Source: Hyphomicrobiales bacterium (lineage in GTDB: Bacteria > Pseudomonadota > Alphaproteobacteria > Rhizobiales > Beijerinckiaceae). From it: a DNA stretch of 64,000 nucleotides. The notes under the pieces are model-generated. The model made no database searches. It was not told the origin of the DNA and saw only the letters and a list, made by a program, of their open reading frames with translations. The DNA is taken from the NCBI GenBank assembly GCA_027489535.1, contig JAIXZO010000001.1:310001-374000 (forward strand), read 5' to 3'. Of this stretch, positions 1 to 64,000 are shown piece after piece (position 1 is the first letter of the stretch; each line of letters begins with the position of its first letter). The translations under genes were made by a program, and so were the position numbers.

Positions 1-569
1 CCCAGAATCGCGATGCGGCGATGGCCGAGCGCGATCAGGTGCTCCATGGCCGCCACGGCGCCGGCCTTGTCGTCGCTGCCCGCGAAGTCGGCATCGAGCC
101 CTTGGACGTCGCGCATCATCTGCACGAGCGGAATGCCTGCGTTCACGAAGGGCGCGAAATGCGCGGAGGTCGAACCGCCGGCGGCGCAGACGATCAGCCC
201 GTCCGGCCGATATTCGCGCAGGGTCGCCAGAACGCGGGTCTGCCGTTCGAACACTTCCGCATAGGTGCCGAGCAGGATCGAGCGGCCGCGTTCCGCCGCG
301 CGCTCCTCGATCGCGCCGAGAAGCTCCATGAAATACGGGTTGGTGATGTCGTGGAACACGACCGCGAGGATGTTGGTGCGCGCGGTGCGCAGGCTCGCGG
401 CGCTGCGGTTGTAGACGTAACCCATCTCGCGCGCGGCCCGCTGCACGCGTTCGCGCGTCGCCTCCGCCACCACCGGACTGTCGCGCAGCGCGAGCGACAC
501 GGTGGCCGTCGACACTTCGAGCCGCTCGGCGATCACCTGCAAGGTGACGCGCTCGTCCGGCCTTCTCAT
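1..569 (-). CDS. LacI-family transcriptional regulator, C-terminus cut by window edge
   Basis: Reading the minus strand from the ATG at 569 gives an N-terminal LacI helix-turn-helix (residues about 8-30, containing VSTATVSLALRDS) followed by the hinge and the start of a periplasmic-binding-protein-like effector domain (TNILAVVFHDITNPYF, about residues 60-75). About 190 residues are present; the frame runs open to base 1. An in-frame ATG at 590 would add seven residues. It is divergent from the dehydrogenase starting at 700, so it probably controls that gene and binds a sugar or sugar-acid effector; the effector cannot be told from the sequence. Confidence 0.88.
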   Translation of the reverse strand, partial: MRRPDERVTLQVIAERLEVSTATVSLALRDSPVVAEATRERVQRAAREMGYVYNRSAASLRTARTNILAVVFHDITNPYFMELLGAIEERAAERGRSILLGTYAEVFERQTRVLATLREYRPDGLIVCAAGGSTSAHFAPFVNAGIPLVQMMRDVQGLDADFAGSDDKAGAVAAMEHLIALGHRRIAIL

Positions 570-699
570 CGTGAAGGATTCGTCTCCCATCGCAGATGCG
601 CTTCCCCCGGCGTGTTTTGCCGAGCATGATAACCGCCGACGGATGCACATCCACCCTGATTTGCATCCCGAACGACAACAAAATCTGGAGGAGCACCGC

Positions 700-1626
700 G
701 TGGCGGCGAAAGAACGGATCGGATTCATCGGCGTGGGCCTCATGGGCCACGGCATGGCGAAGAACATCGTGGAGAAAGGTTGGGCCCTCACGATCATGGG
801 CCACCGCAACCGTACCCCCGTGGAAGACCTGATCGGTCGCGGCGCAAAGGAGGCGAAAACCCCCAAGGCCTTGGCCGAAGCCTCCGACGTGGTTTTCCTC
901 TGCGTGACGGGTTCGCGCGAGGTCGAGGCGCTGACGCGCGGCCCCGACGGCCTCGCCGCCGGCTTGAAGCCCGGCTCCATCGTCGTCGATTGTTCGACGT
1001 CGGATCCCGTTTCCACCATGGCCATCGCGGCGGAACTGGCGGCGGGCGGCATCATCTTCGTCGACGCGCCGCTCGGCCGTACGCCGAAGGAGGCGCAGGA
1101 GGGCACGCTCGACACCATGGTCGGATGCACGCCGGAAGTGTTCGAGCGCCTCAAGCCGGTGCTCGACGCATGGGCGGGCCGAGTCATCCATATCGGCGGC
1201 ACGGGCGACGGCCACCGCATGAAGCTGCTGAACAACTTCCTGTCGATGGGCTATGCCGCGCTTTATTCCGAAGCGCTCGTGCTCGCCGACAAGGTCGGCA
1301 TCACGCCGAAACGCTTCGACAGCGTGGTGCGCGGCGGCCGCATGGATTGCGGTTTCTACCAGACCTTCATGCAATACGTGCTGGAGCGCGACCGCAATGC
1401 CCACCGCTTCACCTTCAGCAACGCGCTGAAGGATATGCGCTATCTCGAATCCATGGCGGATTCGGTGAGCCTCGCCAATCCGATGGGCAATGCCGTCAAG
1501 AACGCCTTCGCCATGGCGGCTTCCACCATGGGCGGCGACAAATACGTCCCGATGCTGTCGGACTCCGCCGCGGCGCTGAACGGCATCAGCTTCGGCGGCG
1601 TGCCCGCCGACAAGGCGGCCGAATAA
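700..1626 (+). CDS. NAD(P)-dependent beta-hydroxyacid dehydrogenase (3-hydroxyisobutyrate dehydrogenase family)
   Basis: This 308-residue cytosolic oxidoreductase starts at a GTG (700) preceded by the Shine-Dalgarno ctggaggag at 685-693; the longer reading frames upstream lack such support. The Rossmann motif GVGLMG is at residues 11-16, the substrate-binding segment DAPLGRTPKEA near residue 122 and the catalytic lysine in the RMKLLNN segment near residue 174. The family oxidises or reduces short beta-hydroxy acids such as 3-hydroxyisobutyrate or tartronate semialdehyde; the LGRTPKE variant of the usual SGG loop means the substrate is uncertain. It is divergent from a LacI regulator, which suggests substrate-inducible catabolism. 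Confidence 0.85.
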   Translation: MAAKERIGFIGVGLMGHGMAKNIVEKGWALTIMGHRNRTPVEDLIGRGAKEAKTPKALAEASDVVFLCVTGSREVEALTRGPDGLAAGLKPGSIVVDCSTSDPVSTMAIAAELAAGGIIFVDAPLGRTPKEAQEGTLDTMVGCTPEVFERLKPVLDAWAGRVIHIGGTGDGHRMKLLNNFLSMGYAALYSEALVLADKVGITPKRFDSVVRGGRMDCGFYQTFMQYVLERDRNAHRFTFSNALKDMRYLESMADSVSLANPMGNAVKNAFAMAASTMGGDKYVPMLSDSAAALNGISFGGVPADKAAE

Positions 1627-1641
1627 GCCTCCGTCGCATTC

Positions 1642-1672
1642 TCATCCCGGGCGGACGTTCCGTCCGGGATGA
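1642..1672. repeat. REP-like palindrome downstream of the dehydrogenase
   Basis: Two 14-base arms (1642-1655 and 1659-1672) are complementary except for one G.T position and enclose a 3-base loop. There is no T-tract, so it is more like the TCATCCCGG-type extragenic palindromes common in Rhizobiales genomes than a classical terminator. It lies between the convergent dehydrogenase and bolA genes and could protect or end either mRNA. Confidence 0.6.
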
Positions 1673-1698
1673 CATGACGACCTGATCACTCCGCGGGG

Positions 1699-1965
1699 TC
1701 ACTCTCCGGGCGCGCGCGCCGTGATCGCGAGCGCATGGACGCGGCCGCTCAATTCGGCCGCGAGGATCGCATTGACCATGCGATGACGCTCGACGCGGCT
1801 CTTGCCCGCGAAGGCATCCGAAACCACATGAACGCGGAAGTGAGTTTCGCCGCCCTCACGCCAGCCGCCGTGGCCGGCATGCAGGTGCGAATCGTCGGTC
1901 ACCTCCAACGCCGTCGGCGCCAACGCCTCGCTCAGCTTGGCGGTGATCGAATCCTTTACCGTCAT
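1699..1965 (-). CDS. BolA family protein
   Basis: An 88-residue BolA-fold protein. The start at 1965 is chosen because GAGG lies eight bases upstream; an in-frame ATG at 1983 is possible. The family signature is clear: a DSHLHAGH segment near residues 26-33, the FRVHVVSDAF strand and the RHRMVNAIL helix before the HALAI C-terminus. BolA proteins pair with monothiol glutaredoxins to carry or sense [2Fe-2S] clusters. It is divergent from the J-domain gene, a placement typical of Rhizobiales next to cobS-cobT. A second, different BolA homologue is at 26482. Confidence 0.9.
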   Translation of the reverse strand: MTVKDSITAKLSEALAPTALEVTDDSHLHAGHGGWREGGETHFRVHVVSDAFAGKSRVERHRMVNAILAAELSGRVHALAITARAPGE

Positions 1966-2066
1966 CTTGACATCCTCGGGCATTTCGCCCCGTTCGCACG
2001 GCTTCGGGCGGGTCCGGTACGATCCCGGCTTGCCGCACATCCCCCGTCCCTCATAATACCGGCGTC

Positions 2067-2684
2067 ATGAATCTCAACTCGCCCCTCTTCGACCGCATCC
2101 GCGCCCGACGCAAAGGGCAGAGCGAATCGGCCGCCCCGAAGCCCGGCTGCCAGCATCCCGGCTGCGCCGACGCGGGGGAATTCCGCGCGCCGAAGGGGCG
2201 CTTCCACGAGGGGCAGTATTTCCGGTTCTGCCTCGTCCACGTGAAGGAATACAACGCCTCCTACAACTACTTCGCCGGCATGAGCGACGATGCCGTCGCC
2301 CGCTACCAGAAGGACGCGGTCGTCGGCCATCGTCCGACATGGAACATGGGCGTCAACACCGCCTCCACGAAGGCTGCGGCCGCGGCGGCCACCGCCGAGC
2401 ACGGCGTGTTCGAGGATCCGCTCGGCCTGTTCCGTGCGGCGGGTTTCGCCGGCCGCGCGACGCCGGAACCCGAGCGCCGCAAGGGCGTCGGCCCCGTGGC
2501 GCGCCGGGCGCTGGAGAAGCTGGATCTCGACGAATATGCGGATTCCGCAGCCATCAAGACCAAGTTCAAGATCATGGTGAAACGCTTCCACCCGGACATG
2601 AACGGCGGCGACCGCTCGACGGAGGACAGGCTGCGCGACATCATCGACGCCTACAACACGCTGAAATCCGCCGGTCTGGTGTAA
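2067..2684 (+). CDS. J-domain (DnaJ-like) co-chaperone
   Basis: A 205-residue protein whose J domain is at the C-terminus (about residues 145-205), with the Hsp70-stimulating HPD tripeptide near residue 175 in the sequence VKRFHPDMNGGD and the final helix IIDAYNTLKSAG. The N-terminal 140 residues are poorly conserved, with an AEFRAPKGRFHEGQYFRFC-like segment containing several cysteines (CQHPGC motif near residue 29) that could bind metal. It sits immediately before cobS and divergent from bolA, the usual order in this group. It presumably recruits DnaK to a specific client; the client is unknown. Confidence 0.88.
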   Translation: MNLNSPLFDRIRARRKGQSESAAPKPGCQHPGCADAGEFRAPKGRFHEGQYFRFCLVHVKEYNASYNYFAGMSDDAVARYQKDAVVGHRPTWNMGVNTASTKAAAAAATAEHGVFEDPLGLFRAAGFAGRATPEPERRKGVGPVARRALEKLDLDEYADSAAIKTKFKIMVKRFHPDMNGGDRSTEDRLRDIIDAYNTLKSAGLV

Positions 2685-2850
2685 GCCCTCGGGCTGCGGC
2701 GCAGCGCCCCGGGCGAGCGTGACCGAAGCGCAACCGTCTGGGCGGCCCCGCGTTTTGCGAATTGCCTCAAGGCCTACCACGCCCTATTGATGCTTTCGAA
2801 GCCGCTGCGGCCTCCGGGCCGTCGCGGCGAAATGCTCCCCGCGAGGACAC

Positions 2851-3837
2851 ATGCTTTCTGCCAACGACGTCGCGCCCGGCCTGCCGGACATGAAGGTTTC
2901 GGCCCGTCAGGTGTTCGGTATCGACACCGACATCGAAGTGCCCGCCTATTCGGAGCCGGATTCACACGTACCGGATCTCGATCCCGATTACCTGTTCGAT
3001 CGCGAGACCACGCTCGCCATCCTTGCGGGCTTCGCGCGCAATCGCCGTGTCATGGTCACGGGCTATCACGGCACGGGCAAGTCCACGCACATCGAGCAAG
3101 TCGCCGCGCGCCTCAATTGGCCGTGCATCCGCGTCAATCTCGACAGCCACGTCTCGCGCATCGACCTCGTCGGCAAGGACGCGATCGTGCTGCGTGACGG
3201 CAAGCAGATCACCGAATTCCAGGACGGCATCTTGCCCTGGGCGCTGCAGAACAACATCGCGCTCGTCTTCGACGAGTACGACGCGGGCCGCCCGGACGTG
3301 ATGTTCGTCATCCAGCGCGTGCTGGAATTGTCCGGCAAGCTCACGCTGCTCGACCAGAAGCGCGTGATCCGGCCGCACGGCGCGTTCCGCCTGTTCGCGA
3401 CCACCAACACCGTCGGCTTGGGCGACACTTCGGGCCTGTATCACGGCACGCAGCAGATCAACCAAGGCCAGATGGACCGTTGGTCGATCGTGACGACGCT
3501 GAACTACCTGCCGCACGAGAAGGAAGTCGACATCGTGTTGGCCAAGGCCAAGCACTATGCCGGCAAGGAAGGCCGCGACATCGTCAACAAGATGGTCCGC
3601 GTCGCCGACCTCACCCGCAACGCCTTCATCAACGGCGATCTGTCGACCGTGATGAGCCCGCGCACGGTGATCACCTGGGCCGAAAACGCCGACATCTTCA
3701 AGGATGTGGGCTTCGCGTTCCGGCTGACCTTCCTCAACAAGTGCGACGAGCTGGAACGTTCGCTGGTGGCGGAGTTCTATCAGCGGTCCTTCGGCGTCGA
3801 ACTGCCGGAGAGCTCGCTGAACATGGCGCTCGGCTGA
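2851..3837 (+). CDS. cobS: Aerobic cobaltochelatase subunit CobS
   Basis: CobS is the AAA+ ATPase of the aerobic cobaltochelatase CobN-CobS-CobT, which inserts Co2+ into hydrogenobyrinic acid a,c-diamide. The 328-residue product has the P-loop GYHGTGKST at residues 71-79, a Walker B segment LVFDEYDAG near 138-146 and the sensor region FATTNTVG, all standard for the family, and is of normal length. The start follows a purine-rich gcgaggac stretch. It is followed 95 bases later by cobT in the same direction, as an operon. The large subunit CobN is not in the window. Confidence 0.95.
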
Positions 3838-3932
3838 TCGTTCTTCTCCCCGTGCGGAGATGACGCCCCTCTCGGCCTTTCCGCGATGCGGAGAGGCGAA
3901 CGCCACGCAACGGCCTTCGAAGGTGTGAACCG

Positions 3933-5831
3933 GTGTCGACGTCGAATCGCAAGCCGCCGCAGTCGCAGAAGGAATCTCCCGTCGAGCCGTTCAAGCGGTC
4001 GGTGGCGGGATGTCTGCGCGCGCTCGCCAAGACGCCCGAATTCGACGTCGCCTATGCGGCGGACCGCCCGGCCCTGCTGCCGGACCGTGCACGCCTGCCC
4101 GAACCCGCCCGCAAGCTGACCCCCGCCGAAGCCGCCATCATCCGCGGCAATGCGGATTCGATGGCGCTGCGGCTCGCCTGTCACGATGCCGGCGTGCATC
4201 GCAAGCTCGCGCCCGAGGGCCAAGCCGCCCGTGCGGTCTATGACGCGGTCGAGCAGGCGCGCGTCGACGCCATCGGCTCGCGCCGCATGGCGGGCGTGGC
4301 CGGCAACATCACGGCGATGCTCGACGACCGCTATCACCGCGGCAATTATCACGAGATCACCGACCGCGCCGACGCGCCGCTCGAAGACGCGCTGGCGATG
4401 CTGGTGCGCGAGCGTCTGACCGGCCTCAAGGTGCCGCCCGCGGCCCGCAAGATCGTGGAACTTTGGCGGCCTTGGATCGAAGAGAAGGCCGGGACGGATC
4501 TCGACCGGCTCGGCGACAGCGTCGAGGATCAGCGCGCCTTCGCCCGAAACATCCGCGACATGCTCGTTCATCTCGACATGGCCGAGGAAACCGAAGGCGA
4601 ACCGGACGAGAGCGACGACAAGGACGAGAACGAGAACGAGAACCCCACGGACCAGAACCAAGAGGGCGAGTCCGAGGAGGGCGCCGATTCCGAGCGCTCC
4701 GAAATGGAGCAGTCGGAAGAGGCGTCCGAGGAACTCGACGAGGGGATGACCGAGACCTCGGACGGCCCGACCGGCGAAATGCCGGACGAGATGGACGACA
4801 CCGAGGGCGACGATCCGGCCGAGTCCATGCGTCCGCCCACGAGCACCGCGTCGGAACGCCGGGGACCGGACTACAAGGCCTTCACCAATCGCTTCGACGA
4901 AATGGTGGAAGCCGAGACGCTGTGCGACGCCGAGGAGCTGACGCGGCTGCGCGCCTATCTCGACAAGCAGCTCGGCCATCTGCAGGGCGTCGTCGCGCGC
5001 CTCGCCAACCGCCTGCAGCGCCGCCTGATGGCGCAGCAGAACCGCTCCTGGCAGTTCGACCTCGAAGAGGGCGCGCTCGACCCCGCACGTCTCATCCGCA
5101 TCGTGATCGATCCCTATCAGCCGCTGTCCTTCAAGCGCGAGCAGGACACGAATTTCCGCGATACGGTCGTGTCTCTGCTGATCGACAATTCCGGCTCCAT
5201 GCGCGGCCGGCCCATCACGGTGGCCGCCACCTGCGCCGACATCCTCGCGCGGACGCTGGAGCGTTGCGGCGTGAAGGTGGAAATTCTCGGCTTCACGACG
5301 CGCGCCTGGAAGGGCGGCCAGTCCCGCGAGTCTTGGCTGCAGGCCGGCAAGCCGGCCAATCCCGGCCGCCTGAACGATCTGCGGCACATCGTCTACAAGA
5401 GCGCCGACGCGCCGTGGCGTCGGGCCCGCAAGAATCTCGGCCTGATGATGCGCGAGGGTCTCCTCAAGGAGAACATCGACGGCGAGGCGCTCGATTGGGC
5501 GCATAAGCGCCTTCTCGGCCGTCCCGAGCAGCGCCGCATCATGATGGTGATTTCGGACGGCGCGCCGGTGGACGACTCGACGCTGTCGGTGAACCCCGGC
5601 AACTATCTCGAGAAGCATCTGCGCTACGTCATCGACGAGATCGAGAACCGTTCGCCGGTCCAACTCATCGCCATCGGCATCGGCCATGACGTGACGCGTT
5701 ATTACAAGCGCGCCGTCACCATCGTCGACGCCGAGGAATTGGGCGGCGCGATGACCGAGAAGCTCGCCGAACTGTTCGAAGACAAGATCCCCGACCGAGC
5801 GCCCCGCCGCGCGGCCGGCGGCCGAGGCTGA
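3933..5831 (+). CDS. cobT: Aerobic cobaltochelatase subunit CobT
   Basis: The 632-residue partner of CobS. The N-terminal ~200 residues match the CobT family; residues about 215-300 are an extreme acidic linker rich in D, E and S; the C-terminal von Willebrand A domain starts near residue 410 with an intact MIDAS motif D418-N-S420-G-S422 and later the [10 protein letters not shown] loop. CobT forms hexameric rings with CobS that drive metal insertion. The start is a GTG at 3933. Length and architecture are normal. Confidence 0.95.
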
Positions 5832-5996
5832 CGGCAGGCCTCGCCGCAGAGCCTCGCCCGACGCGCGGACAAGGGCGTTCGGAGGTTCGCGCGCGCATTT
5901 CGAGCCTCCTTGCCCGCGGCTCGGCGTCGCCGCATTGCGTTGCAGCAATCCTTGCCGTTACGATCCGCCGCTTTCTCGGCACGGCGGAGAACCGAT

Positions 5997-7613
5997 GTGA
6001 CCTTCGACATTCGCGACGAGTCACGGCTTCGCGCCGCGTTCCGCTGGCAGGTGCCTGCGCGGTACAATATCGGCGTGGACGTCTGCGACCGCTGGGCCGT
6101 GGTGGAGCCCGGGCGGCCGGCCGTGTTCGACGTGGCGCCCGACGGCAGCTTCAAGGTGTGGAGCTACGACGACCTGCGCCGCGCTTCGAACCGCATCGCC
6201 AACCTGCTGCGCGCGCGCGGCGTGATCCGGGGCGACCGGGTCGCGATTTTGCTGCCGCAATGCGCGGAAGTGGCTGCCGCGCATATCGCCATCTACAAGC
6301 TCGGCGCCGTCGCGTTGCCGTTGGCCGCATTGTTCGGCGTGGATGCGCTCGGATACCGCCTGGCCGATGCGGGCGCGAAGGCGTTGGTGACGAACGCGGC
6401 CGGGCTCGCAAAATTGCGGCTGTTGCCCGAAAGCCCCGCCGGGCTCGACCTTCTGCTCTCGACCGACGGCGCGGACGGCGCGGTGCTCGATTTTCATCGC
6501 GAGGTCGCGGCACAGTCGGATGCTTTCACGCCGGTCGATACCGCCGCCGACGATCCGGCGATGATGATCTACACCTCCGGCACGACGGGCAATCCGAAGG
6601 GCGCGCTGCACGCCCATCGGGTGCTGCTCGGCCATCTGCCCGGGGTGCAACTGCCGCATGATTTCTTCCCGCAACCGGGCGACCGGATGTGGACGCCGGC
6701 GGATTGGGCTTGGGCGGGCGGCCTGCTCAACGGGTTGTTGCCGTCGCTGCATTTTGGCGTGCCGACCGTGGCGCGAAAATTCGAGAAATTCGACCCCGAG
6801 GAGGCCTTCGCGCTGATGGCGCGGATGGAGGTGCGCAATACCTTCGTGCCGCCGACCGCGCTGCGCATGCTGCGCGCCGTGCCGAACCCCCGGGCGAAAT
6901 ATGATCTGAAGCTGCGCACCATCGCTTCGGGCGGCGAGGCGCTGGGCGTCGAGACGTTCGAGTGGGGACGCGAGACGCTGGGACTGACGATCAACGAGTT
7001 CTACGGCCAGACCGAATGCAATCTCGTGCTCGGCTCCTGCGCGGCGCTCGGCATGGTGAAGCCGGGCTTCATCGGCAAGCCGCTCCCGGGGCACGAGGTG
7101 GCCGTGATCCGCGAGGACGGAGCAATCTGCGAGGTCGGCGAAGTCGGACAGATCGCGGTCAAGCGGCCCGATCCCGTGATGTTCCTCGGCTATTGGAACA
7201 AGCCGGAGGCGACGCGCGACAAGTTCATCGGCGATTGGATGACGACCGGCGATCGCGGGTCGCGCGACGGCGAAGGGTTCATCCGCTTCGCGGGCCGCGA
7301 CGACGACGTGATAACCTCCGCAGGTTATCGCATCGGTCCGACGGAAATCGAGGATTGCCTGATGCGCCACCCGGCCGTGTCGCTGGCCGCGGCCGTGGGC
7401 AAGCCCGACGCGCTGCGCACGGAAATCGTGAAGGCCTTCGTGGTGCTGAAGGACGGTTTTTCGCCATCGAATGCATTGGCGACGGAGATCCGCGATTTCG
7501 TGAAGGCGCGGCTCTCGGCCCATGAATATCCGCGCGAGGTGGCCTTCATCGCGGAGATGCCGCTGACGACGACGGGCAAGGTGATCCGTCGCGAGCTGCG
7601 CGAGAGGGGTTGA
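5997..7613 (+). CDS. AMP-dependent acyl-CoA synthetase (acetyl/medium-chain type)
   Basis: A 538-residue ANL-superfamily enzyme that activates a carboxylic acid to its CoA thioester through an acyl-AMP. The P-loop-like motif YTSGTTGNPKG is near residues 192-202, the adenine-binding GGEALG near 312, the YGQTE motif near 339 and the catalytic lysine in TTTGKVIRREL near residue 526. The GTG start at 5997 has GGAGA seven bases upstream; the extra 29 residues of the longer frame look non-coding. The overall sequence resembles the acetyl-/propionyl-/medium-chain acyl-CoA synthetases rather than the FATP type encoded next door on the opposite strand. Confidence 0.85.
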   Translation: MTFDIRDESRLRAAFRWQVPARYNIGVDVCDRWAVVEPGRPAVFDVAPDGSFKVWSYDDLRRASNRIANLLRARGVIRGDRVAILLPQCAEVAAAHIAIYKLGAVALPLAALFGVDALGYRLADAGAKALVTNAAGLAKLRLLPESPAGLDLLLSTDGADGAVLDFHREVAAQSDAFTPVDTAADDPAMMIYTSGTTGNPKGALHAHRVLLGHLPGVQLPHDFFPQPGDRMWTPADWAWAGGLLNGLLPSLHFGVPTVARKFEKFDPEEAFALMARMEVRNTFVPPTALRMLRAVPNPRAKYDLKLRTIASGGEALGVETFEWGRETLGLTINEFYGQTECNLVLGSCAALGMVKPGFIGKPLPGHEVAVIREDGAICEVGEVGQIAVKRPDPVMFLGYWNKPEATRDKFIGDWMTTGDRGSRDGEGFIRFAGRDDDVITSAGYRIGPTEIEDCLMRHPAVSLAAAVGKPDALRTEIVKAFVVLKDGFSPSNALATEIRDFVKARLSAHEYPREVAFIAEMPLTTTGKVIRRELRERG

Positions 7614-7636
7614 GGGGGGCTTCCCTGTGCGAGCGG

Positions 7637-7906
7637 ACGACCTCGTGGTTCGAGACGGCGCTTTGCGCCTCCTCACCATGAGGTCGTCGTGATGGTGCGG
7701 CTGGTGGTGACAGGGGCGGGGGCATGGTGCCAGCGATTCGGCGCTCCGGCAGACCGAACGAGTCGTTTTCGCCTACCCGTCCCCTCATGGTGAGGAGCCC
7801 CGCAGGGGCGTCTCGAACCATCCCCTTTGCGCCACCACGACGACCTCGTGGTTCGAGATGCGCGCTTTGCGCCTCCTCACCATGAGGCCGTCCTGATGGT
7901 GCGGCT
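7637..7906. repeat. Cluster of three palindromic intergenic repeat units
   Basis: The 313-base gap between the two convergent acyl-CoA synthetase genes holds two near-identical direct copies of a ~66-base unit (7637-7702 and 7840-7906, differing at a handful of positions) and one inverted partial copy (7783-7821). Each contains complementary arms of the type CCTCATGGTGAGGAG / CTCCTCACCATGAGG around a GC-rich centre, and TCTCGAACCA / TGGTTCGAGA. This is the form of the short interspersed palindromic repeats abundant between genes in Rhizobiales. No protein-coding gene is supported here. Confidence 0.8.
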
Positions 7907-7926
7907 TGGGCCGAGGAGAACCGTGG

Positions 7927-9729
7927 CTAAAGCCGGATCGCCTTGGTTTCGATCTCCGTCGCCAGTTCCGGCGTCAGTCTGACGAAGGCGCGTTTTTCGG
8001 GGTGGGCGAAGAAGACCGGGTCGGGGAGTGCGGGACTCCAGCCTTCCTTGACCAGATCGACCTTGCGTTGCTTGAAGGTGCCGGTGTGGTCGAGGTCCTT
8101 GCGGACGCGCAGGAAGACCGGGCGGGCGTAATCCGGGAGGTTTTTCTTGAGGTGCGTATGCAGCGCGGGAAGGTCGAGGTCGCCTTCCGCTTCGTTCAGC
8201 GCGATTGCGGCCATGCCGGCCTTGCCGTCATAGCCCGGGACGGCCACGCCGTAGACCGAGGCTTCGGCGATGCCGGGGAATACGGACAGCGCCTCGGACA
8301 CTTCCGAGGTCGCGACGTTCTCTCCCTTCCAGCGGAACGTGTCGCCGATGCGGTCGATGAAGTAGAAATAGCCGCGCGCGTCGCGCTTGAGCAGGTCGCC
8401 GGAGCGGAACCACTTGTCGCCCTTCTCGAAGACGTCGCGCAGGATCTTTTTGTCCGTGGCGGCGCGGTCGGCATAGCCCTCGAAGCGGTTGGCGGGCTTG
8501 AGCGGATCGTTGAGGATCTGCCCCATGATCTCGCCGACCTCGTCGGGTTCGCACGGAACGCAGAAGCCGTCGGGCCCGCGCACGGGCTCTTCCTTCTCCA
8601 CGTCGAATTTCACGATCTTCACGACGAAGCGCTTTTCGGCCCATTTGGGAATGCGGCCCACCGCGCCCGGTGTGCCGTCGAAATTCAGGAGCGCGACGTT
8701 GCCTTCCGTCGCGGCGTAAAATTCGCGGATGTTGGAGATGCCGAAGCGCTCGACGAACTCGTTCCAGATGTCGGGGCGCAGGCCGTTGCCGCAGACGAGG
8801 CGGATGCGGTGGCGGCGGTCGTCGGGACCGGGCGGCGTGTTGACGAGATAGCGGCACAATTCCCCGATGTAGAAGAACAGCGTGCAGTCGAACCGGACAA
8901 TCTCGCTCCAGAACTCGCGTGCCCGGAATTTCTCGCGAATGACGACGGTGCCGCCGCGGCAGAGCACGCCGGCGGTGGCGAGGATGCCGCCGTTGGAATG
9001 GTACATCGGCAGGCAATCATACATCCGGTCTTCCGGCCCGGTCTCCATGAAGGCGGAAAAGCCGAGCGTCATCGCGCGGACGCGGTAGTGGTTGATGTTG
9101 GCGGCCTTGGGCAGGCCCGTGGTGCCCGACGTGTAGACGAACAGGCAGCGGTCCTCGATGGTCAGAGCGGTACGCTCCTCGGCCGCGAGCGGCGCATCGG
9201 AATGGTTTTCGACCTCGAGATCGATGCGGCGGTTCGCGCCGTCGGGGCCGTGAACGACGAGAAGCGGATCGCCCTGGAGGAAGGGCCGGGCGGTTTCGAA
9301 GAGCGGCAGCATCTCGGCCGCGACGATCACGATCTTCGCCTCGACGATGGAAATGCAGTGGGCCAGCCCTTGGCCCGACAGGTTGGTGTTGAGCAGTGCC
9401 GTGGCCCCGCCGGCGCGGGCTACGCCCAGCCAGATGCAGAGATATTCGGCGCGGTTGGGCATGAGCAGCGCGACCGTTTCGCCCTTGGCGAGCCCCTGCG
9501 CCTTGGCCCAGCGCGCATAGCGGTTCGACCGGCCGTCATATTGGGCGTAGGTGAAGGTCTCGCGGTCGGAGATCAATGCGGTCTTGTCGCCCCATGCGGC
9601 GGCCGCGTCCTCCATGACGTCGCCGATGGTCACGCCCGGCGTGAGCGCGATGGGCTTCATCCTGTTCAGCGTTCGCAGCGCGCCGCGCAGATAGGCGATT
9701 TCGCTCGACAGGCGCTCGATGAATCCCAT
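7927..9729 (-). CDS. Long-chain acyl-CoA synthetase, FATP/SLC27-like
   Basis: A 600-residue AMP-binding enzyme of the fatty-acid-transport-protein branch, which couples uptake of long or very-long chain fatty acids to CoA activation. The ATP-binding motif VYTSGTTGLPKA is near residues 197-208; FYAATEGN near 352 and the FATP-type segment DRIGDTFRWKGENVATSEV near 460 are characteristic. The N-terminus has an amphipathic rather than a clear membrane-spanning segment. It is the last gene of a minus-strand series after the CobW-family gene, 104 bases downstream. Length is normal for the family. Confidence 0.87.
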   Translation of the reverse strand: MGFIERLSSEIAYLRGALRTLNRMKPIALTPGVTIGDVMEDAAAAWGDKTALISDRETFTYAQYDGRSNRYARWAKAQGLAKGETVALLMPNRAEYLCIWLGVARAGGATALLNTNLSGQGLAHCISIVEAKIVIVAAEMLPLFETARPFLQGDPLLVVHGPDGANRRIDLEVENHSDAPLAAEERTALTIEDRCLFVYTSGTTGLPKAANINHYRVRAMTLGFSAFMETGPEDRMYDCLPMYHSNGGILATAGVLCRGGTVVIREKFRAREFWSEIVRFDCTLFFYIGELCRYLVNTPPGPDDRRHRIRLVCGNGLRPDIWNEFVERFGISNIREFYAATEGNVALLNFDGTPGAVGRIPKWAEKRFVVKIVKFDVEKEEPVRGPDGFCVPCEPDEVGEIMGQILNDPLKPANRFEGYADRAATDKKILRDVFEKGDKWFRSGDLLKRDARGYFYFIDRIGDTFRWKGENVATSEVSEALSVFPGIAEASVYGVAVPGYDGKAGMAAIALNEAEGDLDLPALHTHLKKNLPDYARPVFLRVRKDLDHTGTFKQRKVDLVKEGWSPALPDPVFFAHPEKRAFVRLTPELATEIETKAIRL

Positions 9730-9833
9730 CCCGCGCTCCTCTCCCCGGACGGCCCTCCGACGGGGCCTTGGGATTCGATAGTATAGAGGTGAACGGTGCC
9801 TTCAAGGCCGTGCTTGCGCGCGGCGGCCGAAGG

Positions 9834-10955
9834 TCAGCGGCGCAGCGACAGCGGATTGTCGGCCAAGGCGGCGGCGTCGGGCGTGTCGATGCGGGGAACG
9901 CCGGCGAGCGCCTCCCACAGGCCCTTCACGAAGCTCTCTTCGAGATCGCGGGTGATGAAGACGAGCCGCGTGCGGCGGTCCTCGTCCGGCCAAGCCGGCA
10001 GCAGCACGGGAGGATGGAAGACGTGCTGCACGCCATGCAGAAGCACCGGACGGTCCGGCGTCTCTTCGACATGCACGAGGCCCTTCACGCGCAGCAGCTT
10101 GGGGCCGTGCGCCGAGCGCAGCAGATCGAGGAAAAGCTCCAAGGCGGAGGAGCGGACGGGCCGGTCGGTCGTGAGCGCGAAGGCGCGGATGGAGGCGTCG
10201 TGGCGGTTGACGTCGGCCCCGTCTTGGCCGTCGCCGGGCATCGGGTGGTCATGGTCGGAATGGTCGTCGTCCGCGGCGGCGGCGAGCCAGCCCGCGACGT
10301 CGTCGATTTTCTTCGTCGGATCGAAGCCGCGGCCGAACAGGGCGGCGGGGACGGCTTCCCCCCGCGCCGCATCGAGCATCGGCGCATAGGGATTGAGCGC
10401 GCGAAGCCGGCGCAGAAGCCGCACCGTCGCGGCGGAGTCGGGGGCTAGGTCGGTCTTCGTCAGCACGAGGACGTCGGCGACGGCCGCCTGCTTCACGGCT
10501 TCGACATGCTCGTCGAGCGTGCCCTCGCCGTTGACGGCATCGACGAGCGTGACCACGGAATCGATGGTGAAGCGCATCGCGAGATAAGGGTGCGACAGCA
10601 CCGATTGCAGCACGGGGGCGGGATCGGCCAAGCCGGTGGTTTCGACGACGACGCGGCGGAAGACGAGCCGGCCGTTGTCGCGGTCGCGCAGGAGGTCCTC
10701 GAGCGTGGAGACAAGTTCGCCGCGCACGGTGCAGCACAGGCAGCCGGAGGACAGCAGCACCGTGCCCTCGCCCTTCGCCTCCACGAAGAGGTGATCGAGG
10801 CCGATTTCGCCGAATTCATTGATGACGACGGCGGTCTCCGCCATCGCGGGATCGGCGAGGAGGCGGTTGAGGAGGGTGGTTTTGCCCGCGCCGAGAAAGC
10901 CGGTGATGACGGCCAAGGGGATCGGCGCGGGGCGGCGGGGATCGGGTTCGGTCAT
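9834..10955 (-). CDS. CobW-family (COG0523) GTP-binding metallochaperone
   Basis: A 373-residue G3E-family GTPase. Walker A GFLGAGKTT is at residues 19-27, the metal-binding CxCC motif is C72-L-C74-C75 inside GCLCCTVRG, and the NEFG switch lies between them. A histidine/aspartate-rich insert (DDDHSDHDHP, about residue 230) precedes the C-terminal CobW_C domain, as in zinc or cobalt chaperones of this family. The start ATG overlaps the stop of the upstream DMT transporter by four bases (ATGA), so the two are translationally coupled. The metal is not determinable; the Zn-binding ZigA/YeiR type and the cobalt type are both possible. Confidence 0.9.
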   Translation of the reverse strand: MTEPDPRRPAPIPLAVITGFLGAGKTTLLNRLLADPAMAETAVVINEFGEIGLDHLFVEAKGEGTVLLSSGCLCCTVRGELVSTLEDLLRDRDNGRLVFRRVVVETTGLADPAPVLQSVLSHPYLAMRFTIDSVVTLVDAVNGEGTLDEHVEAVKQAAVADVLVLTKTDLAPDSAATVRLLRRLRALNPYAPMLDAARGEAVPAALFGRGFDPTKKIDDVAGWLAAAADDDHSDHDHPMPGDGQDGADVNRHDASIRAFALTTDRPVRSSALELFLDLLRSAHGPKLLRVKGLVHVEETPDRPVLLHGVQHVFHPPVLLPAWPDEDRRTRLVFITRDLEESFVKGLWEALAGVPRIDTPDAAALADNPLSLRR

Positions 10956-11869
10956 GGCGTAGCCTCGGCGGTCAGCCGCGGGGCGGATTTGCGGCTTTCG
11001 ACGACGACGTTCATGGCGATCGCGGCGATGACCATCGCGCCGCCGAGATATTGGAGCGGCGCGAGGCGCTCGTCGAGCACGGCCGCCGAAGCGAGTGCGG
11101 CCACGACCGGCTCCGCGCAGAAGGCGAGACCGGCGACGACGGCGGGAATGCGCGTCATCGCGACCATGTGGAACACGAAGGCCACGACGTAGAGCCCGAT
11201 GGTGAGCGCGACCGCAAGCGGCGCTTCCGCAAAGACGGCGGGGGACAGCGTGCCGGCGGTCAAGGCCGCTATCACGAACGCGGTGGGGAACATCAGCACC
11301 TGCACCCACACGACCTTGGCCAAGGTGGGGGTCATCGGGGCGCGCGCGCCGGCGAAGAACTGCACGACGGCCGCAAGGCTTGCGCCGAAGGCTAGGGCGA
11401 CGCCGAGCGGGTTCAGGTCGGACAGGGCCGGACCGACGACGAGCACGACGCCGGCGAAGGCGAGCAGTGCCGTGCCGACCAGTGCGGGCGTGAGCGGGCG
11501 CTTGTCGACGAAGGGACTCGCCAGAACGATGAGCACGGGGAAGGTGTAGAAGATCACGGCGGCGACCGTGACGGGGATCAGCGCCACCGACGAGATGTAG
11601 CACAGCGCCACGCACGCGCTCGACAGGCCGAGCCCCGCGACGGCGGCACGCTCTTCGCGCGGCACGGCGAGGCTCGCCCGGGCGATCTTGGCGATCGCGA
11701 CCGCGACCACGACCATCATCACCGTGCGCCAGGCCACCATCAGGGCGCCGGACACGCCCGCGCCGGCGGCCATGCGGGCATAGGCTATGTTGACGCCGTA
11801 AAACAGCGCCCCGGCCAAGGCCATGCTCATGCCCGAGACGAGGCGGGACGCGTGCGCGTTGGAGGTCAT
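10952..11869 (-). CDS. EamA/DMT-family transporter
   Basis: A 305-residue inner-membrane protein with about ten hydrophobic helices arranged as two EamA repeats, the second beginning near residue 150. Such proteins usually export amino acids, nucleotides or other metabolites. Its stop overlaps the start of the CobW-family gene, and it starts 16 bases after the carboxypeptidase gene ends, so the three probably share a transcript. No substrate can be assigned. A second EamA gene, not closely similar, starts at 13638 on the other strand. Confidence 0.85.
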   Translation of the reverse strand: MTSNAHASRLVSGMSMALAGALFYGVNIAYARMAAGAGVSGALMVAWRTVMMVVVAVAIAKIARASLAVPREERAAVAGLGLSSACVALCYISSVALIPVTVAAVIFYTFPVLIVLASPFVDKRPLTPALVGTALLAFAGVVLVVGPALSDLNPLGVALAFGASLAAVVQFFAGARAPMTPTLAKVVWVQVLMFPTAFVIAALTAGTLSPAVFAEAPLAVALTIGLYVVAFVFHMVAMTRIPAVVAGLAFCAEPVVAALASAAVLDERLAPLQYLGGAMVIAAIAMNVVVESRKSAPRLTAEATP

Positions 11870-11885
11870 GATCGTTTCCGGCCGT

Positions 11886-13502
11886 TCAGCGCGTGGATGC
11901 GGCCGGAGCGGGATTGCGGGGCTGCAGATTGAGGATGCCGCCCGAAGGCAGGATCGCGGCTTCGCCGATGGTCGCTTCTCCGGAAGCGGGGACGGCGGCC
12001 TCGCCCGCTACGGCGGCTTTCGCGACGATCTCGCCGGTTCCGCCCGCGGGTTTGACCACGGATTTCGGCGGCAGCGGCGGTTTCAGCACCAATTGCCGAT
12101 TCTCGATCCCGCCCGAGATTTCAGGCTTGGCCGGCTCTGTCGGCAGCGTGTTCTTGCCCGACTTCACGGGCGCATTGGGCTGCAGGGCCGGCTTCAGGGT
12201 CAAGTTTCGCGGCTCTTCCGCCTTCGCGGACTCGAGCTTCATCGGATCGGGCTTGGTCGTTGCGGCAGTCGCCGCAGCGGGCTTGGCTGCGGCGACCTTC
12301 GGTTCGGTTTTCGTTTCCGGATCGGGCTTCGCGACTTTTTTCGGTGCAGGTTTAGCCACGGGTTTGGCGGCGGTTTTTTCTTCGCCGCTCGGCTTGGCGA
12401 CGGGGGCGGGCTTTCCGGTTTCCGCGACGACCGTCGTCTTGGTCTTCGCGACGGGGGTCACGACGTGCACGGGGATAGGCTCGAAAATTTCGCGCGTGCC
12501 GAGGCGCGGTGCGGGTGCGGCGGCTTCGGCGGTCGCGACGACGACCGCGCCGCCGGCGCCCTCGCCCTTTGCGGCGGTCGCGGCGGCGACGACCGCTTCG
12601 GGGGCCTCGCCCATGGCAGGGCCGCGACGGCCGCAAATGGCCTCGCGCATGTCCGGCGGGGCCGTCTCCCCGGAGTCGGGCAGCACGTCGAGCGTCGCCG
12701 CGCCGTTCCGTCGTGCGAAACCCTCGTCGAACATCTGCATCGTCTTCAGCGTGCGTTCGACGGCGCTGGGGGAGCCGAACACGACGGCGACCAGTTCCCG
12801 GCCGTCGCGCTTGGCGGTGGCGACGACGTTGAAGCCGGAGGCGCAGATGAACCCGGTCTTCATGCCCGTCGCGCCGGGATAACGGCCGATCACGCCGTTG
12901 GTGTTTTCCATGATCTTGTCGTCGAGCCGGATCGCGCCGATGGAAAACAGCGCACGGTGTTGCGGAAAGTCGAGCATGAGCCGACGCGCCAGAACGGCCA
13001 TGTCGCGGGCGGAACTCTGCTGACCCTCGGCATAGAGGCCGTGAGGATTGAGGAAGCGGCTCTCGCGCATGCCGATGGCCTCGGCCTCGTCGTTCATCAG
13101 CTTGGCGAAGCCTTCGACGGACCCGCCGACGCCTTCCGCCACGACGACCGCAACGTCGTTGGCCGACTTGACCATGAGTATGCGCAACGCATCTTCGACC
13201 GTGAGGGTCTGGCCCGGTTTGACGCCGATCTTGGACGGAGGCGACGCCGCGGCGCGCTGGGAGACCGCGAGCGGCGTCTCCAGCTTCAATTTGCCGGCGC
13301 GGATCTGCTTGAGCGCGACATAGACCGTCATCAGCTTGGTGACGGACGCCGGATGCCAGGGGCGGGTCGCCTCCTCGGCGGCGATGACTTGTCCCGTCGC
13401 GAGATCGGCCAAAAGCATCGGAGCGGCGACGGCCGGGCGCGCGGACATGGCGACGAAAACCGCCGCGCCGCATGCAAGACCGAGCGTGAATTGCCGCATC
13501 AC
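11886..13502 (-). CDS. D-alanyl-D-alanine carboxypeptidase (peptidase S11) with long Pro/Ala/Lys-rich tail
   Basis: A periplasmic penicillin-binding protein that trims the terminal D-Ala of peptidoglycan stem peptides. A signal peptide covers residues 1-27 (cleavage after AVAA). The three active-site motifs are intact: S53-V-T-K56, S113-A-N115 and K215-T-G217. The catalytic part ends near residue 270; the remaining ~270 residues are a low-complexity tail rich in Pro, Ala, Lys and Glu, instead of the usual PBP5 beta domain and amphipathic membrane anchor. The tail may span or bind the cell wall. Length (538) is well above the usual ~390. Confidence 0.9.
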   Translation of the reverse strand: MMRQFTLGLACGAAVFVAMSARPAVAAPMLLADLATGQVIAAEEATRPWHPASVTKLMTVYVALKQIRAGKLKLETPLAVSQRAAASPPSKIGVKPGQTLTVEDALRILMVKSANDVAVVVAEGVGGSVEGFAKLMNDEAEAIGMRESRFLNPHGLYAEGQQSSARDMAVLARRLMLDFPQHRALFSIGAIRLDDKIMENTNGVIGRYPGATGMKTGFICASGFNVVATAKRDGRELVAVVFGSPSAVERTLKTMQMFDEGFARRNGAATLDVLPDSGETAPPDMREAICGRRGPAMGEAPEAVVAAATAAKGEGAGGAVVVATAEAAAPAPRLGTREIFEPIPVHVVTPVAKTKTTVVAETGKPAPVAKPSGEEKTAAKPVAKPAPKKVAKPDPETKTEPKVAAAKPAAATAATTKPDPMKLESAKAEEPRNLTLKPALQPNAPVKSGKNTLPTEPAKPEISGGIENRQLVLKPPLPPKSVVKPAGGTGEIVAKAAVAGEAAVPASGEATIGEAAILPSGGILNLQPRNPAPAASTR

Positions 13503-13637
13503 CGTTCCGCAGGTCTGGAGCGGCCGAAAGCACCTGCCGCCATGCCGAGTTCAGAGAGAAATTCGTAACGCCGCCTCGACGATTTGCCTAGGCCGAGCGG
13601 TGCTGCTACGCAGCGAATGAGGCGCGACCGGGGCCGA

Positions 13638-14564
13638 ATGCACTTCTTCCGGCCTTTTCGGACCAACGCCGTGACGTCTTTGTGGATCATCGCCACCCTG
13701 ATCGCCGCCGCCGCCCAGACGGCGCGCAACGCGATGCAGCGCAACCTCACGGCGATGATCGGCACCGTCGGCGCGACGCAGGTGCGCTTCCTTTTCGGTT
13801 TTCCCTTCTCGCTCCTGTTCCTTGCGGGCGTGTCTCTTGCGACCGGGGAACGCGTGCCGTCGGTAGAGGGCGCGCATCTCGCCTTCATCGCGGGCGGAGC
13901 CGTGGCGCAGATCGCCGGGACCGCGTTGATGCTGTCGGCGATGAAGGAGCGCTCCTTCGCGCTCACCACGGCCTACATCAAGACCGAGCCCGTGCAGACC
14001 GCGTTGTTCGGCGTGCTGCTTCTGGGCGAGACGCTGTCGACGCTCGGGACGGTCGCCGTCATCGTGGCGACGTCCGGAGTCCTGCTGACGGCTTGGAAAC
14101 CCGGGACCAAGGTCGAAGGCGTCGGGCTCCGCGCCGCCGTGTTCGGCATCGCGGCCGGCGGTTTCTTCGCGCTGGCGGCGGTCTCGTTCCGCGGCGCGAT
14201 CACCAGCCTGCCGGACGCCTCCTTCGTGCTGCGCGCGACGACGGTTCTGGCCTGGTCGCTCGGCGTGCAGTCCCTGATGTTGCTGGCGTGGATGGGACTG
14301 TTCGACCGGCCCGCGCTCACCAAAAGCCTCGCTGCGTGGAAAGGCTCGATCTTCGCGGGCTTCATGGGTGCGTTCGCGTCGCAGTTCTGGTTCATCGGCT
14401 TCGCGTTGACGAGCGCCGCCAACGTGCGGACGCTGGCACTGGTCGAGGTGATCATGGCGCAGGCCGTGGCACGCAAGCTGTTCGCCCAGTCGACCACGCG
14501 GCGCGACTATGTCGGAATGGCGCTGATCGTCGGCGGCGTGGGGCTGCTTCTGGTCGCGCATTAG
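13638..14564 (+). CDS. EamA/DMT-family transporter
   Basis: A 308-residue polytopic membrane protein with about ten helices and two EamA repeats. The start is uncertain: ATG at 13638 gives the N-terminus MHFFRPFRTNAV, whereas a GTG at 13671 would begin directly before the first helix (SLWIIATLIAAAAQ); neither has a strong Shine-Dalgarno. It starts 135 bases from the divergent carboxypeptidase gene. The substrate is unknown. Confidence 0.8.
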   Translation: MHFFRPFRTNAVTSLWIIATLIAAAAQTARNAMQRNLTAMIGTVGATQVRFLFGFPFSLLFLAGVSLATGERVPSVEGAHLAFIAGGAVAQIAGTALMLSAMKERSFALTTAYIKTEPVQTALFGVLLLGETLSTLGTVAVIVATSGVLLTAWKPGTKVEGVGLRAAVFGIAAGGFFALAAVSFRGAITSLPDASFVLRATTVLAWSLGVQSLMLLAWMGLFDRPALTKSLAAWKGSIFAGFMGAFASQFWFIGFALTSAANVRTLALVEVIMAQAVARKLFAQSTTRRDYVGMALIVGGVGLLLVAH

Positions 14565-14666
14565 GCGGGTCGATCCTCGCCCTTCGTCGCACGGCATTGC
14601 GTCTTGCGGGCCGCCTCGGGCCGCCGCACAATCCGTCGCACAGACGTCGTCCCCGGGAGGATCGCC

Positions 14667-15833
14667 ATGACCGCCGCCATCGTGGGCTGGGCCCATACGC
14701 CGTTCGCCAAGATGGATGCCGAGACGGTCGAGAGCCTGATCGTGCGCGTGGCGCAGGAGGCGCTCGAACATGCGGGGCTGAGCGCCGCCGACGTCGACGA
14801 GATCGTGCTCGGGCATTTCAATGCCGGATTTTCCGCGCAGGACTTCACCGCCGGCCTTGTGCTTCAGGCGAGCCCGGACCTGCGCTTCAAGCCCGCCACA
14901 CGGGTCGAGAACGCCTGCGCCACCGGGTCGGCCGCCGTGCATCAGGCTCTGAAATCCATCGCGGCGAAGGCGGCGAAGGTGGTGCTGGTCGTCGGCGTGG
15001 AGCAGATGACCAAGACGCCGGGGCCCGAAATCGGCAAGAACCTGCTTAAGGCGTCCTATCTGCCGGAGGACGGCGAAACCCCGGCGGGCTTTGCCGGCGT
15101 GTTCGGCAAGATCGCAGCGGGATATTTCCAGCGTCACGGCGACCAGTCCGACGCCTTGGCGATGATCGCGGCTAAAAATCACAAGAACGGCGTTTCCAAC
15201 CCCTATGCCCAGATGCGCAAGGATCTCGGCTTCGAATTCTGCCGGCAGGAAAGCGAAAAGAACCCCTTCGTCGCCGGGCCTTTGAAGCGCACCGATTGTT
15301 CGCTGGTATCGGACGGCGCGGCGGCCTTGGTGATCGCGGACGGCGAGACGGCGGCAGGCATGGCGCGCGCGATCACGTTCCGCGCGGCGGCCCATGCGCA
15401 GGATTTCATGCCGATGTCGAAGCGCGACATCCTGAAATTCGAGGGTTGCGGCGAGGCTTGGCGGCGTGGCTTGGGGCAGGCGGGCATCGCGCTCGGCGAT
15501 CTCTCCTTCGTCGAGACGCATGACTGCTTCACCATCGCCGAACTGATCGAATACGAGGCGATGGGTCTCGTGCCCGAGGGACAGGGCGCGCGTGCGATCC
15601 GCGAGGGTTGGACGGCGAAGGACGGCCGCTTGCCCGTGAATCCTTCCGGCGGCTTGAAGGCCAAGGGTCACCCCATCGGCGCGACGGGCGTCTCGATGCA
15701 TGCGTTGACCGCGATGCAGTTGGCGGGCGAGGCCGGCGACATGCAGATCCCCGGCGCGACGCTCGGCGGAATCTTCAACATGGGCGGCGCGGCTGTGGCG
15801 AATTACGTGTCGATTTTGGAACGGACGCGCTGA
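14667..15833 (+). CDS. Acetyl-CoA acetyltransferase-like thiolase
   Basis: A 388-residue thiolase-superfamily enzyme. The nucleophilic cysteine is C84 in ENACATGSAAVH; the later catalytic elements are the ETHDCFT segment near residue 287 and the KGHPIGATG motif near residue 333. The HDCFT form is typical of the SCP-x/lipid-transfer-type thiolases rather than the classic PhaA/AtoB type, so the substrate may not be acetoacetyl-CoA. The start ATG has gggagg seven bases upstream. It could act with the nearby acyl-CoA synthetases in acyl degradation, but it is not in an operon with them. Confidence 0.85.
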   Translation: MTAAIVGWAHTPFAKMDAETVESLIVRVAQEALEHAGLSAADVDEIVLGHFNAGFSAQDFTAGLVLQASPDLRFKPATRVENACATGSAAVHQALKSIAAKAAKVVLVVGVEQMTKTPGPEIGKNLLKASYLPEDGETPAGFAGVFGKIAAGYFQRHGDQSDALAMIAAKNHKNGVSNPYAQMRKDLGFEFCRQESEKNPFVAGPLKRTDCSLVSDGAAALVIADGETAAGMARAITFRAAAHAQDFMPMSKRDILKFEGCGEAWRRGLGQAGIALGDLSFVETHDCFTIAELIEYEAMGLVPEGQGARAIREGWTAKDGRLPVNPSGGLKAKGHPIGATGVSMHALTAMQLAGEAGDMQIPGATLGGIFNMGGAAVANYVSILERTR

Positions 15834-15846
15834 CGCGCCGCCAAGG

Positions 15847-16353
15847 TCAGTTCCGGTCGTCCGGGAGCACCGGGATGGGGATGGCCTGAATGCCGTCTTC
15901 GGCCAGTTCCATCGCCTCTTCGGGCGTCGCTTGTCCCCAGATGGGGCGCGTGTCGGCCTCGCCTTCGTGCATCCGTCGCGCTTCTTCGGCGAAGGCCGGC
16001 CCGACGTCCTCCGCGTGTTCCTTCACGAAGGCGTGGACCTTGCGCATGAGGTCGCGCACGGCCCGATCGGTCTCCGAAACCACTGCGGGGGCCGCATCCG
16101 GCTGAACGGGCGCGGGGGCGGCGGGAGGTGCGATGTCCGCCATAGCGCCGGACGCCTCGGCCGGAGTGCCGACGGCGTCGAAGCGATCCGTGCGCGCGAC
16201 GCGCGGGGCCATGATCGCCTTACGGACCTCGGCGGACCCGCAATGCGGGCATGCGACGAAGCCCGACGCCTGCTGCTCGTCATAGGCCGCGCTGTCGCGA
16301 AACCAGCTCTCGAAATCGTGGCCGTCGTCGCAGACCAAAGCGTAGCGGATCAT
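15847..16353 (-). CDS. DUF1178 family protein
   Basis: A 168-residue protein starting MIRYALVCDDGHDFE, the typical start of DUF1178. It has a zinc-ribbon-like arrangement: a cysteine at residue 8 followed by CPHC near residues 37-40. The middle is Ala/Pro-rich and the C-terminal half (MRKVHAFVKEHAEDVG) is conserved in the family. Function is unknown. It is the last gene of a minus-strand series with the C-N hydrolase and grxC, an arrangement often kept in Rhizobiales. Confidence 0.85.
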   Translation of the reverse strand: MIRYALVCDDGHDFESWFRDSAAYDEQQASGFVACPHCGSAEVRKAIMAPRVARTDRFDAVGTPAEASGAMADIAPPAAPAPVQPDAAPAVVSETDRAVRDLMRKVHAFVKEHAEDVGPAFAEEARRMHEGEADTRPIWGQATPEEAMELAEDGIQAIPIPVLPDDRN

Positions 16354-16366
16354 CGGGCGCGGAGGC

Positions 16367-17215
16367 TCAAGACGCGACGGCGGCGGCGGCGCCGAGAACG
16401 GCGACGGGGACTTGGCGGGCATGAACGAGGGTCGGGATGCGGGCCCGAGCGTCCTGCACCAGCGCGGGATCGATCTCGGCCATGATCACGCCGGGCGCGA
16501 CGCCCGCTTCCGCCAAGACGCGGCCCCACGGATCGACGATGATCGAATGGCCGTATGTCTCGCGGCCGTCCTCATGCTTGCCGCCCTGCGCGGCCGAAAT
16601 CATGAAGGAACCGGTCTCGATGGCGCGGGCGCGATGCAGCACCTGCCAATGGGCTTCGCCGGTCTGCTTGGTGAAGCAGGCGGGCGCGGAGATGAAGTCG
16701 CAGCCGGCTTCCGCCAGCGCGCGATAGAGATGCGAGAAACGCACGTCGTAGCAGATGGTGACGCCGAGCCGACCCCAGGGCAGATCGACCGCGACGGCCT
16801 GCTTGCCGGCCGTATAGGTGCGCGATTCCCGCCAGCTTTCGCCGTTCGGCAGGTCGACGTCGTAGAGATGCACCTTGTCGTAGCGCGCGGCGATCTCGCC
16901 GTCGGGCGTGATGACGTAGGCGCGGTTGGCCACCTTGTCGCCGACGGCGATCGCCAGCGAGCCGATATGGACGTGCAGCTTGCGGTCGCGCGCCGTTTGG
17001 CGCAGCGCGGCGAGCATGCCGTCGCGCTCCTCCGTCGCGAGTACGCCCATCATGCCCTCGCGGCTGCGATTGACGAGGTTGGACATTTCCGGGGTCTGCA
17101 CGTAATGCGCCCCGCCCGCAGCGGCCTCTTCGAGGAGGCGTACCGCGGCGGCGGTGTTGGCGACCGGATCGGTTCCCGAACGCAATTGAACGCAGGCGGC
17201 GACGAAACGCGACAT
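16367..17215 (-). CDS. Carbon-nitrogen hydrolase (nitrilase superfamily, Nit/omega-amidase-like)
   Basis: A 282-residue cytosolic amidase-fold enzyme with the complete Glu-Lys-Cys triad: E43 in TPEMSN, K114 in RYDKVHLYDV and C155 in GVTICYDVRF. The sequence around these residues is that of the Nit1/Nit2 branch, which in other organisms hydrolyses deaminated glutathione or alpha-keto-acid amides. It starts 11 bases after grxC, so the two are probably co-transcribed; a glutathione-repair role would fit that neighbour, but this is inference. Confidence 0.88.
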   Translation of the reverse strand: MSRFVAACVQLRSGTDPVANTAAAVRLLEEAAAGGAHYVQTPEMSNLVNRSREGMMGVLATEERDGMLAALRQTARDRKLHVHIGSLAIAVGDKVANRAYVITPDGEIAARYDKVHLYDVDLPNGESWRESRTYTAGKQAVAVDLPWGRLGVTICYDVRFSHLYRALAEAGCDFISAPACFTKQTGEAHWQVLHRARAIETGSFMISAAQGGKHEDGRETYGHSIIVDPWGRVLAEAGVAPGVIMAEIDPALVQDARARIPTLVHARQVPVAVLGAAAAVAS

Positions 17216-17226
17216 CGGGATCGTCC

Positions 17227-17484
17227 TTACGCGGAGAGCATGGGGTCGAGCTTGCCCGAGGCGTCGAGCGCGTAAAGATCGTCGCAGCCGCCGATATGGG
17301 TCGTGCCGATATAGATCTGCGGGACCGTGGTGCGGCCGGTCCGCTTCGTCATCGCTTCCTGCCCGGCGCGGTCGGTCGTGACGTCGATTTCCTCGAACGC
17401 GACGTTCTTCTTGGTCAGAAGGTCCTTCGCCGCGTGGCAATAGGGGCAGTACGACTTCGTGTAGATCGTCACGGGGGCGGGCAT
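17227..17484 (-). CDS. grxC: Glutaredoxin 3 (dithiol, CPYC)
   Basis: An 85-residue glutaredoxin with the dithiol active site C13-P-Y-C16, the cis-proline segment TTVPQIYIG and the glutathione-binding GGCDD motif, all typical of GrxC. It reduces protein disulfides and glutathione mixed disulfides. The start at 17484 gives the standard length; upstream in-frame codons are rejected because they would overlap the comF gene. It lies between comF and the C-N hydrolase on the minus strand. Confidence 0.93.
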   Translation of the reverse strand: MPAPVTIYTKSYCPYCHAAKDLLTKKNVAFEEIDVTTDRAGQEAMTKRTGRTTVPQIYIGTTHIGGCDDLYALDASGKLDPMLSA

Positions 17485-17527
17485 CGGGGTACTCCGGAAA
17501 ACGCTCTTCGCTTGATATATAGGCCGT

Positions 17528-18340
17528 TCAATCGTCTGCCGCCACGCATGCGAAGACGAGAAGGTCGACATGCTTCACGCCGACCTTGCGCAACGCCTGC
17601 GCGCAGGCGTTGCCCGTCGCCCCGGTGGTGAGCACGTCGTCGACGAGCAGGACGCGCTTGCCCGCAAGGCTCTCGACGGCTTCCGCGCGGATCGCGAAGG
17701 CGCGTTGCAGATTTGCGGCGCGTTCCGAACGCGTCAGTCCCGGTTGGGGCGACGTGGCGCGAATGCGCCGAAGGACGGCGGCGTCGATGGGTTTGCCCGC
17801 GATTTCGCCCACCAGACGGGCCAATGACGCGGCCTGATTGAACCGGCGGCGCCACAGGCGAAAGCGATGCATCGGCACGGGGACGATCAGGTCGGCCTCC
17901 GCCAAAAGTTCCGCGCCCGCGCGGGCCATCCACCCCGCCATGGGAGGGACGAGGTGCAGGCCGTCGCCGTATTTCAGACGGTGCACGAGCTCGCGCGCGG
18001 GGCCGTCATAGCGGGCGACGGCGCGTGCGCGGTCGAACGACGGCGGCTCGGCGATGGCGGTCGGCGACAGCATCGTCGCGCCGTATTGGACGGGAAGGGG
18101 CGTTCCGAAACGTTCGCAAAACGGACGCTCCACGAAGGGCATCGCCCGCCAGCATGCGCCGCACAGCGCGTGCGGCACGGCGACCGCCGCGTTGCAGGCG
18201 ACGCAGGCGGGAGGGTGGACGACGTCGACGAGCGCGCGGCCGAACCGCATCGACAGACCGGCGAGGCGTCGCCAAGCGGGGACGGACGGTTCGGCCGCGG
18301 TCTCGGCGTTCTCGCGTCCCTCGATCCCGGTCGTCGTCAT
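17528..18340 (-). CDS. comF: ComF family phosphoribosyltransferase-like protein
   Basis: A 270-residue protein with an N-terminal zinc finger (CVACNAAVAVPHALCGAC, about residues 46-64) and a C-terminal phosphoribosyltransferase fold with the PRPP-binding motif VLLVDDVLTTGAT near residues 227-239. In naturally transformable bacteria ComF is needed for DNA uptake; in alphaproteobacteria the gene is widespread and its role is not settled. It is divergent from the methyltransferase gene with 105 bases between the starts. Confidence 0.9.
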   Translation of the reverse strand: MTTTGIEGRENAETAAEPSVPAWRRLAGLSMRFGRALVDVVHPPACVACNAAVAVPHALCGACWRAMPFVERPFCERFGTPLPVQYGATMLSPTAIAEPPSFDRARAVARYDGPARELVHRLKYGDGLHLVPPMAGWMARAGAELLAEADLIVPVPMHRFRLWRRRFNQAASLARLVGEIAGKPIDAAVLRRIRATSPQPGLTRSERAANLQRAFAIRAEAVESLAGKRVLLVDDVLTTGATGNACAQALRKVGVKHVDLLVFACVAADD

Positions 18341-18445
18341 CTTGTGCGCCCGCGTGCCGTCGCTCAGCTTAGGCGCGGCCCGTCCGGCGCGCCAGACTGT
18401 CGAGGACGCTTTGACCCGCCGACGCGACGGGGCGATAAGGGCGGC

Positions 18446-19348
18446 ATGTCCGGCGCACCTCCGCTTTTCGACCGCGTTCTCCTCAGACGTCGCCTCGCCC
18501 GCGCGGCGGCGGGCACGCCTGCCGATTTCCTGCTGCTCCGCGCCGCGGAGGACCTCGGCGACCGCCTGCATGCGGTGCTGCGCGACTTTTCGTCGGCCCT
18601 CGATCTCGGCACGCCGGGTCCGCAGGCGGTCGCGACGCTGGTTGCGGACGGGCGGCCGCAACGGATCGTGCAGGCCGCACCGGTGCGCGAGGCTTTGGCG
18701 GGATATCCCGGCGGTTTCGTAGGCGACCCGGCGCTGTTGTCCGCGAGTGCCGAGAGCTTCGAGCTTATCGTCTCCTTGCTGGCGCTGCAGACCGTGGACG
18801 ATCTCCCCGGAACCTTGGTGCAGGCTCGCCGCGCTTTGAAGCCCGACGGGCTGTTCATGGCCTGCTTGTTCGGCGGGGCGACGCTGACGGAGTTGCGGCA
18901 GGCTTTCATGCAGGCGGAAAGCGAGACGGAAGGCGGGGTGAGTCCGCGCGTCGCGCCCTTTGCCGACGTGCGCGACCTCGGCGGCCTGCTGCAGCGCGCG
19001 GGTTTCGCGTTGCCCGTGACGGACGTCGATACGGTCGTGGTGCGCTATGCGAGCCCGTTCGGGCTGATGCGCGATCTGCGCGCGATGGGTGCGACGAACC
19101 CGCTGGCCGCCCGGCGTCGCGATCCGCTCAGGCGTGCGACCTTGTTGCGCGCCGCTGAAATTTACGCCGAGAGATTTGCGGATACGGACGGCCGGGTCAG
19201 GGCGACGTTCGAGATCGTCTGGCTCTCCGGCTGGGCGCCGCATGAAAGCCAGCAAAAGCCGCTGCGGCCCGGATCGGCCGCGATGCGCCTCGCCGACGCT
19301 CTCCGCACGGATGAGAAGAGCGCCGGCGAGAAGCCTGCGGAAGGCTGA
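18446..19348 (+). CDS. SAM-dependent methyltransferase, NDUFAF5/BioC-like
   Basis: A 300-residue class I methyltransferase. The N-terminus FDRVLLRRRLARA and the SAM-binding ALDLGTPGP motif (about residues 51-59) are characteristic of the alphaproteobacterial proteins related to mitochondrial NDUFAF5, which modifies a complex I subunit. SAM motif I is slightly degenerate here (DLGTPGPQ rather than DLGCGxG). It is divergent from comF and its stop directly abuts the stop of the convergent aldolase gene (TGA at 19346-19348). Confidence 0.85.
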   Translation: MSGAPPLFDRVLLRRRLARAAAGTPADFLLLRAAEDLGDRLHAVLRDFSSALDLGTPGPQAVATLVADGRPQRIVQAAPVREALAGYPGGFVGDPALLSASAESFELIVSLLALQTVDDLPGTLVQARRALKPDGLFMACLFGGATLTELRQAFMQAESETEGGVSPRVAPFADVRDLGGLLQRAGFALPVTDVDTVVVRYASPFGLMRDLRAMGATNPLAARRRDPLRRATLLRAAEIYAERFADTDGRVRATFEIVWLSGWAPHESQQKPLRPGSAAMRLADALRTDEKSAGEKPAEG

Positions 19349-20149
19349 TCAGGACGCGCGGCCCGCCGCGGTCAGGGAGGCGCGTGCGCCGGCGCGCAGC
19401 TGCATGAAGTCGGTCGAAATCGCCATAAGCGAATAGCCGGCCTTGGCGAGGTGCGGCACGTCTTCGGGGCGGGGCGCGAAGCAGGTGGCGAGCTTGCCGT
19501 GCGCCTTGGCGCGGGCCGCCACATGGGCCAGCGCGTCGGCCACGTCCTTGCGGGTCGGGTCGACCTCCGCGCCGCGGGTCAGCGCGATGGAAAGGTCGGA
19601 CGGACCGACGAAGACGGCGTCGATGCCGGGGACCGCGAGGATGTCGTCGAGCGCGGCCAAGGCCTCGCGGGTTTCGATCATCGCCAGCGAGAGGTGCATG
19701 CCGTTGCCGGATTTCAGGTAGTCCGGTCCGGTCATGCCGGGCAGCATCGACATGGTGACGGCGGGACCCCAGCTGCGGTCGCCCATCGGCGGGAACTTGA
19801 CGAAGGAGGCGAAAGCCTCCGCGTCGGCCTTCGAGTTGATCATCGGGGCGATGACGGCGGAGGCGCCGAGATCGAGCACGCGCGAGGCGATCGGGAACTG
19901 ACCGACGGGGATGCGCACGATGGTGGGCTTGCCGGCCGCCGAGACCATGCCGATGCCGAGCGTGACGGACGCGATGTCCTGCGCGCCGTGCTGCATGTCG
20001 AGCGTGACGGTGTCGAAACTTTCACGGGCGAGGAGGCCGGCGAGCAGCGGATCCGGAATGCCGGTCCACGCGGTCAGGAGCGTCGCGCCGTTCGCGGCGG
20101 CGGACTTCATGCCCTGTGCGAGCAGGGGGATGGTCGAATGCAAGGTCAT
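19349..20149 (-). CDS. HpcH/HpaI aldolase (class II, 2-keto-3-deoxy-sugar-acid type)
   Basis: A 266-residue TIM-barrel, divalent-metal-dependent aldolase that cleaves 4-hydroxy-2-oxo acids, usually releasing pyruvate. Recognisable segments are SFDTVTLDMQHG (about 44-55), the PIxSRVLDLGA region and the metal-ligand stretch near IETREA and FVGPSDLSIALT. Family substrates range from 2,4-dihydroxyhept-2-ene-1,7-dioate to 2-keto-3-deoxy-L-rhamnonate. Its genomic position, alone between the methyltransferase and DUF1476, gives no further clue. Confidence 0.87.
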   Translation of the reverse strand: MTLHSTIPLLAQGMKSAAANGATLLTAWTGIPDPLLAGLLARESFDTVTLDMQHGAQDIASVTLGIGMVSAAGKPTIVRIPVGQFPIASRVLDLGASAVIAPMINSKADAEAFASFVKFPPMGDRSWGPAVTMSMLPGMTGPDYLKSGNGMHLSLAMIETREALAALDDILAVPGIDAVFVGPSDLSIALTRGAEVDPTRKDVADALAHVAARAKAHGKLATCFAPRPEDVPHLAKAGYSLMAISTDFMQLRAGARASLTAAGRAS

Positions 20150-20322
20150 AAAGGCGCGTCCTCTCCCGAGATCGCCGGCCTTTTGCGGCCGGCTCGTTCG
20201 CCCCGGCCAAGCCGAGGATCGCGAGAGAGTAGGTGCGCCGCGGCCCCGGGGGCAAGCGGGCCGCGGCGCAGATCAGGGCAGGGCGCAGGGCGGGACGTCC
20301 CCCGCACGCCCCCGTCCGCGGA

Positions 20323-20640
20323 TCAGAGGTTCATCTGGGTGACGGCGACGTGGCCCAATTCGTCGAGCTTGGCGCGCAGATCGGCTTCGGAATTGGAGTG
20401 ACCGGCGGCGGCGAGATCCGCGGCGACCTTGCGCAGCACGTCGTCGTCGCCGACCTCCTCGAAATCGGCGAGAACCACGCTGGTGGCATAGTCCTTCACG
20501 GCGTCGCCCGACATGCCGAGCTTGGCGGCCACCCATTCGCCGAACAGCCGATTGCGGCGTGCGGTGACCTTGAAGCGCATTTCCTCGTCATGGGCGAACT
20601 TCTTCTCGAAGCCTTCTTCGCGTTTGTCGAACGTCGTCAT
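20323..20640 (-). CDS. DUF1476 protein, F1-ATPase zeta subunit homologue
   Basis: A 105-residue, mostly helical, charged protein starting [23 protein letters not shown]1476 proteins are the zeta subunit of the alphaproteobacterial F1FO-ATPase; in Paracoccus denitrificans zeta inhibits ATP hydrolysis through its N-terminal segment. The N-terminal inhibitory region and the four-helix core (KYATS-, VADFEE-like segments) are both present, so it may be functional, although potency of inhibition differs among species. It is divergent from purC across 267 bases, a common alphaproteobacterial order, and the F1 operon lies at 58-63 kb of this window. Confidence 0.88.
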
Positions 20641-20907
20641 GCGATCCCCTCATTCGGAACGGAGCGTCTCCTGCTCCTTCGCTCGATATGGGTGCGCGCC
20701 TGCACCCGCGCCAGAGCCGCGACGGCGGTGATGCGTCCCGAATGCCGCAATCGTTGTACTCGCTCTCCCGATCGGGTACGGTCGCGCCGCGGTCGCAGGC
20801 CGGGCCCGCTCCGATTCGACGTCACGTCCGAACCGAAAGGGCGCGTGTCCGATCCAGGGAGCCGACGGCCGTTTTCGATGGATGTCTTCAACATACGGTA
20901 CATGCCG

Positions 20908-21672
20908 ATGAATCGCCGCCGTAGGATCTACGAGGGCAAGGCGAAGGTCCTTTACGAAGGTCCGGAGCCGGGTACTCTGATCCAGCACTTCAAGGACGAC
21001 GCCACCGCCTTCAATGCGAAGAAGCATGAGGTGATCGACGGCAAAGGCGTCCTGAACAACCGGATTTCGGAATATATTTTCCAGAATCTGAACGATATCG
21101 GCGTGCCGACGCACTTCATCCGCCGGCTCAACATGCGCGAGCAACTCATCCGCGAGGTGGAAATCATTCCGCTCGAGGTGGTGGTGCGCAACGTCGCCGC
21201 CGGCTCGCTTTCGACCCGTCTCGGCATCGAGGAGGGTACGCAACTGCCCCGCTCGATCATCGAGTTCTATTACAAGAACGACGCGCTCAACGACCCGATG
21301 GTGTCGGAAGAGCACGTAACCGCGTTCGGCTGGGCGACGCCGCAGGAAATCGACGACATCATGGCCTTGGCCATTCGCGTCAACGACTTCCTGTCCGGCT
21401 TGTTCCTCGGCGTCGGCATCCGTCTGGTCGACTTCAAGATGGAATGCGGCCGTCTCTGGGAAGGCGATCTGATGCGGATCGTCGTCGCCGACGAGATCTC
21501 GCCCGATTCATGCCGCCTGTGGGACATCAAGTCGTCCGACAAGCTCGACAAGGATAGGTTCCGCCGCGACATGGGCGGGCTGGTCGAGGCCTATTCCGAA
21601 GTGGCGCGCCGCCTCGGCATCATGGCCGAAGGCGAGCCGCCGGCGGGCGCCGGCCCGAAGCTGGTGAAGTAA
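20908..21672 (+). CDS. purC: Phosphoribosylaminoimidazole-succinocarboxamide synthase (SAICAR synthetase)
   Basis: A 254-residue enzyme that joins CAIR and aspartate with ATP in step 7 of purine synthesis. It begins [13 protein letters not shown], the standard alphaproteobacterial start, with the nucleotide-binding loop [10 protein letters not shown], the HxIRRL and NVAAGS segments and the DFKMECG motif. In-frame ATGs at 20902 and 20881 are possible alternative starts. It is the first gene of the purC-purS-purQ cluster. Confidence 0.95.
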
Positions 21673-21776
21673 TCCGCGATCCGGTCGGGGCCGATTGAGC
21701 CCCGGCCCAAATAGCGCTATGCGGGGGCCGGGCTTGAAAGGCCCTTTGCCCCCGTTTCCATTCCGGCGGAGTGTCC

Positions 21777-22019
21777 ATGAAAGCCCGCGTCACCGTCACC
21801 CTGAAGAACGGCGTCCTCGATCCGCAGGGCAAGGCCATCGAGGGAGCGCTCAAGTCGCTCGGAATCGACGGCATCGGCTCGGTCCGTCAGGGCAAGGTCT
21901 TCGACGTCGAACTCGCCGGCACCGACAAGGCGGCCGCCGAAGCGGCGCTGAAGACCGCTTGCGAAAAGCTGCTCGCCAACACCGTCATCGAGAACTTCCG
22001 CGTCGACATCGCGGGCTGA
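21777..22019 (+). CDS. purS: Phosphoribosylformylglycinamidine synthase subunit PurS
   Basis: An 80-residue subunit that docks PurQ onto PurL and helps channel ammonia in the FGAM synthase complex. The start ATG (MKARVTVTLKNGVLDPQGKA) has GGCGGAG five bases upstream; the alternative GTG six bases earlier is less likely. The GTDKAAAEAALKTAC region is typical. It ends nine bases before purQ. Confidence 0.95.
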   Translation: MKARVTVTLKNGVLDPQGKAIEGALKSLGIDGIGSVRQGKVFDVELAGTDKAAAEAALKTACEKLLANTVIENFRVDIAG

Positions 22020-22028
22020 GGGATCGCC

Positions 22029-22712
22029 ATGAAGGCCGCCGTCATCGTCTTTCCGGGTTCCAACCGCGAAGGGGACGTGATCCGCGCCCTGCGCGACGCC
22101 GGGCACGCGCCCGTCAAGGTTTGGCACGCCGATCATGAACTTCCGTCGGGCACCGATCTGGTCGTGCTCCCGGGCGGCTTCAGCTACGGCGACTACCTGC
22201 GTTGCGGCGCGATCGCCGGCCGGGCCGCGATCATGGACGCCGTACGCGCCCATGCGGGCCGCGGCGGCCTCGTTCTCGGCATCTGCAACGGCTTCCAGAT
22301 CCTCGTCGAGTCGGGGCTGCTGCCGGGCATCCTCATGCGCAATGCGCAGCTCCGCTTCGTCTGCAAGATGCAGCATCTCAAGGTCGAGCGCACCGACACG
22401 GCCTTTACCCGCGCCTATGCGCCGGGTCAGGTGATCGAGGTCGCGATCGCGCATGGCGAAGGCAATTACGAGGCCGACGAAGAGACCATCCGACGGCTCG
22501 AGGGCGAAGGGCGCGTCGCGTTCCGCTACTGCGATGCCGAGGGCCGCGTCGGCGGGGACGCCAACCCGAACGGTTCGACCAACGCCATTGCGGGCATCTA
22601 TTCCGAGCGGTTCAACGTGCTCGGCATGATGCCCCACCCCGAGAACCTCATCGAGGACCTCGTCGGCGGGACGGACGGCCGCGGACTTTTCGAGAGCCTG
22701 CGCGCCGCCTGA
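22029..22712 (+). CDS. purQ: Phosphoribosylformylglycinamidine synthase subunit PurQ (glutaminase)
   Basis: A 227-residue class I glutamine amidotransferase that supplies ammonia to PurL. The nucleophile is C86 in [11 protein letters not shown] and the partner residues are H203 and E205 in MMPHPEN. The [15 protein letters not shown] segment is family-specific. In most relatives purL follows directly; here a reversed gene lies between them (22720-24087), starting only seven bases after the purQ stop. Confidence 0.96.
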
Positions 22713-22719
22713 CCGTCGC

Positions 22720-24087
22720 TCAGGGCGATGCAGGCAGCTGCAAAGCCGTGCTTCCGAGGATTTCGTCGGCCACCAAAGCGGCGGTCCTGAGATTGTTGCC
22801 AGCATTCAGCGGCAAGACCGCCTGAACGTAGCGCGTGCCGTTCGCGGTCGCGCACCCTCCGACCAAGGTGTTTTGGTCGAGTGAGCCCGTATTGATGATG
22901 ATCAGCCGTACGGGGTTGCGGGCGCCCGTCTTCCCCGTATTGGATTTCTTGTCGAATTTCGTGTTGTCGTTTTCCTGCTTGATGTACTCGCAGGCGTCTT
23001 CCAGAGATTTACGGATGTTCGTCTCGGGGCCCCTTCCGCAGCCGTTCGAGGCCTCGAACGCCTTGGATCCGGTATATCGCCCGGTCGGACGGCCGTCGGT
23101 GACGAGCACCAGCACCGATTCCGTCGTCAGCGGATCGAAATCGCGAAGGTTGTGATATCCTCGCATGAGGCCGAGCGTCGTGTTGCGACAGCCGCCCCGC
23201 ACGGACCTCGACCCCTTCAGGCTCGACGAGATGTAGGCCTTCAGCCTGTCGGTTTCGCCCGGCGGAGGCGACAGCGTCGTCGGAGGCAATTCATGGGGCT
23301 GCTGCAAGGTGGCCGTACCGATGGTGCAGTCCAGTTTGCCGAAGCCCTCGGCGGTCAAATTTTCCAGATTGGCTTCATTCGTCTTCGTACGGTTCTGAAT
23401 GCAGGGCGTGGCGCCGCTGGTCGCAACACGGATCTGATGGTTGAACGGCACGATGCCGATGCGGACCGCAGGTTCACGGGCGGGGGTTTGAGCGTAGGCG
23501 CTCATGAAATCCATCATGTCGAGCAGCGCGCTCTTCGCCTCGATGGTCAATCGCGACCGCAGCTCGTTGACGACCGTCTCCGTCAGGAGGGCATTGGGGT
23601 GAGCCCCCGTCTGATAGGTGGTGGTCGGGGCCGTCGTTCCGAACGACGCCGTCGCGATGCTGACGGCAAACGAAATGGCGATGTCCTTCACCGGGGCCGA
23701 CGCCGTCACGTTGATCGGATATTTGACGCGCAGCCAGATGTCGTACGAGCCGACCACGGTGACCGAAACGGTCGTGCCTTCGCGTGTTGCGGCCACCGTC
23801 ACGGGCGCCCGCGGATCGGGCTGAACGAGCGTCGCGAAGATCTCGTTCGTGACGTCGGCAACGCTCTTTTCGTCCGTCCAATCGAGCCGGCTTTGGGCCA
23901 GCTGATAGGCGGTCGAGCGTGCGGCCGCACGGATCGAACGATCCATGGATGCGTAGGCGGCCATATTGTTGAGCACGAGGACTAGAGCGAGAAAGCCGCC
24001 CAAGACGACGAAGGCGAATATCGCCGTGATCGCGCCTCGAGTGTCGCGCGCCAACCGACGCGGCAAATCATAACTCAAACGCATCAT
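22720..24087 (-). CDS. TadG-like membrane protein with degenerate von Willebrand A domain
   Basis: A 455-residue protein with an N-terminal membrane anchor (residues 19-43) after the basic RRLARDTRGAI segment, as in TadE/TadG pilus-assembly pseudopilin-like proteins. The C-terminal part has vWA-like strands (VRIGIVPFNHQIR near 245, VLVLVTDGRPTG near 346) typical of TadG-related proteins, but I see no DxSxS MIDAS motif where one is expected. The rest is presumably periplasmic and has several cysteines (GCRN, SNGCG, VGGCA). No other tad genes are nearby. It is convergent with purQ and divergent from purL, with 166 bases between its start and that of purL. Confidence 0.75.
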   Translation of the reverse strand: MMRLSYDLPRRLARDTRGAITAIFAFVVLGGFLALVLVLNNMAAYASMDRSIRAAARSTAYQLAQSRLDWTDEKSVADVTNEIFATLVQPDPRAPVTVAATREGTTVSVTVVGSYDIWLRVKYPINVTASAPVKDIAISFAVSIATASFGTTAPTTTYQTGAHPNALLTETVVNELRSRLTIEAKSALLDMMDFMSAYAQTPAREPAVRIGIVPFNHQIRVATSGATPCIQNRTKTNEANLENLTAEGFGKLDCTIGTATLQQPHELPPTTLSPPPGETDRLKAYISSSLKGSRSVRGGCRNTTLGLMRGYHNLRDFDPLTTESVLVLVTDGRPTGRYTGSKAFEASNGCGRGPETNIRKSLEDACEYIKQENDNTKFDKKSNTGKTGARNPVRLIIINTGSLDQNTLVGGCATANGTRYVQAVLPLNAGNNLRTAALVADEILGSTALQLPASP

Positions 24088-24253
24088 CAAAGACTCCGTA
24101 ACCAATAGCGACGGTTTTAGCAGAGTCCGCGCTTGTTGTCTTCGTCCTCCCAGTTGAGCGGCGGCGTGCAAAGCGATGGTTCCGATTGATTTCCGCGGCG
24201 GGGACCGATATCCGGCGGGCGGTCCCCTTTCCGTATTTCCCGGGAGTTCCGGC

Positions 24254-26467
24254 ATGATCCCCAACGTCGTCGCCATCACGCCCGAACTCGTCGCCGAGCA
24301 CGGGCTCAAGCCGGACGAATATCAGCGTATTCTCGACCTCATCGGGCGCGAGCCGACGCTGACGGAACTCGGGATCTTCTCGGCGATGTGGAACGAGCAT
24401 TGCTCGTACAAATCCTCGCGCCTGCATTTGAAGACGCTGCCGACCTCGGCCCCGTGGGTGATCCAAGGCCCGGGCGAAAATGCCGGCGTTATCGACATCG
24501 GGGACGGCATGGCCTGCATCTTCAAGATGGAGAGCCACAATCATCCGAGCTTCATCGAGCCCTATCAGGGCGCGACGACCGGCGTCGGCGGCATCCTGCG
24601 CGACGTGTTCACCATGGGCGCGCGCCCCATCGCCGCTCTCAACGCCCTGCGGTTCGGCGCTCCGGAGCATCCCAAGACGCGCCGCCTCGTCGCGGGCGTG
24701 GTGGCCGGCATCGGCGGCTACGGCAATTCCTTCGGCGTGCCGACCGTGGGCGGGCAAACGGGCTTTCACACGCGCTATGACGGCAACATCCTCGTCAATG
24801 CGATGGCGGTCGGCATCGCCAAGACGGACGAGATCTTCTACGCCAAGGCCACCGGCGTGGGGAATCCCATCGTCTATCTCGGTTCCAAGACCGGCCGCGA
24901 CGGCATCCACGGCGCGTCGATGGCCTCGGCCGCCTTCGACGACAAGTCGGACGAGAAGCGCCCGACCGTGCAGGTCGGCGACCCCTTCGCCGAAAAGCTG
25001 CTGCTCGAGGCCTGCCTCGAACTGATGCAGACAGGCTCGGTCATCGCCATTCAGGACATGGGCGCGGCCGGCCTGACCTGCTCGGCCGTGGAGATGGGCG
25101 CGAAGGGCGATCTCGGCGTGGAGCTGCACCTCGAAAACGTGCCCTGCCGCGAGGAGGGCATGTCGGCCTACGAGATGATGCTGTCGGAGAGCCAGGAGCG
25201 CATGCTCATGGTGCTCGACCCCGCCAAGGAGGCGCAGGCCGAAGCGATCTTCCGCAAATGGGGGCTCGATTTCGCGGTGATCGGCTTCACCACCGACACG
25301 CTGCGCTTCGTGGTGAAGCACAACGGCGAGGTGATGGCGGACCTGCCGATCAAGGAACTCGGCGACGAGGCGCCGCTTTATGATCGCCCGCACATCGCCG
25401 GCGCGTTCCTGCCGAATATCCCGGCCGAGTCGGTGACGCCGCCGATGTCGACGGCCGACGCGCTGGTGCGGCTGATCGGCTCGCCCGACATGTGTTCGAA
25501 GCGGTGGATCTGGGAGCAATATGACCACCTGATCCTCGGCAACACGGTGCAGAAGCCGGGCGGCGACGCCGCGATCGTGCGCGTGCTCGACGGGCCGAAG
25601 GGTCTCGCCATGACCTGCGACGTGACCCCGCGCTATTGCGAGGCCGACCCGTTCGAGGGCGGCAAACAGGCGGTGGCCGAGGCCTGGCGCAACATCACGG
25701 CGGTCGGCGGATTGCCGTTGGCGATCACCGACAACCTCAATTTCGGCAATCCGGAGCGGCCGGACGTGATGGGCCAGTTCGTCGGGTGCATCCGCGGCAT
25801 CGGCGAGGCCTGCCGCGCCTTATCGTTCCCCGTCGTGTCCGGCAACGTGTCGCTCTACAACGAGACCAACGGCGTCGGCATTCTGCCCACTCCGGCCATC
25901 GGCGGCGTCGGCCTGCTCGACGACGTGAGCGTTCACGCCACCATCGCCTTCAAGGCGGCGGGCGAAAGCGTCGTGCTGGTCGGCGATACCACGGGCCATG
26001 TCGGCCAGTCGGCATGGCTGCGCGACGTGTGCGGACGGGAGGAGGGCGCACCTCCGCCGGTCGATCTCGCGACCGAGAAGCGCAACGGCGACTTCGTGCG
26101 CGGGCTGATAACCTCGGGCCGCGTGAACACGGTGCACGATCTCTCGGACGGCGGTCTCGCGGTCGGGTTGGCGGAAATGGCGCTGGCGGGGCGCATCGGC
26201 GCGACCGTCGCCCCGCCGACGGGCGCGCCCGTCGCGCACGGGTTCTGGTTCGGCGAGGATCAGGCGCGCTACCTGCTGGCGACGCCGTCCGGGGAAGCCG
26301 AGCGCATCCTCGCGGAGGCGAAGGCGGCGGGCGTTCCGGCCGTCGTGATCGGCACGACGGGCGGCGATGCGTTGACCCTCGGCGCGGAGACGCCCATATC
26401 CTTGCAGACGCTGCGCACCGCGCACGAAAATTGGCTGCCCGACTACATGGCGGGCCGGGCCGCCTGA
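24254..26467 (+). CDS. purL: Phosphoribosylformylglycinamidine synthase subunit PurL (small type)
   Basis: A 737-residue ATP-dependent FGAM synthase of the small type that needs PurS and PurQ. The start ATG has GGGAG seven bases upstream. Features include the N-terminal [14 protein letters not shown] motif with the conserved histidine, the [10 protein letters not shown] segment (about 93-102), the GGIxRD loop and the second AIRS-like half ending near [13 protein letters not shown]. It is separated from purQ by the reversed TadG-like gene, so it must be expressed from its own promoter in the 24088-24253 gap or within that gene. bolA and grxD follow in the same direction. Confidence 0.96.
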
Positions 26468-26481
26468 GGAGAGACGAACAC

Positions 26482-26718
26482 ATGGCGATGGACGCGCGCG
26501 ACATCGAGCGCATGATCAAGGACGCGCTGCCCGACGCCCTCATCGAGATCAAGGATCTCGCGGGCGACGGCGACCACTATTCGGCGACCGTGAAATCGGC
26601 GGCCTTCACCGGCAAGACGCGGGTGCAGCAGCACCAGATGGTCTATGCCGCGCTGAAGGGCAACATGGGGGGCGTGCTGCACGCCCTTGCGCTGACAACC
26701 GGGCCGATCGACAACTGA
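26482..26718 (+). CDS. BolA/IbaG family protein
   Basis: A 78-residue BolA-fold protein of the short IbaG-like type, with the ALIEIKDLAGDGDHYSA segment, KTRVQQHQMVYAAL helix and HALAL C-terminus. It starts 15 bases after purL with GAGGAGA upstream, and is followed 55 bases later by the CGFS glutaredoxin gene; BolA-Grx4 heterodimers bind [2Fe-2S] clusters, so the two products probably act together. It is distinct from the BolA homologue at 1699-1965. Confidence 0.92.
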   Translation: MAMDARDIERMIKDALPDALIEIKDLAGDGDHYSATVKSAAFTGKTRVQQHQMVYAALKGNMGGVLHALALTTGPIDN

Positions 26719-26772
26719 AGCAACCGAGCGGGACGCGCGCCGCGCGCCGCCTCCTGTGAAAGAGGACGAACC

Positions 26773-27111
26773 ATGAGCATTCAGGAACGGATCCGCGACG
26801 ACATCGCCGCCAACGACGTGGTGCTGTTCATGAAGGGAACCCCGCAGTTCCCCATGTGCGGCTTCTCCGGCCAGGTAGTGCAGATTCTGGACTATCTCGG
26901 CGTGCCCTATAAGGGCGTTAACGTGCTGGAATCCGACGAAATCCGTCAGGGCATCAAGGAATTCAGCAACTGGCCGACGATCCCGCAGCTCTACGTGAAG
27001 GGCGAGTTCGTGGGCGGCTGCGACATCGTCCGCGAGATGTTCCAGTCGGGCGAGCTGCAGACGCACATGACGCAGAGCGGCCTCGAGGTGAAGGCTCCCG
27101 TGAAGGCCTGA
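26773..27111 (+). CDS. grxD: Monothiol glutaredoxin (Grx4 family)
   Basis: A 112-residue CGFS-type glutaredoxin. The active site is C29-G-F-S, preceded by the glutathione-binding lysine of [10 protein letters not shown]; the [13 protein letters not shown] and GGCDI segments complete the site. Such proteins carry [2Fe-2S] clusters with glutathione and pass them to Fe-S enzymes, often together with BolA, whose gene lies just upstream. The unit ends at the terminator at 27131. Confidence 0.96.
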
Positions 27112-27130
27112 GAGTTTTTGCCGGGTTGCG

Positions 27131-27156
27131 AAAGGCCGCCTTCGGGCGGCCTTTTT
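27131..27156. terminator. Bidirectional intrinsic terminator between grxD and tlpA
   Basis: Perfect ten-base arms AAAGGCCGCC (27131-27140) and GGCGGCCTTT (27145-27154) around a TTCG loop, with T-rich sequence on the right side and A-rich on the left. It lies 19 bases after grxD and four bases from the stop of the convergent tlpA gene, so it can serve both. Confidence 0.85.
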
Positions 27157-27160
27157 CGTT

Positions 27161-27793
27161 TCAGCGCGCCATGGCCGCGCGGATCATCGCCAAGGCGTCT
27201 TCGGAATCCCAATGCGCAGCGCCCGCCATTTCACCGAGCACGCAGCCTTCGCGGTCGATCAAAATCGTCGTGGGGAGGCCCGTGACCTTGCCCGCGCCCC
27301 GCAATTGCTGGAACACCTTGCCCTCAGGATCGGTGCGCAATGCGAGCGAGACGATGCCGGTTTCGTTCAGCCAACGCGGCACGCGGTCAAGATTGCGGGT
27401 GTCCATGTTGAGCGCCAGCACCTCGAAATCCGGGCCGCCGAGCGTCTTCTGCAGGGCGTCGAGCGCCGGCATCTCTTCGCGGCACGGCACGCACCAAGTC
27501 GCCCAGAGATTGAACAGCACCACGCGGCCCTTCAGGTCGCTCAATTTGCCCGCCCCCTGCGGGGTCGTGAAGGCGATGTCGGCCAGCGGCTCGGGCCGTT
27601 TGGACATCTTCAACGCCGCCACTTCGCCCTTCGAGAACGGCGCGACCCGCTCGGCCACTTGGGCGGAGCCTGCGCAGGCGGCCGCCGCCGCATTGCCGGC
27701 GGGGCGTTTCGTCCCGTATAGGACGGCCGCGACGAGGCCCGCGCCCGCAAGGGCGACGACGGCCGCGATGATGAGATTTCGGCTGCGGGACAT
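27161..27793 (-). CDS. tlpA: TlpA-family membrane-anchored thiol:disulfide oxidoreductase
   Basis: A 210-residue protein with an N-terminal membrane anchor (about residues 7-27) and a periplasmic thioredoxin fold with active site W100-C101-V-P-C104. A cis-proline segment GLPTTILID is near residue 178. TlpA reduces cytochrome oxidase copper-centre assembly factors and cytochrome c maturation clients. The gene is divergent from argH with only 30 bases between the starts, the conserved alphaproteobacterial arrangement. Confidence 0.9.
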
Positions 27794-27823
27794 CGGGTCT
27801 CCGGCCCGCTCGGGGGCGTGGGT

Positions 27824-29230
27824 ATGAGCAACAAGATGTGGGGCGGACGCTTCGAAAGCGCACCGGCCGCGATCATGGAAGAGATCAACGCCTCGATCGA
27901 TTTCGACAAGGCCCTTTGGCGTCAGGACATCCGCGGCTCTCGCGCGCACCTCGCGATGCTCGCGAAGCAGGGCATCATAGCGCAGGCCGACGCCGATGCG
28001 ATCATGGCCGGTCTCGGCAAGGTCGAGGGCGAGATCGAAAGCGGGTCCTTCACCTTCACCCGCGCCCTCGAAGACATTCACATGAACGTCGAGTCGCGGC
28101 TGGCGGAGATCGTGGGACCGAATGCCGGGCGGCTGCACACCGCGCGCTCGCGCAACGATCAGGTCGCCACCGATATGCGGCTCTGGGTGCGCGACACCGT
28201 CGACGACCTCTGCGCGCAGGTTCTCGACCTGCAGACGGTGATGGCGGAGAAGGCGCTCGCCTTCGCGGGCACGGTGATGCCGGGCTTCACGCATCTGCAA
28301 TCGGCCCAACCCGTCACCTTCGGCCATCATCTTCTGGCCTATGTGGAAATGCTCGGCCGCGACCGGGGCCGATTCTCGGATGCGCGCAGGCGCATGAACG
28401 AATGCCCGCTCGGGGCGGCCGCGCTGGCCGGGACGTCCTTCCCCATCGACCGCTTCGCGACCGCCGCCGCGCTCGGCTTCGACCGGCCGACGGCGAATTC
28501 GCTCGACAGCGTGTCCGACCGCGACTTCGCGCTCGAGTCGCTCGCGGCCGCCTCGATCTGCGCCATGCATCTGTCGCGTCTGGCCGAGGAGATCGTGATC
28601 TGGACGACGCCGCAATTCGCGTTCGTGGCGCTTTCGGACAAGTTCACGACCGGTTCGTCGATCATGCCGCAAAAGCGCAATCCCGATGCCGCCGAACTCG
28701 TGCGCGCCAAGTCGGGGCGCATCATCGGCGCGCTGACCGGGTTGCTCGTGGTGATGAAGGGCCTGCCGCTCGCCTATGCCAAGGACATGCAAGAAGACAA
28801 GGAAGGCACGTTCGACGCGCTGCGTTCGCTGTCGCTCTGCATCGCCGCCACGGCCGGCATGGTGCGCGACATGGAACCCGACGCGAAGGTCATGAAGAAG
28901 GCGGCGGGTGCGGGCTACGCGACCGCCACCGACCTCGCCGATTGGCTCGTTAGGACGCTGAAGATGCCGTTCCGCGACGCGCACCACGTCACCGGCCGCA
29001 TCGTCGGGCTCGCGTCCGACCGCAAGATCGGCTTGGAGAAGCTGACGCTCGCCGACATGCAGGGCGTCGAGCCGCGGATTACGGATGCGGTGTTTGCGGT
29101 GCTCGGCGTGGACAAATCGGTGAAGAGCCGTACCAGCTACGGCGGCACGGCTCCGGCCAATGTGCGCGCGCAGGCCAAGCGCGCGCTCGCGCGGCTGAAG
29201 AAGGACGCGGCGAAGGCCGTTTCCGCGTGA
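27824..29230 (+). CDS. argH: Argininosuccinate lyase
   Basis: A 468-residue fumarase-superfamily enzyme that splits argininosuccinate into arginine and fumarate. The start [11 protein letters not shown] follows a GGGGGCG stretch; a GTG six bases upstream is an alternative. The TARSRNDQ motif near residue 106 and the family signature [11 protein letters not shown] near residue 278 (catalytic serine loop) are intact. It is followed by lptM and lysA in the same direction. Confidence 0.97.
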
Positions 29231-29267
29231 TGCTCAAGTTCCGCTCGCGCCCGGCGCGGCGCGGGTT

Positions 29268-29576
29268 ATGATCCAGCGCATTCTCGGAGCCCGTGCCGTG
29301 CCGATTCCGTCCCGACCCCTTCTGATCCTCGCGATCGCCCTGATGGCGACCGGCCTTTCGGCCTGCGGCCGTCGCGGGCCGCTGGAGCCGCCGCCCGTCG
29401 CGTCGGGCGGCGCGCCCGTCGTGCCTGCCGCACAGCCGCAGGACGAGGATGACGCGGACGCGAACTCGCCGATGGATGCGATCCCGAGCGTCGCCCCGCC
29501 TCCGTCGCAGGACAGGGCCTCGCGTCGCGGCTTCACCGTCCCCAAGCGCCCGTTCATCCTCGACCCGCTGCTCTGA
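29268..29576 (+). CDS. lptM: Small lipoprotein, LptM-like
   Basis: A 102-residue lipoprotein with a hydrophobic signal and lipobox L-S-A-C33 followed by GRRGPLEPPP, the hallmark of LptM (formerly YifL), which in E. coli helps oxidative maturation of the LptD lipopolysaccharide translocon. The rest is Pro/Ala/Asp-rich, ending in a conserved PKRPFILDPLL segment. The translation start is uncertain; a later GTG at 29299 would shorten the signal. Its position between argH and lysA is standard in this group. Confidence 0.85.
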   Translation: MIQRILGARAVPIPSRPLLILAIALMATGLSACGRRGPLEPPPVASGGAPVVPAAQPQDEDDADANSPMDAIPSVAPPPSQDRASRRGFTVPKRPFILDPLL

Positions 29577-29586
29577 GGCATCCGAA

Positions 29587-30858
29587 ATGCACCATTTCGA
29601 ACATCGCGACGGCGTGATGTATGCCGAGGGCGTCGATTTGCGCCGCATCGCGGCCGAGGTCGGAACGCCGTTTTACTGCTACTCGACGGCGACGCTCGAA
29701 CGGCATTTCCGCGTGTTCTCCGAGGCGTTCCGGGGCATGGACGCCTTGGTCTGCTACGCCATGAAGGCGAATTCCAATCAGGCCGTGCTGAAGACCTTGG
29801 CACGCCTCGGCGCAGGCATGGACGTGGTGTCGGGCGGCGAACTGCGCCGCGCAAGGGCGGCGGGCGTGCCCGCATCGCGGATCACCTTCTCGGGCGTCGG
29901 CAAGACGGAGGCCGAGATCGCTCTCGCGCTCGACGAGGACATCCTCTGCTTCAACGTGGAGTCCGAGCCCGAATTGCTGAAGCTGTCCGCCATTGCCGCG
30001 GCGCGCGGCATGCGGGCGCGCATCGCGATCCGGGTGAACCCGGACGTCGACGCCAAGACCCACGCCAAGATTTCGACCGGCAAGTCCGAGAACAAGTTCG
30101 GCATTCCGATCTCGAAGGCCCGGGCCGTCTACAAGGAAGCGGGCGCGCTGCCCGGCATCGTCGTGACCGGCGTCGACATGCATATCGGCAGTCAGATCAC
30201 CGATCTGCAGCCCTTCGACGACGCTTTCGCCTTGCTGCGCGACTTCGTGCACGAGCTGCGCGAGGACGGCCATCCGATCGATCATCTCGATCTCGGCGGC
30301 GGGCTCGGCGTGCCGTATCGCGAAGACAATGAACCGCCTCCGCATCCCGAGCTTTATGCGGAGATCGTACGCAAGAACACGGCGGAGCTCGGCTGCAAGC
30401 TGGTGTTCGAGCCGGGTCGTCTCATCGTCGCCAATGCGGGCGTGCTCGTCACCGAAGTCGTCTACGTGAAGGAAGGCGAAGGCCGCACCTTCGTCATCGT
30501 CGATGCGGCGATGAACGATCTGATCCGTCCGACGCTCTACGAGGCGCATCACGACATCAAGCCCGTGACCTTGCCCGCCGCCGACGCGCCGCGCGTCACG
30601 GCCGACGTGGTCGGTCCGGTCTGCGAGACGGGCGATTATTTGGCGCAGGGCCGTGAAATGTCGCGCCCGGTACCCGGCGATCTGCTCGCCGTGATGACGG
30701 CGGGCGCTTATGGCGCGGTGCAGGCGGGCACCTACAATACGCGTCCTCTCGTGCCGGAAGTGCTGGTGAAGGACGACGTCTTCGCGGTCATCCGCCCGCG
30801 CATGAGCGTGGACGAACTCATCGCTCTCGACCGCGTTCCGGCTTGGTTGAACGGCTGA
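29587..30858 (+). CDS. lysA: Diaminopimelate decarboxylase
   Basis: A 423-residue PLP-dependent enzyme that makes L-lysine from meso-diaminopimelate. The Schiff-base lysine is K60 in CYAMKANSN; the HIGSQI motif near residue 199, the glycine-rich GGGLGVPY and the C-terminal CETGDYLA segment (partner active-site cysteine) are intact. It starts ten bases after lptM, so it belongs to the argH-lptM-lysA unit. Confidence 0.97.
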   Translation: MHHFEHRDGVMYAEGVDLRRIAAEVGTPFYCYSTATLERHFRVFSEAFRGMDALVCYAMKANSNQAVLKTLARLGAGMDVVSGGELRRARAAGVPASRITFSGVGKTEAEIALALDEDILCFNVESEPELLKLSAIAAARGMRARIAIRVNPDVDAKTHAKISTGKSENKFGIPISKARAVYKEAGALPGIVVTGVDMHIGSQITDLQPFDDAFALLRDFVHELREDGHPIDHLDLGGGLGVPYREDNEPPPHPELYAEIVRKNTAELGCKLVFEPGRLIVANAGVLVTEVVYVKEGEGRTFVIVDAAMNDLIRPTLYEAHHDIKPVTLPAADAPRVTADVVGPVCETGDYLAQGREMSRPVPGDLLAVMTAGAYGAVQAGTYNTRPLVPEVLVKDDVFAVIRPRMSVDELIALDRVPAWLNG

Positions 30859-30952
30859 CGAACTTCGTCTTGCCGCGACGTCGGGCCGCAGAAAGCGGCC
30901 GGCGATCCGGGGCGGGCCATGTTAGCCTTGCTTCTCCAGCGAGGACGAGCAG

Positions 30953-33535
30953 ATGGTGCGCGACCCCGAAAGCCCCGACGTCGACCGCCGCCTCGGCGTA
31001 TCCGCGGCCCTGTTGCGCCGAGCCGCCGCCGTCGTCTCGTTCGAGCGCCTGTGGCCCTGGATCGTGGCCGCGCTCGTCGTCCTCGCCCTGTTCCTTGCGG
31101 TGTCCTTTGCCGGCGTGTGGCTTTCGATGCCGGGATGGGCGCGGGCCGCGGGCGTGCTTGCGTTCGCGGCCGCGGCCGCCGGTTGCCTCGCGGTCGGTTT
31201 GCGCAAGTCGCGCATCCGCGACCGGGATGCCTTGGCGCGATTGGACCGTGATGCGGGTGAACCCCACCGGATCGCCACCGATCTCGCCGACGATCTCGCG
31301 TCGCCCGATGCCGACGTGGCGACGCGGGCCTTGTGGGCGGCTCATCGCAAGCGCCTGGCCGACAAGGCGGCACGGCTGAAGGTCGCGCCTCCCGCGCCCC
31401 GTCTGGAGCTGCGCGACGCTTATGCGCTTCGCTTCGGCGCGGCACTGGCCTTGGTGACGGCGGCCATCGTGGCCGGACCGGAGCGCGAGGCGCGCCTGAT
31501 GGCCGCATTCGATTGGGATGGCCGGAGCGTGACCGCCGTGGGCCCGCGGCTCGACGGCTGGGTCAATCCCCCGGTCTATACCCGCGTGCCGCCGATGATC
31601 CTCGACATGCGCAAGGCCGAAGGCGGTACGCTGCAATTGCGCGTGCCCGTGCGCTCCGAAATCGTGATCCGGGGTACGGGCACGGACCCCGTCGAGGCGC
31701 GCGCGTCGGGCGGATTGGAGAAGGGCGAAGCCAAGCCGCAGGACGCCGGAATCGAGCATCGCTTCACTTTGACCGGCGACGCGACCCTGACGATCCGCGT
31801 GCGGCGGACGACCACGACTGTGACGCTGGCCGCCGTGCCCGACCTGCCGCCGACCGTGCGGCTCGTCGAGGAGCCCGCGACGGACGCCAAGGGCATGCTG
31901 ACGCTCGGGGCGGGCTTCGAGGACGATTACGGCGTCGCCACCGGTGAAGCGGCGATCCTCGGACCGGTGCGCGACGGACCGAAGGGTGAACCCCGCAAAC
32001 CGCTCGTGCCGCCTCCTTCTTTGCCGCTCGCCTTGGGGGCCGATGCACGCGGGGGCGATGTCAAATCGACTTTCGACCTGAAGGATCACCCGTGGGGCGG
32101 GGTCGAGATCGACGCGCGGCTCGTCGTGCGCGACGATGCGGGGCAGGAAGGCCGCAGCGAGGCGTTCCGCATGACCCTGCCGAAACGGGCCTTCACGGAG
32201 CCCTTGGCCAAGGCGCTGGCCGAGCAGAGGCGCGATCTCGTCGTCGCGCCGGGCGACAAGGCGCGCGTGCGGGAAGCGCTGAACGCGCTGATGATCGAGC
32301 CCGCACGTTTTACGCCCGATCTCTCCGTCTATCTCGGCCTGCGCAAGGCGGTGCGGGATCTGAAGACGGCAGAAACGGACCCTGCGCTGCTCGAAGTCGC
32401 CGACTTCTTGTGGGAGATGGCGCTGCGCATCGAGGAGGGCACCACCTCCGACGCCGAAAAGGCGCTGCGGGCCGCCGAACAGGCTTTGCGCGAGGCGATG
32501 GAACGCGGGGCGTCGCCGGAAGAGTTGAAGCGGCTCATGGACGAAATGCGTCAGGCCATGAACCGTTACATGCAGGAATTGGCCGAGAAGATGCTGCGCG
32601 ATCCGAACCGGCAGGATCCGGCGCAACGCGACCCGAGCAACGAGCGCATGCTCTCGCAGCGCGACCTCGATTCCATGATGGACAAGATGGAACGCGCCAT
32701 GCGGGACGGCCGTATGGCGGACGCGCAGCAGATGCTCGACCAGATGCGCAATCTCATGCGCGATTTGAAGAATGCCCGGCCTATGCGTGACCCGCAGGGT
32801 CGCGAAATGCAGCAGGCGCTCGACGAACTCGAGCGCATGACCCGCGAGCAGCAAGGGCTTCGCGACGAGACCTTCCGCGACGGCCAACGCCGCCGCGAGG
32901 AGCAGCGGCGCAACCGGCAGCAGCAAGGCCAGCGGGGTCAACAGGGTCAGCAGGGCGAACAGGGCGAGCAGGGCGAAAACGGGCAGCCGGGCGATCTCGC
33001 GGAGCGCCAGCAGGATCTTCGCCGCCGTCTCGAAGAGATGCGCCGGCGCATGCAGCAGGGCATGGGCGAAGAGCCCGAGGGACTCGGCGAGGCCGAAGGC
33101 GAGATGGGCCGCGCGCAAGGCGCGCTCGGGCGCAACGCGGACGGCGAAGCGGTCGACGCGCAGGGCAAGGCGCTCGAGAACCTTCGCAAGGGTGCACAGG
33201 GCCTTGCCCGCAAGATGCAGGAGCGCGGCAACGGCAACGAGATGGGAGAGGGCGAGCCGGGCGGGGAGCCGAACGGCGAAGCGCGCGGCCGCGCCGACAA
33301 CGGCGAGCGCAACCGCGATCCGCTCGGCCGCGACATGCCCAGCCGCGAAGCCGATGACCGCGCGCGGCTGCAGGAAGGCGGCAAGAAGGGAACGCTCGAA
33401 CTTCGCGCCCGCGAGGTGCTGGAAGAGCTCCGCCGCCGTCTCGGCGAGTCCGAGCGGCCCAAGGGAGAACTCGACTACCTCCAGCGGCTCATCGATCCAA
33501 GAGAAGTTCTGCCTCGCGAAGTTCTGCCGCGCTGA
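30953..33535 (+). CDS. DUF4175 / TIGR02302 family large membrane protein
   Basis: An 860-residue protein of unknown function found next to lysA in most Rhizobiales. The N-terminus has two or three membrane helices (about residues 36-57, 63-82 and 160-175), then a beta-rich periplasmic region (NPPVYTRVPP near 205), and a C-terminal ~330 residues that is strongly helical, charged and Gln/Glu/Arg/Met-rich, including a run of QGQ/GEQ repeats near residues 655-680. The C-terminal half looks like coiled coil with a flexible linker. Its job is unknown; the conserved position suggests a cell-envelope role. Confidence 0.88.
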   Translation: MVRDPESPDVDRRLGVSAALLRRAAAVVSFERLWPWIVAALVVLALFLAVSFAGVWLSMPGWARAAGVLAFAAAAAGCLAVGLRKSRIRDRDALARLDRDAGEPHRIATDLADDLASPDADVATRALWAAHRKRLADKAARLKVAPPAPRLELRDAYALRFGAALALVTAAIVAGPEREARLMAAFDWDGRSVTAVGPRLDGWVNPPVYTRVPPMILDMRKAEGGTLQLRVPVRSEIVIRGTGTDPVEARASGGLEKGEAKPQDAGIEHRFTLTGDATLTIRVRRTTTTVTLAAVPDLPPTVRLVEEPATDAKGMLTLGAGFEDDYGVATGEAAILGPVRDGPKGEPRKPLVPPPSLPLALGADARGGDVKSTFDLKDHPWGGVEIDARLVVRDDAGQEGRSEAFRMTLPKRAFTEPLAKALAEQRRDLVVAPGDKARVREALNALMIEPARFTPDLSVYLGLRKAVRDLKTAETDPALLEVADFLWEMALRIEEGTTSDAEKALRAAEQALREAMERGASPEELKRLMDEMRQAMNRYMQELAEKMLRDPNRQDPAQRDPSNERMLSQRDLDSMMDKMERAMRDGRMADAQQMLDQMRNLMRDLKNARPMRDPQGREMQQALDELERMTREQQGLRDETFRDGQRRREEQRRNRQQQGQRGQQGQQGEQGEQGENGQPGDLAERQQDLRRRLEEMRRRMQQGMGEEPEGLGEAEGEMGRAQGALGRNADGEAVDAQGKALENLRKGAQGLARKMQERGNGNEMGEGEPGGEPNGEARGRADNGERNRDPLGRDMPSREADDRARLQEGGKKGTLELRAREVLEELRRRLGESERPKGELDYLQRLIDPREVLPREVLPR

Positions 33536-33639
33536 GCTTTCGCCGCGCGGAAGCGGCTGCGGGGATCGCGCTTCTCCGGCTTGCGGCGCAGCGCCGTCCC
33601 GTTCGATAAGGGCCGCAAGCGAAGAGCCGGAGTTTCTTC

Positions 33640-33828
33640 ATGGACGCGATCGACATTCTCGTTCCTGTCGCTACGGCGGCGGTGGCCGTCGTGCTGCTGC
33701 TCGGGCTCGTCAACATGATGCGCGGCGGCAGCCCCAACCGGTCCCAGACCCTGATGCGGTGGCGCGTCATCCTGCAATTCGTGGCCATCATCATCGCGAT
33801 GACCGCGATCTGGCTGAAGTCGTCGTGA
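33640..33828 (+). CDS. Twin transmembrane helix small protein (HIG1-like)
   Basis: A 62-residue inner-membrane protein with two hydrophobic helices (about residues 6-25 and 43-59) joined by a basic loop with the conserved NMMRGGSPNRSQTLMRWRV-type sequence. The loop arginine-rich RxxxQxxMRWR pattern relates it to the HIG1 family, associated with respiratory complexes. In Rhizobiales this gene normally sits directly before the adenosyltransferase gene; here a PagL-like gene separates them. Confidence 0.85.
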   Translation: MDAIDILVPVATAAVAVVLLLGLVNMMRGGSPNRSQTLMRWRVILQFVAIIIAMTAIWLKSS

Positions 33829-33864
33829 AGCCGAGATCACGCCTTGCGGTTCCTCTCTGGTAAG

Positions 33865-33883
33865 TTACGTTACGTAATGTATG
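33865..33883. promoter_or_regulatory. AT-rich palindromic element upstream of the PagL-like gene
   Basis: In otherwise GC-rich DNA, 33865-33883 contains the perfect palindrome TTACGTAA (33870-33877) overlapped by a second TTACG copy at 33866, giving repeated GTTACGT / TTACGTAATGT half-sites. It lies about 30 bases before the start of the PagL-like gene and could be an operator or a promoter element. The assignment is by form only. Confidence 0.35.
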
Positions 33884-33909
33884 TGCCGGAGGGGAGTCGG
33901 GGAGCAAGC

Positions 33910-34467
33910 ATGCCGAGATCGGTCTTCGCGTTCATGGTCCTTTCGTTTCTCGCGGCGCTCGCCTTGACGGGCGTCTCGCCCGCCGTCGCCGAAGAGACGC
34001 TGCATGGCTGGGATTTCCGCATCGGCGTTTTCGCCCATGATCCCGGTTCACCCGAAAAGGGCGACGTCGACGTCAATCTGGAGGTCGTTTCGTCGCGCCT
34101 GTTTGCGGCCGATCCCAAATGGGCGGCCTTCGTGCCGCGCGCGCATCTCGGGTCCACCATCAATACCGGCGGCAATACCAGCCATATCCATACGGGCCTG
34201 ACTTGGACCTTCGACGTCACCAAGCTGGTCTTCGTGGAAGGGTCGGTCGGGTTGGCCTTGCATGACGGGGAGAACCGCGTGCGCAACGGCAGCGACCGCG
34301 CGCTGCTCGGATGCACCTGGAGCTTCCGGGAATCCGGGTCGCTCGGCCTTCGCCTCACCGAACGGCTGAGCGCGATGGGCACCATCGAGCATCTTTCGAA
34401 CGCCGGCCTTTGCGAAAAGAACCGCGGCTTGACGAATTTCGGCGTGCGGCTCGGCTACGCCTTCTGA
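33910..34467 (+). CDS. PagL-like lipid A 3-O-deacylase (acyloxyacyl hydrolase family)
   Basis: A 185-residue outer-membrane beta-barrel candidate with a signal peptide (MPRSVFAFMVLSF..., cleavage after AVAEE or nearby) and the start ATG preceded by GGGGAG. The C-terminal HLSNAGL motif (H161, S163) matches the PagL catalytic His-x-Ser segment, and the protein ends in an aromatic residue (LGYAF) as outer-membrane barrels do. PagL removes the 3-linked acyl chain of lipid A. It is inserted between the twin-TM gene and the adenosyltransferase gene, two normally adjacent neighbours. Confidence 0.78.
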   Translation: MPRSVFAFMVLSFLAALALTGVSPAVAEETLHGWDFRIGVFAHDPGSPEKGDVDVNLEVVSSRLFAADPKWAAFVPRAHLGSTINTGGNTSHIHTGLTWTFDVTKLVFVEGSVGLALHDGENRVRNGSDRALLGCTWSFRESGSLGLRLTERLSAMGTIEHLSNAGLCEKNRGLTNFGVRLGYAF

Positions 34468-34528
34468 AACTGACGCTTCTCGTCTCCCGAGACCGCGCTA
34501 TATGGGTGCGCAAAGACAAGAGGCACCC

Positions 34529-35110
34529 ATGGTCGTTTTGAACCGCATCTACACCCGCACCGGCGACAACGGAACGACGGCGCTCGGCTCCGGCGAGCGA
34601 CGGCCGAAATTCGATCTGCGCGTCGAATCCTACGGTACCGTCGACGAGACGAACGCGGTGCTCGGATTGGCGCGGCTGCATACGGCGGGCACGGAGCCGT
34701 TGGTGGACGCCATGCTCGGCCGCATCCAGAACGATCTCTTCGACCTCGGGGCGGACCTTTGCACCCCGGATACGGGCGAGCCGCTGCCCTATGAGCCTCT
34801 CCGCATCATTCCGTCGCAGGTCGATCGCCTCGAGTCGGAAATCGACCAGCTCAATGCAGAGTTGAAGCCTTTGCGGTCCTTCGTTCTGCCGGGCGGATCC
34901 GCATCCGCGGCATATCTGCATCAGGCCCGGACGGTGAGCCGGCGCGCCGAACGGCTGATGGTGGAACTGGCGGCACGGCCCGGTGAAGTCGTGGGACCGG
35001 CGGCGCTGAAATACGTCAACCGCCTTTCCGATTTCCTGTTCGTGGCTTCGCGCTACGTGAACCGTCGCGGCGAGGGCGACGTGTTGTGGGTTCCCGGCCA
35101 AAACCGCTGA
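34529..35110 (+). CDS. PduO-type cob(I)alamin adenosyltransferase
   Basis: A 193-residue enzyme that transfers the 5-deoxyadenosyl group from ATP to cob(I)alamin. The N-terminal TRTGDNGTTALGSGERRPK motif is the ATP-binding loop, VDETNAVLG follows, and the conserved RxxxRRAER helix (SRRAERLMVEL) is near residue 140. The start at 34529 has AAGAGG five bases upstream. With cobS and cobT it marks active use of adenosylcobalamin. It precedes the etf genes. Confidence 0.93.
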   Translation: MVVLNRIYTRTGDNGTTALGSGERRPKFDLRVESYGTVDETNAVLGLARLHTAGTEPLVDAMLGRIQNDLFDLGADLCTPDTGEPLPYEPLRIIPSQVDRLESEIDQLNAELKPLRSFVLPGGSASAAYLHQARTVSRRAERLMVELAARPGEVVGPAALKYVNRLSDFLFVASRYVNRRGEGDVLWVPGQNR

Positions 35111-35156
35111 GCGCGCGACGCGGGAAACCATTCAGAGGAATGAGCATTTCGGCGCG

Positions 35157-35185
35157 TTGACAACGCTTCCGACCGACGATTACGG
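35157..35185 (+). promoter_or_regulatory. Candidate sigma-70 promoter for etfBA
   Basis: A consensus -35 TTGACA (35157-35162) is followed after 17 bases by TTACGG (35180-35185) as a weak -10. It lies about 140 bases upstream of etfB, right after the adenosyltransferase gene ends, and no terminator separates the genes, so read-through is also possible. Confidence 0.4.
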
Positions 35186-35234
35186 TCCCTTCATGAATGA
35201 GGGGCGGCGCTGGTTTGCCGTCGCCCTTTCGCGC

Positions 35235-35276
35235 GCGCCTCAACGAAGACGACGGCACGTGCGCCTCAACGAAGAC
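35235..35276 (+). repeat. Short direct repeat in the etfB leader
   Basis: GCGCCTCAACGAAGAC occurs at 35235-35250 and again at 35261-35276, a 26-base period, with a partial third copy of its first six bases (GCGCCT) at 35281. It lies in the untranslated leader between the candidate promoter and etfB. It may be a simple tandem duplication. Confidence 0.6.
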
Positions 35277-35326
35277 AACGGACAGGGTGCGCGCCTCGGC
35301 TCGGCCGTCGCCCGGAGGAAGACCGA

Positions 35327-36076
35327 ATGAAAATCCTCGTCCCCGTGAAGCGGGTCGTCGACTACAACGTGAAGATCCGCGTGAAGCCGGACGGCAGCGG
35401 CGTCGAACTCGCCAACGTGAAGATGTCGATGAACCCCTTCGACGAGATCGCCGTCGAAGAAGCGATCCGTCTCCGCGAGGCGGGCAAGGCCACCGAAATC
35501 GTCGTCGTGTCCATCGGGCCGGCGCAGGCGGCCGAGACGATCCGCACGGCCCTCGCCATGGGCGCGGACCGCGGCATCCTCGTGAAGACCGACGCGACGG
35601 TGGAGCCGCTTGCGGTGGCCAAGATCCTCAAGGCGATCATGGACGCCGAGGCCCCGGGCCTCGTGATCATGGGCAAGCAGGCCATCGACGACGATTGCAA
35701 CGCGACCGGCCAGATGCTCGGCGCATTGACGGGTCGTCCGCAGGGCACCTTCGCCTCGAAGGTCGATCTCGGCGCAGAAACGGTCGCCGTCACCCGCGAA
35801 GTCGACGGGGGCCTGCAGACGGTCGAGCTCAAGCTGCCGGCCATCGTCACGACGGACCTGCGTCTGAACGAGCCGCGCTACGCCTCGCTTCCCAACATCA
35901 TGAAAGCGAAGAAGAAGCCCATCGACGAGAAGACGCCCGACGATTACGGCGTGAACGTCTCGCCGCGCCTCACGGTGCTGAAGACCGCCGAGCCCTCGTC
36001 CCGCAAGGCGGGCGCGAAGGTGGGTTCGGTCGCCGAACTCGTTCAGAAGCTCAAGACCGAAGCGGGAGTGCTCTGA
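35327..36076 (+). CDS. etfB: Electron transfer flavoprotein beta subunit
   Basis: A 249-residue ETF beta subunit that binds AMP and, with EtfA, passes electrons from acyl-CoA and other dehydrogenases to the ETF:ubiquinone oxidoreductase. It begins [19 protein letters not shown], the standard start; the adenine-binding region [17 protein letters not shown] and the recognition loop [20 protein letters not shown], which contacts dehydrogenases, are both intact. It ends two bases before etfA. Confidence 0.97.
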
Positions 36077-36077
36077 C

Positions 36078-37016
36078 ATGGCCGCATTGCTCATCGCAGA
36101 TCATGACGGCGCTTCGATCAAGGACGCGACCGCCAAGGCCCTGACGGCTGCCCGCGCCCTCGGCGGTCCCGTGCACGTGCTCGTCGCAGGCTCCGGCTGT
36201 GCCGCCGCCGCCGAAGCCGCCGCCAAGCTCGAAGGCGTCGAAAAAGTCCTCGTCGTCGACGCGCCGGCCTTCGCGCACCAGCTCGCCGAGCCGATGGCCG
36301 ACCTCGTCGCCTCGCTGGCGGGGCCCTATGACGCGCTGCTCGCCGCGGCCACCTCGAACGGCAAGAATATGATGCCGCGCGTTGCGGCGCTGCTCGACGT
36401 GATGCAGATCTCCGACATCATCAAGGTGGTCGGCCCGGACACGTTCGAACGCCCGATCTATGCCGGCAACGCGTTGCAGACCGTGCAGTCGTCGGACGCG
36501 AAGAAGGTCATCACGGTCCGCACCGCCGCCTTCCAGCCGACGGGTGCAGGCGGATCGGCGACGGTCGAAGCGGTGACGCCGACCGCCGATCCGGCGCTCT
36601 CGTCCTTCAAGGGCGAGGAGTTGTCGAAGTCGGACCGGCCGGAGTTGACCTCCGCCCGCGTCATCATCTCCGGCGGCCGCGCGATGCAGAACGCCGAGAA
36701 CTTCAAGACCTATATCGAGCCCGTGGCGGATCGCCTCGGCGCGGCGATGGGCGCGTCCCGTGCGGCGGTCGACGCCGGCTACGCTCCGAACGATTGGCAG
36801 GTCGGCCAGACCGGCAAGGTCGTGGCGCCCGATCTCTACATCGCGGTGGGCATCTCCGGCGCGATCCAGCATCTGGCCGGCATGAAGGACTCCAAGGTGA
36901 TCGTCGCGATCAACAAGGACGAGGAGGCCCCGATCTTTCAGGTGGCGGATTACGGCCTCGTCGGCGATCTCTTCACCCTCCTGCCCGAGCTCGAAAAAGA
37001 GCTCGCCAAGGGCTGA
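36078..37016 (+). CDS. etfA: Electron transfer flavoprotein alpha subunit
   Basis: A 312-residue FAD-binding ETF alpha subunit. The C-terminal FAD domain carries the family signature [17 protein letters not shown] near residue 254 and the following [14 protein letters not shown] segment. It is directly downstream of etfB and 66 bases upstream of a 3-hydroxybutyryl-CoA dehydrogenase gene, so the cluster fits beta-oxidation and related CoA-ester metabolism. Confidence 0.97.
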
Positions 37017-37082
37017 CGCACAGCGTGCCGCGCTCTCCGGCGCGGCACTTCTTCATCAAGGCGCGACGCGCAAGCAGGTCTC

Positions 37083-37964
37083 ATGTCCATCGAAATTCGC
37101 AAGATCGGCATCATCGGCGCGGGGCAGATGGGCAACGGCATCGCCCAAGTCTGCGCCACGTCGGGCTTCGACGTCGTGCTGCATGATATGAACGAGGAGC
37201 GCATCCACGCCGGTCTCGCCACCATCAACGGCAACCTCGCCAAGCTGGTCGGCCGCGGCGCGCTGGATGAAGAGGCGCGGCAGGGCGCGTTGACGCGCAT
37301 CGCCGCCGGGCCGGGACTGGACGATCTGGGCCAGTGCGACATCGTCATCGAGGCCGCGACCGAAAACGAAGACGTCAAGCGCCGCATCTTCCAGGCTCTG
37401 AGCCCGGTATTGAAGCCGGACGCGATGATGGCGTCGAATACGTCGTCCATCTCGATCACGCGCCTCGCCTCGGTGACCGACCGCCCTGAGCGCTTCATCG
37501 GCATCCATTTCATGAACCCCGTCCCGCGCATGCAGCTCGTCGAGCTGATCCGCGGCATCGCGACGGAAGACCCGACCTTCGAGGCGGCGCGCACGTTCAT
37601 TCTCGCGCTCGGCAAGACGGTGACGACGGCGGAGGATTTTCCCGCCTTCATCGTCAACCGTATCCTCCTGCCGATGATCAACGAGGCGATCTACACGCTC
37701 TATGAAGGCGTGGGCTCGGTGGACGCCATCGACACGGCCATGCGGCTCGGCGCGAATCACCCGATGGGTCCGCTGCAGCTCGCCGACTTCATCGGCCTCG
37801 ATACCTGCCTCTCGGTGATGCAGGTGCTGCACGAAGGCTTGGCCGACTCGAAATATCGTCCGTGCCCGCTGCTGGTGAAATATGTCGAGGCCGGCTGGCT
37901 CGGCCGCAAGGCCATGCGCGGCTTCTACGATTATCGCGGCGAAAAGCCCGTCCCGACGCGTTGA
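37083..37964 (+). CDS. hbdA: 3-hydroxybutyryl-CoA dehydrogenase
   Basis: A 293-residue NAD(P)-dependent dehydrogenase. The Rossmann motif GAGQMGNG is near residues 12-19, the catalytic segment SNTSSISITRLA near 119-130 and the conserved HFMNPVPRMQLVE near 141-153 with the active-site histidine. The C-terminal domain (GPLQLADFIGLDT) is normal. It converts acetoacetyl-CoA and 3-hydroxybutyryl-CoA; it follows etfBA, the usual order in Rhizobiales. Confidence 0.94.
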   Translation: MSIEIRKIGIIGAGQMGNGIAQVCATSGFDVVLHDMNEERIHAGLATINGNLAKLVGRGALDEEARQGALTRIAAGPGLDDLGQCDIVIEAATENEDVKRRIFQALSPVLKPDAMMASNTSSISITRLASVTDRPERFIGIHFMNPVPRMQLVELIRGIATEDPTFEAARTFILALGKTVTTAEDFPAFIVNRILLPMINEAIYTLYEGVGSVDAIDTAMRLGANHPMGPLQLADFIGLDTCLSVMQVLHEGLADSKYRPCPLLVKYVEAGWLGRKAMRGFYDYRGEKPVPTR

Positions 37965-38020
37965 GCGACCCTGCGGCGGGCTCGGCCGCCTGAGGGCGGC
38001 CGCACTGCGCTGCGGCTTTC

Positions 38021-38041
38021 CGCCCCGTTTCGGGGCGTCTT
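38021..38041 (+). terminator. Intrinsic terminator after hbdA
   Basis: Arms CGCCCCG (38021-38027) and CGGGGCG (38031-38037) around a TTT loop, followed by TCTT. A second, stronger hairpin without a T-tract (GGCCGCC / GGGCGGCC) lies just before it at about 37984-38002. Together they probably end the etf-hbdA transcript. Confidence 0.6.
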
Positions 38042-38117
38042 CACATTGTCGTCTTGCGAGCGTTAGACTGTGCTTCGCCGAATGGTCCCTATCGGGATCC
38101 AACAGGGGAGTCGGTCG

Positions 38118-38687
38118 GTGACGATCCACGTCAACCCGCCCGTATCGCCGGACGCCTGCCCGGCTTTGGTACTCAACGCCGATTACCGTCCGTTGAGCTA
38201 TTACCCGCTGTCGCTTTGGAGCTGGCAGGACGCCGTCAAGGCGGTGTTCCTCGACCGAGTGAACATCATCGCGTCCTACGACCGTACGATCCGAAGTCCC
38301 AGCTCGGAATTCCGGCTGCCGTCGGTGGTCTGCCTGAAGAGTTACGTCAAACCGTCGCGGCACCCGGCCTTCACCCGATTCAACGTCTTCCTGCGCGACC
38401 GCTTCACCTGCCAATATTGCAACATCCGCGAGGATCTGACCTTCGATCACGTGCTGCCGCGCTCGAAGGGCGGCCAGACGACATGGGAGAACGTCGTCGC
38501 CGCCTGTTCGCCCTGCAATCTGCGCAAGAGCGATAGGCTGCCGCGCGACGTCGGCATGTTCCCGATGCAAAAGCCCTACGCCCCGACGGTGCAGGACTTG
38601 CACCGCAACGGCCGCTTGTTCCCGCCCAACTATCTGCACGACAGCTGGCTGGACTATCTCTACTGGGACACCGAACTGGAGCCCTGA
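38118..38687 (+). CDS. HNH endonuclease family protein
   Basis: A 189-residue protein with a central HNH nuclease domain: zinc pairs CQYC (about residue 98-101) and CSPC near 138-141, with the DHVLPRSKGG motif carrying the general-base histidine between them. GTG at 38118 is preferred as start because AGGGGAG lies seven bases upstream; the N-terminus then reads MTIHVNPPVSPDACPALVLN. The gene is widely conserved and single-copy in alphaproteobacteria, so it is likely a housekeeping repair or processing nuclease rather than a restriction or homing enzyme. Its 3' end overlaps the convergent dsbB gene by 28 bases. Confidence 0.9.
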   Translation: MTIHVNPPVSPDACPALVLNADYRPLSYYPLSLWSWQDAVKAVFLDRVNIIASYDRTIRSPSSEFRLPSVVCLKSYVKPSRHPAFTRFNVFLRDRFTCQYCNIREDLTFDHVLPRSKGGQTTWENVVAACSPCNLRKSDRLPRDVGMFPMQKPYAPTVQDLHRNGRLFPPNYLHDSWLDYLYWDTELEP

Positions 38688-39181
38688 GCCCGCCATGCGG
38701 CCGTTGCGGCCAGCAAGCCCAGCCCGCCCGCGATCACGGCGTTCCAAGCGGCCAACGACAATCCGAAGATGCGCATGGCGACCTCGTCGCACCGGATCAC
38801 CTTCACGGTGGACAGCTGCTTGAGAAAATCCTGCATTCCGAGCTGTGCCGGCATCGGGCCGGAACAGTCGGTCGGCCCTTTCCAAAGTCCCCATTCGACG
38901 CCCGCGTGATAGGCGCCCATTCCCGATGCCGCGAAGAAGGCGAGGGCCGTCAGCCCGAGCAATGCGGCGGTCGGGCGCGAACCGCGCGCGGCCGAGAACA
39001 GGGCCAGCGCCGCAATCGGCAGGCCGACGTAATAGGGAATGCGCTGCTCGAGGCAGAGCGGGCAGGGCTTTATGCCCAAAACGACTTCGATGAACCACGC
39101 GCCCGCAATCGTCGCGCCGCCCGCGAGCAGCACGATCGTCGCCGCCGTCCGCGGCGCGAAAAGGTCGCGGTCCTGAATCAC
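38660..39181 (-). CDS. dsbB: Disulfide bond formation protein B
   Basis: A 173-residue inner-membrane protein with four hydrophobic helices that reoxidises DsbA and passes electrons to quinone. The first periplasmic pair is C40-P-L-C43 and the second pair C106 and C131. The GTG start at 39181 overlaps the TGA stop of the DedA-family gene, so translation is coupled. The last 28 bases overlap the convergent HNH gene. No dsbA is in the window. Confidence 0.9.
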   Translation of the reverse strand: MIQDRDLFAPRTAATIVLLAGGATIAGAWFIEVVLGIKPCPLCLEQRIPYYVGLPIAALALFSAARGSRPTAALLGLTALAFFAASGMGAYHAGVEWGLWKGPTDCSGPMPAQLGMQDFLKQLSTVKVIRCDEVAMRIFGLSLAAWNAVIAGGLGLLAATAAWRAQGSSSVSQ

Positions 39182-39759
39182 AGCAGCTTTCCGAGCGCCA
39201 CGAAACCGAGCACGACGACCGCGACCATTCCCGCCGCCACCGCCCCGAGGTTCTTTTCCACGAAGGCTTTTATCGGGCCTCCGAAGCGGTTGAACAGGCC
39301 CGCGAGAATGAAGAAACGTGCTCCGCGCGTGATGGCGGAGAGCAGGACGAAGAGCGGGAAATTGTAATCCATCGCGCCCGATACGATGGTGACCACCTTG
39401 TACGGGATGGGCGTCAGTCCCTTCACGAGAATGAAGGTCGCGCCCCATTCGGCATAGAAGGCGCGGACGGAATCGATCTTCGCACCGTAGCCGTAGAGGT
39501 TGAGCAGCCACAGCCCGACGCTGTCGAACAGCAGATGGCCGATCGCGTAACCCGCAACTCCGCCGCAGACCGAAGCCACCGTGCAGATCGCCGCGTAGTG
39601 GAAGGCCTTTTGCGGTCGCGCCAACGACATCGGCGCCAGCATCACGTCAGGCGGGACGGGGAAGAACGAGCTTTCGGCGAAGGAGACCGCGGCAAGCGCC
39701 CATGTGGCCCGAGGCCCGGCCGCAAGGGCGACCGTCCGGTCATAGAGGCGTCTCAGCAT
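39178..39759 (-). CDS. DedA/YqaA-family membrane protein
   Basis: A 193-residue SNARE-associated/VTT-domain membrane protein with about five hydrophobic helices. The FPVPPDVMLAPMSL loop near residue 37 and the FILVKGLTPIPYKVVTIVSG segment near residue 104 are typical of the YqaA branch, proposed to act in lipid flipping. It is translationally coupled to dsbB (overlap of one base). The ATG at 39759 is preferred over an upstream frame lacking conservation. Confidence 0.88.
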   Translation of the reverse strand: MLRRLYDRTVALAAGPRATWALAAVSFAESSFFPVPPDVMLAPMSLARPQKAFHYAAICTVASVCGGVAGYAIGHLLFDSVGLWLLNLYGYGAKIDSVRAFYAEWGATFILVKGLTPIPYKVVTIVSGAMDYNFPLFVLLSAITRGARFFILAGLFNRFGGPIKAFVEKNLGAVAAGMVAVVVLGFVALGKLL

Positions 39760-39910
39760 GAGGGCGGGCTCCCGGTGGGCTTCGTTCAATGCGCCGGCGG
39801 CTCTCCGGTTCCGGCCTCGCCCGCGCTTCTCGGCACGATGCACCGGCACGACTGAACAAGCGGTTTCCGTGCCTGCGTGCGTGACCCGCCGAGGTGCCGC
39901 GCGAATTGGA

Positions 39911-39995
39911 TGGTGCCCCTGGCCGGAATCGAACCAGCACTCCTTGCGGAAACCGATTTTGAGTCGGTCGCGTCTACCAGTTCCGCCACAGGGGC
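39911..39995 (-). tRNA. tRNA-Leu (anticodon CAA)
   Basis: The minus strand folds as an 85-base class II tRNA with the acceptor GCCCCTG paired to CAGGGGC, discriminator A and encoded CCA. The seven-base anticodon loop CTCAAAA gives anticodon CAA (leucine UUG codons). A long variable arm (CGGTTTCCGCAAGGAG region) and TTCGATTCC T-loop are present. Confidence 0.95.
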
Positions 39996-40191
39996 AACGC
40001 GCGGTGTTCTTACACCAGAGCGATGAGGTCGCCTAGATGGTCCGAAGTCTCCCGAGACGCTTTCCGCCTCCTCCCCCAGGACGCGCTTTCCGGCCTTTTC
40101 CCGCTCCAGCCCCATTGTTTGCCGAATTGTAAAAGGTGCGGTGATCCGAAGCGCCGAGCAAGGCGTAATCCCTTCATCTAGGGAGGCGTTC

Positions 40192-41064
40192 ATGGGCGAG
40201 ATCGCTGGGGTAAGGCGGACCTTCGTAAAGGCCGCGATGAATGCACCGTTCTTGACCCGCGAGGACGAGCATGCGCTTGCCGTCCGCTGGAAGGATCTCA
40301 AGGACGAACGTGCTCTGCACGCCCTGGCCGCGGCGCATATGCGCCTCGTCATCGCCATTGCGGCCCGTTTCCGGCATTACGGGCTCCCGATGGCCGATCT
40401 CATCCAGGAAGGTCACGTCGGCCTTCTCGAAGCCGGCGCCCGCTTCGATCCCGATCGTGAAGTCCGCTTCTCCACCTATGCGACTTGGTGGATTCGCGCC
40501 TCGATCCAAGACTACATCCTCCGCAATTGGTCCATCGTGCGCGGCGGCACCAGCTCCGCGCAGAAGGCGTTGTTCTTCAATCTTCGGCGCTTGCGTGCAC
40601 GTTTGACGCAGAGCGCGGCCGCGGACCCCAGCATCGACATCCACGGCAGCATCGCCGAGGCCGTCGGCGTGTCCCGCGCCGACGTCGCCTTGATGGAAGT
40701 GCGGATGTCCGGTTCCGACATGTCGCTGAATGCGCCTTTGACGGAAAGCGACGGCGCCGGTGCGAGCGAGCGCATGGACTTCCTCGTCGACACCGCGGCC
40801 TTGCCCGACGAGACGGTCGGCGACGCCATCGACTCGGAGCGTCGCGTCACATGGCTCCGTTCCGCCATGACGGTGCTTTCGGAACGCGAGCTCAACATTC
40901 TGCGCGCCCGCCGTCTCTCGGAGGAAAGCGCCACGCTCGAAGCTCTCGGCGACCGTTTGGGCATCTCCAAGGAGCGCGTCCGCCAGATCGAAAGCCGCGC
41001 GTTGGAAAAGCTGAAGCGGGCACTGATCGAGCAGTTTCCCGGCGTCCAACCCGCGCTCGTCTGA
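40192..41064 (+). CDS. rpoH: RNA polymerase sigma-32 family factor (RpoH)
   Basis: A 290-residue group 3 sigma factor. Region 2 (RLVIAIAARFRHYGLPMADLIQEG, positions about 59-82) precedes the sigma-32-specific RpoH box QKALFFNLRRLR near residue 124, and region 4 ends with the HTH segment LGISKERVRQIESRALEKLK near 256-275. Start ATG at 40192 has gggagg five bases upstream. Rhizobiales often have two or more RpoH proteins; this form lacks close identity to the main heat-shock type as far as can be judged, so it may be the second copy (oxidative stress). It is convergent with the M48 protease gene, three bases away. Confidence 0.88.
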   Translation: MGEIAGVRRTFVKAAMNAPFLTREDEHALAVRWKDLKDERALHALAAAHMRLVIAIAARFRHYGLPMADLIQEGHVGLLEAGARFDPDREVRFSTYATWWIRASIQDYILRNWSIVRGGTSSAQKALFFNLRRLRARLTQSAAADPSIDIHGSIAEAVGVSRADVALMEVRMSGSDMSLNAPLTESDGAGASERMDFLVDTAALPDETVGDAIDSERRVTWLRSAMTVLSERELNILRARRLSEESATLEALGDRLGISKERVRQIESRALEKLKRALIEQFPGVQPALV

Positions 41065-41067
41065 CGT

Positions 41068-42543
41068 CTATTCCGTCACGATCTTGTAGGAGCGCCCCGT
41101 CGTCACCGTGGGGCTTTCCAACCCGTTGAGCACGAGAAAGCGCTCGAGCGGTCGCTCCGTCGCCATGGCGCGAACGAAGGCCTCGGCCGTTTCGCCGCCC
41201 CGGGCCGTTACGCTGCGCAGCATCAACGGCCGAGCGCGCGCGGCTTCGTCCGCCGTCAGAATTCGGAAGCTGTCGAGCGTCGCACGAAAGCTGCGATCGA
41301 TGTCGGGCGTCAGTTCGCGCGCGGCGAAGATGAAGCGGTGCACCACGTCGCCCTGTCGTACCGCTGCAAGACGGAAGCTCCAATCCGAGCCTGCGGCTAT
41401 GGCGGTGGCTGCGGGCAGGCCGTTGACCATGAGGGTTTCCACCCTCCCCATGCTCACCCCGTCCATCCAGCCTCTGCCGATCACGTCCTCGGGCGATCCG
41501 CCGGCTTTGACGCTGTCGAAGCGAAGGGCCGCCGAACGGCCGGGGATGATGCCGATCACGGCTTGGGGAGAATTCTCCATCACGGTGCCATCGGGCGCGA
41601 CGAACGAAAAACCGAGCACGGGGTGGATGAAGCGTCGCTCGCGGATCAGCCCCGCTTGGGAATCGTCGCCATAGATGATGCCGTCGACGGCCGCCAACCA
41701 GGTCGCGCGTTCGGTCTCCCGGTCGGCGAGAACGCCTTTGGGTGCGGCGCGTGCGGCGGCCAGCGCCCTCTGCATGCGCTCGGGCGGGCTGGGATGGCTC
41801 GACAGGAAGTTCATACCTGACCGCTTGCGGGCTTCGCCCGTGGACGCGGCACGAAACGCAGCGTCTCGCCCGAGCGACTCGAGAAAACGCACGGCGCCGA
41901 ACGGATCGAACCCCGCTTTGGCCGTCATCATCACGCCGATTTCGTCGGCTTCGAGTTCCTGCGCCCTCGAGAACCCGGCAATCCCCACGCGATTGCGCAT
42001 TTGGATCAATTCGCTGCCCGCGCGGTCGTCGAGAACCTCGGCGACGACCTGTTCCACGATGGCCGACCGCCGTTCGAGTTCCGCGCGCTGCAGGGCGTGG
42101 CGCGCGGTGACGTGGGCCACCTCATGCGCCATGACCGCCGCGACCTCGGACGTGTCGTTGGCCAGCGCCAACAATCCGCGCGTGATGAACAGGTCGCCGC
42201 CGGGCAGCGCGAAGGCGTTGGGCGCCGGGGAATTCAGAATGGTGACGCGATAGCTGCGGCCCGGCTCGTCGCTCGCTGCCACAAGTCGGCGTACGACGTC
42301 GTCCAGCAAGGCGCGGACGGCCGGCGCGCGATACTCGCCCCCGAAGGTCGCCAGCAGCCGCGCGCGTTCCCGGTCGAAGCCCTGATCGACGCCCGTCCCG
42401 ACCAGCCGGGGAGCGGCTGACGGAATCAGCGTCTTTGCGGATTCGCCGGCGCAGCCGGCGAGAGCGAGCGCGCATGCCAAAGCGAGCGCGCGATGTGCGC
42501 GCTTGAACCGTCCCGCAATGCGGACGATGGCCGTTCCCCTCAC
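41068..42543 (-). CDS. M48-family zinc metalloprotease lipoprotein
   Basis: A 491-residue lipoprotein: lipobox L-A-G-C31, then a peptidase M48 domain with the zinc motif H140-E-V-A-H144 and the third-ligand segment QELEADEIG near residue 200. The C-terminal ~170 residues are a separate beta-rich domain of a type often fused to M48 proteases in alphaproteobacteria. Related proteins (BepA-type) degrade misfolded outer-membrane proteins. It ends three bases from the stop of the convergent sigma factor gene. Confidence 0.9.
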   Translation of the reverse strand: MRGTAIVRIAGRFKRAHRALALACALALAGCAGESAKTLIPSAAPRLVGTGVDQGFDRERARLLATFGGEYRAPAVRALLDDVVRRLVAASDEPGRSYRVTILNSPAPNAFALPGGDLFITRGLLALANDTSEVAAVMAHEVAHVTARHALQRAELERRSAIVEQVVAEVLDDRAGSELIQMRNRVGIAGFSRAQELEADEIGVMMTAKAGFDPFGAVRFLESLGRDAAFRAASTGEARKRSGMNFLSSHPSPPERMQRALAAARAAPKGVLADRETERATWLAAVDGIIYGDDSQAGLIRERRFIHPVLGFSFVAPDGTVMENSPQAVIGIIPGRSAALRFDSVKAGGSPEDVIGRGWMDGVSMGRVETLMVNGLPAATAIAAGSDWSFRLAAVRQGDVVHRFIFAARELTPDIDRSFRATLDSFRILTADEAARARPLMLRSVTARGGETAEAFVRAMATERPLERFLVLNGLESPTVTTGRSYKIVTE

Positions 42544-42718
42544 GCGTCCTGCTCCTCCGTCGACCGTGCGCCCGACGGATGACGTTTCATCGACGAAACC
42601 CTAAATGCCCCGCCCCGCCGCCACGTTCAACCCCGCCTTCCGCCCGAGCCGTTCCGGGCCGTAGCTCGCCCCGCGACACTGGAAGCCCCGTGTCCGGCAT
42701 GATATCTCCTGCGGGCGT

Positions 42719-42795
42719 GGTCCCGTAGCTCAGCAGGATAGAGCATCAGTTTCCTAAACTGAGGGTCACTGGTTCGAATCCAGTCGGGATCACCA
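42719..42795 (+). tRNA. tRNA-Arg (anticodon CCT)
   Basis: A 77-base class I tRNA with acceptor GGTCCCG paired to CGGGATC (one G.T pair), encoded CCA, D-loop TAGCTCAGCAGGATAGAGCA and T-loop GGTTCGAATCC. The anticodon loop TTCCTAA gives CCT (AGG arginine codons). It marks the left edge of the accessory-looking stretch that follows. Confidence 0.95.
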
Positions 42796-42998
42796 ATCTC
42801 TCCCCGTCGAAAACGCGGATGGAAGCCTTGGCGAGGTACGACGTCCCGTAGAATCCGAGCGACATTCCCGTGCGGGGGGGCACTAAGCTCATGATTTTTA
42901 GAATAGATTTGCCGACGCCATGCGACGAACATTGTGAAGATCAAAGATCCGGTTTAGTAGACTGTTCCCAACAAGATTGAATCTTGTACGGGCTGAAA

Positions 42999-43766
42999 AT
43001 GTTGAGGATTCAGAGTAGTATGGTTCGAGCGTTTCTCTTTGCGTGCTGCATCACGGTGACGTCCGGCATCCCGGCCGGTGCCGCCGATCTCGTCGGCAAC
43101 AAGGTCCCGTCCAAGACTGGTTCGGCGCCGCCGGCCGCGCCGCAACCAGCCGAGCATTGGGCGGGCTTCTATGCGGGCGCGCATGCGGGCTACGGCTTCG
43201 GGAACATCGAAGCTCGAGATCTCGAAGACGGCAGCAAGTTGAAATACGACAACACCGGTCTCACGGGCGGCGTTCATGCGGGTTACAACTTCACAACGGG
43301 ACCCTGGGTCCTCGGGCTCGAAGGCGAGATCAACGTCTCGGGCGTCGCCGGGAGGAAGTTCGATGCCGATACAGATGATTTTGGACAAGTCGAATCCGCG
43401 ACCCTCAAGACCTCGTTCCCTTGGCTCGCTTCCTTTGGTCCCCGCGTCGGTTACTCCGTCGGAAATGCGCTGTTGTATGCGGCCGGCGGTGTAGCCTTCG
43501 GTCAGGATCGCATGAAGGTGACCGAGAGCGACGGCGACAGCCAGAAAAAGACGGAAACTCGGATCGGTTTCAGCGTCGGCGGCGGTGTGGAATACGCGTT
43601 GGACAAGCGGTGGTCGGTCCGTTCGGACTACCGTTATTTCAACCTTGGTCGGAAAACCTATCGGGATTCGGATCCCGAAATCGGCGATCTAGGCGGAGTT
43701 CGACTCAAGGCGGACGCTCATACGATCCGCGTAGGTCTGACCTATTCGTTCGGGAGTATCCGCTGA
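42999..43766 (+). CDS. Outer-membrane beta-barrel protein (Omp31/Omp25-like)
   Basis: A 255-residue protein of the alphaproteobacterial Omp25/Omp31 porin-like family. A signal peptide ends near AGAADL, then the typical WAGFYAGAHAGYGFG motif opens the barrel (about residues 53-67), glycine/aromatic-rich strands follow and the C-terminal strand is IRVGLTYSFGSIR. In-frame starts at 42984 (TTG), 42999 (ATG) and 43020 (ATG) are all possible. The upstream 200 bases are AT-rich compared with the rest of the window. Function is probably structural or in host/envelope interaction. Confidence 0.85.
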   Translation: MLRIQSSMVRAFLFACCITVTSGIPAGAADLVGNKVPSKTGSAPPAAPQPAEHWAGFYAGAHAGYGFGNIEARDLEDGSKLKYDNTGLTGGVHAGYNFTTGPWVLGLEGEINVSGVAGRKFDADTDDFGQVESATLKTSFPWLASFGPRVGYSVGNALLYAAGGVAFGQDRMKVTESDGDSQKKTETRIGFSVGGGVEYALDKRWSVRSDYRYFNLGRKTYRDSDPEIGDLGGVRLKADAHTIRVGLTYSFGSIR

Positions 43767-43893
43767 CAGCAAGCCGTGGCTTCGGCCCCGGTTCGTTGTT
43801 CCGCCGGCAAGAGATTCGTTTCGAGATGATCAGAGCGGTGACGGAGAACCCGGATAGCTCTCGGGCTCCGAAACAGTTCGGAAGAGGCTAGTC

Positions 43894-44925
43894 ATGCGTT
43901 CCTTTGCCGTCGTTTTCATGCTGCTCGCGAGCCTCGCCGCTGCGTCGGCCCAGTCGATGTCGGACGAGGCCTTCGGCCGGCATGTCGGCGAACACTTCCG
44001 CAGCGGTTCCCCCTCGGGAAAGCATTCGGAGCTTGCGATAAGGGTCGTGGCGCTGCCGACCGGCGAATTGGTCGCTCCCCGTATCCCGGTTCCCGCCGCC
44101 GATGACGGTTGGGCGAATTCCCACCTTCTGATCGGCTGCAACGAGGCGGTCGAGACGAAGCCTTGGAGAGCCTATCGTCTCACCGCGAGTTCGAGCTTTA
44201 CGCATTTCGACGACACCGAGGCGTTCGAAACGCGGCAGGCGCCGCGCTTCGTCGTCATGTTGGAATCCTGCCGGCTGGAGGAAGAGGCAGCCGCGCCCGG
44301 CGATCCCGCCGCCCTGCGGGAACGGAACTTGGCGCTGCGCCACGCGCCCGAAAATCTTCACGTCGGCCCGACCTTCGTCTGCTCGGATCCGTCCAAATGT
44401 TCGGGTCTCGCCCGGACGGTTCTTGCAGAAAGCGCGGCTCCGCATCTGCTCGGCCCGGCAGACATCGCGTTGGTCCAGCCCTATCAGGTGCTTCGTCACG
44501 CATTTCCGGTGGACCGGCAAAAGCTGCGGGCGGAAAGCGGGGCCTTCACGGAGGCCGTCGTCAAGGAATGCCGGATTCCGAAACGCATCACCGCCGAAAA
44601 TCCCCACGGCAACCCCGAAGGCACGGAACGCTATGCGCCGTGCATCGCGAAGGCCTATGAGCGTCAACGCGGGATCTGGTTGAATGCCGTCGCCGCCCTT
44701 CCCACGGCCGGCGCGCTTGAAGAGGCGCGCCGGCCTGCCGTCGAACATCGTTTCCTGCAATTCCTGCTGAAGTTTCACGGCTATTTGCCGGAGACCACCC
44801 GGATCGACGGCGCCTACGGGGAGGCGACGCGGACCGCCGTCGTCGCCGCGCAGACCGCGGCGGGCCTGCCGACCGACGGCTTCATGAGCGACGCTCTGGC
44901 TCGCCTGCTCGAAAGCAAGCCGTAA
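43894..44925 (+). CDS. Secreted protein with C-terminal peptidoglycan-binding domain
   Basis: A 343-residue exported protein of unknown function. A signal peptide covers residues 1-19 (cleavage after SAAS/AQS). The middle (residues ~20-260) is not recognised; the cysteines (IGCNEA, ESCRLE, VCSDPSKC, KECRI, APCIAKAYERQRGIWL) suggest disulfides, and the last of these segments resembles LprI/DUF1311-type sequences. The final ~55 residues (FLKFHGYLPETTRIDGAYGEATRTAVVAAQ) form a PG_binding_1 domain. It probably sits at the cell wall. Confidence 0.7.
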   Translation: MRSFAVVFMLLASLAAASAQSMSDEAFGRHVGEHFRSGSPSGKHSELAIRVVALPTGELVAPRIPVPAADDGWANSHLLIGCNEAVETKPWRAYRLTASSSFTHFDDTEAFETRQAPRFVVMLESCRLEEEAAAPGDPAALRERNLALRHAPENLHVGPTFVCSDPSKCSGLARTVLAESAAPHLLGPADIALVQPYQVLRHAFPVDRQKLRAESGAFTEAVVKECRIPKRITAENPHGNPEGTERYAPCIAKAYERQRGIWLNAVAALPTAGALEEARRPAVEHRFLQFLLKFHGYLPETTRIDGAYGEATRTAVVAAQTAAGLPTDGFMSDALARLLESKP

Positions 44926-45160
44926 GCTTTCGGGACGCGTCCTTGAACGTTCAGCCGATTGCACAGTCCTCGGCGTCTTTCTTTTCGGTGACGTGGGTGC
45001 TCAAGCTCTCGTGACCCCCCATCGAATTTTCTCCGTTCCAACGCCCGGAGGGGCCGTTGAAACTCATGGAGGCAGGGAGTGACGTCTTCTCACTCTCCTG
45101 AATCCTGCGGCATGAATATTGCTGCGCCGTCCGTTCAATTTCGTTTCGATTGGACGGGAC

Positions 45161-47719
45161 ATGGTCGCGATCACGCCGGGATATCGGATTTCCCCTGCCG
45201 CCATAACGACGAAGGCCGGCAACATCATCGCGATGCCCGCCCCCAAGACGTCCGCCGTCAAGGTTCAGCTCTCGCCGGCTGCAAAGGGCATATCGGCGCT
45301 TCAGACCGTCACGTTTTCCGACCTCACCTCCGGCAAATTCGACCTGAGCAGCCGGGAGAAAATCCAGAAGGTCTTCGCTCGCCCGATCACCGTCGATCTC
45401 CGAAAGGCATTGTCGTCGATCGCCGAGGATCCGGCATTGCGCGATGCGCTCAAGTCGCTGGCCGATGCGGGCCGTCTCGGCAGCCTCAAGGGCCAAGGCG
45501 TCGACGTCGTCACGCCGGGCCAGGTCGAATTGTTGAGCAGCGACGTCATCGCCAAACTGGAAGGCACGCTCGACGTCAGACTGTCGGGCGAGGCCTCCGG
45601 CACCGCAGTCTACGCGCCCGTTCTCAACGCGATCGCGACTGCCGGAAAGGTTTCCGTCGTCTCCACGGCCTCTCCCTTCGCAAATTATCCGGTCAGCTTG
45701 GAGCAGTTGACGGCCGCCGGGCCCGCCTTCTGGGGTCGTTTCAAGGGAAATCTCGAAATCAAGGGAACGGCCGATCTCTTCGGGTCACAAGCGGGCTGGA
45801 CCGCGGTGACCACGCTCGACAATTTCAGGAACGCGAAATACGCCCTGACGCAGGCGGACGGCGTCACGCCCGTCGCGTCGAAGGACGCCAAGCTTTCGCT
45901 GACCTACGCGCAATTCGTCAAAGGCCGACACCTCATCGCGAAGTTCAACGCGGCTCCGGCCGTGTCGGTCACCGACGTACCGGCAATTCGGGCCTTGGAG
46001 GTTGCATCGCTCGCAGGCGTCGCATCGGTTTCCGTTCGCGACAAAGCTTCCGAGATCGTAAAATACGGCAGCGAGCTGGAACGTCTTTCCGTCCGTGACA
46101 AGTTGGGTGCCGTCACGTCCGCGATGGGCGAGGATTTGAGACTCTCGGGGAAACAGCTCGAACGCATGCCGACCGCGCTCGGCAAATTGAGCAATGCGTC
46201 GTTTTACGTGTCGGACGGCCCTTTCTCGCCGAAGACCTACGCGAAAATAACGCAAAGCACGGCGGAGCGTATGGCCTCGCGGGTCGATCTTTCAGGTCCG
46301 TATTTGGAAATAGAGTCGTCGTTCGACGCGATCGCCACGCTCGACGCGGCGGGGAAGCTCGGCAACATCACCGTTGCGGGCCGGTTCCCGGAGGCCGTCA
46401 GCATCCCTGCAACCTCTCTGGCCCGCGGTGGAGCGGCCATGGAGCGGCTTCTGGCGGCAGCGCCGTCGTCCACGAAAATTCAACCCACGGGTTCGGCAAG
46501 CGTGGCGGAAGCCCTCGCCGTTCTCGATCGTCCGGCGCTGAGGGATCGACTGCCCAAGGGTGCCCTGTCGATCGTCGAGGACGGGTCGACGCTGCCTTCC
46601 TCGGGCTTCGTGGACCTCGCGACGACCGCATCGGACAAAATCCGCAAGCTTGCCGTCACGGGGCCGTTGCGGGTCGCTCAGCTCGCCGACCTTCAGGGGA
46701 CGGCCTTCGCGGACAAGGTCGTCGGGCTCCGCATTGCGGACGATATCCGGTCCATAGCTGCGTCGACGGCCGATTTCACAGGTCCGATGATCGGATCGAT
46801 CGAAGCTCAGGGGATTCTGCCGCTGGACGAACTGGCTTCGTTCGCGACCTCCTCGGACGTGCAAGCGGCAGCAAAACTCTCGAAAATCGCGAGCGGAATC
46901 CGTGTCGCGGGTCCGGCCGCGGATCTCGCAGGCGGCACCGGAAGCGCGGCAGACCTTGTTCGAAAGGCCGCGGGCGCCGACAAATTGCGCCTGTTGACGG
47001 TCACGGACGTGTCGCCGTCCGGGACCGGCGCTTTCGATTGGTTGTCTTCGGGGACGCCCAAGATCAGGCATGCATTGGAGATCGTCGGGACTTCAACTCA
47101 AATTCTCGACGGCAAAGAGGCGATCCGCGCGCGCGCCGCGGCAGGCAACGTCTCTGCCGTCAAAATCACGAACGCGGTGACGCCCGCCGATCTCGCGCAA
47201 CTCGATTGGGTGCCGGCCACCGGCGTAGCACTGTCCGTGCCGGTAGTCGGAACGGCCGCCGCCGTCATGGCGGACGCCCCGGCCCTCGTTCAAGCCGCAC
47301 GCAACGGCAGTCTCGCCTCATTGGCGATCGACGGTGCGCTTCCGTTGACTGCGGCGCCTTCGCTCGGTCCGGCCGTTCTCGGCTTGGTCGCCGGCGGCAC
47401 GCTTCTGTCGGGAACGCCCTCGGACGCCCTCGCGAGCATGGACGCGTTGTCGGATCGGGCGCTGCTTTCGACGATAGCGCAGATCCGACTCACCGGTTCG
47501 ATGATGCCGTCCGATCTCGCGAAGTTCGAGACCGGCGTCTTGGCCAAGACGACGGATTTCCGGATCGTCGGCTCGGCGTCCGAAGTCATCGGGATCATGG
47601 GTCAACTCGATGCCTTCGCCGCCGGAGGAAGGCTTCTCGACGTTGCGATCGTGGGTCCGCTGAGCGTTGCGGATCGGGCCAAATTCACCGCTTCGGTGCT
47701 CGACAAGCTCTCGTCGTGA
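45161..47719 (+). CDS. Large protein of degenerate ~52-residue repeats, function unknown
   Basis: An 852-residue protein I do not recognise. It has no signal peptide, no membrane helix and no cysteine that I can see. From about residue 280 to the end it is built of degenerate units with a conserved hydrophobic-x-hydrophobic-x-G/D core: FYVSDGPFS (near 348), ITVAGRFPE (402), LAVTGPLRV (496), IEAQGILPL (547), LTVTDVSPS (612), VKITNAVTP (666), LAIDGALPL (721), IRLTGSMMP (776) and VAIVGPLSV (828), roughly every 51-55 residues, each followed by a helical stretch. The fold could be a beta-helix or solenoid adhesin-like array. The start is uncertain (TTG at 45119, ATG 45161 or ATG 45233). Confidence 0.7.
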   Translation: MVAITPGYRISPAAITTKAGNIIAMPAPKTSAVKVQLSPAAKGISALQTVTFSDLTSGKFDLSSREKIQKVFARPITVDLRKALSSIAEDPALRDALKSLADAGRLGSLKGQGVDVVTPGQVELLSSDVIAKLEGTLDVRLSGEASGTAVYAPVLNAIATAGKVSVVSTASPFANYPVSLEQLTAAGPAFWGRFKGNLEIKGTADLFGSQAGWTAVTTLDNFRNAKYALTQADGVTPVASKDAKLSLTYAQFVKGRHLIAKFNAAPAVSVTDVPAIRALEVASLAGVASVSVRDKASEIVKYGSELERLSVRDKLGAVTSAMGEDLRLSGKQLERMPTALGKLSNASFYVSDGPFSPKTYAKITQSTAERMASRVDLSGPYLEIESSFDAIATLDAAGKLGNITVAGRFPEAVSIPATSLARGGAAMERLLAAAPSSTKIQPTGSASVAEALAVLDRPALRDRLPKGALSIVEDGSTLPSSGFVDLATTASDKIRKLAVTGPLRVAQLADLQGTAFADKVVGLRIADDIRSIAASTADFTGPMIGSIEAQGILPLDELASFATSSDVQAAAKLSKIASGIRVAGPAADLAGGTGSAADLVRKAAGADKLRLLTVTDVSPSGTGAFDWLSSGTPKIRHALEIVGTSTQILDGKEAIRARAAAGNVSAVKITNAVTPADLAQLDWVPATGVALSVPVVGTAAAVMADAPALVQAARNGSLASLAIDGALPLTAAPSLGPAVLGLVAGGTLLSGTPSDALASMDALSDRALLSTIAQIRLTGSMMPSDLAKFETGVLAKTTDFRIVGSASEVIGIMGQLDAFAAGGRLLDVAIVGPLSVADRAKFTASVLDKLSS

Positions 47720-47925
47720 CAGCAGCAAAATCTTCGGTGACCGGCAGGTCCTGAAATGATTGCGGCGTCTGAATCATAGTCTCCGGAAGCAATCGGTGCG
47801 AGCCGTCGGCGAGATCGTCCCAATCCGGGTCTCCAAACGGATATTGCGCCCATCATTGTCTGGATTTGCATCGAGAGACGATTGCATATGAAGATCGCTG
47901 TATTGCTCTCCGGGAGACCGACGTC

Positions 47926-48678
47926 GTGGACGCACTGAAGAAGATCTTGCTGGCTGCGTTGCTCGCCTTTGCGCCCGTCGCGTCTTGGGCCTGCAGCGGG
48001 CCGGATTGCGCCGGAACGCTTGCATACGAGGCGTTCGGCGACGTCAAATCTCCCAAGAGCCTCGTCGTCTTCCTTCACGGTTCCGTGTCCGCGGGCGGTC
48101 CTGCCGACTACATGTACGGCCCGGCGCGGCGGTTCGCGGAAGCTCATCCCGACGTCGTGGCGGTCGCGCTTCTCGCCCCCGGCTATTACGACCGCAAGGG
48201 CAAGCGCAGCGCGGGTTCGGACGCCGGCCGCCGTCTGTCCGACGATACGGACGAGATCATTCCGGCGCTCGAAGAGCTCCGCCGACGCTACAAGCCCCGC
48301 AAGATGTTCGTGTTCGGCCATTCTAAGGGCGCGATGAACATGGGCGGCGTCCTGGCCAAAAAGCCCGGTCTCGCGGACGGCGCAGTTCTGCTGGCCGGCA
48401 TCTACGACATTCCCGCGCTCGCCGAATATCGCCGCCGCGCGCAAAACGGCGTGTCCACCATCGACATGGTGAACCGTATCCCGAAAAGCGCACGCATCGT
48501 TCTGGTGCATGGCGACGTGGACAAGGACGTGCCGCTTTCGCAATCCGTCGACTTCGAGAAGAAGGCAAAGGCTGCCGGCGTGCAGGTCCGCCTGATCGCC
48601 CTCGAAGGGGTCGGGCACGATTTCAACGGCCCGCTCTCGGCGACCGGGATTGACGCGCTCGACGCGCTCGTGCGCTGA
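47926..48678 (+). CDS. Secreted alpha/beta hydrolase (dienelactone-hydrolase/esterase-like)
   Basis: A 250-residue alpha/beta hydrolase with an N-terminal signal (DALKKILLAALLAFAPVASWA) starting at a GTG with cgggag nine bases upstream. The oxyanion loop HGSVSAGG (about 51-58), nucleophile S133 in GHSKGA, acid in HGDVDKDVP and histidine in EGVGHDF are all present. Two cysteines (C23, C28) after the signal may form a disulfide. Substrate is unknown; the secreted location suggests extracellular or periplasmic ester hydrolysis. Confidence 0.82.
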   Translation: MDALKKILLAALLAFAPVASWACSGPDCAGTLAYEAFGDVKSPKSLVVFLHGSVSAGGPADYMYGPARRFAEAHPDVVAVALLAPGYYDRKGKRSAGSDAGRRLSDDTDEIIPALEELRRRYKPRKMFVFGHSKGAMNMGGVLAKKPGLADGAVLLAGIYDIPALAEYRRRAQNGVSTIDMVNRIPKSARIVLVHGDVDKDVPLSQSVDFEKKAKAAGVQVRLIALEGVGHDFNGPLSATGIDALDALVR

Positions 48679-48706
48679 TGCCCCGCAACACCCGCGCGTG
48701 AACAAG

Positions 48707-50377
48707 ATGCGGCCGTCCGGCAAATCGGTGAAGTCCGCCATCGGCTCCGCAGGGCGCGGCGCCGTCGGCGCGGTCATGCATCTCGATCAGATCGTCAGCT
48801 TTCTGAAGAACACGGCTGTGCTGTTCTTCTTCGCGATGATGGCTCCCTTCGTCTACAATCTGCTCAGCAAGAGCACGATCGTGGTGCAGGAGGTCTCGGT
48901 CCCGCAGGATCTCGAAGCGCGCGGTTTGACCGGCCGCGTCTTCTCCCAGCGCGTGATCGACAAGATCCTGGAAATCGCCAACTACACCGAGCTGCTCAAG
49001 GAGCGCGAGGACGTCTACGGCCTCGCCAAGAAGAACCAGCGACCCGACATCGATCTTCCGATCACCGTCTTCGGCATCAATTTCGAAACGCTGTTGAGCT
49101 TCCTCAAGACCGCCGCCGGCGGGCAGGACATCCGCGTCGTGGGCGAAGTCGTCACGGAGCTTCCGGCCGACGAGGAAAAGAAGACCCCCGCGAAATACGG
49201 CGTGCGCTTCCGCGTCGCCAAGGTCGGCACGGTCTATCGCAGCGCCGCGCCCACCGCGACGCTGGACGAGCTCGCGGACAAGGCCGCCTTCGGGGTGATG
49301 GAGGAATATGAGCCCATCACCATGGCCTATTATTATCGCGGCAAGCGCGATTTCGAGAACGCCTTCCGCATGACTGAAAAGGCGCTGCTGAAGCGCCGGC
49401 CCGGCGATGAGGTGTGGGCGCACTTCCTGCGCGGGCTGATCGAGAGCGATCAGGGCCGCTGGAAATCCGCCGAGGAAGAATTTCGCTTCGTGCTGGAGCG
49501 CAATCCGGATTTCCCGCGGGCACGCAGCAATCTGAGCCGCGTTCTGCGCCGGGGAGGAGACCTGCCGGCGGCCTTGGAAGAGGCCGAGCGCGCCCTCGTC
49601 TCCGAGTCGACCCTGTTCCAGAGCTATCACAACAAGGCCTTGGCGCTCGTCGGCCTGAACCGTCATGACGAGGCGCTGGTCTGGCTGAAGAAGGCGGAGG
49701 AGGTCGATTCGACGAGCGAGCTCGTCCAGCTCGAACTGGCGGATTTCTACCGCTCGCGCGCGGGCGCGCAGGAACTCGCCCTCAAGCATTACCGCCTCGC
49801 CGCCGACCTGAAACCGGACAATTCGCGCATCTACGCCAATTGGGCGGGGATGCTGGGCGATCTCGGGCGCTGGGACGAGGCCGAAAAGGTCACGCTGAAG
49901 GCCCTCTCCTTCAACGCCAGGAACGGTATCGCGCTCGGTTATCTCGGCTACATCGCGTTGGAGCGTCGGGACATCGTCAAGGCGCAGCGGTTCTATACCG
50001 AGGCCTATGCCGCCGACCCCACTTACTTCCGCGCGCATATCGGGCTGGGGCGGGTCGCGATGGCGGAGAGGGATTTCGGCAAGGCCGAGGAGCTTTTCGC
50101 CCGCGCCTTGGCGGAAAGCCCGCGCTGGTGGGACATCTTCAAATTCCAAGGCGATCTGATGTTGCTGCGCGGACGCCACGACGAGGCCGAGGCGAAATGG
50201 AAGCGAGCCTTGGAGATCAATCCCCGCGCCGCCGACGTCGAAGCCCGCTTCGCGCATCTTGCACTTCATCGCGGCGACGAGGCGAAGGCGCAGCGGCATG
50301 CCGCCCGCGCCGCGCAGATGTCGCCCGGGTTGTTCAAGGATGCCGAATACGTTTTGAAGACGTGGGAGATCCACTGA
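48707..50377 (+). CDS. Membrane-anchored TPR protein
   Basis: A 556-residue protein with an N-terminal membrane helix (VSFLKNTAVLFFFAMMAPFVY, about residues 29-49), then an unrecognised domain (to ~ residue 205) and about ten tetratricopeptide repeats in the C-terminal 350 residues. The repeats end in typical AxYxA- and GRHDEAEAKWKRALEINPRA-type sequences. The start is unclear; GTG 48698, ATG 48707 and ATG 48776 are all possible. It probably acts as a scaffold in the inner membrane with the TPRs in the periplasm or cytoplasm. Confidence 0.78.
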   Translation: MRPSGKSVKSAIGSAGRGAVGAVMHLDQIVSFLKNTAVLFFFAMMAPFVYNLLSKSTIVVQEVSVPQDLEARGLTGRVFSQRVIDKILEIANYTELLKEREDVYGLAKKNQRPDIDLPITVFGINFETLLSFLKTAAGGQDIRVVGEVVTELPADEEKKTPAKYGVRFRVAKVGTVYRSAAPTATLDELADKAAFGVMEEYEPITMAYYYRGKRDFENAFRMTEKALLKRRPGDEVWAHFLRGLIESDQGRWKSAEEEFRFVLERNPDFPRARSNLSRVLRRGGDLPAALEEAERALVSESTLFQSYHNKALALVGLNRHDEALVWLKKAEEVDSTSELVQLELADFYRSRAGAQELALKHYRLAADLKPDNSRIYANWAGMLGDLGRWDEAEKVTLKALSFNARNGIALGYLGYIALERRDIVKAQRFYTEAYAADPTYFRAHIGLGRVAMAERDFGKAEELFARALAESPRWWDIFKFQGDLMLLRGRHDEAEAKWKRALEINPRAADVEARFAHLALHRGDEAKAQRHAARAAQMSPGLFKDAEYVLKTWEIH

Positions 50378-50492
50378 GATCCCGCCGGCGCCGCGGCCCC
50401 ACTTTCCCCGAGGCGGGGAAGAGTGCTAAGCCGCGCGGGTTGCGCTCGTACATTCCGCGCGCGGCCCCGTTTCAACCAGCGCGAGGCGTTGC

Positions 50493-50807
50493 ATGTTCAC
50501 TCTTCTCATCGGCAAGAAGCCCGTGGCGGTCATCGACGCGCCCGAGTCCGACGCCCGCGAATTGCTCGAGCAGGACGAGTTCCACGAGGATCTCGGCGAG
50601 CTCATGAGCGAAGGCAAGCCGCTCTGGAACGGCCGCGAAAAGCTTACGCTTCGTCCCTCCACCGAGGAGGAAGTTCAGGAGTTCGAGCAGGGCGCGTTCG
50701 ACGACGACGACGAGGAGGACGATGAAGAGCTCCTCGAAGGCGCGACCGTCTATTTCCTCGTCCCGATCGACGACGACGAGGACGAAGACGAAGAAGACGC
50801 CGGCTGA
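50493..50807 (+). CDS. Small acidic protein of unknown function
   Basis: A 104-residue protein starting MFTLLIGKKPVAVIDAPES, with a compact N-terminal half and a C-terminal stretch of almost pure Asp/Glu (residues 69-81 and 92-102). It is not recognised as a domain family. It starts 115 bases after the TPR gene and is followed directly by an intrinsic terminator. The polyacidic tail suggests interaction with a basic partner or divalent cations. Confidence 0.7.
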   Translation: MFTLLIGKKPVAVIDAPESDARELLEQDEFHEDLGELMSEGKPLWNGREKLTLRPSTEEEVQEFEQGAFDDDDEEDDEELLEGATVYFLVPIDDDEDEDEEDAG

Positions 50808-50814
50808 CGACCTC

Positions 50815-50843
50815 GGCGGACCTCCGTTCGGAGGTCCGCCTTT
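50815..50843 (+). terminator. Intrinsic terminator after the acidic protein gene
   Basis: Perfect 11-base arms GGCGGACCTCC (50815-50825) and GGAGGTCCGCC (50830-50840) with a GTTC loop and a TTTC tail. It lies between the acidic protein gene and the convergent dehydrogenase gene. Confidence 0.85.
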
Positions 50844-50864
50844 CGTCCCTTCAAGTCGTCCCGA

Positions 50865-51776
50865 TCAGCTCTTGCCGCCCTTGCCGTCGCCCCGGTCGAT
50901 GCCCGCGAGGCGTTCGGCGATCAGGCACACGGATGCGGTATCCAACTCCGCTCCGCCCTGCGAATAGGCCGCGTAGTAGTACTGCGAGGCAGCCGCGAAC
51001 ATCGGCAGGGGTGCGCGCACCTCGCGTCCGAAATCCGAGATGATCGAGAGATCCTTCAGATGGGTCTTCACGGTAGCGGTAACGTTGTCGTAGCGCCCCG
51101 CCACCATCTGCGGTCCGCGCACTTGGAACATGCGGCTCGAGCCCGCGCTGTCCTGCAGCACGTCATATATCAGCGACGGATCGAGCCCGGCCTTCTGCCC
51201 GTAGGCGAAGGCTTCCGCCGCGGCCACGTTGTGGATGGTCACGAGGTGGTTGGCCAGAAACTTCATCTTGCTGCCGTGCCCGAAGGGGCCGACATAGACC
51301 TGCTTGCGCGACATGCCCTCGAACACGGCCGCGCATTTGCGGTAGGCCGCCTCGTCGCCCGAACCGAGCACCACGAGATCCTTCACGGCCGCCTGCGCGC
51401 CCGTGCCCGAGACGGGGCAATCGAGCAGGATCTGCCCTCCCGCCTGCATCGCGTCATGCGCGCGGGTCTTCACGTCCAGCGACATCGTGCTCATCTCGAT
51501 GGCGACCAGCCCCTTGCGGGCGGAGGTCTGCAGGCCCGAAGGGCCGGCCGTCACGTCGTCCAGCGCCGCCGGGGTCGGCAGCGACAGGATCGCCACGTCC
51601 ACCGCATCGGCCACCTCGCGCGGGGAGCCGACCACCTCGCCGCCCAGCGCCTTCAACGCCGCCTTCGCGGGTTCGGACACGTCGAAACCGACGACGCGAA
51701 AGCCCGCGGCGCGCAAGTGCTTGGCCATCGCCCCGCCCATGATGCCCAACCCGACGACGCCTACCACCTTGTCCAT
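50865..51776 (-). CDS. NAD(P)-dependent beta-hydroxyacid dehydrogenase (tartronate-semialdehyde-reductase type)
   Basis: A 303-residue enzyme with GLGIMGGAMA (residues 10-19) as Rossmann motif, the substrate loop DCPVSGTGAQA near residue 120 and the catalytic lysine segment GSKMKFLANH near 170. It differs clearly from the family member at 700-1626, including the SGTG substrate loop. It probably acts on a short 3-hydroxy acid, and the adjacent uptake and enolase-superfamily genes support a sugar-acid catabolic role. The downstream (right) 350 bases hold no gene. Confidence 0.85.
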   Translation of the reverse strand: MDKVVGVVGLGIMGGAMAKHLRAAGFRVVGFDVSEPAKAALKALGGEVVGSPREVADAVDVAILSLPTPAALDDVTAGPSGLQTSARKGLVAIEMSTMSLDVKTRAHDAMQAGGQILLDCPVSGTGAQAAVKDLVVLGSGDEAAYRKCAAVFEGMSRKQVYVGPFGHGSKMKFLANHLVTIHNVAAAEAFAYGQKAGLDPSLIYDVLQDSAGSSRMFQVRGPQMVAGRYDNVTATVKTHLKDLSIISDFGREVRAPLPMFAAASQYYYAAYSQGGAELDTASVCLIAERLAGIDRGDGKGGKS

Positions 51777-52124
51777 GCGTTCATTCCCTCATCATTGCAG
51801 AAGCCGGATCATCGCCCGGTCGATCACGCCCGTCCGGGGACGAGCCCCGCCGAGAATGCCGACGCTACCACGCGGCCGCGCAAGAGGAAGGAACGTCGGC
51901 GCACGCCCGGCATGCGGGAGCGGGGCGGGACGACGTCCCGCGAAGCTCAAATATGCGTCAGTCCGCCCCGTTCGGGTGCAGCGGCCGCCTCGGGCGTGAT
52001 CGGTATGACGCCATTTCCGGCCGCCGAGCCCTGCTGCGACCCCTGAAACAAAGCGGCGCATGGCGCGGCATGAATTCTGCCTTGCTTCATCCGGGCCGAG
52101 AGTCGGCCGGATGGGAAGTGCAGC
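51777..52124. other. Intergenic region with a leader hairpin upstream of the peptide-binding protein gene
   Basis: No gene is supported in this 348-base gap between divergent genes. Just before the receptor gene, 52088-52113 folds into a hairpin (CATCCGG / CCGGATG outer arms and GCCGA / TCGGC inner arms with a three-base loop). It lies 12 bases from the start codon and could influence translation or mRNA stability. No canonical promoter was evident. Confidence 0.5.
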
Positions 52125-53798
52125 ATGAAGACCGTTCTGGATCAGATTTCATCGCGCGTCGCGGCGCGGGACGCGGACCGTGGCCGGCGCGGTTTCCGCA
52201 CGGGTTCGCTGTTGGCAGGCGCGCTCTTGTCCGCCCTTCTGGCCGGTGCGGCCGTACCCGCACAGGCGCAGGGCACCTTGCGCATCGGCATGACCGCGGC
52301 CGACATTCCCCTGACGACGGGTCAGACCGACAACGGCGGCGAGGGCCAGCGCTTTCTCGGCTTCACCGCCTATGACGCCTTGGTGAACTGGGACCTTTCG
52401 AGTGCGACCAAGCCGTCCGAACTCGTCCCCGGCCTCGCCGCGTCATGGTCGGTGGATGCGACGGACAAGACCAAATGGACCTTCAAGATGCGGCCGGGCG
52501 TGAAGTTTCACGACGGCAGCGACTTCACCGCCGAGGCGGTGGCGTGGAACCTCGACAAGCTCTTGGTGCAGACCGCGCCGCACTATGATCCGCGCCAATC
52601 GGCGCAGGGCCGCTCGCGCATTCCCGCAGTGGCGAGTTGGCGCGCGGTGGACGCGCTGACTTTGGAAATCGTCACCAAGGTGCCGGACGCGACGCTGCCC
52701 TATCAGCTCGCTTGGATCATGATCTCCTCGCCCGCCAATTGGGAGAAGCAGGGCAAGAGCTGGGAGAACGTCGCCAAGTCGCCGTCGGGCACCGGCCCGT
52801 GGAAGATCGTCAATTTCGTCCCGCGCGAGCGCGTCGAACTCGTCCCGAACCCGGATTATTGGGACAAGGCCCGCGTGCCCAAGCTCGACCGCCTCGTGCT
52901 CATCCCGTTGCCGGAGGCGAACACCCGCACCGCCGCGCTGCGCTCGGGTCAGGTCGATTGGATCGAGGCCCCGGCCCCCGATGCGGTACCCTCGCTGAAG
53001 AAGGCGGGTTTCGACATCGTCACCAATTCCTACCCTCACAACTGGACTTGGCATTTCTCCCGCGTCGAAGGCTCGCCGTGGAACGACGTGCGCATCCGCA
53101 AGGCTGCCAATCTCGCGGTCGACCGCGAGGGCCTCAAGGAATTGCTCGGCGGCCTCATGATTCCGGCCGAAGGCTTCTTCCCGCCCGGCCATCAATGGTT
53201 CGGCAAGCCGAGCTTCAAGGTCACGCGCGACGTCGCCGCCGCGAGGAAGCTGATGGCCGAGGCCGGTTACGGCCCCGACAAGCCGCTCAAGACCAAGATC
53301 ATGATCTCGACCTCCGGTTCCGGCCAGATGCAGCCGCTGCCGATGAACGAGTTCGTGCAGCAGAACCTCGCCGAGATCGGGATTCAGGTCGAGTTCGAGG
53401 TGCTGGAATGGAACACGCTGATCACCACTTGGCGTGCGGGCGCGAAGCATGAAAGCTCCGCCGGCCGGTCCGGCATGAATTACAGCTACTTCATCCAGGA
53501 CCCCTTCACCGGCTTCATCCGCCATCTGCAATGCAATCTCGCCCCGCCGGCCGGCACCAATTGGGGTTATTACTGCGACCCGGAGATGGACAAGTTGTTC
53601 GACGGCGTCCGCAACACGTTCGACCCCGCGGCGCAGACGGCCATCCTGCAGAAGATCCACGAAAAATACGTCGACGAGGCGCTGTTCCTGATGATCACGC
53701 ATGACGTCAACCCGCGTGCGATGAGCACCAAGGTGAAGGGCTTCGTGCAGGCGCAGAACTGGTTTCAGGACTTCTCCCCGATCACGATGGCCAAGTGA
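52125..53798 (+). CDS. ABC transporter substrate-binding protein, peptide/nickel family (SBP_bac_5)
   Basis: A 557-residue periplasmic receptor. A long signal peptide ends near AQAQG (residue 48), then the family 5 fold with FTAYDALVNWD, PGLAASW, FKMRPGVKFHDG and FTAEAVAWNLD motifs typical of dipeptide/oligopeptide or opine-binding proteins. No ABC permease or ATPase genes are adjacent in the window, so it is an orphan here. Its gene is followed by an intrinsic terminator at 53845. Confidence 0.88.
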   Translation: MKTVLDQISSRVAARDADRGRRGFRTGSLLAGALLSALLAGAAVPAQAQGTLRIGMTAADIPLTTGQTDNGGEGQRFLGFTAYDALVNWDLSSATKPSELVPGLAASWSVDATDKTKWTFKMRPGVKFHDGSDFTAEAVAWNLDKLLVQTAPHYDPRQSAQGRSRIPAVASWRAVDALTLEIVTKVPDATLPYQLAWIMISSPANWEKQGKSWENVAKSPSGTGPWKIVNFVPRERVELVPNPDYWDKARVPKLDRLVLIPLPEANTRTAALRSGQVDWIEAPAPDAVPSLKKAGFDIVTNSYPHNWTWHFSRVEGSPWNDVRIRKAANLAVDREGLKELLGGLMIPAEGFFPPGHQWFGKPSFKVTRDVAAARKLMAEAGYGPDKPLKTKIMISTSGSGQMQPLPMNEFVQQNLAEIGIQVEFEVLEWNTLITTWRAGAKHESSAGRSGMNYSYFIQDPFTGFIRHLQCNLAPPAGTNWGYYCDPEMDKLFDGVRNTFDPAAQTAILQKIHEKYVDEALFLMITHDVNPRAMSTKVKGFVQAQNWFQDFSPITMAK

Positions 53799-53844
53799 TC
53801 GCTCTCGGGACTGCGGTTCGCATGTCCCCGCATGATGATGTTGC

Positions 53845-53875
53845 CCCTCCGCGCCGCCCGCGCGGAGGGTTTTTT
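53845..53875 (+). terminator. Intrinsic terminator after the peptide-binding protein gene
   Basis: Nine-base arms CCCTCCGCG (53845-53853) and CGCGGAGGG (53861-53869), seven-base loop, followed by a six-T tract. Strong canonical terminator. Confidence 0.9.
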
Positions 53876-53904
53876 CCCGCTTTGCCGGGCCGGGCGGTGA
53901 ACGC

Positions 53905-54555
53905 ATGAAGCTGCTGCTCGTTAACCCGAACACCAATGCACGCACCACGGCGGCGATGGTGGACATCCTGCGCGGTGCCGCCCCGGTCGGGGTGGAGGTG
54001 CACGGCATCACCGCACCCTCGGGCCCGCCGATGATCATCGAGGAGCCCGATCTGCTCCGGGCGGAATCCGTTGTGGCGGGGATGCTGCCTGAGATCGTCG
54101 CCCTCTCCCCCGACGCCGTCGTCGTCGCCGCCTTCGGCGATCCGGGCTTGCAGGCGCTCAGGAGCGCTTTGTCCGTGCCCGTCGTCGGGATCGGCGAGGC
54201 GGGACTGACGGAAGCCGCGTCCTTCGGCCCCTTCGCGGTCGTGACGACGACGCCCGGCCTCGTCGGTTCAATCGCCCGCATGGCCGCCGATTGCGGACAT
54301 GGCGGGCTGTTTCGCGGCGTGTTCCTGACCGACGGCGACCCGACTGAACTGACGGCCGATCCGCCGGCACTCGCCGAAGCGCTCGAAGCCGCGTGTCTGC
54401 GGGCCCGCGACGAGGCGGGCGTCGCCGCCGTCGTCATCGGCGGCGGCCCCTTGGCGACGGCCGCGCGACGTCTTTCGGCCACGCTCGCCTTTCCCGTCGT
54501 CGAACCGCTGCCGGCCGCATTGCGGGCCGCGAGGCGGGCGGCGCGCGGCCCGTAG
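53905..54555 (+). CDS. Asp/Glu (hydantoin) racemase family protein lacking the usual cysteines
   Basis: A 216-residue protein with the family N-terminus LLLVNPNTNARTT and the two-lobed Asp/Glu racemase fold. In typical members each lobe carries one catalytic cysteine, in xCFxDPG-type and GCAxM-type loops; here the equivalents read AAFGDPG (near residue 77) and IGGGPLAT (near 180), with Ala and Gly instead. It could be an inactive or differently acting homologue. It starts 107 bases after the receptor gene and precedes a tricarboxylate-type receptor gene. Confidence 0.8.
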   Translation: MKLLLVNPNTNARTTAAMVDILRGAAPVGVEVHGITAPSGPPMIIEEPDLLRAESVVAGMLPEIVALSPDAVVVAAFGDPGLQALRSALSVPVVGIGEAGLTEAASFGPFAVVTTTPGLVGSIARMAADCGHGGLFRGVFLTDGDPTELTADPPALAEALEAACLRARDEAGVAAVVIGGGPLATAARRLSATLAFPVVEPLPAALRAARRAARGP

Positions 54556-54640
54556 CCGCTTCGGTTCAAAGCCCGTTTCGAGTTGTCCGACCCGCATCCG
54601 CGCCCTAGCTTGAACGCAACGAAAGTCGGGGAGGACATAC

Positions 54641-55618
54641 ATGACGAACGCAATCGATCGCCGCAGCGTGACGGCCGGGCTGCTCGCCGCGATGGTGCTG
54701 CCGGGTGCGGCGCGCGCGCAGGAGTTTCCGAAAGGGCGCACCATCAAGCTCGTGGTGCCGTTCCCGCCCGGCGGCGCGACGGACGTCATCGGCCGCATCA
54801 TGGCCGACAAGATGGGCCAAAACTGGGGTGCGACGATCACGGTCGAAAATCGCCCGGGTGCAGGCGGCAATATCGGCGTCGATGCGGTCGCGAAATCCGA
54901 GACCAACGGCGACACCTTCCTCATCGTGTCGGTCGGCATGGCGACGAACCGCTATCTCTACGCCCGCATCAACTACGACCCCGTCGCCGACTTCGTCCCC
55001 GTCTCCCTCGTCGCCATGGTGCCGAACCTGCTCGTGGTCGGAAAGCACCTGCCCGTGAACAGCGTGGCCGAGCTGATCGATTACGCCAAGAAGAACCCCG
55101 GCAAGCTGAATTACGGCTCCTCGGGCGTCGGCACCTCGGTGCATCTGTCTGGCGAGCTGTTCCAGAAGCTCACCGGCACCTCGATGACGCATGTGCCCTA
55201 TCGCGGCACGGCGCAGGCGACGCAAGACCTGCTGGGCGGCCGCATCGACCTGATGTTCGACAATATCAGCCAGATCCTCCCGCAGGTGCAGGCCGGAAAC
55301 GTCAAGGCGCTCGGCATCACCACGGCCAAACGCTCGCCCGTGACGCCGGAATTCGTGCCGGTGGCGGAAACGGTGCCCGGCTTCGACGTGTCGTCCTGGT
55401 TCGCGCTTTATCTGCCCTCCAAGACGCCCGCGCCGATCATAGCCCAATATGCGGGCGCCGCGCGCGCCGCCGCGCAGGATGCCGACGTGCGGCGCAAGCT
55501 GGAGGCCACCGGCGCCGTCGTGGTCGGCTCCTCGCAGGAGGAGCTTGCGGGCTTCCTGCAAAGCGAGATGAAGACCTGGGGCGAACTCATCCGCACCGCC
55601 GGCATCAAGGTGGATTGA
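54641..55618 (+). CDS. Tripartite tricarboxylate transporter (TTT) substrate-binding protein, Bug family
   Basis: A 325-residue periplasmic receptor with an N-terminal Tat-like signal (DRRSVTAGLLAAMVLPGAARAQ) and the Bug fold: LVVPFPPGGATDVIGR (about 38-53), VENRPGAGGNIGVDA and YGSSGVGTSVHLSGE. TTT receptors bind carboxylates such as citrate or aromatic acids, with TctA and TctB membrane partners; neither is present in the window, so this is an orphan receptor, common in this family. The gene is followed by two tandem hairpins. Confidence 0.9.
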   Translation: MTNAIDRRSVTAGLLAAMVLPGAARAQEFPKGRTIKLVVPFPPGGATDVIGRIMADKMGQNWGATITVENRPGAGGNIGVDAVAKSETNGDTFLIVSVGMATNRYLYARINYDPVADFVPVSLVAMVPNLLVVGKHLPVNSVAELIDYAKKNPGKLNYGSSGVGTSVHLSGELFQKLTGTSMTHVPYRGTAQATQDLLGGRIDLMFDNISQILPQVQAGNVKALGITTAKRSPVTPEFVPVAETVPGFDVSSWFALYLPSKTPAPIIAQYAGAARAAAQDADVRRKLEATGAVVVGSSQEELAGFLQSEMKTWGELIRTAGIKVD

Positions 55619-55623
55619 TCGAG

Positions 55624-55683
55624 CGGGGCGGGAAGACCCGCCCCGTTCTTGCGGGCCTCGGCGGGGAGACCCGCCCCGTTTTC
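55624..55683 (+). terminator. Two tandem terminator-like hairpins
   Basis: First hairpin: arms CGGGGCGGG (55624-55632) and CCCGCCCCG (55637-55645), AAGA loop, then TTCTT. Second: arms GGCGGG (55660-55665) and CCCGCC (55670-55675), GAGA loop, then CCGTTTTC. Both contain the same AGACCCGCCCCGTT sequence, so the second looks like a diverged duplicate. They end the TTT receptor transcript before the enolase-superfamily gene. Confidence 0.75.
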
Positions 55684-55776
55684 ATGGCCGCCTGCCGAGC
55701 GCGGGGCCGCGCGGGTTGACCTTCGGGGCGCGGACGGCGAGCTTGGGCGCAAGAAACGCAGCCGAGGAAACCGCCC

Positions 55777-56865
55777 ATGTCCCGCATCGAGCGCATCGTC
55801 GCCGATCATTACCTGATCCCGCTCCCCGAAGTCCTGTCGGACTCCATGCACGGGGCCATGACGGTGTTCGAAGTGATCACCGCCCGAATCACCGACTCGG
55901 ACGGTGCCACGGGCATGGGCTGGGCCTTTACCTGCGGCACCAACGGCGCGGCGGCGCATGCCAACATCGTGCGCGATCTCGCGCCGGGGATGATCGGCAC
56001 GGACGCCGACCTCATCGAAGCGCGTTGGCGCGAGAATTGGTGGCGGCTGCATTACGGCGGCCGCGGCGGCTCTGCCTCGCTCGCCGTCTCCGCCGTCGAC
56101 ATCGCGCTGTGGGACCTGAAGGGCAAGAAGGCGAACATGCCGCTGTGGCGGCTGCTCGGCGGCTTCGATCCCAAGGTGCCGGTCTATGCCGGCGGCATCG
56201 ATCTCGATTTCCCGCTCGAAAAACTGCTGAAGCAGACCGAAGGCAATCTCGCCAAGGGCTTCCGCGCCATCAAGATGAAGGTCGGCCGCGCCAACCTGTC
56301 CGAGGACGTCGCCCGCGTGAAGGCCATGCGCGACTTTCTCGGCGACGGCTTCCCGCTGATGGTCGACGCGAACATGAAATGGACGACCGACGAGGCGATT
56401 CGCGCCGCGCGCCGCTTCCGCGATTTCGACCTCGTCTGGATGGAAGAGCCGATGATCCCGGACGATTTCGGCGGCTATGTCCGCCTCGTCCGCGAGGGCG
56501 GCATCCCCATCGCGCAGGGCGAAAATCTGCATACGCTGCATGAGTTCGGCCATCTGATGCAGTCGGGCGGCGTCACCTTCCCCGAGCCCGACGTCACCAA
56601 TTGCGGCGGCATCACCGTCTTCATGAAGGTCGGCCACATGGCCGAAGCCCTCAACCTGCCCGTCACCTCGCACGGCGCGCATGACGTCACCGTGCAATTG
56701 ATGGCCGCGCTGCCGAACCGCAGCTACATGGAGGCCCACGGCTTCGGGCTCGAGCGGTTCCTCAACCGCGCCTTGGAGATCAAGGACGGATTCGCCACCG
56801 CGCCGAGCGATCCCGGCCACGGCCTCGATTTCGATTGGGCGGGCTTGGAGAAACTCCGCGCCTAA
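55777..56865 (+). CDS. Mandelate racemase/muconate lactonizing enzyme family protein (enolase superfamily)
   Basis: A 362-residue enolase-superfamily enzyme. Active-site residues are visible: K166 and K168 in KMKVG, metal ligands D197 in VDANMK, E223 in WMEEP and E249 in QGEN, and a histidine base near H299/H302 in SHGAHD. The K-x-K plus downstream His pattern fits acid-sugar dehydratases or racemases of the mandelate racemase subgroup. It suggests that the receptors nearby import a hydroxy- or sugar acid. Its stop overlaps by four bases that of the convergent acyltransferase gene. Confidence 0.87.
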   Translation: MSRIERIVADHYLIPLPEVLSDSMHGAMTVFEVITARITDSDGATGMGWAFTCGTNGAAAHANIVRDLAPGMIGTDADLIEARWRENWWRLHYGGRGGSASLAVSAVDIALWDLKGKKANMPLWRLLGGFDPKVPVYAGGIDLDFPLEKLLKQTEGNLAKGFRAIKMKVGRANLSEDVARVKAMRDFLGDGFPLMVDANMKWTTDEAIRAARRFRDFDLVWMEEPMIPDDFGGYVRLVREGGIPIAQGENLHTLHEFGHLMQSGGVTFPEPDVTNCGGITVFMKVGHMAEALNLPVTSHGAHDVTVQLMAALPNRSYMEAHGFGLERFLNRALEIKDGFATAPSDPGHGLDFDWAGLEKLRA

Positions 56866-57824
56866 GGCGAGACGCGGCAGCGCGCCACCGCCTCCGCCAA
56901 GCGCCGTTCTTCGTCTGCGGAGAGCGGCGCGAGGCGGTTCGCAAGCAGAGGACTCCCCGCGAGATCCTCGACGATGCAGCTGCAGGCCCGCGCGCATGGA
57001 GCGGGCTCTCCGCCCGTCGCGATGCATTGCGCCGTGCAACTTCCGGCGAAATCCGCGCCGGTCGCGGGCGAGGGGCGCGCGATCCCGGTCTGCACCGCCG
57101 TCCAGACCAGCCCGATCAGGATCGGTTGGTGCAGCAGATAGAAGGCGAGGCCGTGACGGCCCGCGCCGGCGAGCATCCGCGCCGGCAAGGCCGTCGGTCC
57201 GCGGGCAAGCACGTCACGCGTTTTTTCCCATCCGAGAAGACGTCTTCCGGCTGCGATGCCCAGAAGCGTCCATCCGAGCCACGGCAGCAGCGGCACGAAA
57301 TCATTGCTGCGGGGCGGGGCCGGCGACAGTCCCGTCCAGAGCAGTGCCGGATTCGAGAAGATCGGGTGACTGAAAGCGGCCGGCAAAGCGAAGGCTGCTC
57401 CGGCCAGAGCGACGAGCATCGCGCCGGGAAGCCGAAGCAGCGCAAGTCCGATCAGGCTCGCCGCCGCGATGTGGTGGAGAATGCCGAAATAAATCGTGCC
57501 TTCCGGGAAGGCGATCAGCGTCGCTAGCGTGATCAGGGCCGCGGCGCCGGCGATGCGCGCGATGCGAAGTCCCTGACGGCGTGGGTCGACGCCGCGCTGC
57601 GTCGCGAGCACGAGGCTGACGCCGACGAGAAACAGGAAGCTCGCGGCGATGGAGCGCGCGAACCACGCCCATGGCGGCGAGGCCACCGGGTCGAGCGCGA
57701 TCAAGCCGAAAAAGCTCAGATCCCAGGTGAAGTGGTAGACCGCCATCGCGACGAGCGCGGCGCCGCGCGCGACGTCGATGCCGGGGAGGCGGAAGGGCGA
57801 AGGCGTCGGTTCGGCGGGTTTCAT
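56862..57824 (-). CDS. Membrane acyltransferase-like protein (DUF1624 / heparan-alpha-glucosaminide N-acetyltransferase catalytic-like)
   Basis: A 320-residue polytopic inner-membrane protein with about seven helices. The N-terminal [25 protein letters not shown] region carries the conserved DxxRG and histidine of the DUF1624/HGSNAT family, which acylates sugars or lipids on the far side of a membrane. After the last helix the C-terminus is an unusual ~60-residue tail with seven cysteines in a C-x3-C, C-x3-C-x-C pattern, ending ARCRVSP. The ATG at 57824 is preferred; an upstream frame begins with a basic, probably non-coding stretch. Confidence 0.85.
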
Positions 57825-57924
57825 CTCGGCGACGTTATCTTTCTCCGGCGGAGCGCGCGAGAGCGGCGCTTGCACGGTGGCCCGCGCGAGCCGAAAAGGA
57901 CGGGTCATCATTTCGGGTCACTCG

Positions 57925-58263
57925 ATGCAAGTGCTTTCGCAAGTGTTTTCCGTCTATCTCCTCGCCGCGGTCGCCGAAATCGCAGGATGCTTCGCCTTCT
58001 GGGCCTGGCTGCGCCTCGGCGCGCCCGCGTGGTGGGCGGCGGCGGGCACCGTGAGCCTCGTCGCCTTCGCGGCGCTCCTCACCCGCATCGAGTCGGATTT
58101 CGCGGGCCGCGCCTTCGCCGCTTACGGCGGCGTCTATATCGCGGCGTCGCTTTTGTGGATGATGCTCGTCGAGGGCCGTCGTCCGGATGTTTGGGACGTC
58201 ACGGGGGCGGCGCTTTGCTTGGCGGGCGCGGCCGTGATCCTGCTCGTCCCGCGTTCGGGCTGA
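57925..58263 (+). CDS. YnfA/UPF0060 family small membrane protein
   Basis: A 112-residue protein with four hydrophobic helices and the family sequence [19 protein letters not shown]. YnfA proteins resemble small multidrug resistance transporters and have been linked to efflux, but the physiological role is uncertain. It is divergent from the acyltransferase gene (101 bases between starts) and shares the bidirectional terminator at 58293 with the atp operon. Confidence 0.9.
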
Positions 58264-58292
58264 GCCGAACTCCGTCATTGCCGCCGGAACGA

Positions 58293-58318
58293 AAAAGGCC
58301 GCCCGGAGGCGGCCTTTT
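58293..58318. terminator. Bidirectional intrinsic terminator between ynfA and atpC
   Basis: Perfect 11-base arms AAAAGGCCGCC (58293-58303) and GGCGGCCTTTT (58308-58318) with a CGGA loop, with A- and T-runs on both flanks. It serves the plus-strand ynfA gene and the minus-strand atp operon, 23 bases from the atpC stop. Confidence 0.88.
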
Positions 58319-58340
58319 GGAATGCGTGACCTGCTCCGGG

Positions 58341-58742
58341 TCAGGCGGCGAGCGCCTTGCGCACGTCGCCGACCTGCGCGAGCCGCTCGGCTGCGCGCAT
58401 GCGGGCGGCGTCCGACGCCGCCGCGGCCACGTCGGCCTGCGCGGCCTTGAGCTCGGCCTCGAAGACCCCGTCGGTCATCTCGGCGGCGGGCACGGCCCGC
58501 TCGGCGAGAATGGTCATGCCCGTGCCCGACACGTCGGCGAAGCCGCCGCGGACATAGAGGCGCGAGACCTGACCGGCCGCGTCGGTGATGACGATCAGGC
58601 CGGGACGGAGCGACGAGATCAGCTTGGCGTGGCCCGCGCCGACGGCGAAATCGCCTTCGGAGCCGGGCACGACGACCTGCTGGACGTCACCGGAGAACAC
58701 CAGGTTCTCCGGCGAGACGAGTTCGAACGGGAAGACGGCCAT
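58341..58742 (-). CDS. atpC: ATP synthase F1 epsilon subunit
   Basis: A 133-residue subunit starting MAVFPFELVSPENLVFSGD, with the N-terminal beta sandwich (VVVPGSEGDFAVGAGHAKLISSLRPG) and a C-terminal helical hairpin rich in Ala/Glu (EAELKAAQADVAAAASDAARMRAAERL). It links rotation of gamma to the c-ring and can inhibit ATP hydrolysis. It is the last gene of the F1 operon and starts 21 bases after atpD. Confidence 0.96.
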   Translation of the reverse strand: MAVFPFELVSPENLVFSGDVQQVVVPGSEGDFAVGAGHAKLISSLRPGLIVITDAAGQVSRLYVRGGFADVSGTGMTILAERAVPAAEMTDGVFEAELKAAQADVAAAASDAARMRAAERLAQVGDVRKALAA

Positions 58743-58763
58743 CGCCGGTCTCCTTCAGTTGGA

Positions 58764-61095
<2,332 letters not shown>

Positions 61096-61114
61096 GCGCC
61101 GCCCCTTTCAGGAA

Positions 61115-63204
<2,090 letters not shown>

Positions 63205-63365
63205 CGGCCGTCTCTCGAATTGTCTGACCCGACCTGGCTTTTCGCGCCGACAGGCCCGGCTGAGCGGGCACCGACACGAAACCCCGTCTGGTGTGGAACG
63301 GACCCCGCCGGAAATCACCGTGCACGCACGGAAATACCCGTTTCGAAGGCCCTGAAGGCGGGGGT

Positions 63366-63394
63366 GACCTAGCATGAGTATCGGGGGTGCGCAA
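63366..63394 (-). promoter_or_regulatory. Candidate promoter for the atp operon
   Basis: Read on the minus strand: -35-like TTGCGC (63389-63394), a 17-base spacer and TAGGTC (63366-63371) as -10-like sequence, about 160 bases upstream of atpH. The hexamers are weak matches. No other stronger candidate was seen in the 360-base gap between atpH and higB, which otherwise holds no gene. Confidence 0.3.
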
Positions 63395-63564
63395 CCCGAA
63401 CGGGACCGTGCCGGGGGCGACTTTGGGCGTGGTCGGGGAATTGGGCAGTCCGCTGGTTGACCCACGACCGGTCAGGTCTGGTCAAGGTCGACCCGGCGGC
63501 TACACTGGAGCCATTTTTGACGTCCAGCGCCGTTACGCTTGACGTATCACGCAAGGGTTTTACG

Positions 63565-63853
63565 ATGGCGATCGTCAGTTATGCCGACGCAAGGACGCCT
63601 CGCTTTGCCGAGGGTGATTTCGTCAAGGCGTTCGCCGGTTTCGCCCGAATGGCCGAGAAGCGCCTGGATCGTTTGGAGGCTGCTCATTCCTTGCAGGATC
63701 TGACCGGGCCTGCCGGGCAACCGGCTCAAGCAGCTGCGAGGAAGCCGTGAAGGTCAGTACAGTATTCGCATCAACGACCAGTGGCGCATCTGTTTTCGCT
63801 GGCCGCACGGCTGGCTGGGACCGCCCGACGTTGAAATCGTAGATTATCATTGA
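63565..63853 (+). pseudogene. higB: HigB-family (RelE superfamily) toxin, frameshifted
   Basis: The first frame from ATG 63565 (AAGGG seven bases upstream) gives a HigB N-terminus (MAIVSYADARTPRFAEGDFVKAF..., to DRLEAAHSLQDL), but it then runs into an unrelated tail and stops at 63750. The normal C-terminal half, [31 protein letters not shown]...DVEIVDYH, is encoded in the next frame and stops at 63853. The change lies within about 63704-63712 in a GGGCC run, consistent with one extra base. HigB normally cleaves mRNA at the ribosome; this copy is probably inactive unless the shift is an assembly error or ribosomal slippage. Confidence 0.85.
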
Positions 63854-63859
63854 GGACCT

Positions 63860-64000
63860 ATGCCCCGCACGCCCATCCACCCGGGAGAGCACCTCGCCGA
63901 GGAACTCGAAACGCTGGGACTTTCCGCGTCCGCCCTGGCCCGGCAACTGCGGGTGCCGACGAACAGGATCACTGGAATCCTGAACGGCCAACGGTCGATC
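63860..64000 (+). CDS. higA: HigA-family antitoxin (XRE type), 3' end cut by window edge
   Basis: The first 47 residues of an addiction-module antitoxin. It begins MPRTPIHPGEHLAEELETLG and shows the start of the helix-turn-helix (SASALARQLRVPTNRITGIL). The ATG follows the higB stop by six bases with GAGG close upstream, as in a normal higBA pair. The frame is open to base 64000. Confidence 0.88.
   Translation, partial: MPRTPIHPGEHLAEELETLGLSASALARQLRVPTNRITGILNGQRSI

What the first reader, a model, noticed from the sequence alone, without database searches (positions are those of the whole stretch)
45161..47719. An 852-residue protein of ~52-residue degenerate repeats with no recognised family
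From about residue 280 on, a short strand-like motif (hydrophobic-x-hydrophobic-x-G/D, e.g. LAVTGPLRV, LAIDGALPL, VAIVGPLSV) recurs about every 51-55 residues at residues ~348, 402, 496, 547, 612, 666, 721, 776 and 828, with a helical stretch rich in Ala/Leu between. The protein has no visible cysteine, signal or membrane helix. It lies among secreted and envelope genes. Periodic arrays of this type occur in large bacterial surface or secreted proteins, but the unit here is too diverged for me to name.
Basis: partly seen in the sequence, partly recalled or inferred. Interest (0 to 1): 0.6.

Follow-up and report, generated by a model that had tools for sequence, protein, structure and literature searches.

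The report
LRR-like beta-alpha solenoid with export-type leader
A rhizobial-order bacterium makes an 852-residue protein built from about two dozen short strand-helix repeats, predicted to coil like a leucine-rich-repeat protein although its sequence fits no named repeat family, behind a floppy acid-free front end of the kind found on flagellar and injected proteins; it is probably an exported binding scaffold, but that is not shown.

Summary
AlphaFold2 gives alternating strands and helices with a median strand spacing of 28 residues; two types alternate, so a pair spans about 55. Repeats start near residue 76-94, not 280. A repeat model built without this protein scores it 72 bits against at most 8.4 for 1000 shuffles. 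Pfam and NCBIfam find nothing. For residues 74-480 (pLDDT 82) Foldseek ranks leucine-rich-repeat (LRR) proteins first, but the best structural Z is only 5.2 and the canonical LRR motif is absent. I count relatives in 16 of 397 sampled family (Beijerinckiaceae) genomes; a same-genus one (55% identity) has a long ALTTAQ-repeat tail. In 13 proteins the first 50 residues hold 3 acidic residues of 650, against 781 of 9088 later; there is no Sec signal or RTX repeat. This fits a flagellar or injectisome (type III) leader, and the genome encodes both machines, though not near this gene. Motility genes lie near the gene in 3 of 10 carrier loci read; co-occurrence with flagellin shows no excess. Best reading: an exported LRR-like binding scaffold. 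The fold is moderately secure; route and target are inferred.

The parts
45161..47719 (+). CDS of the 852-aa LRR-like solenoid protein (P0001), stop included
   Evidence: start supported by alignment with the same-genus relative, which has a Met at that place; purine-rich ggacggga at 45152-45159 just upstream (inference)
45161..45379 (+). residues 1-73: disordered leader; no Asp/Glu in residues 1-50; putative export signal
   Evidence: pLDDT <50 for 1-73; composition
45380..46600 (+). residues 74-480: confident part of the beta-alpha solenoid
   Evidence: AlphaFold2 pLDDT 82.1, pTM 0.72; Foldseek LRR matches
46601..47716 (+). residues 481-852: continuation of the solenoid, low to medium confidence (much of 527-578 and 769-798 under pLDDT 50)
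   Evidence: repeat-model matches
45440..45598 (+). repeat-model match, residues 94-146
   Evidence: 13.8 bits
45623..45763 (+). repeat-model match, residues 155-201
   Evidence: 5.1 bits
45863..45988 (+). repeat-model match, residues 235-276
   Evidence: 14.6 bits
46031..46225 (+). repeat-model match, residues 291-355
   Evidence: 15.7 bits
46310..46450 (+). repeat-model match, residues 384-430
   Evidence: 13.0 bits
46631..46696 (+). weak repeat-model match, residues 491-512
   Evidence: 1.2 bits
46949..47020 (+). weak repeat-model match, residues 597-620
   Evidence: 2.9 bits
47081..47191 (+). repeat-model match, residues 641-677
   Evidence: 9.4 bits
47243..47356 (+). repeat-model match, residues 695-732
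   Evidence: 7.7 bits
47408..47500 (+). very weak repeat-model match, residues 750-780
   Evidence: -0.6 bits
47564..47713 (+). very weak repeat-model match, residues 802-851 (strand-helix-strand-helix in the model)
   Evidence: -1.0 bits

Best explanation
The gene encodes a stand-alone, non-enzymatic binding scaffold. Residues 74-852 form a beta-alpha solenoid of about two dozen strand-helix units of about 28 residues, in which two unit types alternate (hence the 52-55 residue appearance); its stacked strands would offer an extended recognition surface, as in leucine-rich-repeat proteins. Residues 1-73 are a disordered leader, acid-free over residues 1-50, not a Sec signal, and most likely address the protein to a type III export gate. 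For the family as a whole the flagellar gate is the likelier one, giving an extracellular or flagellum-associated scaffold; injection by the injectisome, possible in this genus, is treated as a rival. Shown: the frame, its repetition, its relatives and the leader's composition. Predicted: the fold. Inferred: the route, the binding function and the location outside the cell.
For: Repetition: repeat model 72.2 bits against a maximum of 8.4 in 1000 shuffles. Fold: strand/helix alternation; median spacing 28 over 23 intervals between strands that I picked by hand from the model, 28 also without the two intervals that span poorly predicted stretches (range 19-39). Foldseek with the domain ranks LRR proteins first: 8xi3 (mouse SCMC complex, E 3.9e-4, prob 0.92), NOD2 5irm (prob 0.97), NLRC4, NLRP2, a Legionella LRR protein 4q62 (prob 0.54), RNase inhibitor 3tsr (prob 0.69). 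Leader: 3 acidic of 650 residues in the first 50 of 13 proteins (this one included, with none) against 781 of 9088 in the rest; of 43 window genes 5 have <=1 acidic residue in the first 50, one of them this gene. The disordered leader is kept: 16 of its first 26 residues are identical in the same-genus relative, overall identity 55%. Published type III signals: >10% Ser in the first 50, no acidic residues in the first 12, aliphatic/Pro at position 3 or 4 (PMC3338616, abstract); flagellar and stand-alone systems seem to share the signal (PMC2690842, passages). Machines present: three flagellin-N matches, two FHIPEP genes, HrcV over its cut-off, needle protein, type III ATPase and SctS-family protein, five CesT hits. 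Position: in G155 a relative lies in a same-strand run with a Sel1 protein, a small conserved gene, MotA, MotB, MotB; in G119 within about 6 kb of MotA; in G012 2.9 kb from a flagellin gene.
Against: The genome's own copy, on C19, is on another contig than its flagellin, FHIPEP and CesT matches. Flagellin is not enriched among carriers: 13 of 16 against 293 of 381 others. HrcV over cut-off in only 2 of 16 carriers, and G004 (same genus, both machines) has no match. Serine in the first 50 residues is 4 (8%), below the published 10%; the source paper itself found the rules not absolutely required. The fold rests on 4-sequence alignments; the best structural Z of the domain is 5.2, below the 7 to 8 that the aligner's note calls typical even for models without a clear match; the whole-protein model's first four Foldseek hits were methionine synthase chains with TM 0.08, and its best Z, 7.2, fell on the less well predicted part. 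No canonical LRR motif. In 7 of 10 carrier loci read (G000, G046, G053, G067, G095, G154, G193) I saw no motility gene, by eye, in stretches of about 8-18 kb.
Confidence: 0.5

Rival explanations
1. It is a type I-secreted surface adhesin of the giant-repeat kind: exported through a PrtD/HlyD/TolC channel by a C-terminal signal.
For: The genus has PrtD-type exporters over the curated cut-off (G000: C9:69703, C5:22468); no Cys and no Sec signal; two giant relatives (L052 1137 aa, a fragment; L054 1066 aa) carry 13 and 9 repeat units.
Against: No RTX nonapeptide in 18 of 18 proteins, four of them fragments; those exporters lie on other contigs; C-termini of relatives share no obvious signal (by eye); the shared odd feature is at the N-terminus.
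Confidence: 0.15
2. It is an effector injected into a eukaryotic host or protist by the injectisome, with an LRR-like recognition domain.
For: An injectisome cluster with HrcV, needle, ATPase and SctS-family protein, and five CesT-type chaperone hits in the own genome; acid-free leader with Ile at position 4; LRR-bearing type III effectors exist (GALA proteins, PMC2244805, passages).
Against: 14 of 16 carriers lack HrcV over the cut-off; no CesT hit on the gene's contig; single copy with no catalytic domain found.
Confidence: 0.17
3. It is a cytoplasmic scaffold or inhibitor that is never exported; the leader is merely a disordered tail.
For: No direct evidence of export; several of the LRR matches (NOD2, NLRC4, RNase inhibitor) are cytoplasmic proteins (recalled); motility genes near the gene in only 3 of 10 loci read.
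Against: At most one acidic residue in the first 50 in 13 of 13 proteins although most of those aligned share only 20-24% identity with P0001, unlike 38 of 43 genes of the window; no Cys in 16 of 18 proteins.
Confidence: 0.18

Closest known systems
Ribonuclease-inhibitor-type leucine-rich repeats (RI-LRR: RNase inhibitor, NLRs)
   Same: Predicted strand-helix units of about 28 residues in a solenoid, two unit types alternating (the A/B alternation of RNase inhibitor is recalled, not tested); top Foldseek matches of the confident domain.
   Different: No LxxLxLxxN motif (0 matches); instead LxxLxLx[G/D], 11 matches against 2.8 +/- 1.6 in shuffles, and 8 in the same-genus relative (8 of 2000 shuffles reach that); no Pfam LRR match; structural Z at most 5.2; bacterial, whereas RI-LRRs are described as metazoan (PMC2244805, passage).
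GALA-LRR / CC-LRR type III effectors
   Same: Bacterial LRR-type solenoid with a possible type III address.
   Different: GALA repeats are 24 and CC-LRR repeats 26 residues, with F-boxes in GALA proteins (PMC2244805, passages); here about 28 residues, alternating, and no Pfam F-box found.
ALTTAQ repeat (Pfam PF20080)
   Same: The same-genus relative in G046 continues from about where P0001 stops into an ALTTAQ array (14 matched stretches, 342.6 bits).
   Different: Absent from P0001; the ALTTAQ period is 8 residues (by eye) instead of 28.
Unnamed giant repeat proteins of related genomes (L052 in G030, L054 in G533)
   Same: Share the repeat: a model built from them alone finds P0001 (16.8 bits, shuffles at most 8.3); L054 has the same acid-free leader.
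   Different: More regular arrays: 13 units in L052, median spacing 89.5 residues, perhaps three short units each (inference).

Membership tests
Leucine-rich repeat superfamily | LxxLxLxxN(x)L strand motif in each repeat | tested here: not met
   0 matches in P0001 and in its same-genus relative
Leucine-rich repeat superfamily | 20-30 residue strand-helix (or strand-loop) units stacked in a solenoid | tested here: met
   predicted only; median spacing 28 of hand-picked strands
Leucine-rich repeat superfamily | match to an LRR sequence profile | tested here: not met
   Pfam 0 families at E<=10 for P0001; LRR_EndoS only below cut-off in the tail of P0002 and in L052
Leucine-rich repeat superfamily | structural superposition on LRR proteins | tested here: inconclusive
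   Foldseek prob 0.92-0.97 for the first three rows, 0.54-0.90 in LRR rows further down; VIA Z at most 5.2, 138 residues, 4.2 A
Type III (flagellar or injectisome) substrates | no acidic residue in the first 12 positions | tested here: met
   none in the first 50 of P0001; rule from PMC3338616, abstract
Type III (flagellar or injectisome) substrates | aliphatic residue or Pro at position 3 or 4 | tested here: met
   Ile4 in P0001 and in its same-genus relative
Type III (flagellar or injectisome) substrates | more than 10% Ser in the first 50 residues | tested here: not met
   4 of 50 in P0001
Type III (flagellar or injectisome) substrates | export that depends on FlhA/SctV | not testable with these tools
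   needs deletion mutants
RTX / type I secreted repeat proteins | GGxGxDxxx nonapeptides | tested here: not met
   0 in 18 of 18 proteins, P0001 among them
RTX / type I secreted repeat proteins | PrtD-type exporter next to the gene | tested here: not met
   the matches over the curated cut-off are on C9 and C5, the gene on C19
Sec-secreted or autotransported proteins | N-terminal signal peptide | tested here: not met
   by hydropathy only: highest 19-residue mean in the first 60 residues 0.74; no signal-peptide predictor was run
ALTTAQ repeat proteins (PF20080) | match over the gathering score 26.4 | tested here: not met
   none in P0001; met by P0002, 342.6 bits

The most novel reading that the evidence does not exclude
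An LRR-like fold with its own sequence signature (LxxLxLx[G/D], alternating 28-residue units) arose or drifted beyond recognition in Beijerinckiaceae and is exported through type III machinery by a shared acid-free leader. Some members sit beside motility genes or are fused to octapeptide ALTTAQ tails whose giant relatives are encoded beside flagellar genes, so the family would be a new class of flagellum-associated (in this genus perhaps injected) recognition proteins.
Probability: 0.2. Interest if true: 0.72.

Novelty: new variant of a known kind. Interest (0 to 1): 0.45.

Why it matters
If right, it adds an unnamed LRR-like repeat class that the profile libraries searched here miss, with a leader signature that could be used to look for further exported proteins in a family of Rhizobiales. 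It would also tie the ALTTAQ repeats, for which the one text search by that name found no paper, to flagella, and give the injectisome of this genus a candidate substrate to test.

Tried and rejected
Enzyme family: rejected, no Pfam or NCBIfam match and no PDB sequence match better than E 0.31; the first Foldseek hits of the whole-protein model (methionine synthase chains) have TM 0.08 and rmsd near 29 A, and the VIA rows at about 526-803 (best Z 7.2) fall on the less confident part. PHROGs, four proteins: two matches, at E 0.093 (P0001) and 0.052 (L052). Plasmids: no match with P0001 or L052. Phages: no match with L054; P0001 itself was not searched there. A first scan of genome contigs with P0001 confirmed no relative.

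Spread: the 852-aa query found 11 of 199 family genomes, the own one included, of which G083 was dropped (a stop inside the match, other ORFs there). The 9-row alignment found 22 of 397, own included; I count 16 carriers and dropped 6: G030 and G533 (giant proteins with the more regular repeat) and G027, G094, G140, G181 (in one search I read no convincing repeat protein on the match strand there). Order: 1 of 297, the own genome. A single-unit model gave 0 of 96 class genomes, but the own genome did not ring either, so this shows nothing. I recalled that such repeats are common in large proteins of other Alphaproteobacteria; no call confirmed it.

Flagellar association by co-occurrence: tested and not found (13 of 16 against 293 of 381). 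Of the three carriers without a flagellin match, G067's copy is interrupted by an in-frame stop, and G672 and G676 are 63 and 67% complete; too few to mean anything. Synteny between the window (36001-56000) and the G046 locus by blastn: only the gene itself aligns.

Literature searches: ALTTAQ (0 papers), PF20080 (7 papers, unrelated by title), DTAANI/L/V (1 paper, unrelated by title), type III signal rules, Beijerinckiaceae with type III (4 papers; of PMC4322706 I saw passages: type III contigs of a lichen metagenome assigned to Methylobacteriaceae and others), LRR with type III effector and solenoid.
Full report
THE OBSERVATION. The frame at 45161-47719 (+) translates to 852 residues, is the only match in its genome of 3.42 Mb in 22 contigs, and is protein-coding by the codon-position pattern of differences from its same-genus relative (0.349/0.221/0.530). 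No Pfam or NCBIfam family matches it, and no PDB sequence better than E 0.31. Simple autocorrelation is weak (z 3.25 at lag 28, 2.42 at lag 53, best of 139 lags), so I built repeat models from relatives. One trained only on two giant proteins at other loci (L052, L054; 22 units) scores P0001 16.8 bits against at most 8.3 in 1000 shuffles.

WHAT THE UNIT IS. AlphaFold2 on a 4-sequence alignment gives mean pLDDT 68.1 and pTM 0.46, with ten-residue means of 78-96 over residues 191-470 and disorder for 1-73. I picked 24 strand starts by hand from the model, leaving out secondary strands and two poorly predicted stretches; their median spacing is 28 residues, the same without the two gaps (range 19-39). 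Two kinds of unit alternate in much of the protein: one with a short V.V.G/D strand and a split helix, one with LxxLxLx[G/D] (by eye). Units begin at residue 76-94. The domain 74-480 alone gives pLDDT 82.1 and pTM 0.72.

FOLD. Foldseek with that domain ranks LRR proteins first: 8xi3 (mouse SCMC complex; the chain is NLRP5 by recall), NOD2, NLRC4, NLRP2, a Legionella LRR protein, RNase inhibitor (E 3.9e-4 to 4.8e-3; probabilities 0.92-0.97 in the first three rows, 0.54-0.90 in the LRR rows after them). One designed protein stands among them, and TIM barrels and other beta-alpha folds follow. The second aligner gives Z 5.2 at best (138 residues, 4.2 A), lower than the 7 to 8 its note gives as typical for models without a clear match. 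The canonical LRR motif is absent; the variant LxxLxLx[G/D] occurs 11 times (2.8 +/- 1.6 in shuffles, none of 2000 reaching it) and 8 times in the same-genus relative (8 of 2000 shuffles reach that). So it probably works like an LRR solenoid, but membership is not shown. Handedness was not measured.

RELATIVES. Within the GTDB family, which three named records place in Beijerinckiaceae/Rhizobiales, 16 of 397 genomes carry a relative by my count (22 rows, 6 dropped). The closest, in the same genus (P0002, G046, 55% identity), runs on from about where P0001 stops into an array of ALTTAQ octapeptides (PF20080, 342.6 bits; start near residue 880 of 1286). The third genome of the genus, G004, shows no copy. 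The seven others aligned share 20-24% identity with P0001. The G046 neighbourhood is not that of the window.

THE LEADER. In 13 proteins with a readable start, P0001 among them, the first 50 residues contain 3 acidic residues of 650 against 781 of 9088 elsewhere; P0001 has none. Among 43 genes of the window picked by GC-frame signature (which includes this one, with a longer start) the mean is 4.47 and 5 have at most one: this gene, and four that by eye have a hydrophobic or lipoprotein-like stretch or a doubtful start. In the 18 proteins the highest N-terminal hydropathy is 1.10; 16 of 18 lack Cys; none has RTX repeats. Four of the 18 (P0006, L045, L046, L052) are fragments without their true start. 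Published type III signals lack acidic residues and are Ser-rich (PMC3338616 abstract; PMC2690842 passages), and the second paper states that flagellar and stand-alone systems seem to share the signal. P0001 meets two of the three published compositional rules and misses the serine rule (4 of 50). The first paper itself reports that the rules are not absolutely required.

THE MACHINES. The genome has three flagellin-N matches on contig C22, one FHIPEP gene on C22 and a second on C7; the C7 one passes the HrcV cut-off. In the same stretch of C7 lie a needle-family protein, a type III ATPase and an SctS-family protein, and there are five CesT-family hits in the genome. It therefore has an injectisome cluster as well as flagellar genes. 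PrtD-type exporters over the cut-off are on C9 and C5. The gene is on C19. In G155 a relative is in a same-strand run with a Sel1 protein, a small conserved gene, MotA, MotB and MotB (the MotA/MotB names there by likeness to the G119 genes tested). In G119 it is within about 6 kb of MotA, and in G012 2.9 kb from a flagellin gene. These are 3 of 10 carrier loci read over about 8 kb or more; in the other 7 I saw no motility gene by eye. G155 and G119 belong to one genus and are not independent. Co-occurrence with flagellin is 13 of 16 against 293 of 381, no excess; HrcV over cut-off is in 2 of 16.

MECHANISM. I commit to an exported, non-enzymatic LRR-like binding scaffold addressed by its acid-free leader to a type III export gate, flagellar more likely than injectisome for the family as a whole (0.5). 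Rivals are type I secretion (0.15), injection as an effector (0.17) and a cytoplasmic scaffold (0.18). The fold taken alone I hold at about 0.75 on prediction only.

NOVELTY. No profile in the libraries searched covers the repeat, and text searches for a motif of it, for ALTTAQ and for PF20080 found nothing relevant by title. I rate it a new variant of a known kind: LRR-like in predicted architecture, different in signature, with an unusual leader. The weak points are the thin alignment behind the models, the low structural scores, and an export route that rests on composition and on gene order in a few relatives.

Noticed in passing
G000:C15:148012-152788 (L032) and G000:C22:1-7361 (L033): A giant ALTTAQ-repeat frame runs off one contig end (1592 aa) and another starts a second contig (2453 aa), probably one gene cut by assembly. 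A GT41 (O-GlcNAc-transferase-type) glycosyltransferase gene precedes it, and flagellin, FlgL-like and FlgK genes begin within about 15 kb after it on C22.
   Followed up: partly
L034 and L078 (G119:C2:40000-76000): Similar arrangement in another genus: sugar-activation genes (by eye), flagellins, FliD, a GT41 and a GT4 glycosyltransferase, a 2184-aa ALTTAQ frame, then MotB/MotA. ALTTAQ giants may be glycosylated flagellar accessory proteins.
   Followed up: partly
L076:3334-3864 (-) and L017:2266-2754 (-): A small conserved protein (39% identity over 158 residues) near flagellar or motility genes in two genera; no Pfam match in one, a weak WaaY match in the other.
   Followed up: partly
G000:C7:350000-389800 (L087, L088): An injectisome gene cluster in a Beijerinckiaceae genome (HrcV, needle, ATPase, SctS family); HrcV over cut-off in 23 of 397 family genomes.
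   Followed up: partly
L077:10327-13383 and 13408-13920 (-): A large protein with an ABC1/kinase-like domain beside a CesT-type chaperone gene: a candidate type III substrate.
   Followed up: no
L015:15229-17184 (+): A matrixin/reprolysin-like protein near a relative of P0001, with a similar V-L-I-R-L-S-A-E-A motif near its N-terminus.
   Followed up: no
L018:3341-5377 (G067): The relative is interrupted by an in-frame stop, in a genome estimated 100% complete without a flagellin match.
   Followed up: no
L065/L066 (G012, G053) and the g28 relatives: These relatives carry an inserted domain of roughly 110 residues between units (alignment columns about 360-490) that P0001, P0002, P0006 and P0007 lack.
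   Followed up: no
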